Shown here: positions 1-64,000 of the stretch, in pieces
Position numbering within the stretch: the first letter of the stretch is position 1
Layout: each line of letters begins with the position of its first letter
NCBI RefSeq assembly: GCF_000375585.1
Contig: NZ_AQWP01000003.1
Location: 250,830-314,829, forward strand
Direction: 5' to 3'
DNA: 64,000 bases
Source of the DNA: Sinorhizobium meliloti 4H41
GTDB taxonomy: Bacteria; Pseudomonadota; Alphaproteobacteria; Rhizobiales; Rhizobiaceae
The notes under the pieces: model-generated
What the model saw: only the letters and a program-made list of their open reading frames with translations
The model's database searches: none
What the model was told of the DNA's origin: nothing
Made by a program: the position numbers and the translations under genes

Positions 1-1
1 A

Positions 2-742
2 ATCGAGCGCCGCGTCGCGCAGGTCTCGTCCATTCTCAAGATCGACCATCTGCTCGACCGAAGGCCCGGCCAGCTTTCCGGAGGCCAGCGCCAGCGCGTG
101 GCGATCGGCCGGGCGATCGTGCGCAAGCCCGACGTCTTCCTGTTCGATGAGCCGCTTTCCAACCTCGATGCGGAACTGCGCGTCTCGATGCGCATCGAGA
201 TTGCCCGCCTGCACCGCGAGCTCGGCAACACGATGGTCTATGTCACACACGATCAGACGGAAGCGATGACGCTGGCCGATCAGATCGTCGTGCTTCGGGA
301 CGGCCGGATCGAGCAGGCCGGCAGCCCCCGCGACGTTTACGAGGACCCGGCCAACATGTTCGTGGCAGGCTTCATCGGTTCGCCACGGATGAATTTTCTC
401 GATGCGGAATGGCAGGGGGACGGGACGATCCGGGTCGGCGAGACCACAGTCGAGGCAGCGATCGACGGCGGCAGCCTGAGGCACGGCGAGCGCCTGCTTT
501 TCGGCATAAGGCCCGAACATATCGCCGTGGCGGAGCCGGGACCGGAACGGATCACTGCCCAGGTCGAGTTCTCGGAATATCTCGGTGGAACGCGCTACCT
601 CTACTGCCAGCTCGAAGACGGCCAGAGCCTCGTCGTGGAACAGCGCGAGGGTCCGAACTGGCAGGCAGGGCAAAGACTTTCTTTCGCCGTACCCGAGGAC
701 CGAAGGCGGTTCTTCGCCGAAGACGGGCGGCGTTTGCGGTAG
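2..742 (+). CDS. Sugar ABC transporter ATP-binding protein (MalK/UgpC type), 5' end missing
   Basis: C-terminal two thirds of an ABC ATPase that would power a carbohydrate importer at the inner membrane. The reading frame is open from base 2, so the gene starts before the window; an internal GTG at 98 is not the start. The signature LSGGQRQRVAIGRA, the Walker B segment VFLFDEPLSNLD and the switch histidine in VYVTHDQTEAM are all visible. After the nucleotide-binding domain comes a TOBE-type regulatory domain (IGSPRMNFLDAE, FGIRPEHI), which is typical of the MalK/UgpC/MsmK (CUT1) subfamily. The associated permeases and binding protein would lie upstream, outside the window. The substrate cannot be inferred from this part. 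Confidence 0.93.
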   Translation: MERRVAQVSSILKIDHLLDRRPGQLSGGQRQRVAIGRAIVRKPDVFLFDEPLSNLDAELRVSMRIEIARLHRELGNTMVYVTHDQTEAMTLADQIVVLRDGRIEQAGSPRDVYEDPANMFVAGFIGSPRMNFLDAEWQGDGTIRVGETTVEAAIDGGSLRHGERLLFGIRPEHIAVAEPGPERITAQVEFSEYLGGTRYLYCQLEDGQSLVVEQREGPNWQAGQRLSFAVPEDRRRFFAEDGRRLR

Positions 743-1008
743 CGAGCCGCACCGCTCTCAACTGCCGCATGGCCGTGCTTGGTTATGCAGATGCAGGGGG
801 CTACATTTAAAGAAGCGATCCACATGGAGGGCCGGCGTGCCGATCAATGTCAACAACCCGAGGCGGATGCCCTGACGCGCAAGGCGTACCGATCCTGGCC
901 ACCGACGACGAGTTTCGGCAGAGCGCGCTGATTAAGTGCAGCCGGAGTGTCTTCCATCGGAAAGCACCGCAAGGGGTCCTGAAGTTCCTGCCCTTGGGGG
1001 GGCTCCTT

Positions 1009-1643
1009 CTATGAAGTATTTTCAATAGCAGCCGGCTTCCACACCAGATCCCTGTCGGCCATACCTGAAAGATCCAAGGTTACCCGAATACCGTTCCTGA
1101 TTCGCCGTCGTAAGAGATCGGTGCGATCAGGTGTCGTCCGAAGCAAAGCGCTCCGATGGAGTGCGCTCAACTGAGAGCGCGAGATTCTTAGCTCCAGGCA
1201 AGTAAGCGATCCAGGCGCGTACTGCTCGGGAATGGAACCGAAAGCTCGATCTCCAAGTGCTCCCAATCAGCAACCTCGTGCAGCAGCTCCTTTCGAACCT
1301 CGAATTCGGAAAACTCATCGATCCTTTGCGACTTCCGCCTGAGTGCTTCGAGATTGAAAGTCTCCGCTTGAATCCAAGAGGGATCGTTGGACTGTAGTGC
1401 GTTGAGGACAGCGGGACGGATGTCGCGAACATTTCGGCGTTCGAATATTGGGCGGTTCCAGGTCCTGTCGCACGTCGAGCATTTGTAGATAAGCCATGCA
1501 TCAAGCTTCCGACCATTGGCATTAAGCCTGATCTTGTTGCTGCTTTCGAAGGCTCTAACGCCGCCGCATCCGCTGCATGCTACCCAAGGCTGAGGGGGGA
1601 TTAGGGGAATGATGGTCCAACGGACCTGAAGTGTATTGCACAT
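1009..1643 (-). pseudogene. DUF1062 family protein, frameshifted near its C-terminus
   Basis: The reading frame from ATG 1643 (preceded by AAGGAAGG) encodes about 150 residues resembling DUF1062: tryptophan-rich start, CSGCGG and CSTCDRTW zinc-ribbon-like cysteine pairs, then NRPIFERRNVRDI. It stops at 1188 just after LDRLLAWS. The expected continuation (ELRISRSQLSALH, then IRVTLDLSGMADRDLVW) follows directly in the next frame down to a stop at 1009. Adding one G near 1194-1198 restores one open frame of about 210 residues. The function of DUF1062 is unknown. The family assignment comes from recall of the motif pattern, so a natural short version or a sequencing error are both possible. Confidence 0.62.
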
Positions 1644-1676
1644 ACCGTCTTGGCCTTCCTTTCGGAAGTCCACCAA

Positions 1677-2150
1677 GATGGGAGCTTGAGAAAGCCATTA
1701 GGGCACGGCATGGCGGCGTTCGGGGGGTGAAGAGCTGAGACAGCGGGGCTGCACTTGGCACATTTAAACGATGCCAGACCGGTCTCATGCCACCACCCGA
1801 TGAACACATTCATACCCCACCAACTCTCGTCGGCCGGCGGCAGTACGGGTGAGAAATGGATTGAGACCGGTTTTTACTTAGGCAAAGTGGACCTCTGCAT
1901 GCCAACGCTCTTCACCAAAGCGATAACAAATGATCCGGTTGAGATGGAGTCCTCATTACGGCAGAACCGACAAACATGTCGCGTGCTGCATTTTTGCAAC
2001 TCTGCGATGTGGTCGGGTCGTGTAGCGCACTCGTTTTCCGCGTCTGATGACTGCGTCCACGGCGGCCGTGTTCACACGTCTTAGGAAGGTAGATTGAACG
2101 GTTTCGCTACCTTGTGTTAGCGTGTACACAACCGAATACAGGATAATGTC
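1677..2150. other. Gene-poor interval
   Basis: About 470 bases between the DUF1062 remnant and the toxin-antitoxin pair. Open frames here (for example 1755-2084 plus) have no ribosome-binding site, no recognisable motif and unnatural composition. The only structure seen is the inverted repeat just upstream of the antitoxin. The preceding stretch 743-1008 is likewise empty. Confidence 0.6.
2112..2131. promoter_or_regulatory. Putative autoregulatory operator of the toxin-antitoxin pair
   Basis: Inverted repeat TTGTGT-N8-ACACAA, containing the perfect palindrome GTGTACAC (2122-2129), lies 20 bases before the antitoxin start. Ribbon-helix-helix antitoxins normally bind such palindromes in their own promoter. 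The assignment is by position and symmetry only. Confidence 0.5.
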
Positions 2151-2420
2151 ATGCCCGTCAGCACCACCATGACCATTCGGGTCAGCCCCGAGTTAAAGAA
2201 AAAGCTCGATCGGATCGCTAGCGCCACTTCGCGCAGCCGCTCCTTCCTCGCGGGCGAAGCCCTGGCTGCCTATGTGGACCGGGAGCTTGAAATCATCGAC
2301 GGGATCAAGCGCGGCATGGCTGATGCCGAAGCTGGCCGCCTCGTTCCGCATGAAGAGGCCATGGTTGAAATTTTCAGCTTGATCCGGAAGGCCGAGACCG
2401 GCAAGGGCGATAAAGTTTGA
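2151..2420 (+). CDS. Ribbon-helix-helix antitoxin (RelB/ParD-like)
   Basis: 89 residues. The N-terminus has the ribbon-helix-helix pattern: a short beta strand (TMTIRVSPELKKKLDRIA) followed by two helices, with SRSRSFLAGEALAAYVDRE as the second half. The C-terminal tail is acidic and hydrophobic, as expected for the toxin-binding part. It would bind DNA as a dimer and neutralise the toxin encoded immediately downstream. The stop overlaps the toxin start (TTGA), so the two are translationally coupled, as is usual for type II toxin-antitoxin modules. CopG/RelB and ParD are hard to separate by eye. Confidence 0.85.
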   Translation: MPVSTTMTIRVSPELKKKLDRIASATSRSRSFLAGEALAAYVDRELEIIDGIKRGMADAEAGRLVPHEEAMVEIFSLIRKAETGKGDKV

Positions 2421-2725
2421 GGCGGCCTGTTCAGTGGTCGCGTGCAGCTCTGGATGACCTCAAGGATCAGGTTTTCTTCATTGCACGGGAAGACCCGGAT
2501 GCAGCGGCAAGAGTGGCGGGCCGGGTCCGCGATACGGCCGCAGCACTCGGCGAGATGGCGACCGGGAGGCCGGGGCGGGTGATCGGTACGTACGAGAAGT
2601 CCATCACCCGCTTGCCCTATGTAATCGCATATGCACTGATGAACCACGGCGGCCGCGAAAGCGTCATGATCCTGCGCGTCATCCACACCGCGCGGGAATG
2701 GACAGCCGAGGAATGGCCGCCTTAA
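2417..2725 (+). CDS. RelE/ParE-family toxin
   Basis: 102 residues, starting at TTG 2417 inside the antitoxin stop. The ParE/RelE pattern is visible: VQWSRAALDDLKDQVFFIAREDPDAA at the start, GRPGRVIGTYEKSI in the middle, and LPYVIAYAL...VMILRVIHTAREW at the end, where the terminal His-Thr-Ala-Arg motif is characteristic. Family members either cleave mRNA on the ribosome (RelE) or poison DNA gyrase (ParE); the sequence seen here does not decide which. With the preceding antitoxin it forms a complete type II module, a common persistence or plasmid-stabilisation element on rhizobial replicons. Confidence 0.87.
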   Translation: MRRPVQWSRAALDDLKDQVFFIAREDPDAAARVAGRVRDTAAALGEMATGRPGRVIGTYEKSITRLPYVIAYALMNHGGRESVMILRVIHTAREWTAEEWPP

Positions 2726-2902
2726 AGCACGTCCAGGAAAAGTGTGTAGCGGTTCTCCGGTCGGAAGTGCGGTGGGTCAAATGCTCTACAGCGCCGCGTA
2801 TCAGACACGCAAAAGTCGCTGCAGCACTTTGATCTGCTGCATGTCTTTGCCCTTCAACGATTACGATTAAGGAACGTGCAGTAGGTCTACTTTGCCTCTC
2901 GC

Positions 2903-3889
2903 TCAGCCCTCGCCGATGGTAAATGTCGGTGCTTCTGGCGGTTCGGAGCCGCGATAGTGGCTTGGCGGCAGGCCGATCACACGCTTGAAGGCGCGGCTGA
3001 ACGAGGCTTCCGAGTCATAGCCGAGGCGGCGCGCGACGACGGAGATGCGCATGCGGTCGCGGGTCAGCCATTGCCGTGCCTGATGCATGCGCACCTGCGT
3101 GAGGTAGCGGGCCGGCGTCTCGCCAACCACGGCGGCGAACTGCTGCGCGAAGCCGGAGCGCGAGGCGCCCATGAGCTTGGCGAGGGAATCCACGGTCCAG
3201 CTCTTTTCCGGATCGAGGTGCATGGCCGCGATTACGCGGCCGAGCCCGGGATGGCGGACCGCCGCCACCCAGCCATTGGTATTGCCGCATCCGTGCTCCA
3301 CCCAGGAGCGGATGATGAGCGCCGCGAGCACGTCGGCCAGCCGCGCAAGCACGCCGCCGGAGCCGACGCGGCTGGCGCCGACTTCCCGCGCCATGGCGTC
3401 GAGCATGTGCGGGATCGCCGGCTCGCTGGCCGTCAGGGCGTCGATGCGCATCACGTCCGGCATCATGCGCAACAACGGATGCATCGCATCCATGTTGAAC
3501 CGCAGACTGCCGCAGAAAAGGATGGTGGTCTTGCCGCGCCCGCCCCCGCAGACGTCGTAGACGCAATGGCATACCTCCTGGACCGAATAGGCTTCGAGCG
3601 GCGACAGCTTCTCGCCGGGCGCACTCGCCAGCGCATGCGCGCCGCCACGCGGCAGAAGCACGGCATCGCCGCGCTTCAGTTCGATCCAGTCTCCGTCGGC
3701 CACCCGCAGCCAGCAGTCTCCGCAGATGAAGTGGAAGCGTGCCGCCTCCTGCGCCGGAAATGAAATTCCCCAGGGCGCGGTCAATTCGCAACGGACGTAA
3801 TCGACGCCGTCGAGGCGCAGTCCGCGCAGAAGTTCGCTGAGAAAATCCTCCGAAGCGGAAGAAGATGTTTTGGACGAATGATCAAGCAT
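2903..3889 (-). CDS. AraC-family transcriptional regulator
   Basis: 328 residues from ATG 3889; an upstream in-frame ATG at 3925 is less likely because it would run into the divergent promoter. The N-terminal half is a cupin-like sensor domain of the AraC_binding type (FHFICGDCWLRVADGDWIELKRGDAVLLPRGGAHAL). The C-terminal third carries two helix-turn-helix motifs typical of AraC/XylS (WTVDSLAKLMGASRSGF and ISVVARRLGYDSEASFSRAF), ending near PSHYR. It is divergent from the MFS exporter with 75 bases between starts, so it probably controls that gene and itself. The inducer is unknown. Confidence 0.9.
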   Translation of the reverse strand: MLDHSSKTSSSASEDFLSELLRGLRLDGVDYVRCELTAPWGISFPAQEAARFHFICGDCWLRVADGDWIELKRGDAVLLPRGGAHALASAPGEKLSPLEAYSVQEVCHCVYDVCGGGRGKTTILFCGSLRFNMDAMHPLLRMMPDVMRIDALTASEPAIPHMLDAMAREVGASRVGSGGVLARLADVLAALIIRSWVEHGCGNTNGWVAAVRHPGLGRVIAAMHLDPEKSWTVDSLAKLMGASRSGFAQQFAAVVGETPARYLTQVRMHQARQWLTRDRMRISVVARRLGYDSEASFSRAFKRVIGLPPSHYRGSEPPEAPTFTIGEG

Positions 3890-3964
3890 TGCGGAATTTC
3901 TAGCATGGAATGTCCAGGGCGTCACGCCTTATCTAAGCCGGACCCTCTCAAGGAGACCGCTCTT

Positions 3965-5170
3965 ATGACAGATACAGCGACCACTTTGGACGCCACGTTC
4001 ATACCGGAAAGCGAGGAGCGAATCGATCCGGCATGGGCCGGGGTCGGCTCCCTCGCGCTCGGCGTGTTCGGCCTCGTCACCGCAGAATTCCTCCCCGTCA
4101 GCATTCTCACGCCGATGGCCGCCGATCTCGGTATCAGCACGGGCACGGCCGGCCAGGCGGTGACGGCGACCGCCGTCGTCGGCGCGGTCGCCGGGCTGAC
4201 GATCGCCATCGCCACGCGCCGGTTCGACCGCCGGCTCGTGCTTTGGGGCCTCACCCTGGCGCTGATCGCCTCGAGCCTGCTTGCGGCTTTCGCCACCAAT
4301 CTCGCCATGCTCCTTGCCGCACGCGTCGTCCTCGGCATCGGGCTCGGCGGCTTCTGGTCGATGATGGCGGCGATCGCCTTGCGCCTCGTGCCGATGTCGC
4401 TCGTGCCTCGTGCCATGTCGATCGTCTTCACCGGCGTCTCGGTGGCGACGGTCTGTGCGGCGCCTTTAGGCGCCTATATCGGCGATCTCTGGGGCTGGCG
4501 AGCCGCATTCCTGATGGCTGCGGCGGTCGGTGCCGTAACGCTGATCGTGCAGATGGCGACCATACCGCGGCTGCCGCCGCAGTCGGCGCCGAGCATGAAG
4601 CTTCTGTTCGACCTCATGCGCATGCCGAGCATCCGAATCGGGATCATCACCGTCCTGCTTTTCGTCTCCGGCCACTTCGCCGGCTTCACCTATGTGCGCC
4701 CGTTCCTCGAAAACGTCCCGGAGTTCGGCATCGAGGCGATCTCCCTGATCCTGCTGGCTTACGGCATCGGCGGCTTCTTCGGCAATCTCGCCGGCGGGCT
4801 CATCATCGAACGCAGCATCACGGCGGCCGTGAGCCTCGGAACGCTGCTCATCGCGGCGATGGCGTTCGCCCTCGTGACCTTCGGTTCGCTCGATGTCGTG
4901 TCGGCCGTGGCGGTGACCCTGTGGGGCTTCGCATTCGGGGCGCTGCCCGTCGCCGTCCAGACCTGGATGGTGCGAGCCGCACCCGACCATGCGGAAAGCA
5001 CGGGCGGTCTCATCGTTGCGACCTTCCAGGTCGGCATCGCCAGCGGCGCTGTTCTCGGCGGGCTCTTCGTGGACAGCTTCGGCCCGCTCGGTGCCATCAC
5101 CTATTGCGCCGTCGCGACGCTCGCGAGCGGGCTCTACGTCATGGCCTCGCGGCGCAGCATAGCCTTCTAA
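3965..5170 (+). CDS. MFS transporter, DHA1/NepI-like efflux permease
   Basis: 401 residues from ATG 3965, preceded by AAGGAGA. There are about twelve hydrophobic segments, with the DHA1 pattern near the start: GVFGLVTAEFLPVSILTPMAADLG in the first helix, then the loop ATRRFDRR between helices 2 and 3 and ARVVLGIGLGGFWSM. This arrangement is typical of the NepI/AraJ/YdhP group of drug, purine-nucleoside or sugar exporters. It would export a small molecule across the inner membrane using proton motive force. The divergent AraC-type gene is the likely regulator. The substrate cannot be read from the sequence. Confidence 0.9.
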   Translation: MTDTATTLDATFIPESEERIDPAWAGVGSLALGVFGLVTAEFLPVSILTPMAADLGISTGTAGQAVTATAVVGAVAGLTIAIATRRFDRRLVLWGLTLALIASSLLAAFATNLAMLLAARVVLGIGLGGFWSMMAAIALRLVPMSLVPRAMSIVFTGVSVATVCAAPLGAYIGDLWGWRAAFLMAAAVGAVTLIVQMATIPRLPPQSAPSMKLLFDLMRMPSIRIGIITVLLFVSGHFAGFTYVRPFLENVPEFGIEAISLILLAYGIGGFFGNLAGGLIIERSITAAVSLGTLLIAAMAFALVTFGSLDVVSAVAVTLWGFAFGALPVAVQTWMVRAAPDHAESTGGLIVATFQVGIASGAVLGGLFVDSFGPLGAITYCAVATLASGLYVMASRRSIAF

Positions 5171-5204
5171 CGGGCCTCGGCGTGTCGGAAGAAAACCGAC
5201 ATTC

Positions 5205-5290
5205 GCCTGCGGGCACCTCCCCGCAAGCGGAGCGAAGAAACAAGCGGCGACCTCCCTCTCCTCGGGTTTAACCCGAGGAGAGGGCAGCCA
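5205..5290. repeat. RIME-like palindromic intergenic element
   Basis: Between the convergent MFS and thiE ends. A first imperfect palindrome (CCTCCCCGCAAGCGGAG, about 5215-5232) is followed by a perfect 15-base-pair stem with a one-base loop at 5254-5284, beginning CCCTCTCCTCGGGTT. Two linked palindromes of this kind match the general design of the Rhizobium intergenic mosaic elements. It could also end transcription from both sides, although no T run follows. Confidence 0.6.
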
Positions 5291-5296
5291 CGGCAA

Positions 5297-5902
5297 TTAT
5301 CTCCACGCCTCCGTCTTCCGTATCCACTCCCTTGTCCTTCCCTCCGGATCGGCATTCAGCGTGATGTCCGTCACCACGGCGGCGCTGTCGGCGCCGTGCG
5401 CGAAGACACCTTCGATCCGCTCCGTATTGAGGCCGCCGATGGCGACGAGAGGGAGCGGGTGAACGCGCTCGCGCCACCATGAAAGCCGCTCCAGCCCCTG
5501 GGGCGCCCACTTCATCTTCTTGAGGATCGTCGGATAGATGGGTCCGAGCGCGACGTAGTCCGGTTCGGCTGAGAGCGCGTTTGCCAGTTCCGCCTCGTCA
5601 TGGGTGCTGACGCCGAGCTTGAGCCCTGCGGCACGGATGGCGGCAAGATCGGCCTCCGCCAGATCCTCCTGTCCCAGATGGATGAAATCGCAGCCTTCCT
5701 CTATCGCCAGCTGCCAGTAGTCGTTGACGATCAGCTGGCATTCATGGGCGGCGCAGACTGCCCTGGCGACCCGTAGCTGGCGGCGGATGTCTTCCTCGTC
5801 CCGGTCCTTAATGCGGAGCTGGACGAGCCTGACGCCGAGCGGCACCAGCCGTTCGATCCATTGGGCGCTGTCGACGATGAGATAAAAGGGGTCGAGCTTC
5901 AC
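5297..5902 (-). CDS. thiE: Thiamine-phosphate synthase
   Basis: 201 residues from GTG 5902, whose first bases overlap the thiG stop (GTGA). ThiE joins the pyrimidine diphosphate and the thiazole phosphate to make thiamine phosphate in the cytosol. Visible landmarks are the TIM-barrel phosphate and substrate segments [45 protein letters not shown] and [11 protein letters not shown]. It is the last gene of the thiCOSGE operon. Rhizobial ThiE proteins share this short form. No thiD kinase is present in the window, so the pyrimidine diphosphate must be supplied from elsewhere. Confidence 0.95.
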
Positions 5903-6672
5903 GAGAATACTGCCTTTCCGATGACGGGGGTGGACGGGACGGCTATGTCGCGCGGCTCGAGCATGCCGGCGCCGTGAGCCGCGTGCCCGGCATCGATCGC
6001 CTTGGCGAAGGCTTCGGCCATGGCGGCGGGGTCGGCAGCGCCGGCAACGGCGGTGTTGAGCAGGACCGCGTCGTAGCCGAGCTCCATGACCGTCGTCGCA
6101 TGGGACGGGCGGCCGATGCCGGCGTCGACGATCAGCGGCACGTCGGAAAATTCCGCGCGCATGGCGCGCAAGCCCTGCACGTTCTGCGGTCCCATGGCGC
6201 TGCCGATCGGCGCGCACCAGGGCATCAGCACCCGGCAGCCCGCCTCCAGCAGCCTTTCGGCGACGACGAGGTCGTCCGTCGTATAGGGGAAGACCTGGAA
6301 ACCTTCCCCGGTGAGGATGCGGGCCCCCTCGACGAGGCCGAAGACGTCCGGCTGCAATGTGTCCTGGTGGCCGATCACTTCGAGCTTGATCCAGCTCGTG
6401 CCGAAAACCTCGCGTGCCATCTTCGCGGTCAGCACCGCCTCCGAGATCGAATGGCAGCCGGCCGTGTTCGGCAGCACGCGCACGCCGAGTTCGCGGATCA
6501 GCTCGAAGAAGGCGCCGCCCTGCCGCCCGCCGGCCGTCTCGCGGCGGAGCGAGACCGTGACGATATCGGTGCCCGACCGCCGCACCGCCTCGGCGAGCAC
6601 GGCCGGCGAGGGATAGCGGGCGGTTCCGAGCAGCAGTCTCGACCGGATTTCTGTTCCGTAGAATAGCGGCAT
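5899..6672 (-). CDS. thiG: Thiazole synthase
   Basis: 257 residues. ThiG builds the thiazole phosphate from deoxyxylulose phosphate, dehydroglycine and ThiS-thiocarboxylate. The catalytic lysine that forms the imine with the sugar is in SWIKLEVIG (Lys96). The phosphate-binding and barrel segments [41 protein letters not shown] and [10 protein letters not shown] are intact. It starts 2 bases after the thiS stop and overlaps thiE by 4 bases, so it is translated as part of the operon. Confidence 0.96.
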
Positions 6673-6674
6673 CG

Positions 6675-6872
6675 TCAGCCTCCCTGCATCGGCGACAGAA
6701 TCTCGATCCGGTCGCTGTCCTGCAGCCGGTAGCTGGATCGGTCTGCCTTCTGGATCAGTTCGCCGTTGACGGCGGTCGCCAGCCACTCGCCTTCGAATTC
6801 GAGGCGCTGCAAGACCTCGGCGAGTGTAGCGGCCTGAAGCTCGTGTTCCTCGCCATTGACGGTCAGCTTCAT
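6675..6872 (-). CDS. thiS: Sulfur carrier protein ThiS
   Basis: 65 residues ending in Gly-Gly, the C-terminal diglycine that is adenylated and converted to a thiocarboxylate. The beta-grasp pattern [13 protein letters not shown]...[17 protein letters not shown]...[11 protein letters not shown] is complete. It donates sulfur to ThiG. The start overlaps the thiO stop (ATGA). No ThiF-type adenylyltransferase is encoded here; in rhizobia it lies elsewhere or a MoeB homologue serves. Confidence 0.95.
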
Positions 6873-7846
6873 CGGGAATCTCCTTTGCGTGTCTCGTCGC
6901 CCAGGGCCAGCGCTGCCACTTCCCGGGCCGTGGCCGGGGAGAGCAGGAAGCCATGACGATAGAGGCCATTGACGGTGATGGTATTTTCGCGGCGCGAGGC
7001 CCGCGGCAGGTTGTCGGCAAAGGCGGGGCGCACGCCCGTGCCGGTCTCGACCAGGCGCGCTTCGGCGAAAGCCGGATGGAGCGCATAGGCGGCGTTCAGC
7101 AGTTCCATCAGCGAGCGGGTGGTGATCGGGCCGGCGTCGTCGCTCTCGATCATCGTCGCGCCGCACATGAAGAGCCCGCCGCCGCGCGGCACGATATAGA
7201 GCGGGATGCGGGGATGCAGCACGCGCACGGGGCGCGAGAGCGCCACCTCGTCCGTCTGCAGATAGGCCATCTCGCCGCGCACCCCGCGTAGCCCGTCGAT
7301 CTCGCCGATCCTGGACGCGCCGGTGCAATCGACGGTGAGCGCGAAATCGCGATCGTCCATGTCCTCGCCGGCGAATACCGCACCGCGTGCCGTCAGCCCT
7401 TGCCGGAGCGCCGAGAGTGCCCGGCGCGGGTCGAGATGCGCCTCCTGCGGAAAGAACAGCGCCTGCCGGAAACGGCCGGCGAGAGCCGGCTCCAGCGCTG
7501 CGATCTCCTCCGCCTCGAGCGAGCGGAAGCCGGAGGTGCGGGAGGCGAAGCGCTTGAGTTCGGCTCCGTCTCGGGGTTGCGCGACGACGAGCGTGCCGTT
7601 GCGATGCACGGAACCGGCAGGGAGCGCGGCTTCCCACCAGTCGGCGGCGCCGATGCCCAGCCTCAGGACGGTTTCCTCGGCGCTTTCGCGCTCGCACCAG
7701 GGAGCGAGCATGCCGCCTGCATACCAGGAAGCAGCCCCGGTAAAGCCGGCGGCATTTTCCATGATCGTCACTGCGGCGCCGCGCCCGAGAAGTTCATGGG
7801 CGGCGGTGAGGCCGGCGACGCCGGCCCCTCTGATCAGCACGCGCAT
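6869..7846 (-). CDS. thiO: Glycine oxidase ThiO
   Basis: 325 residues, a DAO-family FAD enzyme that oxidises glycine to iminoglycine (dehydroglycine) for thiazole formation. The N-terminal dinucleotide-binding motif is [19 protein letters not shown]. The FAD-contacting segments [13 protein letters not shown] and [18 protein letters not shown] and the C-terminal [11 protein letters not shown]...[11 protein letters not shown] are clear. It begins one base after the thiC stop and overlaps thiS by 4 bases. ThiO is the aerobic alternative to the radical enzyme ThiH. Confidence 0.94.
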
Positions 7847-7847
7847 C

Positions 7848-9885
<2,038 letters not shown>

Positions 9886-10078
9886 TGAATGGCGCAATTA
9901 GGGACGGTTATCGCCGCGGCGTCAAGATGGTTTTTGAGAGCGATGGCGACGGCGACTGCACGTGAATCAGAGCGTATCTCGAAGAGGCGTCAACGAGAGG
10001 CCGTGCGAACGCAACCGGCGGTATTGCTGCCGATCAGGAGGGAGGTGTCGCAAGCGGGCTCCGCAGGTCCGCTCCTGC

Positions 10079-10471
10079 TCAGATCGGCAACTGAATTTCC
10101 GAAGCAAAGGTATAGGTAATATATCGCTCCTCGAAGTTCCTCGGAACCATCGTGATGAGCTGGGATTGGAGCGGAAGCCCAGCGGCCCTGTCGATCCACA
10201 TTCGAACTTGCCGCTTGGCGTCCAAACGCACGTTTTTTGATCCTCCAAGGTCCACTTTCCCAACGGGAGTATTCTGCCCATTCGGTGAGAATGACCTCTT
10301 CGTTTCCAAAATTGTTGAAGCCGTCATTGAGCCACCGGTTGACCAACCGTGCTCGCTTGACTTCGCTCATTTCCGGATCGCGGCCCGGATCGTTCCACAT
10401 TCCGTATCCCCCGCTGACGTCGGCGTGGCAAAGAACGAAATACCGATCGCGAGCGCAGCACAAATTCGCAT
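10079..10471 (-). pseudogene. Small secreted protein, apparently broken by two compensating frameshifts
   Basis: From ATG 10471 the frame encodes a signal peptide (MRICAALAIGISFFATPTSA) and DTECGTIRAAIRK, then meets a TGA. The sequence carries on sensibly in another frame (MSEVKRARLVNRWLND...ESGPWRIKK) and returns to the first frame for the C-terminus (NVRLDAKRQVRMWIDRAAGLPLQSQ...YITYTFASEIQLPI), ending at 10079. One missing A near 10370 and one extra A near 10240 would explain both shifts and restore about 130 residues. The C-terminal part resembles small periplasmic proteins with a LolA-like strand pattern. Assigning the middle frame is inference. The stretch 9886-10078 beyond it shows no gene. 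Confidence 0.42.
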
Positions 10472-10494
10472 GGTGCCTCGTCGCGTTTGCGCTA

Positions 10495-11082
10495 TCACTG
10501 GACCGGCCGAATCCTTTCATATGGCACCGTATACTCGTCGGCTGTGCCTTCCTCGTAGATCTTGGCCAGCGTCGCCTCGAGATCAGGCGAATAGAGCGCA
10601 CTCCACTCATCCACCATTTGGCCGTCCTTCTTGGTTGTCTGCCGGACTTTCCAGACCTTGTATTTGCAATTCTCGAGCGCGAAGTTCTCCTGGCCGCCAA
10701 CGTTCAACTCGAAGGTCCACTCCGCGTCCGCAGGCTCATCGGGACTGAGTGGAATAAACGAAATCTCGTGCCGTGCACCTCTTTTGAGCGGGAAAATATC
10801 CTTCAGATCGGATAGCGCATAGATTGCCTGCGGTGCTTCAGCGTCCATGCGCGACAGGTCGATCAGTCCTCGATAGGAGAACACGGTCTGCCGCCCCGGC
10901 CCGCCATAACTGTTTTCGATCCGGATGATTTGTTCGTGGTGCTTTCGAAATTCGCTCTGTACATTGACTTGCAGCAGCCGGAAACCTCGCTTGGCCGTGG
11001 CTGCTGTCGGGCACTCGGTAGCATAAACCGTCGTCGGCAGTAGCATGGCGGCTAGAGCCGACAAAAAAAGGTTCCTGCGCAT
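10495..11082 (-). CDS. Secreted hypothetical protein
   Basis: 195 residues with a clear signal peptide (MRRNLFLSALAAMLLPTTVYA, cleavage after Ala21) and a mature part carrying two cysteines (TECPTAA near the start and ALENCKYKVWKV), which could pair in the periplasm. I do not recognise a family. The same-strand small secreted gene follows 23 bases downstream, suggesting a two-gene unit; the downstream member appears broken. Composition matches the neighbouring genes. Confidence 0.7.
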   Translation of the reverse strand: MRRNLFLSALAAMLLPTTVYATECPTAATAKRGFRLLQVNVQSEFRKHHEQIIRIENSYGGPGRQTVFSYRGLIDLSRMDAEAPQAIYALSDLKDIFPLKRGARHEISFIPLSPDEPADAEWTFELNVGGQENFALENCKYKVWKVRQTTKKDGQMVDEWSALYSPDLEATLAKIYEEGTADEYTVPYERIRPVQ

Positions 11083-11575
11083 ATTCTACTCACATCATCG
11101 GCTAGAGAATCCATCACCGCCAACCGGCGGGCTAATGTCGTTCGCAACCAGAGGTTTTTATCGCAATTCAAACTCGAGTTTGGTGGCGACGAAGGCCGTG
11201 GCTCGGGGGTTGCCGCCTTCCGAAGGCCGGAATCAAACTTCGTCTGTTGTGAGAAGCTTGCCGATTCGCTGTGTAGCGCATTTGGGCCTCAAAGTCGGCT
11301 TGCACTCATACTCGTTTCCTTTCACGCGACTGCTGCATAAGTTGATAGATAGCCTCTTGTTTTTGAGATTGCATGCGGAGATTGCATTCTCTTCTTCTAA
11401 AGAAGAACGTCGCACGCTAGTGCTCTCCGGGCCGGATGCCTTCCAAATCTGCACGCCTTCCGTTTGAAATAGTGGCCGCCAGCCTCTCGGATAACTTGCA
11501 ACGGGGCATACGCGTGGCTAATCACGCGGGACGCGAGCAAGCATTCAATTTTCAGCCGGCAAGAGGAAAAGCACC
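11083..11575. other. Intergenic interval without a recognised gene
   Basis: About 490 bases separate a minus-strand secreted gene from the plus-strand 680-residue gene. It is somewhat AT-richer than its surroundings. It should hold both divergent promoters, but I could not pick out convincing promoter boxes. Open frames here have no ribosome-binding site and no motif. Confidence 0.55.
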
Positions 11576-13618
11576 GTGGAACAGGCTAAGGCAGCAACGG
11601 GAAGAAAGGGACGCAAGGCGCTTTGGGCAGCCGTTGCGGTAATCGCAATCGCAGCCGCAGGCGCGACCGGTTACAAGATTGCTGTCGAAAAGAGCGTGAG
11701 CAGGCTGATCGCCGAGCGGGGCGGCAGGGTGAGCACGGTCGAAGCGGACTTTTTCGGGCGCATTCATCTGCGCGACGTGACGCTGCCGCTGAAGGAAGGA
11801 TCCGAACTTCGCGTCGCCGCAATCGACGGGCGGCCCGGGATCCTGTTCCTGGACGGTATGTTCGAGGTCAGCGGCGTGGAGCTCGATATGCGCCCAGGCA
11901 AGATCGCCGTGCCGAAGGTGATCGTCGAGCAGGCGGAGTTCGGTCGCGACACGCTGGCGCAAATGTTCGGCGCGGGAAGCGATCTTTCGCTGCCGAAACA
12001 GCTGGCGCTTTTTACGGTAAAGAGCGTCGCCGCCCCTGAGGTGATCATCACGCAGACGGTTGCCGGTAGCGAGCAGAAGCTGGTCTACAAGAACGTGGTC
12101 TCGGAAGGTATCGTGGATGGCCGCATCGCGCGCTATTCGGCGAGTGGTGCGAGCTTCGAAGCCGGCATAGGTGCCTCCGATGGAGAGAGCGGCGAGAAGA
12201 GGCGGCTGACGGGCTCCCTCGGAGCCATGACGGGGCAGGACGTCGATGCCGCCTATCTGGCCCGCATCTATACTGAAAAAGCCGGGCCGGGCGACGAGCA
12301 GGCAAGGCCTGTCTATGGGCCATTCTCGATCAGGGATATAGCCTTTTCGGATGGCGAGGCGAGCTTCGGCTATGACGAGGTTCGCAGCAGTGGCGTAAGC
12401 ATGCGGATGCTGGACGAGCCGCTTCGCGAAACTCTGGAGAAGCTCAACTCGGTCTCGTCGCCCGAGGATCTGCCCGTGGCGGAGCGTCAAGACTATTTCG
12501 CCCGGATTCTGTCGGTCGCCGATTTGACGAGGAAGGCCGACATGGAAATGTTGGGTCTGAAGATCGACGTGCCGGACAAGGATGGTGACGAGGGCGAGAG
12601 GATCAGGCTGGCGATGGATCGCCTCGCGCTCCAACTGGATGGCCGGAAGCTCGACGCGTCTGTGAATGGCTTCTCGATGGCGGAGGGCGCGGACTACGTC
12701 AAAGTCTCCGAAGCAAGCATTTCGGGCTTTTCCTGGGATCCCAGCGTGGAAGCGCTGAAGAAGTTCGTCGCTCTGCAGGATGGGCAGCATGAGAGCTTCC
12801 CTTTCACGACCCTGCTGCCGGAGTTCGGAACGTTCCGCGTGGCGGGAATCGATGCCGATCTGCCTGACTCGGGCACCGGCGTGGAAGACTGGGACGAATA
12901 CAACGACACTCCGGATGCTGGAGAGGGCGATCGGCCGCAACGCATCCGCTTCACGATGAAGGGATACGAGCTGGCGCTCGCGAAACCGCGAAACGGCATT
13001 CCGACTGACGTCCGCGCCGGATACCAGGACTTCGCCCTTCAAATCCCGGAGCATACGCAGGACGAGACTCTCGCCAAACTTCGCAAGCTGGGCTTCAACG
13101 AGTTGGTCCTCTCCTCCAACCTCGAAGCCGCCTGGGACGAAGCGGCCGAGACTCTGGTCATCAAGGATATCTCCACGAGCGGAAAGGATATCGGCCGCTT
13201 TTCCCTCTCCGGCCTTCTGGGAGGCGTGAGCGGCGACTTCTTTTCGGGCGACGCGGCTAAGGCGCAGGCGGCGTTGTTCGGCCTCACCGCGCGGGAAGCA
13301 AGCCTGAAGATCGAGGACAAGGGCTTCACCGCCAAAGGGATACAGGTCTATGCCGAACAAAACGGAATGACGGAGGATCAGGCACGCGGCATGCTGGAAA
13401 TGACGGCGTCGGTGATGCTGCAGCAATTTGCCGCGCAAGAGCCTCGGCTGCGGAACGTGATGGATGCAGTTTCGCGGTTCATCGCGAAACCGGGGACATT
13501 CACGCTGACGGCCAAGTCCAAATCCGCCAGCGGCATCGGTGCGCTCGAATTCGCGGTTGCTTCGCAAAATCCGCTCCTGCTTCTCGAAAGGGTCGACTTC
13601 GAGGCGACGGCGGAATAG
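11576..13618 (+). CDS. Membrane-anchored periplasmic protein of unknown function
   Basis: 680 residues from GTG 11576, preceded by AAGAGGAAA. There is one N-terminal membrane anchor (about residues 13-35, ALWAAVAVIAIAAAGATGYKIA) after a short basic leader, so the rest probably faces the periplasm. The body is rich in alternating strand-like segments (IHLRDVTLPLKEGSELRVAAIDGRPG, MFEVSGVELDMRPGKIAVPKVIVE), in the manner of AsmA/YdgA-type or beta-taco proteins, but no diagnostic motif is visible. It stands alone between gene-poor stretches. Resemblance to AsmA-like proteins is only a suggestion from the repeat-like beta pattern. Confidence 0.8.
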   Translation: MEQAKAATGRKGRKALWAAVAVIAIAAAGATGYKIAVEKSVSRLIAERGGRVSTVEADFFGRIHLRDVTLPLKEGSELRVAAIDGRPGILFLDGMFEVSGVELDMRPGKIAVPKVIVEQAEFGRDTLAQMFGAGSDLSLPKQLALFTVKSVAAPEVIITQTVAGSEQKLVYKNVVSEGIVDGRIARYSASGASFEAGIGASDGESGEKRRLTGSLGAMTGQDVDAAYLARIYTEKAGPGDEQARPVYGPFSIRDIAFSDGEASFGYDEVRSSGVSMRMLDEPLRETLEKLNSVSSPEDLPVAERQDYFARILSVADLTRKADMEMLGLKIDVPDKDGDEGERIRLAMDRLALQLDGRKLDASVNGFSMAEGADYVKVSEASISGFSWDPSVEALKKFVALQDGQHESFPFTTLLPEFGTFRVAGIDADLPDSGTGVEDWDEYNDTPDAGEGDRPQRIRFTMKGYELALAKPRNGIPTDVRAGYQDFALQIPEHTQDETLAKLRKLGFNELVLSSNLEAAWDEAAETLVIKDISTSGKDIGRFSLSGLLGGVSGDFFSGDAAKAQAALFGLTAREASLKIEDKGFTAKGIQVYAEQNGMTEDQARGMLEMTASVMLQQFAAQEPRLRNVMDAVSRFIAKPGTFTLTAKSKSASGIGALEFAVASQNPLLLLERVDFEATAE

Positions 13619-13620
13619 CG

Positions 13621-13716
13621 GCCTTCTCACCGCAAGCGGGGCGAAGAGGGCTGGCAGCGCCGCCTAAGTCTACTCCCTGGTTCAACGCTGGTTGAACGGG
13701 GAAGGGTTAGAGCGTG
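13621..13716. repeat. Degenerate RIME-like palindromic element
   Basis: Begins CCTTCTCACCGCAAGCGGGG, resembling the first arm of the element at 5205-5290. A second palindrome follows: GTTCAAC-GCTG-GTTGAAC at 13680-13697. It lies between the convergent ends of the 680-residue gene and dctD. Confidence 0.5.
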
Positions 13717-13729
13717 GGCAAACTATCCA

Positions 13730-15100
13730 CTACGTGTCGCCACTCTTCGCGCCTGCCCGGTCGATAAAGTCCGCCCGATTGATCCCATGGCGCTGCAGCT
13801 TATCGTAAAAAGTCTTGCGGGGGATGCCGAGGGCTTGCAGAGTCTCCTTGACGTCGCCGCGGTGCTCCGTGAGAGCCTGCTTGAGGATATCGGCCTCGTA
13901 GCGTTCCAATCTTTCCGGCAGGGTTGCTCCGCTTGAGGCGGGCGCTGCGGCCGGAGCTCTCAGGTTTCCCTCCACCCCCAGCGCGACCCGTTCGGCGAAG
14001 TGCGAAAGCTCGCGCACATTGCCCGGCCAGGAATGCGTGGCCAGGTAGGCGCGCATGGCAGCCGAGATCGCGGGCACGTCGCGGCCGAAGCGTTCCGAGG
14101 CGCGGGCCAGGAAATGGGAGAAGAGGAGGGGGATGTCGTCGCGCCGTTCGCGCAAGGGCGGGATCGAGAGCGTCACGACATTCAGCCGGTAATAGAGATC
14201 TTCGCGGAAATCGCCGCGCGCGGCCGGATCGCCGAGGTCGACCTTGGCTGCGGCGACGACGCGGATGTCGACGGGACGGGTCAGGTTGGTGCCGAGCGGG
14301 GTGATCTCGCGTGCTTCAAGCACGCGCAGCATCTTAACCTGGGTTGCCGGCGGCATCGCCTCGATCTCGTCGAGGAAGAGGGTGCCGCCGTTCGCATGCT
14401 CGATCCTGCCGACCCGCTTCTTGACGGCGCCGGTAAAGGCGCCGGGCTCGTGGCCGAAGAGCTCGCTTTCGATGACCGTTTCCGGCAGAGCGCCGCAATT
14501 CAGTGCGACGAAGTTGCCGGTTCTGCGCCGGCTCCATTGGTGCAGCAGCGTGGCGACGACCTCCTTGCCGCTGCCCGTCTCGCCGGCGACCAGCACATCG
14601 ACATCGGTGTCGGCGATGTGTTTCAAGGTCTGGCGAAGCCGCTCCATGGCCGGCGTCTGGCCGATCAGCGGCAGTCCTTCGGAGGCGGCCTCGGCCGCGC
14701 GGCGCAGCGCCCGGTTCTCCATGACGAGCCGCCGTTTCTCCTCTGCGCGCCGGGCGCTCTGGACAAGACGGTCGGCGGCAAACGGCTTGGCGATGAAGTC
14801 ATAGGCGCCGTCCTGGATCGCCTGCACCGCCATCGGTATGTCGCCGTGTCCTGTGACAAGGATCATCGGCAGGTCCGGATCGAGCGCCAGCACCTTGCGG
14901 AAAAGGGCGAGCCCGTCCATGCCCGGCATGCGGATATCGCTGATGACGACGCCCGCGAAGTCGGCGGAAAGTTCGCCGAGCGCCTCCGTCGCGCTGGCAA
15001 AGGACGAGACGGTGAAGCCCGCGAGCTCTAGCGTCTGCTGCATCGCCTTGCGCAGATCGCGGTCGTCATCGATCAGGAACGCGGATGGGGCGGCGCTCAT
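13730..15100 (-). CDS. dctD: C4-dicarboxylate response regulator DctD (sigma-54 activator)
   Basis: 456 residues. Receiver domain (about 5-120) with the acidic pocket LIDDD, the phospho-acceptor Asp55 in [10 protein letters not shown] and the switch Lys in FIAKPF. The central AAA+ domain has Walker A GETGSGKE (173-180) and the sigma-54-contacting GAFTGA loop (220-225), and LFLDEIE as Walker B. A Fis-type helix-turn-helix lies at the C-terminus ([26 protein letters not shown]). When phosphorylated by DctB it activates dctA from the sigma-54 promoter at 17087. It starts 3 bases after the dctB stop, in one operon. Confidence 0.97.
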
Positions 15101-15103
15101 CGC

Positions 15104-16969
15104 TCAGGCCTTCTTGAGATTGACGGTAAATATCGTTCCGGAGGGACTGCTCTCGACCTCGATCGTGCCGCCATAGTCGGAGACGATCTCCTTGGAGATC
15201 GCGAGACCGAGGCCCAGCCCGTCTTCCTTCGAAGTGTTGAACGGCGTGAACAGCTCTTCGCGGACATCGGCCGCAATCCCCGGGCCATTGTCGGCGACGG
15301 TCAGCGCGATACCGCCGGCCACGTCCTCGCAGCGCACCCGGATCGCGCCGTTCTCGCTGTCGCCGATCGCTTCCAGCGCATTCTGCAGAAGGTTGATCAA
15401 GACCTGCTCCAGCCGGATGCGGTTGCCGAGTGCCTGGAGGTCATCGGGCGGCAGATCGATGCGTATTGCGTCCATCCGTCCGGCAAAGCGGCTTCGGAGC
15501 AGCATGAGCGCACCCTCGACGACCTCCTTCATCGCGGTCGGCCCGGCGGCGAAATGGCCCTTGCGGGCGAAGCGGCGCAGTTCGTCGGTGATGGCGCCGA
15601 CACGGTCGGTGAGTTCGGCGATGCTTTCCATGTTCTCGGCGGCGGTGGAGCTCTGGCCACGGTCTAGAAAGGTGCGGGCATTATCGGCATAGGCGCGGAT
15701 GGTGGCGACCGGCTGGTTGATCTCATGGGCAACCCCGGCCGCGACCTGGCCGAGGATCGCCAGTCGGTTCGCCTGGACGAGGTCCTGCTGCACGGCCTGG
15801 AGCTTCTCGGTGGTCTGCCGGTGGTCGGCGATCTCGGATTGGAGACGGTCGCGCGCCATGCGCAGGTCGCGCGTCCGCTCCTCGACGCTCGCCTCAAGCG
15901 CATTGCGGGCCAGCCGCTCCTCGGCGCTGCGCATGGCGACTACCTGGCGACGGCGCAGGAGCAATGCGGCAAGCGCGAGAAGCGGTACGAGCGTGGCAAG
16001 GGTGAGGAGCTGCGCTTCCCGCGCACCCGCGGCAAGCGGCGCCTTCAGCGGCGACAACTGCTCGAGCCGCCAGTTCGTCGACGGCACCATGGTTTCCACA
16101 CGCAGGAAGGTTGCGTTGGAGTCGCCCGGCAGCAGGGCGTCCAGCGTGGAGGAGCCATCGGGCCGCGCTTCGATCTTCCGGAAAGGCAGCGGCAGCAGCG
16201 GTGCATCGCCGAACTGCAGGCTTTCGCGGATGGGTGCGAGCCGGTCTTCGGGGATCGGCTTCGTCGTCATGAAGCGCCAGGAGGGCAGGCTGGTGATGAG
16301 GACGATGCCGCGCCGGTCGGTGACATAGGCCGGCTTGCCGGAGACCTGCCAATCCGCCTCGACCCCGTCGAATTCGAGCTTGGCGACGATCACCCCCAGC
16401 GGACCGCCGGACCCGTCGACGCGCCGGGAGATATAAAGCCCGGGCCGCTTGCTAACCGTGCCCATGGCGAAGTGTTCGGCCATGCCGTCGCGCACGGCGA
16501 GGCGAAAATAATCGCGGAAGGCATAGTCGTTGCCGACGAAGCTCGTCGGCTCCTGCCAATTGCTGGCCGCGACGGCCACGCCGTTCCGGTCGATCAGATA
16601 GATGACCGCGGCTTCGGCGCTTGCCGCCAAAGCCTCGAGCTTGCGGTTGATACGGTCGAGCGACTGCCTGTCCGGCGAAAGCAATGCCCCACGAATGGCT
16701 GCGTCATCGGCGAGGACAAGCGGCAGGGCGCGCTGCCGTTCCACGACTGCCCGAAGAAGCGAGGCTTTCAGGCTGGCGTCGATCCGGCTCTGGCCGGCAA
16801 GGCCGGCGAGCGCCTGCGACCGCCCGTAGTCACGCGCAAGAAGAAGGCCGGCCGCCAGAAGGACCAGCGCGACTGCCGCGAAAACCAGCCAGGACCGTCG
16901 GGCCCGGCTGCGAAGCGCATGCGGATCGCTCGCATCTGCAGGAAGTCTGACCATGCGAGCATTGTGCAT
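15104..16969 (-). CDS. dctB: C4-dicarboxylate sensor histidine kinase DctB
   Basis: 621 residues from ATG 16969; another in-frame ATG at 17020 would overlap the regulatory palindrome. Two transmembrane segments ([19 protein letters not shown] near the start and [18 protein letters not shown] around residues 320-340) flank a periplasmic double-PAS sensor domain that binds succinate, fumarate or malate. After a coiled linker come the H box [12 protein letters not shown] with His415 and the N, G1 and G2 boxes ([31 protein letters not shown]). It phosphorylates DctD. It is divergent from dctA. Confidence 0.96.
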
Positions 16970-16995
16970 GATTTCGCCCAGCACGCCAGCGTGTC

Positions 16996-17013
16996 TGTGC
17001 GGAAATCCGCACA
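16996..17013. promoter_or_regulatory. Upstream palindrome, probable DctD binding site
   Basis: Perfect inverted repeat TGTGCGGA-AA-TCCGCACA in the dctB-dctA intergenic region, about 75-90 bases before the dctA sigma-54 promoter. This is the position expected for a DctD enhancer. In rhizobia dctA has two such sites of unequal affinity; I could see only this clear one. Confidence 0.75.
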
Positions 17014-17086
17014 TATCCACGAACAGAAAGCGTGCGCCGCTCCCAAAAATCTCATGAATTCAATCGCATCGGCCTCCGCGGCAAAC

Positions 17087-17102
17087 TGGCACGCATGTTG
17101 CT
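17087..17102 (+). promoter_or_regulatory. Sigma-54 promoter of dctA
   Basis: TGGCACGCATGTTGCT matches the -24/-12 consensus TGGCAC-N5-TTGC exactly. Transcription should begin near 17113, leaving a leader of about 87 bases before the dctA ATG at 17200. It needs DctD-phosphate and RpoN. Confidence 0.95.
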
Positions 17103-17199
17103 CACCAGCTCCACAAGGCAGCCATTGCTGTCGATCTTCGGAAAGCGGCCCGGGAGGCCCGGCATGTTGCCGGACTGGGCCTGCCACGTGGAGGATATC

Positions 17200-18525
17200 A
17201 TGATCATCGAACATTCCGCGGAGGTCCGCGGCAAGACACCCCTTTACCGCCATCTCTATGTCCAGGTGCTGGCCGCGATCGCCGCGGGCATCCTGCTCGG
17301 GCATTTCTATCCGGACATCGGCACGGAGCTCAAACCGCTCGGCGACGCCTTCATCAGGCTCGTGAAGATGATCATCGCGCCGGTGATCTTCCTGACGGTC
17401 GCGACAGGCATTGCCGGCATGACCGATCTCGCCAAGGTCGGCCGCGTGGCCGGCAAGGCGATGATCTACTTTCTCGCCTTCTCCACCCTTGCCCTTCTCG
17501 TCGGCCTCGTCGTCGCAAACGTGGTCCAGCCGGGCGCGGGAATGCATATCGATCCGGCCTCGCTGGACGCCAAGGCGGTCGCGACCTATGCCGAGAAGGC
17601 GCACGAGCAGTCGATCACCGGCTTCCTGATGAACATCATCCCGACGACGCTTGTCGGCGCCTTCGCCGAGGGCGACATCCTGCAGGTCCTGTTCATCTCG
17701 GTGCTCTTCGGTATTTCGCTGGCGATCGTCGGCAAGAAAGCCGAGCCCGTCGTCGATTTCCTGCAGGCGCTGACGCTTCCGATCTTCCGGCTCGTTGCGA
17801 TCCTCATGAAGGCCGCCCCGATCGGCGCCTTCGGCGCCATGGCCTTCACCATCGGCAAGTACGGCATCGCCTCGATCGCCAATCTCGCCATGCTGATCGG
17901 TACCTTCTATCTGACGTCGTTTCTCTTCGTCTTCATCGTGCTCGGCGCGGTCGCACGCTATAACGGCTTCTCGATCCTCTCGCTCATCCGCTACATCAAG
18001 GAGGAGCTGCTGCTGGTGCTCGGGACGTCTTCCTCGGAGGCGGCGCTTCCGGGCCTCATGAACAAGATGGAGAAGGCCGGCTGCAAGCGCTCGGTCGTCG
18101 GTCTCGTCATTCCGACCGGCTATTCCTTCAACCTGGACGGCACCAACATCTACATGACGCTTGCGGCCCTGTTCATCGCCCAGGCGACCGATACGCCGCT
18201 CTCATACGGCGACCAGATCCTGCTGCTCCTCGTCGCCATGTTGAGCTCGAAGGGTGCGGCCGGCATTACGGGCGCCGGCTTCATCACGCTTGCCGCAACG
18301 CTCTCGGTCGTTCCCTCCGTGCCGGTCGCCGGCATGGCGCTGATCCTCGGCATCGACCGCTTCATGTCGGAATGCCGCGCCCTGACCAATTTCGTCGGCA
18401 ACGCGGTTGCGACGATCGTCGTGGCGAAGTGGGAAGGCGAGCTCGACCAGGCGCAGCTTTCCGCAGCTCTCGGCGGCGGGGCGTCTGCCGAAGCCATCCC
18501 GGCGCTCGTCCAGCCCGCCGAATAA
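17200..18525 (+). CDS. dctA: C4-dicarboxylate:cation symporter DctA
   Basis: 441 residues from ATG 17200 (RBS GGAGG 7 bases before); the frame is open upstream but the conserved protein starts [22 protein letters not shown]. It imports succinate, fumarate and malate and is required to feed bacteroids during nitrogen fixation. The dicarboxylate/amino acid:cation symporter signatures [44 protein letters not shown] and [20 protein letters not shown] are intact, with about eight membrane helices and two re-entrant loops. It is controlled by DctB/DctD and sigma-54. Confidence 0.98.
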
Positions 18526-18564
18526 GCTTGCCTCCCAAGGCGAGACCGCACGCCGGTGCGGTTG

Positions 18565-18596
18565 GCGCGGTCCGGTTCTCCGGGCCGCGCTTTTTT
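18565..18596 (+). terminator. Rho-independent terminator of dctA
   Basis: Stem GCGCGG-T-CCGG / CCGG-G-CCGCGC with a TTCT loop, followed by six T. It lies 40 bases after the dctA stop and before the convergent response-regulator gene. Confidence 0.93.
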
Positions 18597-18651
18597 GCGA
18601 TGGCGTGCGGCATCCGCAATCCTCTCGGGGCTTCCCCGCCGCACGGGCCGA

Positions 18652-19581
18652 TCAGATCCCGTGCAGCACCTGCGTCGCCTTCACTGCCGCCGAGGCCCGG
18701 TTTTCGACGCCGAGCTTCACATAGATCTGTTCGAGATGCTTGGTGACGGTGCGCGCGCTCAAGCCCAGGATCTCGCCGATGTCGCGGTTGGATTTCCCTT
18801 TGGCGATCCACAGCAGAACCTCGGACTCCCGCTGGGTGAGCCGGAAGTGCTGGCGCAGCGTTTCGTCGTCGCTCAAGCCGTTCTCGGCCGTCAGCCGGAA
18901 GAGGTATTCATTGGCGCCGACCGCGCCGAGATAGGAGATCTGCAGGCCCGTCTGGCTGGCGCGCTGCAGGGTGAAGGTCCCTTGCCTTTCGCCGGGACTG
19001 GTTTCCCGCTCCCGCATCCACTCGGCAATGCGCCCGGCGACGAAGGCGAGACCGTCGTCGCTGCCGGTGGCCGCGTTGACGAGACGGGTCGCCTGCGGCG
19101 TCGACCAGCGGACCGTTCCATCGCCTCGCACCGCCAGCAGATGCCGCCCCGCCGCGTCCAGGGCGACGCGGGCGCTCTGGGCGGAGCGCGCATTGGAGAG
19201 ATGGACGCGGATGCGGGCGCGCAGCTCGTCGATATTGATAGGCTTGGTCAGGTAATCGACGCCGCCGGCTTCGAGCGCCCGCACCACATGCTCCGTCTCG
19301 GTGAGGCCGGTCATGAAGACCACGGGCACCTGGGCGACGGAAGCATTCGACTTCAGCCGGGTGCAGGTGTCGAAACCGTCCATGCCGGGCATGACCGCAT
19401 CGAGCAGGATGATGTCCGGCGTGATGCGGTCGGCGATGTTGAGCGCCGCGTTGCCGGAGGTCGCGATCAATACGGAAAAGCCGGACTGTTCCAGCGCTTC
19501 GGTCAAAAAGCCGAGCGCCTCCGGTGAATCGTCGACGAGGAGTACGATATCTCGCACGTTCGCTGCCTCAGGCACGGGCAT
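18652..19581 (-). CDS. Response regulator with LuxR-type output
   Basis: 309 residues from ATG 19581, whose start overlaps the end of the upstream kinase gene by 14 bases. The N-terminal receiver has LLVDDSP, the phospho-acceptor in DIILLDAVMPG and the switch Lys in YLTKPIN. A middle region of about 90 residues (ALDAAGRHLLAVRGDGTVRWSTPQA) resembles a PAS-like fold. The C-terminal LuxR/FixJ helix-turn-helix reads LTQRESEVLLWIAKGKSNRDIGEILGLSARTVTKHLEQIY. The overlap makes it the obvious partner of the permease-kinase. Target genes are not evident from the sequence. Confidence 0.92.
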   Translation of the reverse strand: MPVPEAANVRDIVLLVDDSPEALGFLTEALEQSGFSVLIATSGNAALNIADRITPDIILLDAVMPGMDGFDTCTRLKSNASVAQVPVVFMTGLTETEHVVRALEAGGVDYLTKPINIDELRARIRVHLSNARSAQSARVALDAAGRHLLAVRGDGTVRWSTPQATRLVNAATGSDDGLAFVAGRIAEWMRERETSPGERQGTFTLQRASQTGLQISYLGAVGANEYLFRLTAENGLSDDETLRQHFRLTQRESEVLLWIAKGKSNRDIGEILGLSARTVTKHLEQIYVKLGVENRASAAVKATQVLHGI

Positions 19582-22500
19582 TCGCCTCCCCGGCGAGCAG
19601 GCGTTTGAGGAAGGCGTCATAGCCCGCGAGGTCGAATGCCCCGACATAGGCGCGCGCCGCCTCGGCGAAGGCTCGGTTGTCCGGGTTCAGGGCGATCTCC
19701 GTCAATTTTGCTTCGATGCCCCTCACGTAGCCGATTTCGCCGAGCTCGATCAATTCCTTCAAATGATGATGGCCGGGGCTCGCCACCGCAGGGGTCATGC
19801 CGGTGCCGGACCTTTCCTGCGGGCCGTCGTCGTAGATCCATTCGAGTTTCAGGTGGATCGCGAGCTTGTCGGTGAGCTGGCGCAGGCCGAAGGGCTTGGC
19901 AAGCGCATCGTTGTGGCCGATGGCGCCGGCGGCCGAGCCGTCGCCGATATTGGCCGAAAGCATGATCGCCGGCGCGCTCTGGCCGCCTTCCCTCAGACGC
20001 ATCACCAGATCCCAGCCGCTCATGCCGGGCATGGAGATGTCGATCAGGAACAGGTCCGGTTTCGTATGTTCGACGAGCGCCAGGCAGGCCGCCCCGCTCG
20101 CCGCCGCAAGAACGGTGAAACCGAGTGGCGCGAGCAGCTCGCCCATCAGGTCGCGGTGGTCCGCATTGTCGTCGACGACGACGATCGTCCGACGTGGTTC
20201 TCGATAGGACTTGATCCTGCGGACCGGGTCCTTGAGCGCGGCGGGCCGGTCGACGGCAGAGAGCATCAGCCGGACCTTGAAGGCCGTGCCCTTGTCCTTC
20301 TCGCTGGTGACGGAGATTTCGCCGCCGAGCGTCTGGGTGAGCAGGCGGGTGATGGTCAGGCCGAGGCCGAGGCCCGGCATGCGATATTCCGCCTCGCCGC
20401 GCTGAAAGGGCTCGAAGATCCTGGGCAGGTCCTTCTCGCCGATGCCGCGGCCGCTATCCTCGATGGTGAAACTTGCAACCTGGCTGCGATAGGCGACGTC
20501 GAAGCGGATATGCCCCCGTTCCGTGAACTTCAGGGCATTGGAGAGCAGGTTGACGAGGATCTGCCGCAGGCGCTTGTCGTCGGTCCGCACATATTGCGGC
20601 AGCGAGGCTGCGCGGTTGTGCTCGAAGGCGATGCCCTTGGCCTGCGCCTGCGGGCGGAACATGTCGACGATCTGGTCCAAAAAGTCCTGAATGTTGATCT
20701 CGTTGGAATAGACCTGCAGCTTGCCGGCTTCGATCTTGGAAATGTCGAGGAGGCCGTCGATCAGTCCGGAGAGATGGTCGGCGCTGCGCCTGATCGCCTT
20801 GATCGCGCCCTGCCGCGGCGGCGGTATCGTCTCGTCGCGCTCGAGGATCTGGGCGTAGCCGAGCACCGCGTTGAGCGGCGTGCGCAGTTCGTGGCTCAGG
20901 CCCACGACATAGCGGCTCTTCGCGCGATTGGCCGACTCCGCCCTTTCCTTCGCGTCCTGCAGCGCCGCGTCCGTCTTCTTGTGGGCGGCGATCTCCTTCA
21001 GAAGAGCCGTGTTCTGCCGGGAGGATTCCTCTTCCGCAACGACCCGGCTGTCATGGGCAAGCACGTAGAACCAGGACACGACGCCGGCAAGAATGGCGAA
21101 GACGAAAAAGACGATGGCGATGGTCCGCTGGACGACGTCGGCGGTCTCGGGAGAGGCGGCCGTGGTCTGGTGAGCGATCATCGCCAGGATCACGCCGATG
21201 CCGGTAATAGAGATCACCGCCGAAACCGCGTAACGGCCGAGCCTTGTCGCGAGCTTTGCGACGACCGTTTCGGGCAACACCGCCTTGGCCACGGTGGCGA
21301 CCTGCGCGTTCAGACGCGCCTTCGGCTTGCACATGTCGTGGCAGCGGCTGTCGAGCGAACAGCAGAGCGAGCAGATCGGCGCCGCATAGGCCGGGCACCA
21401 GGCCATGTCCTCCGGTTCGAACGGGTGCTCGCAGATCGAGCAAGTGATCTCGTTTTCGCGGAGCCAGCTCTTGCGCGGCTTGCGGGCGAGATAGAATTTC
21501 CCCTCCGTCCACCAGGCGATCAGCGGCGAGACGACGAAAGCCGTGACGAGTGCGATATAGGGTGCGAGCGAGGTGGCGATTTCGCCCGCCGCGCCGAAAT
21601 GCGCGACGAGAGCAAAGAGCGTCGACACGCCCATGGTGCCGAGGCCGACGGGATTGATGTCGTAAAGATGGGCGCGTTTGAACTCGATTCCGGGCGGGGC
21701 GAGACCGAGCGGCTTGTTGACGAAGAGATCGGCCGAGATCGTCGAGAGCCAGGCCATGGCGACGATCGAAAAGATACCGAGCGTCTCCTCCAGCAGACGA
21801 TAGATGCCGAGCTCCATCAGGAGGAGCGCGATCGCCACGTTGAAGACCAGCCAGATGACGCGGCCCGGATGGCTGTGGGTGAGCCGCGAGAAGAAGTTCG
21901 ACCAGGCGAGCGAGCCCGCATAGGCGTTCATCACGTTGATCTTGAGCTGCGAGACGACGACGAAGGCTGCCATCAGCAGGAGCGCGGCCGTGTCCGATGG
22001 GAAGATGTAGCCGAAGGCCGTGTAATACATCTGCGCCGGGTCGGCGGCCCTGGTCGAGGGAACGCCGGTACTGAGCGCCAGGACGACGAGAAAGGAGCCG
22101 GCCAGCAGCTTCGGCGCGCCGACGATCACCCAGCCGGAGCCGGCAAGAAAGACGGCGATGCGGTGGCGGAGCTTGCGCTCGCCGTCAGGCGGCAGGAAGC
22201 GCAGGAAGTCCACCTGCTCGCCGATCTGCGCCGTCAGAGCGAAGATGACCGCCGAGGCAGCGCCGAATTCGACGAGATGGAACGGCGCGAGCGTGCCAGG
22301 AGGCCCCGATGTGTGATGGATGCCCGCATAGGCGAGCCACAGGCCGACCTTCTCCCAGTCCGCAAACGCGATGAAGACGAAGGGAAGAATGTTCAGGACG
22401 ATCCAGAAGGGCTGCGTGACGAGCTGGAACCGGCTGATCAGCTTCACGCCATGGGTGACCAGCGGGATCACCATGACGGCGCTGACGATGTAGCCGATCC

Positions 22501-22948
22501 AGAGCGGTATGCCGAACGCAAGCTCCAGCGCCCCGGACATGATCGAGGCTTCGATCGCGAAGAGGATGAAGGTGAAGCTCGCATAGATCAGCGAGGTGAT
22601 CGTCGAGCCGATATAGCCGAAGCTCGCGCCGCGCGTGAGAAGGTCGATGTCGACGCCGTGACGAATGGCATAGCGGCTGATCGGCAGGCCGACGAGAAGG
22701 ATCATCAGGCTCGCGACGAGGATCGCGACGATGGCGTTGGTCGTGCCGTAGGACATGGTAATGGCACCGCCGATGGCTTCCAGCGCCAGGAAGGAGATGG
22801 CGCCGATCGCCGTCTGCGAAATGCGCGCCGAGGAGAAGCGCCGCGCGCTCTTGGCGGTGAAGCGCAACGCATAGTCTTCGAGCGTCTGGTTGGCGACCCA
22901 GCGGTTATATTCTCGCCGAACGGGAATGATGCGCTGGCGTGCCGCCAT
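19568..22948 (-). CDS. NCS1-type permease / hybrid histidine kinase fusion
   Basis: 1126 residues. The first ~480 residues form a polytopic membrane domain of the NCS1 cytosine/purine/hydantoin permease type (ISFLALEAIGGAITMSYG, GASFGYIGSTITSLIYASFTFILFAIEASIM, about 12 helices). A cysteine-rich segment follows (Cys503, Cys506, then CPAY, CSLCC and RCHDMC up to about 541), probably metal binding. Two further helices (560-635) lead by a coiled linker to the HisKA H box SHELRTPLN (His686), an HATPase domain (LLSNALKFTE, DSGRGIGE, GLGLGLTI), and a receiver with Asp970 (LFLIDISMPGM). A helical tail may act as a phosphotransfer module. It probably senses, or couples transport to sensing of, a nucleobase-like compound; that is inference. 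Confidence 0.92.
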   Translation of the reverse strand: MAARQRIIPVRREYNRWVANQTLEDYALRFTAKSARRFSSARISQTAIGAISFLALEAIGGAITMSYGTTNAIVAILVASLMILLVGLPISRYAIRHGVDIDLLTRGASFGYIGSTITSLIYASFTFILFAIEASIMSGALELAFGIPLWIGYIVSAVMVIPLVTHGVKLISRFQLVTQPFWIVLNILPFVFIAFADWEKVGLWLAYAGIHHTSGPPGTLAPFHLVEFGAASAVIFALTAQIGEQVDFLRFLPPDGERKLRHRIAVFLAGSGWVIVGAPKLLAGSFLVVLALSTGVPSTRAADPAQMYYTAFGYIFPSDTAALLLMAAFVVVSQLKINVMNAYAGSLAWSNFFSRLTHSHPGRVIWLVFNVAIALLLMELGIYRLLEETLGIFSIVAMAWLSTISADLFVNKPLGLAPPGIEFKRAHLYDINPVGLGTMGVSTLFALVAHFGAAGEIATSLAPYIALVTAFVVSPLIAWWTEGKFYLARKPRKSWLRENEITCSICEHPFEPEDMAWCPAYAAPICSLCCSLDSRCHDMCKPKARLNAQVATVAKAVLPETVVAKLATRLGRYAVSAVISITGIGVILAMIAHQTTAASPETADVVQRTIAIVFFVFAILAGVVSWFYVLAHDSRVVAEEESSRQNTALLKEIAAHKKTDAALQDAKERAESANRAKSRYVVGLSHELRTPLNAVLGYAQILERDETIPPPRQGAIKAIRRSADHLSGLIDGLLDISKIEAGKLQVYSNEINIQDFLDQIVDMFRPQAQAKGIAFEHNRAASLPQYVRTDDKRLRQILVNLLSNALKFTERGHIRFDVAYRSQVASFTIEDSGRGIGEKDLPRIFEPFQRGEAEYRMPGLGLGLTITRLLTQTLGGEISVTSEKDKGTAFKVRLMLSAVDRPAALKDPVRRIKSYREPRRTIVVVDDNADHRDLMGELLAPLGFTVLAAASGAACLALVEHTKPDLFLIDISMPGMSGWDLVMRLREGGQSAPAIMLSANIGDGSAAGAIGHNDALAKPFGLRQLTDKLAIHLKLEWIYDDGPQERSGTGMTPAVASPGHHHLKELIELGEIGYVRGIEAKLTEIALNPDNRAFAEAARAYVGAFDLAGYDAFLKRLLAGEANARA

Positions 22949-23065
22949 GGTCCCTCGTCATCTCGCAGTGCCGGCCGAATGCGCCAGCCGCCCCTGTCGT
23001 AACACGGACGAGCGCCCCGGGAAATTGTTGCATTGCGGAAAACGTCGGCAGACCGATGAGCCAGT

Positions 23066-26000
23066 CTAGATGGGCCCACGCGCCTCGCTTCGTGTCGCCC
23101 CTTTCCTGTCCTCGAACCCAGCGAGGGTCTGCCTTGCCTTGGCCTCCCAGGTCCTGGCACCCTGCCTGCGCGCCAGTGCCATTGCACGCTTGAGCGGCCT
23201 GTACCCTCGCTCAAGCTTGCTGTCGCCTCTCACGAGCAATTCGGCCTGTAGTCGCAACAGCTCGGCCGTGAAATAGTTCTCGCCCGTTTTCCTTGCGAGT
23301 TCCAGGGCTTGACCGATAGCTTGTGACGCTTTCGTATCGAATCCAAGCTGCAGATAACCGCTGGCGAGCATTCCCAAATAGCAGGTCTTGTCGATTTCCT
23401 GCTCGCCCATGTTATCGCAAACATGGCGCATCTGCTGGAGGCCCGATACGTCCTTGCGGGTCATGGCGAGCAGCCATCCGGAGAAGAAGGAGCCCATGTT
23501 CAGCCAAAGCTGAAAACCGTTCCTTCTCGCCAGCGGCACGAGTTCGTCCGTCAAGCGCTCCATCGTTTCGGGGTCGTTGCGAAGGGCCATCAGGATGCAG
23601 CCGTTGCCGAGGCATGCGGCGAGGCGGTAGTCGGTCTGCTTTCTCGCATCGGCTTCCGCCTGCCGGAAGAGCGAAAGCGCGCCCTGCTCTTCCCCCAGAA
23701 GCTCAAGCGTCCAGGAGAGATAGATCATCGCCATGCTCGGAAAATCGCTGCCGATCCGATCTGCCTTCTCGCGATGCCGAAGGGCATCTTCGAGCAGGGC
23801 CTTCGCCTTGCGGAACTGGCCGCGAGAAAAGGCGCACATGCCCCGGAACTGCTTTCCAAGCACGAGCGCCTTGAGGTGGTCCCGTTTTTGCCCGATCTCC
23901 AGGAGCTGATCGCTCGCCCATTCGGCGTCCTTGAGGGAGGCGGAGTTGAAGGCCGTGCCGAAAAGCCCGTCCAGGGCCCTGATAGCCGCCTCCGGATCGC
24001 CCGTCGCTTCGCTGAGGCGCATCACGTTGCGGTACGCAGCGCTTCCCTCGCGCGTCATGTAACCGAACGTTGCGTAGAGGACATCACCGCGCTCCAGCTC
24101 GAGGCGGAGTTCCATACCATCGCGTTCGCGGGAGGGGGCCAGCTTGCGGGCGCATTCGAGCCCTCTGGCGAACATATTGGCCGCCTCCTGCTTCGCCCAC
24201 GTCGCTGCGAGTTTCAAACCGGCCGTGAGCCAGTGTTCAGCGGCACGCTCGTACAATCCGGCCTCGTCCAGATGCTGGGCCAGGACCTCCGGATGATCGG
24301 CTGCGGCCGACGGCTCCGTTCGCTCCATCGCATCCACGACCAGTGCATGGAGCTGTCTACGCCTGTCCCGCAGCAGAGCGCCGCTCGCCGCCTCCTGAAG
24401 AAGCGCGTGGGTGAAGCTGTATCTCGGCCAGTCCGAGAAGGGTTGCGGAGCGACCAGGCCGACTGCGGTGAGGCGCTCCAGTTCCGGCTTCAATGTTTCG
24501 ATCGGCATGTCGGCAACGCTGGCGAGCATCCGGACGTCGAATTCGCGGCCGATGATCGCGGCGACCTGCGCTATGGTCTTGCCCGGGCCAAGCTTGTCGA
24601 GCCGTGACAGGAGCGAGGACTGGAGCGAGTTCGGCACCGAAAGACCGGCGTCGTGAGCGCCCGATCGATGAGGGCCCGATGAGGCGGCGAGCTCAGAGGT
24701 TGACCGTGCCAGCTCCTCGAGAAAGAGCGGCACCCCTTCGGCCTTTCGCAGAACGGCATGCGTAAGGTCCGTCCCCAGCAGCACCCCGGTTGCAGCCTTC
24801 CGGACGAGTTCGTTCGCTTCGTCGCGCGACAGGCGCGCGAGCCTGATCTCTTCGATGGAACTCTTTCGGCGTTCAGATTTCAGCGCGCCGTCGCGGGAGG
24901 TCACAACGACGAGCAGGGGGAGATCCGATACTTCTTCGATCAGTCGGTGGAGCAGATTTGCCGATGACGGATCGATCCATTGTTCGTCCTCGACGGCAAG
25001 CAGCATTGGGCCTGCTCCGGCCTGGCGCAGCAACCAGTCGATATATGTTCGCCGGACCGTCAACTGCTGCTGGGACGGCGGAAGCGCGGATGGCGGGTAG
25101 TCAGACTGCTCGACGTTCAGCAATCGGGCGAAGATCGGAAAGGAGTCCGCGATCGGCACCTTGCTCGCCGAGAGGGCGGCCTCCAGTTTGCTGGCGGCAA
25201 TGGCCGGCGGATCGGCGCCGGATATCCCCTCTTCCTGGCGAAACAGTTGAAGGAAAGGGAAGAGCGCGCTGTTGGCGTAGGCCGACGAGCACTGGGCGGT
25301 AAGCGTCTTCACGCCGGAAAGCTCTTCTTTCACCTCGAAGAGCAGCCGCGACTTGCCTATGCCCGGCTCGCCGCTGATGAGGACCGCTCTTCCGCGCCGT
25401 TCCCGAGAGACCCTCCGCCAGATTTCCGCGATCTGTGCGATCTCGCTTTGGCGGCCGACAAGCGCGGTCAGATGACCTTTGCGGGCGAACCTGCTGCCGA
25501 CGGAAATCGGCTGATCGGCGCGCCACAGGCGAACGGGGGTGCTGAAGCCTTTCAGGATCGTTTCGCCAAGATCGCTGAACAGGAAGGAGCCGTGCGCCAT
25601 CTGGCAGGTGGTCTGATCGGTCAGGATCGTCTGCGGCGCTGCCATCGCTTCAAGCCGCTGGGCGAGATTTGGGACAGGGCCAAAGGCGACGGTGGAAACG
25701 CCGGCCGGCGCCCCCTCGATGTCACCCACCACGACAAGGCCGCTTGCAATGCCGATCCTCACATTGAGAGGCGAATGGTCTGGCGTCTCGACCTGAGGCG
25801 CCACGCGCAGAATGTCGAAGGCCAGCTCGAGTGCCCTTTCCGCGTCATCCTCCTCGGCGATCGGATAGCCGAACAGGACCTGCAACGCGTCGCCGACATA
25901 GTTCGCGACAAAGCCGCCATGTGATTTCGCGAGCCCGTTGCAGGTGTTGAGGTAGGTGCGCGTGAGGACGCTGAAGTCCTCGGGGTCGAGCCTCGCCGCA

Positions 26001-26269
26001 TAATCCGTGGAGCCGACCATGTCGCAGAAAAGGATGGTCAGTTGCCGGCGTTCGGGAAGCCTCTTCTCGGCGAGGTCGGGCGAAGGAGTCTTCTCCATGG
26101 CCGCGATTGCGGCGATGAGCTTGCGACGCTGGCCGATCGGGATGCGCATTTCCCGGAGGTCGGCTTCCGTAAGCAGGTGCAGGCTCTCGAAATCGACACG
26201 GGCGCGCGCGAATGTTTGCTCGAGATCGCCGAGCCCGATGTTCTGCAGCCATTTTCCGACATCGCTCAT
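23066..26269 (-). CDS. SAM-domain class III nucleotidyl cyclase with AAA ATPase and TPR region
   Basis: 1067 residues from ATG 26269. Residues 1-62 form a SAM domain (VGKWLQNIGLGDLEQTFARARVDFESLHLLTEADLREM, given here in parts). A class III cyclase domain (about 70-230) follows: LTILFCDMVGST carries the first metal Asp, NYVGDALQVLFGYP the second, and VPNLAQRLEAMA the Asn/Arg region. The motif GDA where GDG is common is a small deviation. Next is an AAA/STAND ATPase with Walker A GEPGIGKS (residues 300-307), then about 500 residues of TPR-like helices. Members make cAMP or cGMP; the substrate is not certain. Such cyclases are abundant in Sinorhizobium. Confidence 0.93.
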   Translation of the reverse strand: MSDVGKWLQNIGLGDLEQTFARARVDFESLHLLTEADLREMRIPIGQRRKLIAAIAAMEKTPSPDLAEKRLPERRQLTILFCDMVGSTDYAARLDPEDFSVLTRTYLNTCNGLAKSHGGFVANYVGDALQVLFGYPIAEEDDAERALELAFDILRVAPQVETPDHSPLNVRIGIASGLVVVGDIEGAPAGVSTVAFGPVPNLAQRLEAMAAPQTILTDQTTCQMAHGSFLFSDLGETILKGFSTPVRLWRADQPISVGSRFARKGHLTALVGRQSEIAQIAEIWRRVSRERRGRAVLISGEPGIGKSRLLFEVKEELSGVKTLTAQCSSAYANSALFPFLQLFRQEEGISGADPPAIAASKLEAALSASKVPIADSFPIFARLLNVEQSDYPPSALPPSQQQLTVRRTYIDWLLRQAGAGPMLLAVEDEQWIDPSSANLLHRLIEEVSDLPLLVVVTSRDGALKSERRKSSIEEIRLARLSRDEANELVRKAATGVLLGTDLTHAVLRKAEGVPLFLEELARSTSELAASSGPHRSGAHDAGLSVPNSLQSSLLSRLDKLGPGKTIAQVAAIIGREFDVRMLASVADMPIETLKPELERLTAVGLVAPQPFSDWPRYSFTHALLQEAASGALLRDRRRQLHALVVDAMERTEPSAAADHPEVLAQHLDEAGLYERAAEHWLTAGLKLAATWAKQEAANMFARGLECARKLAPSRERDGMELRLELERGDVLYATFGYMTREGSAAYRNVMRLSEATGDPEAAIRALDGLFGTAFNSASLKDAEWASDQLLEIGQKRDHLKALVLGKQFRGMCAFSRGQFRKAKALLEDALRHREKADRIGSDFPSMAMIYLSWTLELLGEEQGALSLFRQAEADARKQTDYRLAACLGNGCILMALRNDPETMERLTDELVPLARRNGFQLWLNMGSFFSGWLLAMTRKDVSGLQQMRHVCDNMGEQEIDKTCYLGMLASGYLQLGFDTKASQAIGQALELARKTGENYFTAELLRLQAELLVRGDSKLERGYRPLKRAMALARRQGARTWEAKARQTLAGFEDRKGATRSEARGPI

Positions 26270-26316
26270 CGTACCCCCGTCACGTGACGCGAAGGTTCGG
26301 CACCTCAACTTGCGCT

Positions 26317-26330
26317 TTTATTGCAATAAA
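26317..26330. promoter_or_regulatory. Perfect palindrome upstream of the cyclase gene
   Basis: TTTATTGCAATAAA, 14 bases, 48 bases before the cyclase start and on the other side 178 bases before the SnoaL-like gene. It lies in the only clearly AT-rich stretch locally. It could be an operator; no regulator can be named. Confidence 0.4.
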
Positions 26331-26507
26331 GCTACATTAGTAACGGGAAATACCCTGTTTTGAAAGCCGAAGTTTCCAAGTCGCCGATGCAGCCACATTA
26401 GCGGAGGATTTCGCGTTCTCACGCGCTTTGACAGATGGCGTCCAAATACTTTGCAGTCTTCTCGCTTTTCCTGGGCTGGAATGCCCATAACGCAATTAGG
26501 TGTTCCC

Positions 26508-27071
26508 ATGCACAACACTATCAAATGTTTGGTGCCAGCGGCAGTCCTGACGTTTGGCATGCCTGTCGTCGCGGCCGCGCAAGATTGCCCCACCGCGGAA
26601 GAATGGAAGGACGCGCCCGCGTTCAGCAATGTCACCAACGAGCACCGAAATGCCCTCAGCGATTTGATGGCGCGGTACACCTGGGCCATGAACAACAGGG
26701 AAATAGGCGCTCTGAAGAATCTTTTTGCCGACAGCGGATCCTATGTGTTCTGTCAAATGGGAAAGTCGACGGCCGACGAGAGTTACAGTTCGAAAGACGG
26801 CATAGGGAGACATTTCGAAGACGTATTTGGACCGTTATCGGACAATGGTCTTTATACGAAACGAATTCTAAGTGGATTTATTATCGATAATCGCGGAACT
26901 GATCTAAACGTGACCATGAGCGTTATTGTATTCATCAAGAATTTCGACTCGAATTTGCCTCAGTTAGACTACTTGGCCGACATATTCGTCACGGTGGAAA
27001 GAGGAACTTTTCTGATAAAGAGGCTTGTGGTTACACCGGCTGATGGTCGGATCAGCATAAGAGCGAGATAA
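26508..27071 (+). CDS. Secreted SnoaL/NTF2-like protein
   Basis: 187 residues from ATG 26508; upstream in-frame ATGs would put extra residues before the signal peptide. The signal peptide is MHNTIKCLVPAAVLTFGMPVVAAA, followed by QDCPTAEEW. The mature part has the NTF2-like opening helix (ALSDLMARYTWAMNNREIGALKNLFADSGSYVF), typical of the SnoaL superfamily of small cone-shaped proteins that are enzymes or ligand binders. The gene ends 31 bases before a gene for a secreted protein with two haem motifs, in the same direction, so the two probably form an operon. The specific function is unknown. Confidence 0.75.
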   Translation: MHNTIKCLVPAAVLTFGMPVVAAAQDCPTAEEWKDAPAFSNVTNEHRNALSDLMARYTWAMNNREIGALKNLFADSGSYVFCQMGKSTADESYSSKDGIGRHFEDVFGPLSDNGLYTKRILSGFIIDNRGTDLNVTMSVIVFIKNFDSNLPQLDYLADIFVTVERGTFLIKRLVVTPADGRISIRAR

Positions 27072-27102
27072 GCGGCCGAGGCGTAGCCGAGAGAAGGCCA
27101 CG

Positions 27103-29160
27103 ATGCTGAAATACCTGCTCTTGTTCGTGTCGTTGAACGCGCAGACGGCCGCGTTTGCTGCTGAAGCGGTAGACTTCAGCCTCGTTGCGGAGGCTATGCG
27201 GCGCCGGCCTGAGTGCGCCACAAGCGTGAACTGCGAGGCGTCTACCGGATGTCTCGTTCCTCCCCCGGAGCTGGTCGAGCCCGGGCAGGCCGCGGCCACA
27301 GCCGAACGCTCGACTCCTCGCCGGACGAACCACGAAACATTCCACGCCTGTCGCGAGATGGTGTTGCGATTACGGTCGGCCGAAGCCATCGTTCGTGACC
27401 TGGTTTCACGGCTATGGCCTTCCGACCGCGCGAACGGTTTCGCGACGACATTGGAGGCCTGGAACCGTGAAGTCTCGTGGGCGCCGGCCTCCGCAACGGA
27501 AAGGCCAGTCACCAAGTTCGGCGACGAGCTGCGCGCCGTATTCGGACCTCTGCCGGAAGGCAATTGCCTCGCTGAAGATTCGAGGCGTCTCGGTCTGGAA
27601 GTGGGCGGCAATCTTGTGGAGCTGAGGCCCAATCCGTCGAAGTCGAACGCGCTGGAGTTCGAGCACCTCGATACGTTCGGCAGACATGTCAAATGGACCG
27701 ACCGGATCGACAGATGCGACAAGCCTTCGCTTGCAGGGGTGACTTATTGCGGGATGAACTCCCGTCTGAGGCGCGTCGTGCGCGGCGCTGTGGAGTGGGT
27801 GTTCCTTTGCAGGAAGTCATCCAGGAACCTCGAGCTTAGCACCGATCCCTACTGGCGGGAGGGGGATCCGCGGTTCGCCCTTTATGGCGCGATCGGTTTC
27901 AACGAGATGACGGGGGAGGTCTCCTTCATCGACGGGAGGAAAGACCGCGAAGTCTTCGATTGGAGAGAAACGTTTCCGCCGCCCGGTGGCGCATCCTACT
28001 CCGACGTTGAAGGCAGAGCCCGCACAGAAGATCTGTACGACAGGTCGTTCAGGGTCGATTGCTTCGCATGCCACGACAACAAGGAACCCCATGTCATCGA
28101 CCCGCACGTCAAGCAGGCGAGGGTCGGTTATCGTCACGGCTGGGACGACGAGAGCTCCATCGCATTTGGCCTCGGAGCGTTTCTGCCGAAAAGGAAAGGG
28201 CGGGCAGAAGCTCCGTTCCGCGTCGTAGGATCCAGCTACACGGCGGCTCGAAGGGAACGAATGACGGAAGCAAAGATCGTCTCCATGCCGGGACATCCGT
28301 GCACCTCGTGCCATGTCTTGACGACGCAGGAGACGGGCCAGCGCTTTGCCGCTGACGCCGCTGGAAAGAAGCCGACGGCGATACTCTCTCCCGAGCGGGC
28401 ACTGCCGCTTCTCGGCCAGCGAAAATTTCTGGCGGTGGTGGGCGAGCACCGCACGGCATGGGCGACGAGAAGCGGTGCAGGCAAGATCCACCCATGGATG
28501 CTGCCCCATTATGGCGGCGACCTGTCCGAACAATCGCCCCCGATTACCGACGCCGAATGGCGGGCGCTCAGTCAATGCCTGTGGAGCGCCGGCGGAGAGG
28601 AGTGCGGATACAGACCGCTCTACACGGCATGCCCCAGCCCGGGGCGCAACGGCGACGGCTACAGTCCCCAGGAATTTTCCACCGAGATCGTTTCACCGGT
28701 CTCCCCGCGAGACGGTTTCGACCGGGCGATACGGCTGAAGTGGAAATATCTGAACGGCTATGGAAAGGTGCCCGAACGCGACGACGTGCGTTTTCACATC
28801 GCCGTCAAAAAGAAGTCTTTGTCCGGGACGGCTCCTGCGCACGCCGAAGACTACCCGACCATGGCGGAGGCCAGGGGTGATCAATTCCAAGCCGTCACGG
28901 GGGAGGTCGGCACGTCCGGCTCTGCGATCCTCCTGAAGGACGCGTCCTTCATCGGCCATCGCAAGTGGACGGATCCGCTGCCCGCCAGCATGCCGCGGGA
29001 TTACAGCATCGAAATCCCGGCGAGCTGCGGCGAGCGGTACCTGTTCCGCATCCTGCCGAAGCGCTTCTGCTTCGACTACAACGGCATCGCCTACGGCACC
29101 GAGGAACACCTCATCCATGCCGACGTGGTTTGCGCTCCGCGTTCGGCCGGCATGCGTTGA
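27103..29160 (+). CDS. Secreted protein with two c-type haem motifs
   Basis: 685 residues with an N-terminal signal peptide (MLKYLLLFVSLNAQTAAFAAE). Two covalent haem attachment motifs CxxCH are present: CFACH (residues 320-324) and CTSCH (400-404), so the protein is probably a periplasmic di-haem cytochrome. The N-terminal 300 residues hold many other cysteines (PECATSVNCEASTGC, FHACRE, GNCLAED, DRCDKP, VTYCGM, FLCRKS), unusual for a cytochrome, and the C-terminal 250 residues contain a strand-rich domain. I do not recognise a named family. It lies downstream of the SnoaL-like gene. A redox or peroxidase-like role is only a suggestion. Confidence 0.78.
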   Translation: MLKYLLLFVSLNAQTAAFAAEAVDFSLVAEAMRRRPECATSVNCEASTGCLVPPPELVEPGQAAATAERSTPRRTNHETFHACREMVLRLRSAEAIVRDLVSRLWPSDRANGFATTLEAWNREVSWAPASATERPVTKFGDELRAVFGPLPEGNCLAEDSRRLGLEVGGNLVELRPNPSKSNALEFEHLDTFGRHVKWTDRIDRCDKPSLAGVTYCGMNSRLRRVVRGAVEWVFLCRKSSRNLELSTDPYWREGDPRFALYGAIGFNEMTGEVSFIDGRKDREVFDWRETFPPPGGASYSDVEGRARTEDLYDRSFRVDCFACHDNKEPHVIDPHVKQARVGYRHGWDDESSIAFGLGAFLPKRKGRAEAPFRVVGSSYTAARRERMTEAKIVSMPGHPCTSCHVLTTQETGQRFAADAAGKKPTAILSPERALPLLGQRKFLAVVGEHRTAWATRSGAGKIHPWMLPHYGGDLSEQSPPITDAEWRALSQCLWSAGGEECGYRPLYTACPSPGRNGDGYSPQEFSTEIVSPVSPRDGFDRAIRLKWKYLNGYGKVPERDDVRFHIAVKKKSLSGTAPAHAEDYPTMAEARGDQFQAVTGEVGTSGSAILLKDASFIGHRKWTDPLPASMPRDYSIEIPASCGERYLFRILPKRFCFDYNGIAYGTEEHLIHADVVCAPRSAGMR

Positions 29161-29360
29161 TCGGTTGCACCGCACCCCCCGCAACCGCAACGTCGCTAAA
29201 CTCCCGCGCCAGAGCGCCCAGTTTTCATTAAACACCGAAGCTCTCCAAGCCTTTGAGTCTGCCTACTTCCGCACCGTGGGCACTCCTCCTGGAGGTGCTC
29301 TAGCGAGAACACCCGCCCATTGCAGCTCGCAGCTCTTGACAGAACGCCACGCTGCTGCAA

Positions 29361-29392
29361 TAAACCATCAAGTTAATTAACCTGATGGTTTA
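29361..29392. promoter_or_regulatory. Long palindromic operator before the ArsR-type gene
   Basis: TAAACCATCA (29361-29370) and TGATGGTTTA (29383-29392) are perfect inverted arms around a second perfect palindrome GTTAATTAAC (29372-29381). Only the two bases at 29371 and 29382 break the symmetry of 32 bases. It ends 6 bases before the start codon, so binding by the encoded repressor would block its own expression. Confidence 0.75.
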
Positions 29393-29398
29393 TCGATC

Positions 29399-29737
29399 AT
29401 GGATCAACTCAGCAGCACCCTCTCGGCATTGGCCGACCCGACCCGCCGGGCCATCGTTGCGCGCCTCGCCGCCGGCGAGGCGACGGTGAACGAACTTGCT
29501 GCTCCGTTCGATATGAGCCTGCCGGCGGTTTCCAAACATCTGAAGGTCTTGGAACGTGCGGGGCTGATATCCCGGGGCCGCAACGCCCAATGGCGGCCCT
29601 GCCGGCTGGAGGCGGCGCCGTTGAAGGAAATCGCCGATTGGGTCGAGCGCTACCGCCACTTCTGGGAGGGCAGTTTCGACCGGCTCGACAGCTATCTTCA
29701 CGAGTTGCAGCGCAACGAAAAATCGGATCACGACTGA
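29399..29737 (+). CDS. ArsR-family transcriptional repressor
   Basis: 112 residues with the winged helix-turn-helix typical of the ArsR family that precedes SRPBCC genes: LSALADPTRRAIVARLAAGEATVNELAAPF, then the recognition helix MSLPAVSKHLKVLERAGLIS. No metal-binding cysteines are present, so it is not an arsenic sensor. The C-terminal part (WVERYRHFWEGSFDRLDSYL) matches the small regulators associated with AHSA1-like proteins. It is the first gene of a three-gene operon with an SRPBCC protein and a GFA protein and sits right after a 32-base palindrome. Confidence 0.92.
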   Translation: MDQLSSTLSALADPTRRAIVARLAAGEATVNELAAPFDMSLPAVSKHLKVLERAGLISRGRNAQWRPCRLEAAPLKEIADWVERYRHFWEGSFDRLDSYLHELQRNEKSDHD

Positions 29738-29769
29738 ACCGGGTTCGCCCGACCGCAAGGGAGAAGATC

Positions 29770-30234
29770 ATGAATGCCCCGTCTCCGAAGGAAGAGATCG
29801 CGCTCACCATCACGCGCGTCTTCGACGCGCCCGCCAACCTCGTCTTCAAGGTCTGGACCACACCCGAACACCTGGTGCGCTGGTGGGGCCCGAAGGACTT
29901 CACGGTGCCCGCGATCACTGCGGATTTCCGTGAAGGCGGCGCCTGGCGCGGCTGTATCCGCTCGCCTGAGGGCCAGGACTACTGGGCGCACGGCATCTAT
30001 CGCGAGATCGTGGAGCCGAGCCGTATCGTCCTCAGCTTCGCCTGGGAAGAGGAGGGCGCCATCGACACGCTGATCACGGTAACCCTTGAGGACGTGGCGG
30101 GCGGCACGCGTCTCACCTTCCGCCAGGCGCCGTTCACGAGCGCCGAGAGCCGCGATTCTCATGCGGAAGGATGGGGCGAGTGCATGGACCGGCTCGTTTC
30201 CTATGTCGCTGCCCGGAAGGAGGAAATGCAATGA
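29770..30234 (+). CDS. SRPBCC (AHSA1-like) domain protein
   Basis: 154 residues from ATG 29770. The START/Bet v1-like fold of the AHSA1 family is recognisable in ITRVFDAPANLVFKVWTTPEHLVRWWGP, REGGAWRG and EGWGECMDRLVSYV. These proteins have a hydrophobic pocket and usually an unknown ligand. The gene follows the ArsR-type regulator by 32 bases and overlaps the next gene (ATGA at 30231), so the two are coupled. A role in a stress response controlled by that regulator is likely but not shown. Confidence 0.9.
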   Translation: MNAPSPKEEIALTITRVFDAPANLVFKVWTTPEHLVRWWGPKDFTVPAITADFREGGAWRGCIRSPEGQDYWAHGIYREIVEPSRIVLSFAWEEEGAIDTLITVTLEDVAGGTRLTFRQAPFTSAESRDSHAEGWGECMDRLVSYVAARKEEMQ

Positions 30235-30680
30235 AGAAGACCTATCAGGGGAGCTGCCACTGCGGCGCGGTGCGCTTTTCCGCAAATCTCGACCTCGCTC
30301 CGGAGGGAAAACGCTCCCCAGCGCCGCGGCCCGGCGTGTGGTGGACGACAACCTTCCGCTGCAACTGTTCCTCCTGCCTCAAGACGCGATTCTGGAAGGT
30401 GTTCGTCACGCCCGAGGATTTCTCCTTGCTTTCAGGCGAAGAGGCCCTGGCGGAGTACCGCTTCGGCGAGCGCATGATCCGCCACGTGTTCTGCCGGCAC
30501 TGCGGCGTCCACCCCTTAGGCAGCGCCGACTTCGAGATCATGGGCGGGCCGTTCCAGGCGGTGAATATCGCCTGTCTCGACGACGCGACCGACGAGGAGC
30601 TGGCGAATGCCCCGATCGTCTATGAGGACGGGCGCCATGATGCATGGGACCGGCCACCCGCGGTGACGGCCTATTTGTAA
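30231..30680 (+). CDS. GFA-family zinc protein
   Basis: 149 residues of the glutathione-dependent formaldehyde-activating (GFA, CENP-V) family. The zinc ligands are in CHCGAVRF near the start, CNCSSCLK in the middle and CRHCGVH later, the usual three cysteine clusters. Family members form or handle glutathione adducts, but most are uncharacterised and the formaldehyde activity is not proven for the family as a whole. It is the last gene of the ArsR-SRPBCC-GFA operon, coupled to the previous one by the ATGA overlap. Confidence 0.9.
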   Translation: MKKTYQGSCHCGAVRFSANLDLAPEGKRSPAPRPGVWWTTTFRCNCSSCLKTRFWKVFVTPEDFSLLSGEEALAEYRFGERMIRHVFCRHCGVHPLGSADFEIMGGPFQAVNIACLDDATDEELANAPIVYEDGRHDAWDRPPAVTAYL

Positions 30681-30891
30681 GGAGCGTACCGCTCCTTCGC
30701 GTCTGCCGCGGTAACGACCTGGATCCGCGGCAGAAAACCCCGGGCGGTAAGCCCAAGCTTCCTGCTTCCCCCCGGCACCTACGTAGAATGACGTATGTGC
30801 AGTGCAGCGCGGCTGCCCGATGATCCCCGAGCAACGGCCATGGAGAACGGCCACTTGCCTTGCGGCGATCAGAACAAGGGGGTTCAATCAG

Positions 30892-32184
30892 ATGACTATC
30901 AGGGCACGCGTCACCGGCGCATTTCTCGCTGCCGTCCTTTCGACGACGGCGTTCAACGGCGCCTTTGCGGCCGACGACACGATCAAGGTCGGCATCCTGC
31001 ATTCGCTTTCCGGCACCATGGCGATCTCCGAAACGACGCTCAAGGACGCCATGCTGATGCTGATCGAGGAGCAGAACAAGAAGGGCGGCCTGCTCGGCAA
31101 GAAGCTGGAAGCGGTCGTCGTCGACCCGGCCTCGGACTGGCCGCTCTTTGCCGAAAAGGCGCGCGAGCTCGTCTCCGTCGACAAGGTGTCCGCCGTCTTC
31201 GGCTGCTGGACGTCGGTGTCGCGCAAATCCGTGCTGCCGGTCTTCGAAGAGCTGAATTCCATCCTCTTCTATCCGGTCCAGTACGAGGGCGAGGAAAGCC
31301 AGCGCAACGTCTTCTATACGGGCGCCGCTCCCAATCAGCAGGCTATTCCCGCCGTCGACTATCTGATGGAGAACGAGGAAGTCGAGCGCTGGGTGCTCGC
31401 CGGCACCGATTACGTCTATCCGCGCACGACCAACAAGATCCTCGAGGCCTACCTGATCTCCAAGGGCGTCGCGCCCGAGGACATCATGATCAACTACACA
31501 CCTTTCGGCCATTCCGACTGGCAGACGATCGTTTCCGACATCAAGAAGTTCGGCTCGGCCGGCAAGAAGACCGCGGTCGTCTCGACAATCAACGGCGACG
31601 CCAACGTGCCGTTCTACAAGGAGCTTGCCAATCAGGGGATCAAGGCCGAGGACATCCCGGTCGTCGCCTTCTCTGTCGGCGAGGAGGAACTTGCCGGCCT
31701 CGATACCGGACCGCTCGTCGGACACCTCGCTGCCTGGAACTATTTCCAGTCGGTCGACAACCCGGCCAATGCCGAGTTCATCGAGACCTGGCAGGCCTAC
31801 ACCAAGAACGACAAGCGGGTGACCAACGACCCGATGGAAGCCCATTATATCGGCTTCAATATGTGGCTGAAGGCAGTCGAGAAGGCCGGCACCACGGATA
31901 CCGATGCCGTGCTCGACGCCATGATCGGGGTCTCGGTACCGAACCTTTCGGGCGGCTATTCGACGATGATGCCGAACCACCACATCACCAAGCCCGTGCT
32001 GATCGGCGAGATTCAGTCCGACGGCCAGTTCGAAACGGTCTGGGAAACGCCCGGCCTCGTCGTCGGCGACGAATGGTCGGACTACCTGCCGGACTCGAAG
32101 GACCTGATCTCCGATTGGCGCGCGCCCATGTCCTGCGGCAACTTCAACGTGGCCACCGGCAAGTGCGGCGGCAAGGGTTCCTGA
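30892..32184 (+). CDS. urtA: Urea/short-chain amide ABC transporter substrate-binding protein
   Basis: 430 residues from ATG 30892, with a signal peptide MTIRARVTGAFLAAVLSTTAFNGAFA. It is a type I periplasmic binding protein of the leucine/amide family, with IKVGILHSLSGTMAISETTLKDAMLMLIEE (in parts) and the UrtA-specific region FGCWTSVSRKSVLPVFEE, FYPVQYEGEE and GAAPNQQAIPAVDYL. The protein captures urea or short-chain amides (the latter called FmdD in methylotrophs). Four genes for the rest of the transporter follow. The 140-base gap before urtB holds two hairpins that probably lower downstream expression relative to this abundant binding protein. Confidence 0.94.
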   Translation: MTIRARVTGAFLAAVLSTTAFNGAFAADDTIKVGILHSLSGTMAISETTLKDAMLMLIEEQNKKGGLLGKKLEAVVVDPASDWPLFAEKARELVSVDKVSAVFGCWTSVSRKSVLPVFEELNSILFYPVQYEGEESQRNVFYTGAAPNQQAIPAVDYLMENEEVERWVLAGTDYVYPRTTNKILEAYLISKGVAPEDIMINYTPFGHSDWQTIVSDIKKFGSAGKKTAVVSTINGDANVPFYKELANQGIKAEDIPVVAFSVGEEELAGLDTGPLVGHLAAWNYFQSVDNPANAEFIETWQAYTKNDKRVTNDPMEAHYIGFNMWLKAVEKAGTTDTDAVLDAMIGVSVPNLSGGYSTMMPNHHITKPVLIGEIQSDGQFETVWETPGLVVGDEWSDYLPDSKDLISDWRAPMSCGNFNVATGKCGGKGS

Positions 32185-32207
32185 TTTCATGACGAAAGAC
32201 TTGCTAA

Positions 32208-32246
32208 GGGAGCGGTCCGGGTCGGGTCGCTCCCCCAGACGCCTCT
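32208..32246 (+). terminator. Hairpin after urtA, partial terminator
   Basis: GGGAGCG (32208-32214) and CGCTCCC (32228-32234) pair around a 13-base loop, followed a little later by CTCTTTTC. It resembles a weak intrinsic terminator that would leave urtA more abundant than urtBCDE. Confidence 0.5.
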
Positions 32247-32275
32247 TTTCATGACGAACCGCTAGCTCGAAATCC

Positions 32276-32307
32276 CCTCCGTCCGAATGCTTCCCTTCGG
32301 ACGGAGG
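32276..32307 (+). promoter_or_regulatory. Second hairpin in the urtA-urtB gap
   Basis: Perfect 12-base-pair stem, CCTCCGTCCGAA (32276-32287) with TTCGGACGGAGG (32296-32307), loop of 8. It lies 20 bases before the urtB start. It may protect the upstream mRNA end or affect urtB translation. Confidence 0.5.
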
Positions 32308-32326
32308 ACTGCAAGGCGAGAGACGA

Positions 32327-33940
32327 ATGTACCGCATCATCCAAACCGTGCTGGCTGCCCTGTTCCTCTTCGTTGCGATGGCTCCGGGGCTTCGCGCGGA
32401 AGAGGGACTGCGCGATCTGGTGAACGCGCTCGGCGAGGCGAAGCTGTCCGAGATGGACGAGCATATCGCGGCACTGGCAAGAACCGGAAGGCCCGAAGCC
32501 GTCGCCATCCTCGAGGCGCTCGGTGAAGGCGGGCTCTATGCCCGCAAGGCGGACGGCCAGGTCTTCCTGACGAAGGAGAGCGGTTCGAACCTGACCCTCT
32601 CGGATCCGATCTCCGGCGACAGCGCCGGCGAAGCGCCGAAGGCGGCACTTTCGAAGATCAGAGTGAACAACAGCGTGCGGCGCGCCGTGCGCACCGCCCT
32701 CGGCAGCCTGACGCTCCTCAGTCCCGATCGAAATCAGCGCCTCAGGGCTGCGCAGTCGGTGCTGCAATCGCCCGATCCCGACGCGCTTGGCGCCATCGAG
32801 AGTGCGCTCGCTGCCGAGAAGGACGGAGCCGTTCGTGCGGTCCTCGAACAGGCGCGCGCCACGATGCTTCTTCTCTCCGAGCGGCCAGTCGAGGAGAAGA
32901 AGGAGGCGGTGCGGCTGCTGGAGGAAAGCGGCGGCCGCGAGGCGCTGCCGATCCTTTCTGCCGCGCTTCTCTCCGCCGACGAAAGCCTGAAGCCGGACAT
33001 CGAGGCGGCGCTCGCCAGCATCGAACAGGCGCAAGCCTTCTGGAATGCGGGCCAGAACATATGGTACGGCCTGTCGCTGGGCTCGGTGCTGCTGCTTGCG
33101 GCGATCGGCCTCGCCATCACCTTCGGAGTCATGGGCATCATCAACATGGCGCATGGCGAGATGGTGATGCTCGGCGCGTATACGACATTCCTCGTTCAAG
33201 ATGTCGTGCGCACCTCCTTTCCTCATCTTTTCGATTGGTCCCTGGCAATCGCGCTGCCGCTCGCCTTTCTTGTCACAGGCGCCGTGGGCCTCGCACTGGA
33301 ACGCGGCGTCATCCGCTTCCTCTATGGTCGCCCGCTCGAAACGCTGCTTGCCACCTGGGGCATATCGCTCATCCTGCAGCAGACGGTGCGGACGATCTTC
33401 GGCCCCACCAACCGCGAAGTCGGCAATCCGTCCTGGATGTCCGGCGCCTTCGAGATCGGCGGACTGGCGATCACCTGGAACCGCCTCTGGATCATCGTCT
33501 TTGCGCTTGCCGTGTTTGCAGCACTTCTCTTTCTTCTCAAGAAGACGCCGATGGGCCTGCAGATGCGCGCCGTAACGCAAAACCGGCGCATGGCCTCCTC
33601 CATGGGCATCCGCACGCCCTGGGTCGATGCGCTGACCTTCGCGCTCGGCTCCGGCATTGCAGGCATTGCGGGTGTGGCGCTTTCGCAGATCGACAACGTC
33701 TCGCCGAACCTCGGGCAGGGTTACATCATCGACAGCTTCATGGTCGTGGTCTTCGGCGGCGTCGGCAATCTCTGGGGAACGCTGGTCGGCGCCTTCTCGC
33801 TCGGCATCCTCAACAAGTTCCTCGAGCCCTATGCCGGCGCCGTGCTCGGCAAGATCCTCGTGCTCGTGCTGATCATCCTCTTCATCCAGAAGCGGCCGCG
33901 GGGGCTCTTCGCACTCAAGGGCCGGGCGGTGGAAGCATGA
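32327..33940 (+). CDS. urtB: Urea/short-chain amide ABC transporter permease UrtB
   Basis: 537 residues. A signal-like first segment and a soluble N-terminal extension of about 210 residues (EEGLRDLVNALGEAKLSEMDEHIAAL and alpha-helical repeats) precede the LivH-type permease domain, as in other UrtB proteins. The permease begins near YGLSLGSVLLLAAIGLAITFGVMGIINMAHGEMVMLGAYT and ends with IDSFMVVVFGGVGNLWGTLVGAF and FIQKRPRGLFALKGR. It forms the channel together with UrtC. Its stop overlaps the urtC start (ATGA). Confidence 0.95.
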   Translation: MYRIIQTVLAALFLFVAMAPGLRAEEGLRDLVNALGEAKLSEMDEHIAALARTGRPEAVAILEALGEGGLYARKADGQVFLTKESGSNLTLSDPISGDSAGEAPKAALSKIRVNNSVRRAVRTALGSLTLLSPDRNQRLRAAQSVLQSPDPDALGAIESALAAEKDGAVRAVLEQARATMLLLSERPVEEKKEAVRLLEESGGREALPILSAALLSADESLKPDIEAALASIEQAQAFWNAGQNIWYGLSLGSVLLLAAIGLAITFGVMGIINMAHGEMVMLGAYTTFLVQDVVRTSFPHLFDWSLAIALPLAFLVTGAVGLALERGVIRFLYGRPLETLLATWGISLILQQTVRTIFGPTNREVGNPSWMSGAFEIGGLAITWNRLWIIVFALAVFAALLFLLKKTPMGLQMRAVTQNRRMASSMGIRTPWVDALTFALGSGIAGIAGVALSQIDNVSPNLGQGYIIDSFMVVVFGGVGNLWGTLVGAFSLGILNKFLEPYAGAVLGKILVLVLIILFIQKRPRGLFALKGRAVEA

Positions 33941-35112
33941 TCACCTCGTTTCTCGTCAAATCGCTGGATCGGACCATCGTCACGGCCGTCGCGATCCTGC
34001 TGGCGCTGGCCGTCATCGTTCCCGCGCTCAATCTCCTGACCGCCCCGGACCACCCGCTGCATGTGCCGACCTATCTGGTTTCACTCTTCGGCAAGTACCT
34101 GACCTATGCGCTCCTGGCTCTGGCGCTCGATCTCGTCTGGGGTTTCTGCGGCATTCTCTCGCTCGGGCACGCTGCCTTCTTCGCGCTCGGCGGCTATGCC
34201 ATGGGCATGTATCTGATGCGCCAGATCGGCTCACGCGGCTCCTACGGCAATCCGCTGCTGCCGGACTTCATGGTCTTTCTCAACTGGAAGGAGCTGCCCT
34301 GGTTCTGGCACGGCTTCGACATGTTCTGGTTCGCAGCGCTGATGGTGGTGCTGGTGCCGGGCCTTCTTGCCTTCGTCTTCGGCTGGTTCGCCTTCCGATC
34401 GCGCGTCAACGGGGTCTATCTCTCGATCATCACCCAGGCGATGACCTATGCGCTGCTGCTCGCCTTCTTCCGCAACGATATGGGTTTCGGCGGCAATAAC
34501 GGGCTCACGGATTTCAAGGACATCCTGGGCTTCAACATCCAGGCAGACGGAACGCGTGCGGCGCTTTTCGCCGCCTCCGCGCTGGCGCTCGCCGTTTCGC
34601 TCGTCGTCACCTCTGGCATCGTCCGCTCGAAATTCGGAAAGGTGCTGGTGGCGCTGCGCGACGCGGAAAGCCGCACCCGCTTCCTCGGCTATCGCGTCGA
34701 GCACATGAAGCTCTTCGCCTTCACGGTCTCGGCCATGATGGCAGGCGTCGCCGGCGCGCTCTACGTACCGCAGGTCGGCATCATCAATCCGGGCGAGTTC
34801 GCTCCCGCCAATTCGATCGAGGTGGTCATATGGACGGCGGTCGGCGGGCGCGGCACGCTGATCGGACCGATCGTCGGCGCGATCCTCGTCAACGGCGGAA
34901 AAAGCATCTTCACCGCCGCCTTCCCCGAATTCTGGCTCTTTGCGCTCGGCGGGCTCTTCGTCCTCGTCACGCTTTTCCTGCCGAAGGGGGTGGTCGGCAC
35001 GGCGCAGAACTATCTGGCAAGCCGGCGCGCTTCCCACGCGGCGGCCCGGAAGGAAAGCGAGAGCGAAAAAGCGGCGACCCTTGCGGCCGCCGAAACGATG
35101 GCCGCGGAGTGA
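33937..35112 (+). CDS. urtC: Urea/short-chain amide ABC transporter permease UrtC
   Basis: 391 residues from ATG 33937, overlapping the urtB stop by 4 bases. LivM-type permease with about ten membrane segments; the conserved DLVWGFCGILSLGHAAFFALGGYAMGMYL and VALRDAESRTRFLGYRVEHMKLFAFT and WTAVGGRGTLIGPIVGA are present. A basic, alanine-rich tail (ASRRASHAAARKESESEKAAT) extends into the cytoplasm. It pairs with UrtB. Confidence 0.95.
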   Translation: MITSFLVKSLDRTIVTAVAILLALAVIVPALNLLTAPDHPLHVPTYLVSLFGKYLTYALLALALDLVWGFCGILSLGHAAFFALGGYAMGMYLMRQIGSRGSYGNPLLPDFMVFLNWKELPWFWHGFDMFWFAALMVVLVPGLLAFVFGWFAFRSRVNGVYLSIITQAMTYALLLAFFRNDMGFGGNNGLTDFKDILGFNIQADGTRAALFAASALALAVSLVVTSGIVRSKFGKVLVALRDAESRTRFLGYRVEHMKLFAFTVSAMMAGVAGALYVPQVGIINPGEFAPANSIEVVIWTAVGGRGTLIGPIVGAILVNGGKSIFTAAFPEFWLFALGGLFVLVTLFLPKGVVGTAQNYLASRRASHAAARKESESEKAATLAAAETMAAE

Positions 35113-35117
35113 TCGCC

Positions 35118-35870
35118 ATGACCGGAAAGAAGCCCAGGAACCTGCTCTATCTCGATGGCGTCTCCGTCTCCTTCGACGGCTTCAAGGCGCTGAACTCGCT
35201 CTCCTTCGTCGTGGAGCCGGGGGAATTGCGCGCCATCATCGGCCCCAATGGCGCCGGCAAGACGACGATGATGGACATCATCACCGGCAAGACACGGCCG
35301 GATGAGGGCGAGGTCTTCTTCAAGGGCGACATCGACCTCACCAAGAGGGACGAAGCGGCAATCGCCGAACTCGGCATCGGCCGCAAGTTCCAGAAGCCCA
35401 CCGTCTTCGAGAACCATACCGTCTGGGACAATCTGGAGCTGGCGCTGAACCGCAGCCGCGGCGTCTTCGCGACGCTGTTCTATCGGCTCACGAGAGAGGA
35501 CGAGAGCCGCATCGAGGAGATCCTTTCGACGGTGCGGCTCGCGGCGCGTCGGGACGAACTCGCCGCCAATCTCTCGCATGGTCAGAAGCAATGGCTGGAG
35601 ATCGGCATGCTGCTCGCCCAGGAACCGGAACTCCTGCTCGTGGACGAGCCGGTGGCCGGGATGACCGATGCGGAGACGGCGGAGACCGCAATCCTCCTCA
35701 AGGAAATCGCCAGGACGCGCTCGGTGATCGTCGTCGAGCACGACATGGGCTTCATCCGCGATCTCGGCGTCAAGGTCACCTGCCTTGCGGAAGGCTCGGT
35801 GCTTGCGGAAGGCTCGATCGATTTCGTCAGCAACGATCCGAAGGTGATCGAAAACTATCTCGGCCGATGA
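35118..35870 (+). CDS. urtD: Urea/short-chain amide ABC transporter ATPase UrtD
   Basis: 250 residues of the LivG type. Walker A is GPNGAGKTT. In place of the usual LSGGQ signature it has LSHGQKQWLEIGM, which is normal for UrtD, and Walker B is LLLVDEPVAGMTDAE. The switch His is in VVEHDMGFI. It energises uptake together with UrtE. The gene begins 5 bases after urtC. Confidence 0.95.
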   Translation: MTGKKPRNLLYLDGVSVSFDGFKALNSLSFVVEPGELRAIIGPNGAGKTTMMDIITGKTRPDEGEVFFKGDIDLTKRDEAAIAELGIGRKFQKPTVFENHTVWDNLELALNRSRGVFATLFYRLTREDESRIEEILSTVRLAARRDELAANLSHGQKQWLEIGMLLAQEPELLLVDEPVAGMTDAETAETAILLKEIARTRSVIVVEHDMGFIRDLGVKVTCLAEGSVLAEGSIDFVSNDPKVIENYLGR

Positions 35871-35888
35871 GCGGAAGGAATTGAACCG

Positions 35889-36584
35889 ATGCTGAACGTC
35901 GAAAACGTCAGCCTGCATTACGGCGCCGCCCAGGCGCTTCGCGACGTCTCGTTCAAGGCGGAGATGGGCAAGATCACCTGCGTGCTCGGCCGCAACGGCG
36001 TCGGCAAATCGAGCCTGCTCAGGGCCGTCACCGGCCAGCATGCGGTGACGAGCGGCACGATCTCTTTCAAGGGCACGCCACTCGACGGCATGGCGCCCTT
36101 CCGACGCGCCAAGCAGGGCGTCGGCTACGTGCCGCAGGGCCGCGAGATATTTCCCCTGCTGACGGTGAAGGAGAATCTCGAAACCGGCTTCGCTCCGCTG
36201 AGGCGGGCTCAACGCTCGATCCCCGACGACATCTTCAGCCTGTTTCCGGTACTTCAGACGATGCTCGGCCGGCGGGGCGGCGACCTTTCGGGCGGCCAGC
36301 AGCAGCAGCTTGCGATCGCCCGCGCGCTCGTGACACGCCCGAAAATCCTGGTGCTGGACGAGCCGACCGAGGGTATCCAGCCGTCGATCATCAAGGACAT
36401 CGGCCGCGCAATCAAATATTTGCGGGATTCGACCGGCATGGCGATCCTGCTCGTGGAGCAATATCTCGATTTCTGTCGTGAGCTTGCCGACCACGTCTAT
36501 ATCATGGACCGCGGGGCTTTCGTGCATGAGGGGCCGCCGGAGACGCTCGACACGCCGCAAGCGCGCCGGCATCTAACCGTTTGA
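35889..36584 (+). CDS. urtE: Urea/short-chain amide ABC transporter ATPase UrtE
   Basis: 231 residues of the LivF type. Walker A is GRNGVGKSS, the signature LSGGQQQQLAIARAL and Walker B KILVLDEPTEGIQPS, with the switch region LLVEQYLDFC. It is the last gene of the cluster, 18 bases after urtD, and is preceded by GGAAGGAA. No urease or amidase genes follow, so the intracellular fate of the substrate is decided elsewhere in the genome. Confidence 0.95.
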   Translation: MLNVENVSLHYGAAQALRDVSFKAEMGKITCVLGRNGVGKSSLLRAVTGQHAVTSGTISFKGTPLDGMAPFRRAKQGVGYVPQGREIFPLLTVKENLETGFAPLRRAQRSIPDDIFSLFPVLQTMLGRRGGDLSGGQQQQLAIARALVTRPKILVLDEPTEGIQPSIIKDIGRAIKYLRDSTGMAILLVEQYLDFCRELADHVYIMDRGAFVHEGPPETLDTPQARRHLTV

Positions 36585-36679
36585 AGCCGCATGGCGAGCC
36601 TGCACGCTGTTTTCCACAGACGCGAAAATAGTTATTAAAGTCAACATTTTGCGCCGGGCGTCTGATCTCAGGTGCGCCT

Positions 36680-36726
36680 GCGGGCGACAGAAAAATCCAC
36701 TTCTTTTGTGGATTGCGTTTGCCCGC
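36680..36726. other. Long nested hairpin in the urtE downstream gap
   Basis: The 366-base gap 36585-36950 has no gene. It holds two nested inverted repeats: GCGGGC (36680-36685) with GCCCGC (36721-36726), and ATCCAC (36695-36700) with GTGGAT (36708-36713). Another imperfect palindrome, TTCGACCGG-AA-CCGGTTGAA, lies near 36784. The first could end the urt transcript. Confidence 0.4.
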
Positions 36727-36950
36727 TCAAGCGCTTTGACCCATACTGCACATGCATGTTCGATGATTGCTCCTGCGTGGTTCTTCGACCGGAACCGGTT
36801 GAAGGGTTAGCCAATGCAGCAGTTCAAAGTGTCACGGCGCGTTCCATGTCTCCGGACGAAGCATGGTGCCGTGGCGAGTTTCGCAATCACATCCCGCTGA
36901 CAGAATTGGCCATTTCGCGTTTCCGGCCTATCCAATCGGAGGAGACCCTA

Positions 36951-37379
36951 ATGACGAATTTCCTGCCCGCCCTTCACGAAGGGCACGCCCCCATTACGCT
37001 CCAGACGCTCTTCAAGGACGCCCTCGAAGCCTATGACGATTGGGAGGAGGGCATGCCCGAACCCATCGTTTCCTTCGAGGACAAGGTGCTTCCGGTCAGT
37101 GCCGTTTTCGAATGGATGAGACCCTGCACGGACCTCATGCCGGCCAATATGATCGGTATAGTCACCGATCGGCTGACGAAGCCCTGGAGCGGCGCCGGAC
37201 CGCTGGACGCAATGACCTTCTCGACCGCCGCCCGGGTCATGTCCATTCTGGTGCGGCGGCGCTTGAGACGCTTCGGGCGCGGCTCCATCGAGGCCTTTGC
37301 CGACCGCTTCAGCCATCCGATGCATTCCGTTCCGTCGCCATCGCCGGTTTCGGCGGGATCTCGATCGGCACGCTTATAA
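36951..37379 (+). CDS. Hypothetical protein
   Basis: 142 residues from ATG 36951, preceded by a strong GGAGGAG site. The frame is open further upstream but that part reads unnaturally, so this start is preferred. The protein is acidic in its first half (ALEAYDDWEEGMPEPIVSFEDKV) with no signal peptide or membrane segment, and its end (RRRLRRFGRGSIEAFADRF) is basic. I do not recognise a family. It is convergent with repB and occupies the place where repC would be expected if the partition genes were a complete repABC unit, but on the other strand. Confidence 0.55.
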   Translation: MTNFLPALHEGHAPITLQTLFKDALEAYDDWEEGMPEPIVSFEDKVLPVSAVFEWMRPCTDLMPANMIGIVTDRLTKPWSGAGPLDAMTFSTAARVMSILVRRRLRRFGRGSIEAFADRFSHPMHSVPSPSPVSAGSRSARL

Positions 37380-37517
37380 AGCCACCGCTCACGACCGTGG
37401 CGATGCCCGATCTGATCATCGTTGCGGTCGAGCTGCGTCGCTCTAGGGCCTGTCGATATCCGGATACCCGCCGCGGCTTGTCGATCGCCTCGTCCCCATG
37501 CGCGCCATCATGGCGGG

Positions 37518-38579
37518 CTAAGTCTTCTGGTTCTCGACGAAGGAGGCATGCCACTTGGCGAGCATTGACACGGCTTCCTGAACGACGGCCGGATGGGTGC
37601 CCGGGAGGAACTCGATCCTCGGCGCTTTGCCGTCGCGCTTCAGCCGAGCGAAGACCCGCCCTGCCGCGTCCTTCAGTTCCTCCGGCTTTTCCGGTTCAGG
37701 CTTGTCGCTTTGCGACAGACGATTGAAGACGAGCTGAAAGCGCTGGTCTGAATCGACGGCGCGGAAGCGTGGCGAAGCGATCTCGTCCTGGGCTCTGGCG
37801 CGCGCCTCTTGCCTTTCAAGCAGCGTCCCGATCGCCATCCAGCGCTCGCGCCCGGCCTTTGGCGCCGGGCCAATGGCGCGGGCGACTTCGTGCGGCACGC
37901 CGTCGGCCACCTGCAGGAGGCGCGAAAGCTCGCTTTTCTGCACCGCAAGCGCATCGCCGATCACCTTGCGGTCGAAGCCGCGCGCTACGAGCGCAGCGGC
38001 GAAAAGCGCCCGTTCGATGAAGGAAAGGTTGCGCCGTTCGGCATTTTCCTTGCCTTGGGCAAGCACGAGCTCGTCATCGGTCAGCGTCCGGACGATCGCC
38101 TTGACCTGAAGCTCGAGGCGGCGCACCGCCTTCAGGCGCCGGTGGCCGTAGGCGGTCTGGTAATGGCCCCGCTTTTCCGGGTGCGGCCGCACGAGGATCG
38201 GCGATTGCTGGCCATTCTCGCGAATGCTCTCGACGAGCGCGAGGAAATCCGCATCGTCTACCTCGCCATCGGTCAGCCGATCCTCGACGAAGGAGCTTTC
38301 GACCAGAGCCGGATCGAGCGAAACGACGCGTTCTCCCTGGGTCAACGCCTCCCTGAGCACCCGTGCTTCCTCGGCCTCGCGGGTGATGCTGCCGAGAGAA
38401 AGCCCCATGGCCTTCACTGCGCCGGAAGCCGCACGGGGCGCATCGAGCGGGGCGGCGGGCCTGGCGTTGACAGGTGTCAACTCGGCCGGCGCCGCTTCGG
38501 CGGGGGCTTGCTGATCGCCGGCAGGCGCGCTTCCCGAAAACAGCGCTCGCAATTCGTTTTTCCGGTTGTTGCCAGCCAT
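37518..38579 (-). CDS. RepB/ParB-like partition protein
   Basis: 353 residues, 3 bases after repA. The ParB/RepB nuclease-like box reads VESIRENGQQSPILVRPH and GHYQTAYGHRRLKAVRRL, and the helix-turn-helix region GFDRKVIGDALAVQKSELSRLLQVADGVP. The N-terminal segment (MAGNNRKNELRALFSG) is characteristic of RepB proteins from alphaproteobacterial repABC plasmids, which bind par sites and couple them to RepA. Unlike a full repABC unit there is no repC on the same strand after it. It could act in partition of the replicon in addition to the main system, or be a relic. Confidence 0.92.
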   Translation of the reverse strand: MAGNNRKNELRALFSGSAPAGDQQAPAEAAPAELTPVNARPAAPLDAPRAASGAVKAMGLSLGSITREAEEARVLREALTQGERVVSLDPALVESSFVEDRLTDGEVDDADFLALVESIRENGQQSPILVRPHPEKRGHYQTAYGHRRLKAVRRLELQVKAIVRTLTDDELVLAQGKENAERRNLSFIERALFAAALVARGFDRKVIGDALAVQKSELSRLLQVADGVPHEVARAIGPAPKAGRERWMAIGTLLERQEARARAQDEIASPRFRAVDSDQRFQLVFNRLSQSDKPEPEKPEELKDAAGRVFARLKRDGKAPRIEFLPGTHPAVVQEAVSMLAKWHASFVENQKT

Positions 38580-38582
38580 GAC

Positions 38583-39842
38583 TCAGCGCCCCCATGCCGT
38601 GTGAATGAGAGCCTCGATCTCGCCGTTGACCGCGTTCAGCGATTCGATCGCGCGGTCATAGGTCGCGCGGGTGAAATTCTCCCGGCCCACCTCGTAGAGC
38701 GTCTGCTTGGTGAGACCTGCATCCGAGATCGCGGTCGATTTTACCATGGCGGAGGTCAGCACCCGGTCGCCGAAGAGCGAGCGCATGAAGCCGACGATCT
38801 GGGCCTGCGGCCCGTCATTCGGCTCGAAGCGGGTGACGAGATAGCGCAGGAAATCGAAATTGAGCTCGCCGCCGGCCTCGCGCACGACGCTGAGCAGGTC
38901 CGAAGTCATGTAGAGGAACTGGTTCATAGATGCGACGTCGAGCATCTGCGGATGCACGGTGACGATGACCGACGTCGAAGCGCAGAGTGCCGAGAGCGTC
39001 AGGTAGCCGAGCTGCGGCGGGCAGTCGATGACGACGACGTCGTAGTCGTCGGCGACGCTTGCCAGCGCCGCCTGCACCCGTGCGAAGAAGAGCGGCCCCG
39101 CATCAGCACCGCTTTGCCGCGCACTGAGCGCCTGCGGCGTCGTGTGTTCGAACTCCTGCAGTTCGAGGTTGCCCGGCACCAGGTCGAGCCCGTCGAAATA
39201 GGTCTTGCGGATGATGTCCTTCAGTGGCCGCGCCTCGGCGTCGTAACGGATTGCGCCGTAGAGCGTGTCGTTGCCGGTCAGGTCCAGTTCCGGCTGGTAG
39301 CCGAACAGCGCCGAAAGCGACGCCTGTGGGTCGAGGTCGACCGCGAGCACCCGGTGCCCGGTCAGAGCGAGATATTGTGCGAGATGGACCGATGAGGTCG
39401 TCTTGCCGGAGCCGCCCTTGAAGTTGGTGACCGAGATCACTTGCAGATGCTCGCTTCTCGCGGCATCGCGCCATTTGAGATAACCGCGCGCCTTGGCGTC
39501 ATTGCCTTTGGCAATCGCCTGTTCGGCCAGATGTCGACGCAACGCGTTGATATCGCAGAGCGAATAGGAGCGTCGTCCGCCGGCGCCGGTGTCGGGCTGC
39601 GGTCCCTCGCCAGCCAGCGACAGCTGGCGCAAGTATCCGTCGGAAACCCCGATGAGCTTGGCTGCCTCGCCGGAGGTGAAGCTCCGGAGCGTCTTCCTCG
39701 CTGTCGGCGCAAAGAGCCGGTCTCGCATCGCCTTCAGCTGTTCGGAAAGCGCCCGCGCGTCGGCGGCGATCGCCTCGTCTGCCGGTTTGCGCAATGCCCC
39801 GCCGCTCGCGCCTGCCGTCGCCGCTGCCGTCATCATATCCAT
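38583..39842 (-). CDS. RepA/ParA-like partition ATPase
   Basis: 419 residues. An N-terminal MerR/HTH-like part (FTSGEAAKLIGVSDGYLRQL) is followed by the deviant Walker A KGGSGKTTSSVHLAQYLAL and the ParA motifs VLAVDLDPQASLSALFG and DVVVIDCPPQLGYLT. This matches RepA of the repABC family, which separates plasmid copies and represses its own operon. It forms a two-gene unit with repB. I could not find a GTTNNCNNNNGNNAAC-type par site in the neighbourhood. Confidence 0.93.
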   Translation of the reverse strand: MDMMTAAATAGASGGALRKPADEAIAADARALSEQLKAMRDRLFAPTARKTLRSFTSGEAAKLIGVSDGYLRQLSLAGEGPQPDTGAGGRRSYSLCDINALRRHLAEQAIAKGNDAKARGYLKWRDAARSEHLQVISVTNFKGGSGKTTSSVHLAQYLALTGHRVLAVDLDPQASLSALFGYQPELDLTGNDTLYGAIRYDAEARPLKDIIRKTYFDGLDLVPGNLELQEFEHTTPQALSARQSGADAGPLFFARVQAALASVADDYDVVVIDCPPQLGYLTLSALCASTSVIVTVHPQMLDVASMNQFLYMTSDLLSVVREAGGELNFDFLRYLVTRFEPNDGPQAQIVGFMRSLFGDRVLTSAMVKSTAISDAGLTKQTLYEVGRENFTRATYDRAIESLNAVNGEIEALIHTAWGR

Positions 39843-39960
39843 GGTCTAAACTCCTCGTGCCCGCATGGCGCCCCGCCGCCGTGCAGATGCGCCTGCCGCA
39901 TTACCTCACAGAGCAATCGCTTAGCTACGCCGAAATGCGAAATATGCGGTCTATTCCGTT

Positions 39961-39980
39961 AGAGGAATGATTCATCCTCT
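39961..39980. other. Inverted repeat between repA and doxX
   Basis: AGAGGAATGATTCATCCTCT forms an imperfect palindrome (AGAGGA/TCCTCT outside, TGA/TCA inside) just beyond the doxX stop and 119 bases upstream of the repA start. It might be a repA operator or the end of the doxX transcript; no T run follows. Confidence 0.4.
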
Positions 39981-39988
39981 GATTCGCG

Positions 39989-40408
39989 TCAACCCATTTC
40001 TCGGTTGGCGCGACCGACCCGGCCGTCCAGGCTGAAGGCACCCGCACCGAAGGCGGCGATCTGAAGGAAGCCGCCGGTGATAGCCAGGTTCTTCATGAAG
40101 TGGATCATCTGGTTCTGGTCGGCAAAGTCGGTGTGAAAGCCGATCGCCGAGGCCAGGGTGAAGGCTGCAAGGATCAGCGCCACCCACCGCGCCTGATAGC
40201 CGAGGACGAGGAGGATGCCTGCGCCGATCTCCACGACAAGAGCAATCGCATAGGCGACCGGAGGCAGGGGCAGCCCCGCCGAGGCGATGTAGCCGATCGT
40301 GCCGGATGGATCGCCCAGTTTCCCGAAGCCGGAAAGAATAAACATGGCGGCGAGAAGCAGGCGGCCGATGAGGGCCAAGGAGCCTTGAAGTGCGGGATTG
40401 TCGCTCAT
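39989..40408 (-). CDS. DoxX family membrane protein
   Basis: 139 residues, four predicted membrane helices, with the DoxX signature LALIGRLLLAAMFILSGFGKL and the later ALVVEIGAGILLVLGYQARWVALIL. DoxX proteins are small inner-membrane proteins often linked to oxidative stress or redox-active partners, but their activity is undefined. It is transcribed toward repA and divergent from ftsK. No functional link to either is visible. Confidence 0.9.
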   Translation of the reverse strand: MSDNPALQGSLALIGRLLLAAMFILSGFGKLGDPSGTIGYIASAGLPLPPVAYAIALVVEIGAGILLVLGYQARWVALILAAFTLASAIGFHTDFADQNQMIHFMKNLAITGGFLQIAAFGAGAFSLDGRVGRANREMG

Positions 40409-40643
40409 GTGACGTGCCTTTCTTCACTATGGCCTGATCGCGGACGCATACCCGCTCCGGGCCTTCGGAACGGCGGCAGGCGTTCGCTGCTCCATGATTG
40501 TAAATGCAGAGCCCGCGGATCGGAAATTTTCCACAGCTGAAACAGAAATTGAACGGAACGGAATTGCATCGTCAAAGCGCGGGAAAGCCTTGCACCGCGA
40601 GCACGGAACAGCACTCGGGAGGGTTTTCAAGGCGGCCCGGCGC

Positions 40644-40667
40644 CCTTCCGGCGAGGCTCCCGGAAGG
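40644..40667. other. Hairpin upstream of ftsK
   Basis: CCTTCCGG (40644-40651) and CCGGAAGG (40660-40667) form a perfect 8-base-pair stem with an 8-base loop, 70 bases before the ftsK start. The rest of the 328-base gap between doxX and ftsK shows no gene. Confidence 0.4.
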
Positions 40668-40736
40668 AAGTTGTTAACCTTCATTTCCTATTCCCTAGGT
40701 CAGCCCCTTCGATGATGAATTTCGAGTTTTCAGGCC

Positions 40737-43577
40737 ATGCGCATTCCCCGGACAAATTTCTCGCCTGCAGCTTTGTATGACGCAAATCACGCGGTTGATT
40801 TCGAGGACCCGCATCCGGTTGCGCAAGGTTCCGCGGACGCTTCGGCGCCTGAGGCGGCCGCTCACGACCATCTGTTCGAAGCACCGGAAGCGCCGCGGCG
40901 CGCGCCTGGCCATCGGGACCAGGAGACAGGCTATGCGGGACGCGCCGCGCGCCTCTACGGTCATGGCTCCGCCTATGCTCCGGCCGAGGTTACCGTCTCT
41001 ACGCGCGATCCGCTTCCCACGCTTGCCGAGATCACCGGCCTATCCGGCGAGCCGAGCTGGGAGAGCCATTTCTTCCTGTCGCCGAACGTGCGCTTCACGC
41101 GCACGCCCGAGCGCGAACTCATGAAGCGTCACCCGCCGGCGCCCGAAGAAACCCGGGCTGAGGCCGACGAAGCTGCGGCGGAAGCGTCCGATGCCGAAAC
41201 GGTGATGGCCGTGATACCGGCCGACTCCGCTCCGTCGGTGGTCGAAACGGAACTGGCGTCCTACAGTCCGTCCGAGCTCCTGCGGGTGCTGACGCAGCAA
41301 CTGCCCTCCTGGAGCGCTGCACGCTCGCCGGCGCCGGAAGCGAGCACGACCGAACCGGCAACCACCGAAAGCGCGGCCGTGACGGAGGAAGAGCCCACCA
41401 CTCCTGAACCGCCATCGGCCCTGCCGGTAGCGGACGAGGTGCCTGTGGTTCCGCATGCACTGCCCGTTGCGAACCTTGCGCCCCGGAGTGCCGGAGTGGA
41501 GGGGGATGTGCCCCGGCAGGCAGAAGCGCATCTGGCCTATCTGTCCGATTTTGCGTTTTTCGAGTTCATGCCGCTCGAAGCGGCGGCTGTTCCGCCGGCT
41601 GCCGCGGAACCTGTGAAGGAAGCCGCGCACCTTCGCGCGCCGGTCGCAGCCGCGCCGAAGGTCTCGCCACCAAAGATCACCGCCGCGACGCCTGTCGAAA
41701 TCCGGCCGCACCCGCCCACGGCGATAAGCTCGCTGTTCCGTGTGGTGGAATGCCGGCGGCCCGAGCCCGCCGCTGCCGAACCGGCTCCGGCAGCGCCGCA
41801 GGATCTTGCCGCTGACCCGGCCGTCGTCGAGACAGCCGCCCCGGTTATAGCCGAAGCACCCGCTTCGGCACCGGCCGAACCCATCGTGCCCGCCGTCGTG
41901 CCCGCAAGCGAACCGCCTCCCGAAGCGCCGGTGACCAGGGCGGCGATCACCATGCCGGCCGTGATACAGCGTTCGTCGCCGTCTCTGCCGCCGATCGGCG
42001 CCATCGAGCCGCTGCAGGGCGGCGACGCCTACGAGTTTCCTTCGAAGGAACTTCTGCAGGAGCCGCCGCAAGGCCAGGGTTTCTTCATGACTCAGGAGCA
42101 GCTCGAGCAGAATGCCGGACTGCTCGAAAGCGTGCTCGAGGATTTCGGCGTCAAGGGCGAGATCATCCATGTCCGCCCCGGCCCTGTCGTCACCCTTTAC
42201 GAATTCGAGCCCGCGCCGGGCGTCAAGTCCTCCCGCGTCATCGGTTTGGCCGACGATATCGCCCGCTCGATGTCGGCGCTCTCTGCCCGCGTCGCGGTGG
42301 TGCCCGGCCGCAACGTCATCGGCATCGAGCTGCCGAATGCCACGCGCGAAACCGTCTATTTCCGCGAGCTGATCGAATCCGGCGATTTCCAGAAGACCGG
42401 CTGCAAGCTGGCGCTCTGCCTTGGCAAGACGATCGGCGGCGAACCGGTGATCGCCGAACTCGCAAAGATGCCGCATCTGCTCGTCGCCGGCACCACCGGC
42501 TCGGGCAAGTCGGTAGCGATCAACACCATGATCCTGTCGCTGCTCTACCGGTTGAAGCCGGAAGAATGCCGGCTCATCATGGTCGATCCGAAGATGCTCG
42601 AACTCTCCGTCTATGACGGCATTCCGCATCTGCTGACCCCCGTCGTCACGGATCCGAAGAAGGCGGTGATGGCGCTGAAATGGGCGGTGCGCGAGATGGA
42701 GGACCGCTATCGCAAGATGTCGCGGCTCGGTGTGCGCAACATCGACGGCTACAATCAGCGCGCGGCGGCCGCGCGGGAAAAAGGCGAGCCGATCCTCGCG
42801 ACGGTGCAGACCGGTTTCGAGAAGGGCACCGGCGAGCCGCTCTTCGAGCAGCAGGAAATGGACCTTTCGCCGATGCCCTATATCGTCGTCATCGTCGACG
42901 AGATGGCCGACCTGATGATGGTCGCCGGCAAGGAGATCGAAGGGGCGATCCAGCGGCTTGCGCAGATGGCGCGTGCTGCCGGCATCCACCTGATCATGGC
43001 GACCCAGCGTCCCTCGGTCGACGTCATCACCGGCACGATCAAGGCGAACTTCCCCACCCGCATCTCATTCCAGGTGACCTCCAAGATCGACAGCCGCACC
43101 ATCCTCGGCGAGCAGGGGGCCGAACAGCTCCTCGGCCAGGGCGACATGCTGCACATGGCCGGCGGCGGCCGCATTGCCCGCGTCCACGGTCCGTTCGTTT
43201 CCGATCAGGAAGTCGAGCATGTGGTCGCGCATCTGAAGACGCAGGGGCGTCCGGAATATCTCGAGACGGTGACGGCGGACGAAGAGGAGGAAGAGGTCGC
43301 GGAGGATCAGGGCGCCGTGTTCGACAAGAGCGCGATCGCCGCCGAAGACGGCAACGAACTCTACGATCAGGCGGTGAAAGTGGTGCTGCGGGACAAGAAG
43401 TGCTCGACCTCCTATATCCAGCGCCGCCTCGGCATCGGCTATAACCGCGCCGCCTCGCTGGTCGAACGGATGGAGAAGGACGGTCTCGTCGGCCCGGCGA
43501 ACCATGTCGGCAAGCGCGAGATCATCTACGGCAACCGCGACAATGCGCCGAAGCCGGAAAGCGACGATCTGGACTGA
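40737..43577 (+). CDS. FtsK/SpoIIIE-type DNA translocase without membrane anchors
   Basis: 946 residues from ATG 40737. No transmembrane helices are seen: the N-terminal part is soluble and runs into a long Pro/Ala/Glu-rich linker (about residues 130-430). From about 455 come the alpha and beta domains with Walker [13 protein letters not shown] (from residue 585), [15 protein letters not shown] and the Walker [20 protein letters not shown], and the motif [27 protein letters not shown]. The C-terminal gamma winged helix ([32 protein letters not shown]) would read KOPS-like sequences. It should pump DNA directionally but cannot be anchored at the septum on its own. Confidence 0.94.
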
Positions 43578-43592
43578 GTTGTCGGTTGCTTC

Positions 43593-43623
43593 AGCTCCCT
43601 CCGCCTACGGGCGGGAGGGAGCT
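43593..43623. terminator. Hairpin between convergent ftsK and cupredoxin genes
   Basis: AGCTCCCTCC-GCC and GGC-G-GGAGGGAGCT pair with one bulge around a TACG loop. It lies 15 bases after the ftsK stop and 6 bases before the cupredoxin stop, and could serve both directions. There is no T tract. Confidence 0.65.
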
Positions 43624-43628
43624 GCGGG

Positions 43629-43946
43629 TCACGGCCGCACGGTGATGTGGCCCTTCATGTTGGGATGGTAGCGGCAGATATAATCGAAGCTGCCCGCCTC
43701 CTGAAGCACCAGCCGGCCGGATTTCTTCGCCGGCAGAAGCACGTCCGCGCCGCCTTTGACGGTCGCCGTGTGGACGAGCGCATCCTTGTTGATCCACTCG
43801 ACCTCGTCGCCCACCTTCGCCTCGATCTCCGCGGGCAGGTAGACGAGGCGATCGATCGTCACACGGATGGTTTCGGCCTGAGAAGGAGTGGCCACGACGG
43901 CCGCTCCCATCGAAAATAAGACAGTTGCCGCTCGCGTCATGAACAT
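43629..43946 (-). CDS. Small periplasmic cupredoxin
   Basis: 105 residues with a signal peptide (ATVLFSMGAAVVATPSQA) and a plastocyanin/amicyanin-like fold. The type 1 copper ligands are visible: His in DALVHTATV and Cys, His and Met in YICRYHPNMKG. It would carry electrons in the periplasm. It starts 8 bases after the DUF4142 stop, so the two are co-transcribed, and it is followed by a hairpin shared with ftsK. No obvious redox partner is encoded nearby. Confidence 0.93.
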   Translation of the reverse strand: MFMTRAATVLFSMGAAVVATPSQAETIRVTIDRLVYLPAEIEAKVGDEVEWINKDALVHTATVKGGADVLLPAKKSGRLVLQEAGSFDYICRYHPNMKGHITVRP

Positions 43947-43953
43947 CGCGGTC

Positions 43954-44478
43954 TCACTTCAATTCGGCCGCGACGTGTTCGGCATGCTGCTGATGTCCCT
44001 GGAACAGCTTAAGCCCGGTCTCGAGCAGCGATTTGAGTTCTGCATTCTGAGCCGACGGTATCAGCAGCGTTTCCAGCGCGCCGTTGACCTGCTTGTGGTA
44101 GGCGACCTCATGCGCGATATAGGCCTTGTCGAATTCCTCGCCCTTGAGCTTCGCAAGCTCCTGCCGCTTCGCCTCGGCCGCTTGCGAGAGGGTCTTGCTC
44201 GTCTCGTTGTCCTCAGGCGTGACGTTGAGCTTCTTGACGAGATCGAGGGCTTGCTTGTTAACCGACTCGTGGTCGCGCAGCATGCTCTCGGCGAATTCGA
44301 CGACGGTCTCGTTCTTCGACGTCGCGATCGCCTGTTTGGCGGCTTCGATATCGAGCACGCCGGCAGTGTAGGCGATATGGGCGATCTGCGGGTCGGTCGG
44401 CTTGTCGTTGCCGAGTGCCCCGCCGGTGCCGAAAAGGAGGGCGATCACGGCCGTTGCGGTCGTCAGTCTGATGGTCAT
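43954..44478 (-). CDS. DUF4142 periplasmic protein
   Basis: 174 residues with a signal peptide (MTIRLTTATAVIALLFGTGGALG). The mature part is almost entirely helical and has the DUF4142 pattern IAHIAYTAGVLDIEAAKQAIATS and FAESMLRDHESVNKQAL, a ferritin-like four-helix arrangement of unknown role. The gene lies between an ECF sigma factor and a cupredoxin, an arrangement that suggests a small envelope stress regulon. Confidence 0.92.
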   Translation of the reverse strand: MTIRLTTATAVIALLFGTGGALGNDKPTDPQIAHIAYTAGVLDIEAAKQAIATSKNETVVEFAESMLRDHESVNKQALDLVKKLNVTPEDNETSKTLSQAAEAKRQELAKLKGEEFDKAYIAHEVAYHKQVNGALETLLIPSAQNAELKSLLETGLKLFQGHQQHAEHVAAELK

Positions 44479-44502
44479 GGGATGTTCCTTTCCTCGAAGA
44501 TC

Positions 44503-44527
44503 AAAGCGTGTTTGAACGCCACGCTTT
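44503..44527. promoter_or_regulatory. Inverted repeat in the sigma-DUF4142 gap
   Basis: AAAGCGTG (44503-44510) and CACGCTTT (44520-44527) form a perfect 8-base stem with a 9-base loop, in the 77-base gap between the sigma gene stop and the DUF4142 start. It may separate expression of the two genes or be an operator. Confidence 0.45.
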
Positions 44528-44555
44528 GGATGCTTCGCGGCTCGAAGCGTTCCCG

Positions 44556-45239
44556 CTATTTTCCGTCTGTTTCCGGCGACCGAGGCGAAATGCGGGCAAG
44601 AACGGACTCGGTCAGACGCTCGCAGCGCTTTCCCGCGAAGGGAAAGGCATCCAGCAGAACCGGGCCGATCTGCCGCTCCAACTGCTCTTTCAGGATGCGG
44701 CGCGCCCGGTGCAGCCTTGTGCGTGCCGTTTCAGGCTTGAGACCAAGCAGGGCGGCCGCCTCGTCGTTGTCGAGCCCTTCGATGACGCGCAGCACGAATA
44801 CGGTGCGGTAGGTGTCCGGGAGATCGTCCGTCAGCCTTTCGACGAGGTCGAGGATTTGTCGCTGTGCCATCGTCTTTTCCGGATCGCCGATGCCTGAGTT
44901 GAGGGGAAAGGCGATGATCTCCGCCTCTTGCGACTGCCGCATATCCTCGGCAAGTTTCATCAGCCGCCGTTTTTTCCGCAGGCGGCCGAGCGCCTCGTTG
45001 ATGACGATCCGGGCGAGCCAGGTCGTGATCGCCGCATCGCCGCGAAAACCCTCAAAGCGCGTGAAGGCACGGACATAGGCCTCCTGCAGCACGTCTTCCG
45101 CATCGCTATCGTTGCGCAGGATGCTCCGGGCGATCCGGTAGAGCTTGCGGTTATGCGCCTGCATGATCGCGCGGAAACGGGAGAGGTCTTGCGCAGGTGG
45201 CGGCGCATTCAGGCAAAGCTCGGTTTCAGCGATAGGCAT
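44556..45239 (-). CDS. ECF-type RNA polymerase sigma factor
   Basis: 227 residues. Region 2 reads LYRIARSILRNDSDAEDVLQEAYVRAFTRFEGFRGDAAITTWLARIVINEAL, given here only to name its position (residues 33-85), and region 4 is LDNDEAAALLGLKPETARTRLHRARRIL. A short C-terminal extension (LLDAFPFAGKRCERLTESVLARI) carries one Cys and may regulate it. No anti-sigma gene lies next to it, which is unusual. It probably drives the downstream DUF4142 and cupredoxin genes. A GGGAACATTT segment near 45285 could be part of its own promoter. Confidence 0.92.
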   Translation of the reverse strand: MPIAETELCLNAPPPAQDLSRFRAIMQAHNRKLYRIARSILRNDSDAEDVLQEAYVRAFTRFEGFRGDAAITTWLARIVINEALGRLRKKRRLMKLAEDMRQSQEAEIIAFPLNSGIGDPEKTMAQRQILDLVERLTDDLPDTYRTVFVLRVIEGLDNDEAAALLGLKPETARTRLHRARRILKEQLERQIGPVLLDAFPFAGKRCERLTESVLARISPRSPETDGK

Positions 45240-45383
45240 GGTCGGGCTCCTTCTCGGATATTGGATGCCCCATCTCCGGAAATGTTCCCAGCTATGTGCC
45301 GGCCATGTTTCGGATCTTACCGCGGTCTAGTCTTGCAGGGATAACGGAATTCGGGATCGCGCTGGCTCGACGCCTCGGCTGAA

Positions 45384-45498
45384 AGAGAAAGCCCGGCGCG
45401 GGAGGAGGTGCGCCGGGCTTTCGATCCTGACCGGCAACTGGGAGGAGGAGGGGTTGCCGATCCCGCGATGGAACTGGGAGGAGGAGTGTTCCATCGAT
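45384..45498 (-). ncRNA. Alpha-r14-type small RNA with three anti-Shine-Dalgarno hairpins
   Basis: On the minus strand three consecutive hairpins are predicted: GATGGAAC/GTTCCATC (45488-45495 with 45467-45474), CGGCAAC/GTTGCCG (45453-45459 with 45432-45438), and GCCCGGCGC/GCGCCGGGC (45410-45418 with 45391-45399). Each loop displays CTCCTCCC, complementary to the ribosome-binding site. The third stem is followed by TTTCTCTTTC and is the terminator. About 115 bases long. This is the architecture of the alpha-r14 sRNA family (NfeR-like) of rhizobia, which represses many mRNAs by covering their ribosome-binding sites. Several copies are usual per genome. Confidence 0.92.
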
Positions 45499-45504
45499 AG
45501 TTAT

Positions 45505-45533
45505 ATAATAATGCTGCAGTGCAGCATCTTCAA
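45505..45533 (-). promoter_or_regulatory. Promoter of the small RNA, with a palindromic spacer
   Basis: On the minus strand TTGAAG (45533-45528), a 17-base spacer, and TATTAT (45510-45505) form a good sigma-70 promoter; transcription should begin near 45498. The whole spacer is a perfect palindrome, ATGCTGCA-G-TGCAGCAT (45511-45527). Confidence 0.85.
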
Positions 45534-45658
45534 GACCGAAAGTGAAATTTTTTCCGTCTGATAAAAGAAAGGCCGAGGTGCCGCACCGGAGGCGTCAGGA
45601 AGACGCTTGCCTTAGCCGCCATATGCGCCAGATTCGAAGCGGAAAGGAGGGCAACGCC

Positions 45659-45943
45659 ATGACGAAGGACCGCAGGGCCGCTTTGGTCAGAATTACCGGA
45701 CGGGTACAGGGCGTGCGCTTTCGCGACTGGACACGCGAGGAGGCCGAAAGGCTCGGCCTTGACGGCTGGGTTCGCAACGAGAGCGACGGCTCGGTGACCG
45801 CCCTCATCGCCGGGCCGGACGGCGCCGTGAGCAGAATGCTGGATCATTTCTGGAAAGGGCCGCCCGGCGCTTCCGTCGCCGACGTCGCAAGCGAGGAGAC
45901 TTCTTCCGTCGAAGCGCCGGCGGGATTTCGCATTACACGATAA
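45659..45943 (+). CDS. acyP: Acylphosphatase
   Basis: 94 residues from ATG 45659, with AAAGGAGGG before it; the open frame extends upstream but the family starts here. The catalytic motifs [12 protein letters not shown] (Arg) and [14 protein letters not shown] (Asn) are intact. It hydrolyses acyl phosphates such as carbamoyl or acetyl phosphate in the cytosol. It runs convergent to pcaF, with its stop (45941-45943) directly abutting the pcaF stop. The sRNA gene is divergent upstream. Confidence 0.94.
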
Positions 45944-47146
45944 CTACACCCGCTCCAGCGCCACCGCGATGCCCTGGCCGACGCCGATGCACATGGTGGC
46001 AAGCGCGGTGCGGCCACTCGTTTCGGCGAGCTCCAGCGCTGCCGTTCCGGTGATGCGCGCACCCGACATGCCGAGCGGATGGCCGAGTGCGATGGCGCCG
46101 CCGTTGCGGTTGACGCGGGGATCGTCGTCGGCGATTCCCAGCGCGCGCAGGACCGCAAGTGCCTGGCTGGCAAAAGCCTCGTTGAGTTCGATGACGTCGA
46201 ACCGATCCTGCGTCACGCCGAGCCGTGTCATGAGCCTCTGCGAGGCGGGCACCGGTCCCATGCCCATGATGCGCGGCGGCACGCCGGCCGAAGCGCCGCC
46301 GAGGATGCGGGCCATGGGCCGCAGCCCATATTTTCTGGCAGCATCCTCCGAGGCGATGATGAGTGCCGCAGCGCCGTCATTGACGCCCGAAGCGTTGCCG
46401 GCAGTGACGGTGCCGCCCTCCCGGAAGGGTGCCTTGAGTTTGGCGAGCGCTTCGATGGTCGTGGCGCGCGGATGCTCGTCGCGGTCGACGACGACGGGTT
46501 CGCCTTTCCTTTGGGGGATGGTGACGGCGACGATCTCGCTCGCAAGGCGGCCGTTCGTCTGGGCGGCCGCGGCCTTTGCCTGGCTGCGCAGGGCGAAAGC
46601 GTCCTGGTCCTCGCGCGAGACCTTATAGTCTTCGGCGACGTTCTCGCCGGTCTCCGGCATCGAGTCGACCCCATATTGTGCCTTCATCAGCGGATTGACG
46701 AAGCGCCAGCCGATCGTCGTGTCGTGAATTTCGGCATTGCGCGAAAAGGCGCTCTCGGCCTTCGGCAGCACGAAAGGCGCCCGCGACATGGATTCGACCC
46801 CGCCGGCGATCATCAGTTCGGCCTCGCCGCATTTGATCGCCCGCGCGGCCGCAATCACCGCATCCATGCCGGATCCGCAGAGCCGGTTGATCGTCGTGCC
46901 GGGAACGGCGACGGGCAGCCCCGCAAGTAGCAGCGACATACGCGCGACGTTGCGGTTGTCCTCGCCCGCCTGGTTGGCGCAGCCGAAGATCACGTCATCG
47001 ACCGCTTCCCAGTCGACCGACCTGTTGCGGCCCATCAGTGCCTTCAGCGCAATGGCGCCGAGGTCGTCGGCGCGCACCGACGCGAGCGAGCCGCCGAAGC
47101 GGCCGATCGGAGCGCGGATATAGTCGCAGATATAGGCTTCGCGCAT
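45944..47146 (-). CDS. pcaF: Beta-ketoadipyl-CoA thiolase
   Basis: 400 residues. It cleaves beta-ketoadipyl-CoA with CoA into succinyl-CoA and acetyl-CoA, the last step of the pathway. Thiolase signatures are present: the nucleophilic Cys in NRLCGSGMDAV, GGVESMSRAP, NEAFASQALAVL, GGAIALGHPLGMSGAR and the C-terminal MCIGVGQG. The start overlaps the pcaJ stop (TGATG). It belongs to the pcaIJF operon. Confidence 0.96.
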   Translation of the reverse strand: MREAYICDYIRAPIGRFGGSLASVRADDLGAIALKALMGRNRSVDWEAVDDVIFGCANQAGEDNRNVARMSLLLAGLPVAVPGTTINRLCGSGMDAVIAAARAIKCGEAELMIAGGVESMSRAPFVLPKAESAFSRNAEIHDTTIGWRFVNPLMKAQYGVDSMPETGENVAEDYKVSREDQDAFALRSQAKAAAAQTNGRLASEIVAVTIPQRKGEPVVVDRDEHPRATTIEALAKLKAPFREGGTVTAGNASGVNDGAAALIIASEDAARKYGLRPMARILGGASAGVPPRIMGMGPVPASQRLMTRLGVTQDRFDVIELNEAFASQALAVLRALGIADDDPRVNRNGGAIALGHPLGMSGARITGTAALELAETSGRTALATMCIGVGQGIAVALERV

Positions 47147-47931
47147 CAGGTGGCCTCCCTTCCCGCGGCCTCGTGGGCTTTTTTGGTGCGGGCGTTGATG
47201 TCGCGCAGAACGACAAGCTCGGTCTCGGTCGGTGCCGGTGTTTCGATGACGTTCTCCGCGAATTTGATCGGCCAGCCGCAATTTCCGGCGATCTGATCCC
47301 GGGTGACGCCGGGGTGCATGGAAACGACGGTCAATTCCTTCGTCTCCGGATCCGGTTCCAGAATGCAGAGATCGGTGACGACGCGGGTCGGGCCGCTGGT
47401 CGTCAATCCAAGCCGCTCCCGATGATTGCCGCCTTCGCCGTGTCCCATGGAGGTTACGAAGGGCAGCCTCTCCACGAAGCTGCGCTTCGTCAGCGCCATG
47501 GTGATGAAGATGCGGCCGCAATTGGAGGCGATTTCCGGCGCGCCGCCGCCTCCCGGCAGGCGCACCTTGGGATGGTCATAGGGGCCGACGACGGTCGTGT
47601 TGAGATTGGCGAAACGATCGATTTGCGCGCCGCCGAGAAAGCCCGTGGTTATCCGGCCGCCCTGGAGCCAGTAGCGGAACATTTCCGGCACCGAGACGGT
47701 GAAAAGCGCGGTATCGCAGAGCTCTCCGTCGCCGATCGAGAGCGGCAGTACGTCGGGCCTGGTGCCGACGGTGCCGCTCTCATAGATCAGCGTGATATCC
47801 GGCGCATGCGTCAGCCGCGCCACATTGCAGGCGGCTGACGGCGCGCCGATGCCGACGAAGCAGACGTCGTCGTTTGAAAGCGCGCGCGCCGCGGCGACCG
47901 TCATCATCTCTATGGGGGTGAAATCAGTCAT
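47146..47931 (-). CDS. pcaJ: 3-oxoadipate CoA-transferase subunit B
   Basis: 261 residues. With PcaI it transfers CoA from succinyl-CoA to beta-ketoadipate. The catalytic glutamate lies in LIYESGTVGTRP, as in the beta subunits of family I CoA-transferases, with the glycine-rich RLPGGGGAPEIASNC later. This subunit is of the longer type found in rhizobia. It lies 14 bases after pcaI. Confidence 0.95.
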   Translation of the reverse strand: MTDFTPIEMMTVAAARALSNDDVCFVGIGAPSAACNVARLTHAPDITLIYESGTVGTRPDVLPLSIGDGELCDTALFTVSVPEMFRYWLQGGRITTGFLGGAQIDRFANLNTTVVGPYDHPKVRLPGGGGAPEIASNCGRIFITMALTKRSFVERLPFVTSMGHGEGGNHRERLGLTTSGPTRVVTDLCILEPDPETKELTVVSMHPGVTRDQIAGNCGWPIKFAENVIETPAPTETELVVLRDINARTKKAHEAAGREAT

Positions 47932-47945
47932 TCTTCGCTTTCCCC

Positions 47946-48803
47946 TCAAGCAACCTTGGCTGTCTTCGCGGCGTGGCGGGCGAAGTCCTCGGGTTTGGCG
48001 GCAAGGACGTTCTCTCTGATCCATGCGTTGAAGGTCTCGCGTTCGCGCGCAATCTCGTCCCAACGGATGTAGAAGGCGTTGGAGCGGGGATAGTAACCAT
48101 GCGCATAGGACGGGAAGGCGCCCCCCGGCACATGCGCGACGGCGGTCACCGCCCACTCCGGCAGCACCACCGAATTGGGGGAGGGCGGGTCGAGTTCGTC
48201 GACGATCTCCTCCACCGTTACGATCGAGCGCCTGGCGGCGAGCACCGCTTCCTTCTGCACGCCGACGATCCCCTCGATCAGGACGTTGCCCTTGCGGTCG
48301 GCGCGTTGGGCATGGATGATCGTGACGTCCGGGCGGATTGCAGGCACCGCGGCGAGCACCTCGCCGGTGAAGGGGCAGGTCACGCTTCTGATATTGAGGT
48401 TCACCTTGGGCAGGTCGGCGCCGATATAGCCGCGGAAGGCCGCAAAAGGCAGGTTCGCGGCACCCGCCTCATAAGCATTGGCCATGGCCGCATGCGAATG
48501 TTCCTCGATCTCGATCGGCCGCGGCCATTGGTTCTCGACCGCATCGCGGAAGCGGTGCAGCGAGCCGACGCCCGGATTGCCGCCCCAGGAAAACTTCATG
48601 CCCCGCGCCGCACCGACGCCGATCAGCTGGTCGTAGAGGATGTCGGGCGTCATGCGCACGAGGAGCAGGTCCTTCCGGCCCTGGCGAATCACCTCGTGTC
48701 CCGCGGCATAGGGGATCAGGTGCGTGAAGCCTTCTATCGCCACCGTATCGCCATCCCTGACATTCTCCGCCACCGCCTCGGCGAGAGACACTATCCGCGC
48801 CAT
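47946..48803 (-). CDS. pcaI: 3-oxoadipate CoA-transferase subunit A
   Basis: 285 residues. Alpha subunit of the succinyl-CoA:3-ketoadipate CoA-transferase. Visible are DGDTVAIEGFTHLIPYAAGHEVIRQ, the CoA-contacting LLLVRMTPDILYDQLIG and SWGGNPGVGSLHRFRD, and ADRKGNVLIEGIVGVQKEAVLAARR. It is the first gene of pcaIJF, divergent from pcaR, with a long inverted repeat in the shared regulatory region. Confidence 0.95.
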   Translation of the reverse strand: MARIVSLAEAVAENVRDGDTVAIEGFTHLIPYAAGHEVIRQGRKDLLLVRMTPDILYDQLIGVGAARGMKFSWGGNPGVGSLHRFRDAVENQWPRPIEIEEHSHAAMANAYEAGAANLPFAAFRGYIGADLPKVNLNIRSVTCPFTGEVLAAVPAIRPDVTIIHAQRADRKGNVLIEGIVGVQKEAVLAARRSIVTVEEIVDELDPPSPNSVVLPEWAVTAVAHVPGGAFPSYAHGYYPRSNAFYIRWDEIARERETFNAWIRENVLAAKPEDFARHAAKTAKVA

Positions 48804-48863
48804 CGTTTTCCTCCAGTGATGTTCGACCCGAATAAGCGCCTGTTCCTCCCAGGCGTCAATTTC

Positions 48864-48904
48864 TTTTGTGCGAAATTTGACATTTGTTCGTATGTCGCAC
48901 AAAA
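48864..48904. promoter_or_regulatory. Inverted repeat between pcaI and pcaR, probable PcaR operator
   Basis: TTTTGTGCGA (48864-48873) and TCGCACAAAA (48895-48904) are perfect 10-base inverted arms 21 bases apart. Centre about 80 bases upstream of pcaI and 50 upstream of pcaR. IclR proteins such as PcaR bind arrangements of this type. Confidence 0.7.
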
Positions 48905-48933
48905 TCGCAGGCCAGAAACCAGCGGGAGACACG

Positions 48934-49689
48934 ATGCGGGAAACGGATTTCGTCAGCGGCTTTGCGCGCGGTCTGAGGGTAATCGAAGCCTTCGGCGAGG
49001 CGCAGCCGCGGCTTTCGATCGCCGACGCCGCGAAGATCACTGGGCTCGACCGGGCGACCGTCAGGCGATCCCTGCTGACGCTGTCGCAGCTTGGTTATGC
49101 CAATTACGACGGCAAGTTCTTCACGCTCACACCGAAAATCCTGAGGCTCGGCCATGCCTATCTGTCGGCGACGCCGCTGCCGGCCATTGTCCAGCCTTAC
49201 CTGGACCAGCTCGCGGAAAAAGCCGGGCAAAGCGCTTCCGCCTCGGTGCTCGACGGGACCGAGATCGTCTATGTGGCACGCGCGTCGCAGCGCAGGGTGA
49301 TGTCGATCAACCTGACGCCCGGCTCGCGTCTTCCCGCCTATTGCGCCTCGATGGGGCGGGTGTTGCTGGCCGCACTACCCGAGACCGAGGCACGCGAAAT
49401 ACTCGGACGTTCCGACTTGAAGGCGAACACACCGCTGACGAGAACCGACCCGGAAGAGCTGGCGGCGGAATTGCGGCGGGTTCGCGACGAGGGCTATGCG
49501 ATTATCGACCAGGAACTGGAGCTCGGCCTCTGCTCGATCGCGGTACCGGTTGCCAATGATCGCGGGCAGGTGCTCGCGGCCGTGAACATCGGCGCATCCG
49601 CCGCCCATGTGCCGGCCCGCGAGATGGCCAAGCGCTTTCTGCCGCTGCTCAGGGAAACACAAGCCGCGTTGCGGCTTGTATTGCGCTAA
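48934..49689 (+). CDS. pcaR: IclR-family regulator PcaR
   Basis: 251 residues from ATG 48934 (RBS GGGAGAC); an upstream in-frame ATG at 48868 falls inside the operator, so it is rejected. N-terminal winged helix-turn-helix (LSIADAAKITGLDRATVRRSLLTLSQLGYA) and C-terminal IclR effector domain (LDGTEIVYVARASQRRVMSINLTPGSRLPAYCASMGRVLL, here only partly quoted by family pattern). It normally activates pcaIJF in response to beta-ketoadipate, and its divergent position fits. Confidence 0.94.
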   Translation: MRETDFVSGFARGLRVIEAFGEAQPRLSIADAAKITGLDRATVRRSLLTLSQLGYANYDGKFFTLTPKILRLGHAYLSATPLPAIVQPYLDQLAEKAGQSASASVLDGTEIVYVARASQRRVMSINLTPGSRLPAYCASMGRVLLAALPETEAREILGRSDLKANTPLTRTDPEELAAELRRVRDEGYAIIDQELELGLCSIAVPVANDRGQVLAAVNIGASAAHVPAREMAKRFLPLLRETQAALRLVLR

Positions 49690-49732
49690 GGCCTGTTGAG
49701 ATTCAGGCCACCCGCGGCGGGTTGTTTGATTT

Positions 49733-49763
49733 CCTCATTCCTGTGACGAGCACAGGGGCGAGG
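49733..49763. repeat. Partial copy of the palindromic repeat
   Basis: CCTCATTCCTGTG-ACGAG-CACAGGGGCGAGG resembles one terminal hairpin of the element at 49907-50022. It follows pcaR closely. A nearby hairpin GGCCTG/CAGGCC (49690-49709) sits right after the pcaR stop and may end its transcript. Confidence 0.55.
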
Positions 49764-49906
49764 GTGGAGAGGGTGCGGTTCCTCAGCGCGCTTCATAAAC
49801 CGTGAAGATAGCGAGGCGGCGCGGGTCCCGCCCGTATACAGCGTCCCGCTTCACTTCGATGCGAGAATGTAGACGTAACCTTGCATTGCGTGACGTATCC
49901 CCGGTC

Positions 49907-50022
49907 CCTCATTCCTGTGCTTGTCACAGGAATCCAGCCAGCCCAAGTCCTTGGGCTGGAAAGGCTCTTCCGCGCCGCAGACGCGGCGCTGCTGGATCTC
50001 TGTGACAAGCACAGAGATGAGG
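49907..50022. repeat. Composite palindromic mosaic element
   Basis: The 510-base gap 49690-50199 has no gene but holds this 116-base element. The end segments 49907-49938 and 49991-50022 are inverted repeats of each other and each is itself a hairpin: ATTCCTGTG/CACAGGAAT on the left and ATCTCTGTG/CACAGAGAT on the right. Between them lie two further hairpins, CCAGCCCAAG-TC-CTTGGGCTGG (49938-49959) and GCGCCGC-AGAC-GCGGCGC (49972-49989). It looks like a dispersed rhizobial intergenic mosaic repeat. Confidence 0.72.
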
Positions 50023-50199
50023 ATGAGGAGAGATTGCAGCCCTCCGAAAAGTTTCCTGCAGCGCCGCGCGTCTTATGAGACGAGCAAAGGTCACTGTAGC
50101 CCTTTGAGCTGCTGCATGTTTTGTCCATTGACCGGCTACGAGCGGGATGGGGGCGGAAAACCGCACGCATTTTTCCTCATCCCGCTTTAGCCATCGCCC

Positions 50200-51945
<1,746 letters not shown>

Positions 51946-52152
51946 GCTTTCCTCCCGGACAGGAATGTTGGCTTCAAGTTCGGCGCGGGGATGCGTTACC
52001 GCCCCCTCAACCGGGGACTGTAGCATCAAAAATCACGAGTTGCAGTCGAAGAAGAGAGCGTCAGCGCTTTTCTCCGAATCGCGGAAACTTCCTATTCTTT
52101 TCCGCAATTCCGGGCGGAAAACCACACACGCTTTCCTCATCCCGCGCTGGCG

Positions 52153-54160
<2,008 letters not shown>

Positions 54161-54250
54161 GGCCGCGCGCAAACTCCCTGGACGCTACTTGCGCGCGGAT
54201 ACCGGCTCTGCTCGATTGCCGCCGGTGAGGCAGCCGCCAGGGAGGGTGCG

Positions 54251-55171
54251 ATGGGGCTTACGCTACGCCAGATCGAAGTGATCCGGGCGGTGATGATCGC
54301 CGGCACGATCGCCGGCGCGGCGCGTCTGATGAATGTCGCCCAGCCGGGGGTCAGCCGGACGATGAAGCATATCGAAAGCGCGCTGGGGATAAAGCTCTTC
54401 GTCAAGAAGGCCGGGCGTTACGTGCCGACCGACGAAGCGCGCGACATCTTCGCCCAGCTCCAGGAGGTCCATCGCAAGGTCGACGACCTGCAATTTTCCA
54501 TCCGTCAGCTGGAGCGAGGACGAGGTGTGGAACTCGCGCTCGGCTCGGTGCCGAGCATTGCGAATGCGATGATGCCGCAGGCCATCGCCGGGCTTATGCG
54601 GCTCTACCCGGACATCCGCATCAATTTCGATATTCTGAGGATAGAGGAGGCGATCGATTACCTGTTGCTCGGCAAGGGAGAGCTGGTCGCGATGAGCTAT
54701 CATCTCACCCATCCCTCGATCACGTTCGAGCCCCTGTCCAAAGGGCACCTCGTCTGCATCGCCGCCAGGGAGCATCCGATTGCCGGCCGGACCGAAATTT
54801 CCGCCCGCGAGATCGCCGAGCATCCGCTCATCGGTATCGACCCGCGCGATCCCTACGGGGCGATCATGGCGGGCATATTCGAGAGGGAGAAGCTCGAATA
54901 TCGCACCCCGATCAGGGCGCGTTTCGGCACGACGGTTTGTGCGCTGGTCAAGCGGAATCTCGGCATTGCGGTCATCGACGCCTTCACCGTGGGCGGTATC
55001 GCCGACCAGGAAATGGCCGTCATTCCGATCAGCGAGGATACGGAATTCCAGACCTATGTCGCCTATCGCGCCGACGCCGCGCTCTCCAGCTATGCCGAGC
55101 GGCTGGTCACGACGCTGCGCCGCGTCATGGATGAATCGACCCGCCGTTCGCGCGGCGGCCGAGATACATAA
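54251..55171 (+). CDS. LysR-family transcriptional regulator
   Basis: 306 residues from ATG 54251 (RBS GGAGGGT). N-terminal helix-turn-helix (LTLRQIEVIRAVMIAGTIAGAARLMNVAQPGVSRTMKHIE, residues 3-42) and a C-terminal effector domain. It lies between pobA and the dehydroshikimate dehydratase gene in the same direction as both, so it might regulate the latter, but no operator was recognised. It differs from PcaQ. Specific inducer unknown. Confidence 0.92.
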   Translation: MGLTLRQIEVIRAVMIAGTIAGAARLMNVAQPGVSRTMKHIESALGIKLFVKKAGRYVPTDEARDIFAQLQEVHRKVDDLQFSIRQLERGRGVELALGSVPSIANAMMPQAIAGLMRLYPDIRINFDILRIEEAIDYLLLGKGELVAMSYHLTHPSITFEPLSKGHLVCIAAREHPIAGRTEISAREIAEHPLIGIDPRDPYGAIMAGIFEREKLEYRTPIRARFGTTVCALVKRNLGIAVIDAFTVGGIADQEMAVIPISEDTEFQTYVAYRADAALSSYAERLVTTLRRVMDESTRRSRGGRDT

Positions 55172-55315
55172 CAACAGGGTATGGAAGACGAAAGAAACGG
55201 TATTTGCGGTATAGATAGGAAGTGACCATCATCCTTCGACGCTTCGCCTTTTTCCAAGCATGCCGGCCCTGCCACGCGGACCGGCAAAGGACGAGGCCGG
55301 CGAGAGGAGATCGGC

Positions 55316-57205
55316 ATGAAGACCTCGATCGCGACCGTTTCGATCAGCGGCACTCTTTCGGAGAAGCTCGCTGCCGTCGCTGCGTCAGGCTTCGATGGCG
55401 TGGAGATATTCGAGAACGATTTCCTGACCTTCGACGGCTCGCCGGCGGAGGTCGGCCGCTTGGTCGGCGATCACGGGCTGGAGGTGACGCTTTTTCAGCC
55501 GTTCCGCGATTTCGAAGGTCTGCCGGAACCGCACCGGTCGCGTGCTTTCGACCGGGCGGAGCGCAAGTTCGACGTGATGCAGGAGCTTGGAACGGAACTG
55601 ATGCTCGTCTGTTCCAGCGTTTCCCCGCTCGGATTGGGCGGCATCGACCGCGCTGCCGACGACCTTCGGGAACTGGGCGAGAGGGCGGCCAAGCGCGGCT
55701 TGCGCGTCGGCTACGAGGCGCTTGCCTGGGGCCGCCATGTCAACGATCATCGGGATGCTTGGGAAATCGTGCGGCGGGCGGACCACCCGAATATCGGGTT
55801 GATCCTCGACAGTTTCCACACCCTGTCGCGCAATATCGACCTGCGGTCGATCCGCTCCATTCCGGGGGACCGCATCTTCATCGTCCAGCTCGCGGACGCG
55901 CCGCGAATCGACATGGATCTGCTTTATCTCAGCCGCCATTTCCGCAACATGCCCGGCGAAGGCGATCTTCCGGTCGTCGATTTCATGCAGGCTGTCGCCG
56001 CGACCGGCTATGACGGCGCCCTATCGCTGGAAATCTTCAACGACCAGTTCCGTGGCGGATCACCCAGGGCGATCGCCGACGACGGACATCGTTCCCTGGT
56101 CTATCTGATGGATCGGGTGAAGCGGCGCGAACCGGTCGCGAAGAGCGCGGAGGCAATGCCCGACCGCGTCGAGGTGCTGGGCGTCGAATTCGTGGAGTTC
56201 ACCGCCGATCGGGCAGAGGCGGAGGCGCTCAGGTCGCTTCTGGGAACGATGGGTTTTCACGCGGTTGCCTCACATCGCGAGAAATCGGTGGCGCTCTGGC
56301 GCCAGGGTCGCGATCGTGGAGGCGTAAACATCGTCATCAACACCGAGCAGCATGGCTTCGCTCATTCGAGCTACCTGGTGCACGGGGCATCGGCCTATGC
56401 GATCGGCCTGAAAGTGCCCGATGCCGCGGCCGCCGTCGAACGCTCGGGCGCGCTCGGGGCCGAAATATTCCGGCCCGAGGCAAACGAAGAAGAGGGGGCG
56501 ATGGCCGCAATCCGCGGCATCGGCGGCGGCTTGATCTATTTCCTGAACGAGGCCGACGACGTTTGGTCGCGCGAGTTCGTCCGGTCGGGAAAGGCGCCTC
56601 AGGGATCATCGCCCCTTGTCGCCATCGACCATGTGGCGCAATCCATGCAGGCGGAGGAGCTCCCGAGCTGGCTGCTTTTCTACACGTCTATCCTCGATGC
56701 CGACAAATCGGCAGAGGTCGATATCGTCGATCCTGCCGGTCTGATCCGCAGCCAGGTCGTGGAGAATGCGAGCGGGACGCTCCGGCTGACATTGAACGGA
56801 GCGGACAACCACCGCACGCTGGCAGGCCACTTCATAGCAGAGAGCTTTGGCTCGGGTGTCCAGCATGTGGCCTTCCGCACCGACGATATCTTTGCAGCCG
56901 CCGACCATATGCGCCGCAGCGGCTTTCGCCCATTGGCAATCTCGCGCAACTACTATGACGACATCGAGGTGCGGTTCGGGCTCGAACCTAACTTCGTCGA
57001 TCGACTGAGGGAAGAGAGCATCCTCTATGATCGCGATGAGGAAGGCGAGTATTTCCAGATCTACGGCCCGACCTATGGAGAAGGCTTCTTCTTCGAAATT
57101 GTCGAGCGGCGCGCCGGCTATCGCGGCTACGGCGCAGCCAACGCGCCCTTCCGCATCGCCGCTCAGAAGCGCTCGCTTCGACCCGCCGGAATGCCGGCTC
57201 TTTAG
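55316..57205 (+). CDS. 3-dehydroshikimate dehydratase, QuiC/QsuB-like bifunctional protein
   Basis: 629 residues. The N-terminal half is a sugar-isomerase-like TIM barrel with the metal ligands visible in GYEALAWGRHVNDH (Glu), LILDSFHTLSR (Asp, His) and LSLEIFNDQFRGG (Glu). The C-terminal half is a 4-hydroxyphenylpyruvate-dioxygenase-like VOC pair with IDHVAQSM (His), QHVAFRTDDIF (His) and GFFFEIVERR (Glu). This two-part architecture is that of QsuB/QuiC, which dehydrates 3-dehydroshikimate to protocatechuate. That product feeds straight into the pca genes nearby. Confidence 0.9.
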   Translation: MKTSIATVSISGTLSEKLAAVAASGFDGVEIFENDFLTFDGSPAEVGRLVGDHGLEVTLFQPFRDFEGLPEPHRSRAFDRAERKFDVMQELGTELMLVCSSVSPLGLGGIDRAADDLRELGERAAKRGLRVGYEALAWGRHVNDHRDAWEIVRRADHPNIGLILDSFHTLSRNIDLRSIRSIPGDRIFIVQLADAPRIDMDLLYLSRHFRNMPGEGDLPVVDFMQAVAATGYDGALSLEIFNDQFRGGSPRAIADDGHRSLVYLMDRVKRREPVAKSAEAMPDRVEVLGVEFVEFTADRAEAEALRSLLGTMGFHAVASHREKSVALWRQGRDRGGVNIVINTEQHGFAHSSYLVHGASAYAIGLKVPDAAAAVERSGALGAEIFRPEANEEEGAMAAIRGIGGGLIYFLNEADDVWSREFVRSGKAPQGSSPLVAIDHVAQSMQAEELPSWLLFYTSILDADKSAEVDIVDPAGLIRSQVVENASGTLRLTLNGADNHRTLAGHFIAESFGSGVQHVAFRTDDIFAAADHMRRSGFRPLAISRNYYDDIEVRFGLEPNFVDRLREESILYDRDEEGEYFQIYGPTYGEGFFFEIVERRAGYRGYGAANAPFRIAAQKRSLRPAGMPAL

Positions 57206-57236
57206 GGTTGGCGAGGGGTTCAATACCCCCCGGGTG

Positions 57237-58187
57237 CTACGCCGTCCTCTTTGCTTCCGCAGCCATGGCCGTCCCGGCCGCCTCGCGCAGCGTCTGCATC
57301 AGGATCGAGAGCGGCAGCGACGGGATAGCGTCGGTCCGCATGGTAAGCCCGACGGGTCCCCTCGTCTCGCTCGTGTCGACCGGCAGCGCCGCCAACACAC
57401 CATCCGCGATATCCGTGGCGACGACGCCCGCCGATATGATCCAGATGGCGTCGCTGGAGCGCACGAACGCCCGGCCGAAGGAGTCGGAAACGGTCTCGAT
57501 CTGGTTCGCAAGGCCGGCGATGCCGTTGGCGATCAGGAAATGCTCGACGAAGGGGCGGATGATCGAGGCGCGGGTAGGCATCAGCACCGGATAGTCGCTC
57601 AGATGCGCGAACACAGATTGTTTGCCGGAGATGAGCGGATGTCCGGCGCGCACCGCGAAGACCACCTGTTCCGAGTAGAGATGCTCGAACGAGAAGCCGG
57701 TCATCTTGTCCGGAGCGGCGAGCCTGCCGACGACGAGGTCGAGATCGCCCACGCGCAATTGTTCGAGAAGCACTGCGTTTTCACCGGTGACGATCTTGAT
57801 GCGTGCGCCGGTCTTCTCTTTCAGGAAGAGCGCGATGGCGCGCGGCATGATGCGGGTCGAAACGGTCGGAAGCGCTCCGACGCGGATCGGCGGACCTTCG
57901 CCTGACCGCTCCTGCGAGACGGAATCGAGGCCTTGGCGCAGCGCCGTCAGCGCGGCGCCTGCATGGCGCAGAAAGACCTCGCCGTAGCGCGTGATCTTGA
58001 TGCCGCGCCCCTCGCGCTCGAAAACCGCGACCCCCAGAACCTCTTCGAGTTCCCGGATCGTCTTGGTGACCGCCGGCTGCGTGACATGCAGGAGTTCGGC
58101 CGCCTTCACCACGCTCTTCTGACGCGCGACCTCGACAAATGTCTGCAGATGGCGAAACTTAACGCGAGCGTCGATCACGGATCGCAT
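57237..58187 (-). CDS. pcaQ: LysR-type regulator PcaQ
   Basis: 316 residues, divergent from pcaD. Helix-turn-helix near the start (HLQTFVEVARQKSVVKAAELLHVTQPAVTKTIRELEE, residues 13-49) and a LysR effector domain. PcaQ activates pcaDCHGB in response to beta-carboxymuconate and beta-ketoadipate enol-lactone. The exact PcaQ box ATAACC-N4-GGTTAA overlaps its own start codon. Confidence 0.96.
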   Translation of the reverse strand: MRSVIDARVKFRHLQTFVEVARQKSVVKAAELLHVTQPAVTKTIRELEEVLGVAVFEREGRGIKITRYGEVFLRHAGAALTALRQGLDSVSQERSGEGPPIRVGALPTVSTRIMPRAIALFLKEKTGARIKIVTGENAVLLEQLRVGDLDLVVGRLAAPDKMTGFSFEHLYSEQVVFAVRAGHPLISGKQSVFAHLSDYPVLMPTRASIIRPFVEHFLIANGIAGLANQIETVSDSFGRAFVRSSDAIWIISAGVVATDIADGVLAALPVDTSETRGPVGLTMRTDAIPSLPLSILMQTLREAAGTAMAAEAKRTA

Positions 58188-58201
58188 AACCCTCTGGTTA
58201 A
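58186..58201. promoter_or_regulatory. PcaQ binding site
   Basis: ATAACC-CTCT-GGTTAA agrees with the published PcaQ recognition pattern ATAACC-N4-GGTTAA. It overlaps the pcaQ start codon (58187) and lies 71 bases before pcaD, so one site can activate pcaD and repress pcaQ. A half-site TAACC occurs near 58230. Confidence 0.9.
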
Positions 58202-58271
58202 GGGAAAGCCACGAAATATCATTTTACCTAACCAGATGAAACATCCAATTTGACGACGGAGGAGAGCTGCC

Positions 58272-59078
58272 GTGCAATTCACCCGCATCAACGACGTCAC
58301 GATTCACTATCGCGTGGTTGGCGCGGTCACGGAAAGGCCCGCGCTCGTCTTCATCAACTCGCTCGGCACGGATTTCCGCATCTGGCGCGATGTCGTCCTC
58401 CGACTGGCGGGCGATTTTGCCATCGTGCTCTATGACAAGCGTGGCCACGGGCTGTCCGATATCGGCCAGGTCCCCTATTCCATCGAGGACCATGCGACCG
58501 ATCTCGCCGGACTCCTCGATCGCCTCGCGGTGAAACAGGCGATTGTTTGCGGACTTTCGGTCGGCGGTCTCATCGCGCAATCGCTCTACGGCCGCCGCCC
58601 CGACCTCGTGCGGGCGCTCGTGCTTTCCGACACCGCCCACAAGATCGGTACTGCCGAGTTCTGGGACGCCCGCATCACGGCGATCGAGGCGCATGGCATA
58701 GAGGCGGTCGCCGACGGCGTGCTCGAACGCTGGTTCACCCCGGCGTTCCGGCGACCCGAAAACCTCGCCTTCACCGGCTACCGCAACATGCTGGTCCGCC
58801 AGCCGGTGCCGGGCTATGTCGGCACCTGCGCCGCCATTCGCGACGCCGATTTCACGGAAGCCGCGGGCAGGATCGCGGTTCCGGTGCTCTGCGTCGTCGG
58901 CGACCAGGACGGTTCGACCCCGCCCGACCTGGTCCGCTCGACGGCCGATCTCATTGCGGGCGCGCGCTTCGAAGTGATCCGCGGAGCGGGACATATCCCC
59001 TGCGTCGAGCAGCCGGAAGCCTTGACGTCGGTGCTGAAACGCTTCTTCCGATCCGTGTTGTCTGGAGGCAAACCATGA
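58272..59078 (+). CDS. pcaD: 3-oxoadipate enol-lactonase
   Basis: 268 residues from GTG 58272 (RBS GGAGGAGAG). Alpha/beta hydrolase that opens beta-ketoadipate enol-lactone. The nucleophile Ser is in VCGLSVGGLIAQSL, the acid Asp near VGDQDGSTPP and the His in GAGHIPCVEQPEAL. It is the first gene of pcaDCHGB; its stop overlaps the pcaC start (ATGA). Confidence 0.96.
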   Translation: MQFTRINDVTIHYRVVGAVTERPALVFINSLGTDFRIWRDVVLRLAGDFAIVLYDKRGHGLSDIGQVPYSIEDHATDLAGLLDRLAVKQAIVCGLSVGGLIAQSLYGRRPDLVRALVLSDTAHKIGTAEFWDARITAIEAHGIEAVADGVLERWFTPAFRRPENLAFTGYRNMLVRQPVPGYVGTCAAIRDADFTEAAGRIAVPVLCVVGDQDGSTPPDLVRSTADLIAGARFEVIRGAGHIPCVEQPEALTSVLKRFFRSVLSGGKP

Positions 59079-59482
59079 GCGATGCCCTTGCGCCCTCCGG
59101 GCGCTACCGACAGGGAATGGCGACGCGCCGCGCCGTTCTAGGCGACGATCACGTCGACCGGGCAGAGTCGGCATCGACCGATTTCGACCGTCCTTTCCAG
59201 GAGCTGATCACCGAGGCGGCATGGGGGCATGTCTGGTCGCGTCCCGGCTGGACGAAGCGGGAGCGGTCGATCGTCACCATCGCCCTGCTCGCCGCGCTTG
59301 GACAGGACGAGGAGGTGGCCATGCATGTCCGCGCCACGGCCAATACCGGGGCGACGCGCGAGGATATTTGCGAGGCGCTGCTGCATGTTGCCATCTATGC
59401 AGGCGTTCCGGCGGCCAATCACGCGATCAAGATCGTCAAGCAGGTTTTCGCGGAAATGGATGCCGGCACGGCTGCTCGATAG
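59075..59482 (+). CDS. pcaC: 4-carboxymuconolactone decarboxylase
   Basis: 135 residues, with the carboxymuconolactone decarboxylase pattern GMATRRAVLGDDHVDRA, TEAAWGHVWSRPGWTKRERSIVTIALLAALG and EEVAMHVRATANTGATREDICEAL (helical hexamer fold). It decarboxylates gamma-carboxymuconolactone to the enol-lactone used by PcaD. Coupled to pcaD by overlap; pcaH follows 18 bases later. Confidence 0.96.
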   Translation: MSDALAPSGRYRQGMATRRAVLGDDHVDRAESASTDFDRPFQELITEAAWGHVWSRPGWTKRERSIVTIALLAALGQDEEVAMHVRATANTGATREDICEALLHVAIYAGVPAANHAIKIVKQVFAEMDAGTAAR

Positions 59483-59500
59483 GGGCGAGGGAGAAGGACG

Positions 59501-60262
59501 ATGTCCGACAATCAAAATGGCAGACGGAAGGCCCAGCCCGAAACGGGCGCCTTTTTTGCCCGCGACCGCGCCTGGCACCCGCCGGCTTTCGCGCCCGGTT
59601 ACAAGACCTCCGTGCTGCGTTCGCCGCAGAAGGCGCTGCTGTCGCTCGACGGGACCATATCCGAGATCACCGGCCCGGCCTTCGGCCATTCGATGCTGGG
59701 CGAGCTCGACAACGACCTGGTCCATAACTTCGCCAGTCCCGGTGAAAGCGCGATCGGCGAACGCATCATCGTCCATGGCCGCGTCCTCGACGAACGCGGC
59801 CATCCGGTTCGGGGTGTGCTCGTCGAGTTCTGGCAGGCGAATGCCGGCGGACGCTACCGTCACAAGAAGGAAAGCTATCTCGCGCCGCTGGATCCGAATT
59901 TCGGCGGCTGCGGCAGAACGATCACCGACGAGGAAGGCCGTTACTGGTTCCGCACGGTCAGGCCCGGAGCCTATCCCTGGCCGAACGGCGTCAACGACTG
60001 GCGGCCCGCCCATATCCATTTCTCGGTCTTCGGCCACGGTTTCGCCCAGCGCCTGATCACGCAGATGTATTTCGAGGGCGATCCGATGATCTGGAAATGT
60101 CCGATCGTCGCCACGATCCCCGACCGCCGGGCGATCGAGCAACTGATCGCGGCTCTCGACTGGGGCAACACCGTGCCCATGGATGCGCGCGCCTACAGGT
60201 TCGACATCGTGCTGCGTGGCCGCCGCTCGACCTTCTTCGAAAACAGGCCGGAAGGGAATTGA
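59501..60262 (+). CDS. pcaH: Protocatechuate 3,4-dioxygenase beta subunit
   Basis: 253 residues. Intradiol ring-cleavage subunit that carries the ferric iron. The signature region [22 protein letters not shown] contains one tyrosine ligand area, [18 protein letters not shown] a second, and HIHFSVFG the two histidines. With PcaG it turns protocatechuate into beta-carboxymuconate. The downstream pcaG starts 10 bases later. Confidence 0.97.
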
Positions 60263-60272
60263 GGAGGCACCG

Positions 60273-60887
60273 ATGGTTCAGGATCCAGGCACCCTCAAGG
60301 AAACGGCGTCGCAGACCGCCGGGCCCTATGTCCATATCGGCCTGACGCCGAATTTCTGCGGCATCGGCGGCGTATATGATGGCGACCTCGGCGCTTCGAT
60401 GGTCAACGACAAGACGCTCGGGCAGCGCATCACCGTGACCGGTCGCGTCATCGACGGCGCCGGAATGCCGCTCAGGGACGCACTTCTCGAAGTCTGGCAG
60501 GCGGACGCAGCCGGGCTCTACAATTCCCCGTCGGAGCTGCGCGGTATGGCGGACCCGAACTTTACCGGCTGGGGACGCTCACCGACGAGCGACGAGGACG
60601 GCGTCTTCACTTTCGAGACGGTGAAGCCGGGCCGCGTTCCATTCCACGACGGCCGGCTGATGGCTCCGCATGTCAGCTTCTGGATCGTCGCGCGCGGCAT
60701 CAACATCGGCCTTCACACGCGCATGTATTTCCCAGACGAGGCGGCGGCGAATGCCGAAGATCCGTTGCTTGCCCGCATCGAGCACCGCCACCGGGCCAAG
60801 ACGCTTGTCGCGGCGGGTCAGGCGCCTAATTATGTCTTCGACATTCATCTCCAGGGCGAGAAGGAAACGGTCTTCCTGGATATATGA
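60273..60887 (+). CDS. pcaG: Protocatechuate 3,4-dioxygenase alpha subunit
   Basis: 204 residues (RBS GAGGAGG). It shares the fold of PcaH (TVTGRVIDGAGMPLRDALLEVWQADAAGLY, FTFETVKPGRVPF, PHVSFWIVARGINIGLHTRMYF) but lacks the iron ligands, as expected for the alpha subunit, which completes the active-site pocket. Confidence 0.97.
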   Translation: MVQDPGTLKETASQTAGPYVHIGLTPNFCGIGGVYDGDLGASMVNDKTLGQRITVTGRVIDGAGMPLRDALLEVWQADAAGLYNSPSELRGMADPNFTGWGRSPTSDEDGVFTFETVKPGRVPFHDGRLMAPHVSFWIVARGINIGLHTRMYFPDEAAANAEDPLLARIEHRHRAKTLVAAGQAPNYVFDIHLQGEKETVFLDI

Positions 60888-60969
60888 TCGTTCGGCAGCC
60901 CGCCCCCGCGTTGCCGCATGCGTGTGAGGCTCCCTTCGAATCGAAGGGCGCGAGAGCTGGAGATGCGGC

Positions 60970-62025
60970 ATGACTTATTCGGCCTTCGATCACCCCTATC
61001 TTTCCGGCCTTCTGGGAGACGAGGCGGTGGCGGCGGAATTCTCCGTCGTCGCCGATGTTCGCGCCATGCTGGCCTTCGAGGCGGCGCTTGCGCGGGCCGA
61101 GGCGCGCCACGGCGTCATCCCCGAGGCGGCCGCCAATCGCATTGCCGAGGCATGCCGTGGCTTCTCTCCGGACGTCGGCGCCATGCGCCGGGCAACTGCC
61201 ATCGACGGTGTCGTCGTTCCCGAGCTCGTGCGACAATTGCGCCGGGCGGTCGGCGAAGAGGCGGCGGAACATGTCCATTTCGGAGCCAGCAGCCAGGACG
61301 TGGTCGATACCAGCCTCATGCTGAGGCTGAAGGCGATCGCGGAACTTTTCTCCGGCCGGATCGGCGACGTCGTGACGGCGCTCGAAGCTTGCGGGCGGCA
61401 CTGGGGCGAGCGTACGCTGACCGCCCATACGCGGATGCAGCCGGCGATTCCGATTACAGTGGCCGACCGCCTGCGGAGCTGGATCGAGCCGCTGTTCGAC
61501 CATCAGGACAGGCTGGATGCCACGGGAACGGACATTTTTACGGTGCAGTTCGGAGGAGCCGCCGGCACGCTCGAAAAGCTCAAGGGCAAGGCCGACATCG
61601 TCCGCGCGACGCTGGCGGAGGAACTCGCGCTGGTCGACTGCCCGCAGTGGCACAGCCAGCGCCTGCCGATCGCTGATTTCGCCCACCTCCTGTCGCTCGT
61701 CACCGGCAGCCTCGGCAAGTTCGGTCAGGACGTGGCGCTGATGGCGCAGGCGGGAGACGAGATCGTGCTTGCCGGCGGCGGCGGCTCCTCGGCCATGCCG
61801 CACAAGCAGAACCCGGTCGCCGCGGAGGTGCTGGTGACGCTCGCCCGCTTCAACGCGACGCAGATTTCCGCCATCCACCAGTCGATGGTGCACGAGCAGG
61901 AGCGGTCGGGCTCCGCCTGGACGCTCGAATGGCTGATCCTGCCGCAGATGGTCGGCGCTACGGCGGCCGCGTTGAGGCTCGCCGCCGAGCTCGCCGGCAA
62001 TGTCCGGCGGCTGGGGCGGGTGTGA
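60970..62025 (+). CDS. pcaB: 3-carboxy-cis,cis-muconate cycloisomerase
   Basis: 351 residues of the fumarase/adenylosuccinate lyase superfamily; the signature GGGGSSAMPHKQNPV and the region HFGASSQDVVDTSLML are clear. It cyclises beta-carboxymuconate to gamma-carboxymuconolactone. Shorter than the roughly 450 residues of pseudomonad enzymes, apparently by a missing C-terminal part, as in other rhizobial PcaB. The last gene of the pcaDCHGB operon, convergent with treY 10 bases away. Confidence 0.95.
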   Translation: MTYSAFDHPYLSGLLGDEAVAAEFSVVADVRAMLAFEAALARAEARHGVIPEAAANRIAEACRGFSPDVGAMRRATAIDGVVVPELVRQLRRAVGEEAAEHVHFGASSQDVVDTSLMLRLKAIAELFSGRIGDVVTALEACGRHWGERTLTAHTRMQPAIPITVADRLRSWIEPLFDHQDRLDATGTDIFTVQFGGAAGTLEKLKGKADIVRATLAEELALVDCPQWHSQRLPIADFAHLLSLVTGSLGKFGQDVALMAQAGDEIVLAGGGGSSAMPHKQNPVAAEVLVTLARFNATQISAIHQSMVHEQERSGSAWTLEWLILPQMVGATAAALRLAAELAGNVRRLGRV

Positions 62026-62035
62026 GGTTGATCCC

Positions 62036-64000
62036 TCACGCCTCGACCAGCAAGGCGACAGGAAAGTCCCGCAGGATGTCCGCCACGGCAAGAAGAGGCC
62101 GAGGCTCGGTGACGCCGCCGGTCAGGAGATTGCACATGGGCTTGAACTGGCAGCCCTCGGGCAAGGCGAGGAAGGCGTTTCGCCACAGTTCCGGACGGAC
62201 GGACAGGCGGCCGTCGACCGTCTCGCCGAAGACAAGCCGTGGGACGACTGTGAGCGCAAAGCCATTCCTGCCGCGACGCATGAAAGCGGCCGCGTGACGG
62301 GCGCCCGGTCCTTCGACGCGCACCGCGCGATAGTCGCCTCTTCCAAGACAATCCGCGCCGCGCCCTCGGCGATAAATCAGGCCTATCGAGATCAGCGTCT
62401 GCTTGCAGTCCTCGAAATCGCCGATCGGCGGCGCTTGCGGCAGCCGGGAAGGTGAGGGGCGCGGTGAAAAGCCGCGGCGGTTGTCGGGATCGACGAGGGA
62501 AAGGTCGACGCGTTCGCTGCCCTGATAGATATCGGGAATGCCGGGCGCGGTGAGCTTCACCAGCGTTTGCGAGAGGCTGTTGATCAGGCCGGCATGGATG
62601 AACGGTGCGGCCGTTTTCTCGAAATCGCCGAGGAAGGACCGGTTCCGGCGATCCAGGAGATCGCCGAGAAAGGCCTTGATCGCTGCTTCATAGCGCTCGT
62701 TCGGATCGTCCCAGCTTGTCCTGAGCTTTGCCTCCCGCAGCGCCTTAACGGCGAAATCGAGCATCCGCTCGTGCAGAAAGATCAGGTCGTCTTCGTCACC
62801 GAGCGGCGCTATGGGCCAAGCACCGAGCAGGCTCTGATAGAGGAATTGCTCGACCGAAGCGTCCGGTTCCTCGCCGGCCGGGAGTCGGCCCATGCTTTCC
62901 GCATTCATCCCGTGCCAGCGGTCCACCGCTGCGGCCCAGACGTCCGGTGCCTCGCCGATGACGTGGAGCCGGGCGCGCGCATCTTCACCCCGCTTGGTGT
63001 CGTGCGTGGAAGTCGCCGACAGGCCGTGCGGCATCCGGCTTGCGCGATCCTGCATCGTCGCATGAAAGCGGCCGACGCCGCCGGGCGTCCATAAGGGGGA
63101 GGCACCCACCTCGTTCGCCGCGAGATAATCGCCTCTCCGATAGAAGAAGGTATCCTCGACCGCCTTGGCCATGACCGCGCCGCTCAACTGCTGAAAGCGC
63201 GTACGGAATTCAGACCGCACCTTGCCGTCGGCCGAGTCGATCGGCAGCCTGAGTGCGGGAACGATCGCTGCGATCTCGGCGCCGACGGCGGGCGCGCGTG
63301 CCGCTGCCTTCGCTGCGGCTGCGTCGAGGATGCGGCTGTCGCGCGCTCCGGCCCCCCGGTCGCCGACATAGGTCCGATAGACGGGCAGTGCAGCCGTCAG
63401 CTGGGAAATGGCCTCACCGGTCCGCTCGTTCTGGTCCGGATCCTCATCGCCTGTGAAGCGAGCGGCCAGTCCGGTCAGCCGCCGGACTTTCGTATTGAAA
63501 TTGCGGCTCAGGACCTGGAGCTTGCATCCCGTGACCGCCTCTTCGGCCGCCGATCGCCTTTCCTCGCTCGAAAGCCACGAAGAGGGAGTGTCGTCGGAAA
63601 GGAGATCCGCGAGGGCCGATATGAACTCGTAGCCCGTGGTTCCGTCGACCGGCCAGTCGGACGGCAGCGTTTCGTTCTCGCCAAGTATTTTCTCGACGAT
63701 GATATAGGTGCCGTCGCCGGCCTCCCGGCGGAGCCGGTCGAGATAGCCCTTGGGATCGGCCAGGCCGTCGATGTGATCGATCCTGAGCCCATCGATCAGG
63801 CCTTCCCGGACCAGGGCGAGCGCAAGCCGGTGGGTATCCGTGAAGACCGCGTCATCTTCTACGCGCATGCCGATGAGGCCGGCGACCTCGAAAAACCGAC
63901 GGTAGCTGAGCTTGTCCCGGGCCGTCTGCCAGCTCATCAGCCGCCAGGATTGTCTCCGATGCAGCCGGTCGAGTGTGTCTGCGGAGAACCGGGCGAGACA
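62036..64000 (-). CDS. treY: Maltooligosyl trehalose synthase, 5' end missing
   Basis: 654 residues of the C-terminal part; the frame is open to the edge of the window, so the start lies beyond 64000. A GH13 enzyme that rearranges the reducing end of maltodextrins into trehalose, acting with TreZ. The catalytic region GLIDGLRIDHIDGLADPKGYLDRL has the Asp nucleophile and TYIIVEKILGENETLP the acid Glu, followed by GTTGYEF. LTAPGIPDIYQGSE and DPDNRR near the C-terminus are typical. It would contribute to osmotic and desiccation tolerance. Confidence 0.96.
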   Translation of the reverse strand, partial: CLARFSADTLDRLHRRQSWRLMSWQTARDKLSYRRFFEVAGLIGMRVEDDAVFTDTHRLALALVREGLIDGLRIDHIDGLADPKGYLDRLRREAGDGTYIIVEKILGENETLPSDWPVDGTTGYEFISALADLLSDDTPSSWLSSEERRSAAEEAVTGCKLQVLSRNFNTKVRRLTGLAARFTGDEDPDQNERTGEAISQLTAALPVYRTYVGDRGAGARDSRILDAAAAKAAARAPAVGAEIAAIVPALRLPIDSADGKVRSEFRTRFQQLSGAVMAKAVEDTFFYRRGDYLAANEVGASPLWTPGGVGRFHATMQDRASRMPHGLSATSTHDTKRGEDARARLHVIGEAPDVWAAAVDRWHGMNAESMGRLPAGEEPDASVEQFLYQSLLGAWPIAPLGDEDDLIFLHERMLDFAVKALREAKLRTSWDDPNERYEAAIKAFLGDLLDRRNRSFLGDFEKTAAPFIHAGLINSLSQTLVKLTAPGIPDIYQGSERVDLSLVDPDNRRGFSPRPSPSRLPQAPPIGDFEDCKQTLISIGLIYRRGRGADCLGRGDYRAVRVEGPGARHAAAFMRRGRNGFALTVVPRLVFGETVDGRLSVRPELWRNAFLALPEGCQFKPMCNLLTGGVTEPRPLLAVADILRDFPVALLVEA

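Follow-up and report, generated by a model that had tools for sequence, protein, structure and literature searches.

Among described systems, the SLC5/STAC kinases CbrA, CrbS and RpuS are close to the protein analyzed here, in that a permease-like domain of the LeuT fold is fused to a kinase. In the accessible parts of the literature, which are the basis of this and the following citations, CrbS is described as a hybrid kinase and CrbR as a LuxR-type protein (PMC9100948), and a lysine residue is reported in the Na2 site of CbrA (PMC13022988). The ammonium transporter-kinase fusion Ks-Amt5 likewise represents a nitrogen-source transporter domain turned kinase sensor (PMC5764959; PMC12918730). 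For CodB, the aromatic sandwich formed by Trp108 and Phe204 is stated to be conserved throughout the NCS1 family, and Thr278 and Thr279 on TM8 are the hydroxyl ligands of the sodium (Na2) site (PMC9379551). With regard to urea and short-chain amides, fmdCABDEF of Methylophilus methylotrophus comprises formamidase and short-chain amide/urea uptake functions and is induced by formamide and urea (PMC10781810), Klebsiella plasmids are described for their urea-transport genes (PMC5506382) and their urtABCDE-formamidase cluster has been published, and a hybrid kinase and a LuxR regulator lie beside a second urtABCDE in Ectopseudomonas, with no permease mentioned in the accessible part of that report (PMC13296017). 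The word kinase is absent from the main text of PMC13060141, and the terms histidine kinase and two-component are absent from that of PMC5506382. Among the matches listed from the open-access literature, no NCS1-kinase fusion and no urea two-component sensor of such a kind was recognized. GrtK of Burkholderia glumae was considered as a member of the same family and rejected, as it is described as a PilS-type kinase of 427 amino acids (PMC12918730).

Results

The window, i.e., the whole analyzed stretch of 64,000 nucleotides from Sinorhizobium meliloti 4H41, carries on its minus strand an open frame of 1126 amino acids (19568-22948) with an ATG start in register with the starts of its relatives, recognized from the open reading frame, its Pfam domains and a plasmid locus match. 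A preliminary description made from the DNA letters had read permease, cysteine-rich segment, two extra helices, kinase and receiver in one chain, and this layout was borne out. On the minus strand, the frame encodes a diverged NCS1-like permease domain (approximately residues 40-485; 21494-22831; from profile, fold and alignments), an eight-cysteine module (residues 503-541; 21326-21442; from alignment and a module profile), a two-helix membrane hairpin (residues 569-639; 21032-21244; from hydropathy and an AlphaFold2 model), HisKA (residues 677-742; 20723-20920; Pfam and alignment), HATPase_c (residues 790-896; 20261-20581; Pfam), a receiver (Response_reg, residues 922-1029; 19862-20185; Pfam and alignment) and a conserved C-terminal tail (approximately residues 1058-1115; 19604-19777; alignment). 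The three signaling domains scored far above the Pfam cut-offs, including HisKA, for which the preliminary description had proposed an HMM search. The phosphorylation sites named there were also found in place: in a 142-row alignment, which takes in the two kinase-free rows L044 and L046, His686 is histidine in 140 rows and a gap in two, and Asp970 is aspartate in 139, arginine in one and a gap in two. All features of a hybrid histidine kinase, namely HisKA with its histidine, HATPase and a receiver with its aspartate, are present. By our own reading of hydropathy and the AlphaFold2 model, the permease part has 12 membrane helices and looks complete; the hydrophobic helices following the cysteine module span residues 570-597 and 601-634 by hydropathy and 569-598 and 600-639 in the model. 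A chance product can be excluded, because relatives down to about 47% identity share the identical architecture. The C-terminal tail was considered as a canonical Hpt domain and rejected, since it contains no invariant histidine, the best-kept one, His1062, being histidine in 107 of 139 rows. A response regulator with a receiver and a LuxR-type helix-turn-helix (18652-19581, minus strand; Pfam and ORF list) overlaps the 3' end of the kinase gene by about 14 bases, its mechanical ORF extending to 19647.

Residues 1-630 matched no Pfam family even at E 10, so that the assignment to NCS1 depends on profiles and fold; residues 1-505 likewise matched no NCBIfam model, and a single-sequence search of the PDB with these residues was discarded as it returned chance matches only. 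The NCS1 search advocated in the preliminary description thus gave no match for the window protein with these two libraries; with a ten-sequence family profile, CodB was the sole significant match among PDB sequences (E 1.8e-5, first half only). One-target hhalign to Escherichia coli CodB gave E 1.2e-5 at probability 81, again for the first half only, and the sequence support for NCS1 covers mainly this half of the permease. The stand-alone relative L046 matched the models of cytosine permease PRK11017 (1.6e-16) and ncs1 TIGR00800 (4.3e-11) over most of its length, in both cases below the curated cut-offs. The AlphaFold2 model, computed from 46 rows, reached a pTM of 0.77, with residues 1-38 unreliable and block means of 59-68 for residues 481-550. 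In Foldseek its best five matches were Mhp1 and CodB structures (E 8e-8 to 3.7e-7, TM by target 0.62-0.72), with other LeuT-fold families close behind, namely NIS at rank 6, SGLT2 at rank 7 and the urea transporter DUR3 at rank 15; the modeled permease thus has a LeuT-type fold nearest to the solved NCS1 structures. Because the CodB profile and hhalign matches, the L046 model matches and the best folds agree, the permease is most likely a remote relative of NCS1 descent, as judged from sequence profiles and the model. The preliminary description had set the protein apart from SLC5-type transporter-kinases and had regarded an N-terminus matching another transporter family as fatal to its reading; by fold, NCS1 structures rank first, ahead of NIS, SGLT and DUR3.

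The preliminary assignment as an NCS1 permease is supported for descent and fails for the family hallmarks. At the TM3-side sandwich position 129 (CodB Trp108), phenylalanine occurs in 72 of 105 aligned close relatives and leucine in 33, never tryptophan, and at the TM6-side position 238 (CodB Phe204) leucine occurs in 102 and methionine in three. The two-sided aromatic sandwich is therefore broken in 105/105 rows, a half-sandwich (Phe) being left in 72. Instead of the threonine pair, the Na2 position holds Lys336 (105/105) and Ile337 (104/105); three TM8 alignments with intermediate sequences agree on this placement and one is off by three residues. Glu133, Gln241, Lys336 and Asn338 are identical in all 105 rows. 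Given these changed hallmarks, the domain was classed as a diverged NCS1-like permease and not as an ordinary NCS1 member.

The cysteines of the module are C503, C506, C518, C526, C529, C530, C536 and C540, with a ninth, Cys955, in the receiver. All eight are kept in 140/140 kinase-linked proteins, i.e., the 142-row alignment minus the kinase-free L044 and L046, so the lack of conservation in close relatives that the preliminary description had named as counting against it was not found. The likely metal site proposed there is consistent with this conservation, and the module probably binds metal. By analogy with cross-brace zinc folds, the residues would probably form two four-cysteine sites holding two zinc ions, and the second cysteine set may serve coupling. 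The cysteine spacing, judged by eye, recalls structural zinc folds. Comparison of the module with Pfam gave no convincing family, and the best matches among solved zinc folds, to CRIPT, a B-box and short C2H2 knuckles (16 positions at the lowest E, 0.0042), were likewise unconvincing. A module-only profile detected 57 places in 398 genomes at E 5.6e-21 or better, the next match being at E 2.8e-4, and all 57 lie in frames of 894-1365 amino acids, inside permease-kinase places, as seen by comparing coordinates by eye.

The genomic neighborhood was surveyed using 222 homologous frames, corresponding to 205 unique ones of which 192 have at least 700 amino acids; L210 and L211 overlap, and one L210 frame is truncated by its end. 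An upstream flank of 8 kb or more was available for 115 kinase loci (75 genome contigs, 33 further genomes, six plasmids and the window), most of them from related alphaproteobacteria and hence non-independent. With self-set identity thresholds (UrtA 55 or 58%, formamidase FmdA 55%, urease UreC 55%) within 12 kb, urtA, FmdA or UreC was found in 110/115 loci: 101 have urtA, three FmdA only, six UreC only and five (L102, L127, L213, L214 and L215) none, L127 showing a 38% AmiF-like match. One UreC-only locus, L195, has UrtA about 10 kb off, just beyond the examined stretch. Upstream urtA is divergent in 100 of the 101 loci and lies within 0.8 kb in 58, and outside the close relatives L049-L126 one of the three genes is present in 38/42 loci. 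The catabolic neighbors that the preliminary description had suggested surveying are thus urea/short-amide uptake and hydrolysis genes, which suggests urea or a short amide as the nitrogenous ligand. Its expectation of a nitrogenous ligand fits these neighbors, and its nucleobase, purine, hydantoin and allantoin candidates do not fit either these neighbors or the broken two-sided aromatic sandwich (105/105). A LuxR-type response regulator follows 3' on the same strand in 122/129 loci whose downstream flank measures 1.2 kb or more, kinase and regulator being a predicted pair. One Klebsiella plasmid and two from Paraburkholderia carry urtABCDE together with formamidase in divergent orientation to the kinase gene; in Paracoccus, the divergent neighbors are formamidase and AmiS/UreI. 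The UrtA type of the Klebsiella/Paraburkholderia clusters is accompanied by FmdA in 20/47 loci and by UreC in none, and the Sinorhizobium-type UrtA by UreC in 23/107 and by FmdA in 0/107, many of these loci having short flanks. Amide-type and urea-type UrtA are named solely after the adjoining enzyme (FmdA vs UreC), and the two amide-type examples that were compared with the urea UrtA model score above its cut-off as well. Labels on the 205 unique frames came to 118 urea, 54 amide, none both and 33 neither. A sigma-54 promoter upstream of urtA was considered and rejected, as 29/154 upstream stretches scored 8 or more compared to 30/154 random stretches.

In the window, urtABCDE lies on the plus strand at 30802-36584, 8 kb from the kinase gene with other genes between. 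It comprises urtA (30802-32184; 571.6 bits with the urea UrtA model against a cut-off of 492.75; its true start may be internal), urtB (33101-33940), urtC (34054-35112), urtD (35142-35870) and urtE (35889-36584), each of the encoded proteins passing the curated urea-transporter cut-off of its own model. This UrtA is the sole close one in the genome, the next having 30% identity; urease is encoded on another contig of the same genome, and for formamidase the sole match is a partial one at 41%. Over residues 1-630, the kinase shares 98.1% identity with an S. meliloti 1021 pSymB locus starting at 1622168. According to the accessible text of PMC12542648, SMb20609 has a PhaR site at 1622073-1622093, which identifies this gene as the orthologue; it is listed there as a putative sensor kinase among functionally uncharacterized targets. 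In strain 1021 the regulator gene is SMb20610. A match to that reported site with one mismatch lies at 23023-23043 of the window (minus strand; PMC12542648). The carbon-storage regulator PhaR is the one reported regulatory input to SMb20609 (PMC12542648); it gives no pointer to urea and counts against a urea sensor.

Twelve stand-alone homologues with 40-49% identity were found, eight beside urease and four between the sensor and FmdA. Kinase-free homologues adjoin urease genes in genomes of the G1012 order (85 surveyed) and on a plasmid of Acinetobacter. In four genomes the stand-alone gene, divergent from the sensor gene, occupies the place between sensor and formamidase otherwise taken by urtABCDE. 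In the eight genomes of the stand-alones, two of which are only 81% and 87% complete, UrtA matches at E 1e-20 did not exceed 27% identity, compared to 70-74% in four comparison genomes. Since the close stand-alone homologues adjoin urease or formamidase genes in genomes that lack a close UrtA, they are probable urea/formamide transporters, and we regard them as the best evidence, drawn from gene context, that the permease family itself may handle urea and formamide. Glu133, Gln241, Lys336 and Asn338 are also present in the stand-alones, Glu133 being uncovered in the fragment L295. The module of the four beside formamidase retains all eight cysteines, and that of the eight beside urease, among them the fragment L295, only C503, C506, C526 and C529. 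By the same tests, the distant stand-alones L046, L048 and L154 have no urea/amide neighbors, and L046 adjoins hydantoinase/oxoprolinase-type genes.

Ten two-copy genomes were covered, G165 and G282 being left out. In six of them (L159/L160, L190/L191, L192/L193, L194/L195, L025/L161 and L031/L206) the two sensors are split between one formamidase locus and one urease/urea-type locus. The other four show no such split: both copies are amide-linked in L146/L158, L210/L211 stand in tandem at a single amide locus, L212/L213 lie in the same genome by RuBisCO and unrelated genes with no urea/amide link, and one copy of L032/L207 has no label. In a tree built from 108 permease domains, hand-picked from the 205 to thin close relatives, the urea/amide labels require five changes over 93 labeled rows; when the unlabeled rows are treated as a further group, the tree requires 16 changes compared to a shuffled mean of 45.2, a value as low being reached in 0/200 shuffles, with near-copies favoring clustering. 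Urea-linked and amide-linked sensors could not be told apart by any alignment column, with clades assigned by hand from the tree (four urea, 14 amide). Column 195, the best candidate for a specificity site (overlap 0.15), was dismissed as many different residues occur on both sides. The pocket therefore gives no direct sign of specificity, and one pocket may accept the carbamoyl/amide group common to urea and amides.

With its own genome included in the order and phylum counts, the protein matched 127/397 genomes of an order sample with E values of 1e-100 or lower (138 at E 0.001), part of these matches being fragments cut by contig ends, and 52/398 genomes of a phylum sample at 1e-200 or better (tally 72). 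In the class of G613 it matched 16/321 genomes (tally 20), one with a stand-alone only and two that the phylum sample had also contained. Of 539 matching plasmid records, 520 cover 80% or more of the query and 342 are from Klebsiella, whose listed full-length rows show about 47% identity.

Discussion

We propose that the protein is likely the sensor of a two-component system for urea, and in other branches for a short, formamide-like amide, and that it is derived from a permease for the same compounds. Urea would bind to, and perhaps pass through, the NCS1-like domain, in a pocket that has lost the sandwich and the sodium-site hydroxyls and holds the invariant Glu133, Gln241 and Asn338, with Lys336 at the sodium position. 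The switch between inward- and outward-facing states would move the membrane hairpin and the eight-cysteine module, which probably holds two zinc ions; this movement would reset HisKA (His686) in its dimer, and the signal would travel on through the receiver (Asp970) to the LuxR-type regulator encoded downstream. That regulator would activate urtABCDE and, at other loci, the genes for urease or formamidase. Metal binding and every step from ligand binding to transcription are what we infer here. A simple story is weakened by the five loci that lack these neighbors, by the 8 kb between kinase gene and urtABCDE in the window, and by a pocket comparison that brought out no difference. A wider and more tentative proposal, which we would not quite expect to hold in full, is that an undescribed branch of the NCS1 fold acts on urea and formamide without sodium. 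It would consist of stand-alone permeases replacing UrtABCDE and of a transceptor whose permease directly controls a hybrid kinase through an eight-cysteine dimetal coupling domain, C503, C506, C526 and C529 holding the module to the permease and C518, C530, C536 and C540 coupling it to the kinase or a partner.

The proximity of urtA to 101 of 115 sensors could also be explained if the permease domain were a membrane anchor or partner platform and the signal were the working state of UrtABCDE, or of a neighboring stand-alone permease, conveyed by protein contact as by DctA for DcuS. A companion transporter acting as co-regulator is known from DcuS/DctA in the accessible part of PMC4280142, and at four loci the divergent stand-alone permease carries the full eight-cysteine module. 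A mere anchor, however, would not need Glu133, Gln241, Lys336 and Asn338, which are invariant in 105/105 rows and recur in the stand-alones, and six loci have urease only, with no urtA in the examined stretch (at L195 UrtA is about 10 kb off); we therefore consider this explanation unlikely. The invariance of the eight cysteines in 140/140 kinases would likewise suit a module that is itself the main sensor, of redox state or of the zinc or nickel level, with the permease tuning the response only. Urease needs nickel, and a nickel signal would fit its genes. Formamidase-linked sensors nevertheless carry the same module, the eight stand-alones beside urease have lost half of it, and its spacing resembles, by eye, structural zinc folds, with no convincing PDB or Pfam match, which leaves a cysteine-based sensor decidedly improbable.

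The NCS1 fold and the remote sequence kinship, together with the hydantoinase/oxoprolinase-type genes beside the distant stand-alone L046, would point to a sensor of nucleobases, hydantoin or allantoin of NCS1 type. However, the two-sided sandwich is broken in 105/105 rows, though 72 retain the TM3-side phenylalanine, and urea/amide neighbors occur in 110/115 loci, and hence we give such a ligand very little credence. Many bacteria and Klebsiella plasmids hold the sensor, yet its permease and linker match no Pfam family. Should the proposed urea/amide sensor be correct, a regulator of urea and formamide use would get a name, a further route from transporter to kinase sensor would be added, and a new class of bacterial urea/formamide permeases would be predicted, with the stand-alone and sensor forms offering a ready comparison for how a transporter cycle becomes a signal.

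In comparison with the SLC5/STAC kinases, the window protein is NCS1-like and not SLC5, CodB being the sole significant match of its profile in the PDB, and its neighbors are urea/amide genes. Its linker, an eight-cysteine module and a two-helix membrane hairpin, is set apart by description from the four-helix STAC under the membrane. Lys336, aligned with an Na2 ligand, resembles the Na2-site lysine of CbrA and represents a parallel across two permease-kinase families. CodB and Mhp1 share the fold and a remote sequence kinship with it, but it lacks the two-sided sandwich and the Na2 threonine pair and carries in addition the cysteine module and the kinase. Ks-Amt5, although the same in principle, differs in transporter family and ligand. 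The fmdCABDEF genes of M. methylotrophus similarly bring formamidase together with amide/urea uptake, whereas in the accessible part of that report a putative positive regulator only, and no permease-kinase, is mentioned (PMC10781810).

In 58 of the 101 loci having urtA, the sensor gene and urtA are no more than 0.8 kb apart; since this close arrangement is found in these loci, genes seem to have been inserted between the sensor and urtABCDE in the window. Among the genes in between is one (window 23066-26308) whose large product combines SAM, class III cyclase and AAA domains. On the other side of urtABCDE, genes for RepB- and ParA-like partition proteins (window 37518-39842) adjoin the transporter genes; the urea cluster of the window is thus next to an apparent replication region of the megaplasmid. 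Three genes at window 13730-18525 lie directly downstream of the sensor operon: dctA for a dicarboxylate symporter, dctB for a sensor kinase and dctD for a DctD-like regulator. Ahead of the sensor gene, a site for the carbon-storage regulator PhaR is located at window positions 23023-23043, by way of which the nitrogen sensor may be gated by the carbon storage state.

A 618-aa relative (locus L153, 7857-9713) lacks the permease; its N-terminus is Cys-rich, and it has two hydrophobic helices together with a kinase and a receiver. A short form of 877-899 aa, encoded at loci L156, L157, L158 and L045, is adjoined by formamidase and AmiS/UreI genes. A search near the two copies of one genome (L212 and L213) for a link to urea or amides found none; their neighbours are RuBisCO, LysR and unrelated genes.

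Sensor matches were present in 342 Klebsiella plasmid records. In one Klebsiella plasmid locus (L041, 8909-19264), urtABCDE and formamidase form a cluster, from which the sensor and regulator genes are divergently oriented.
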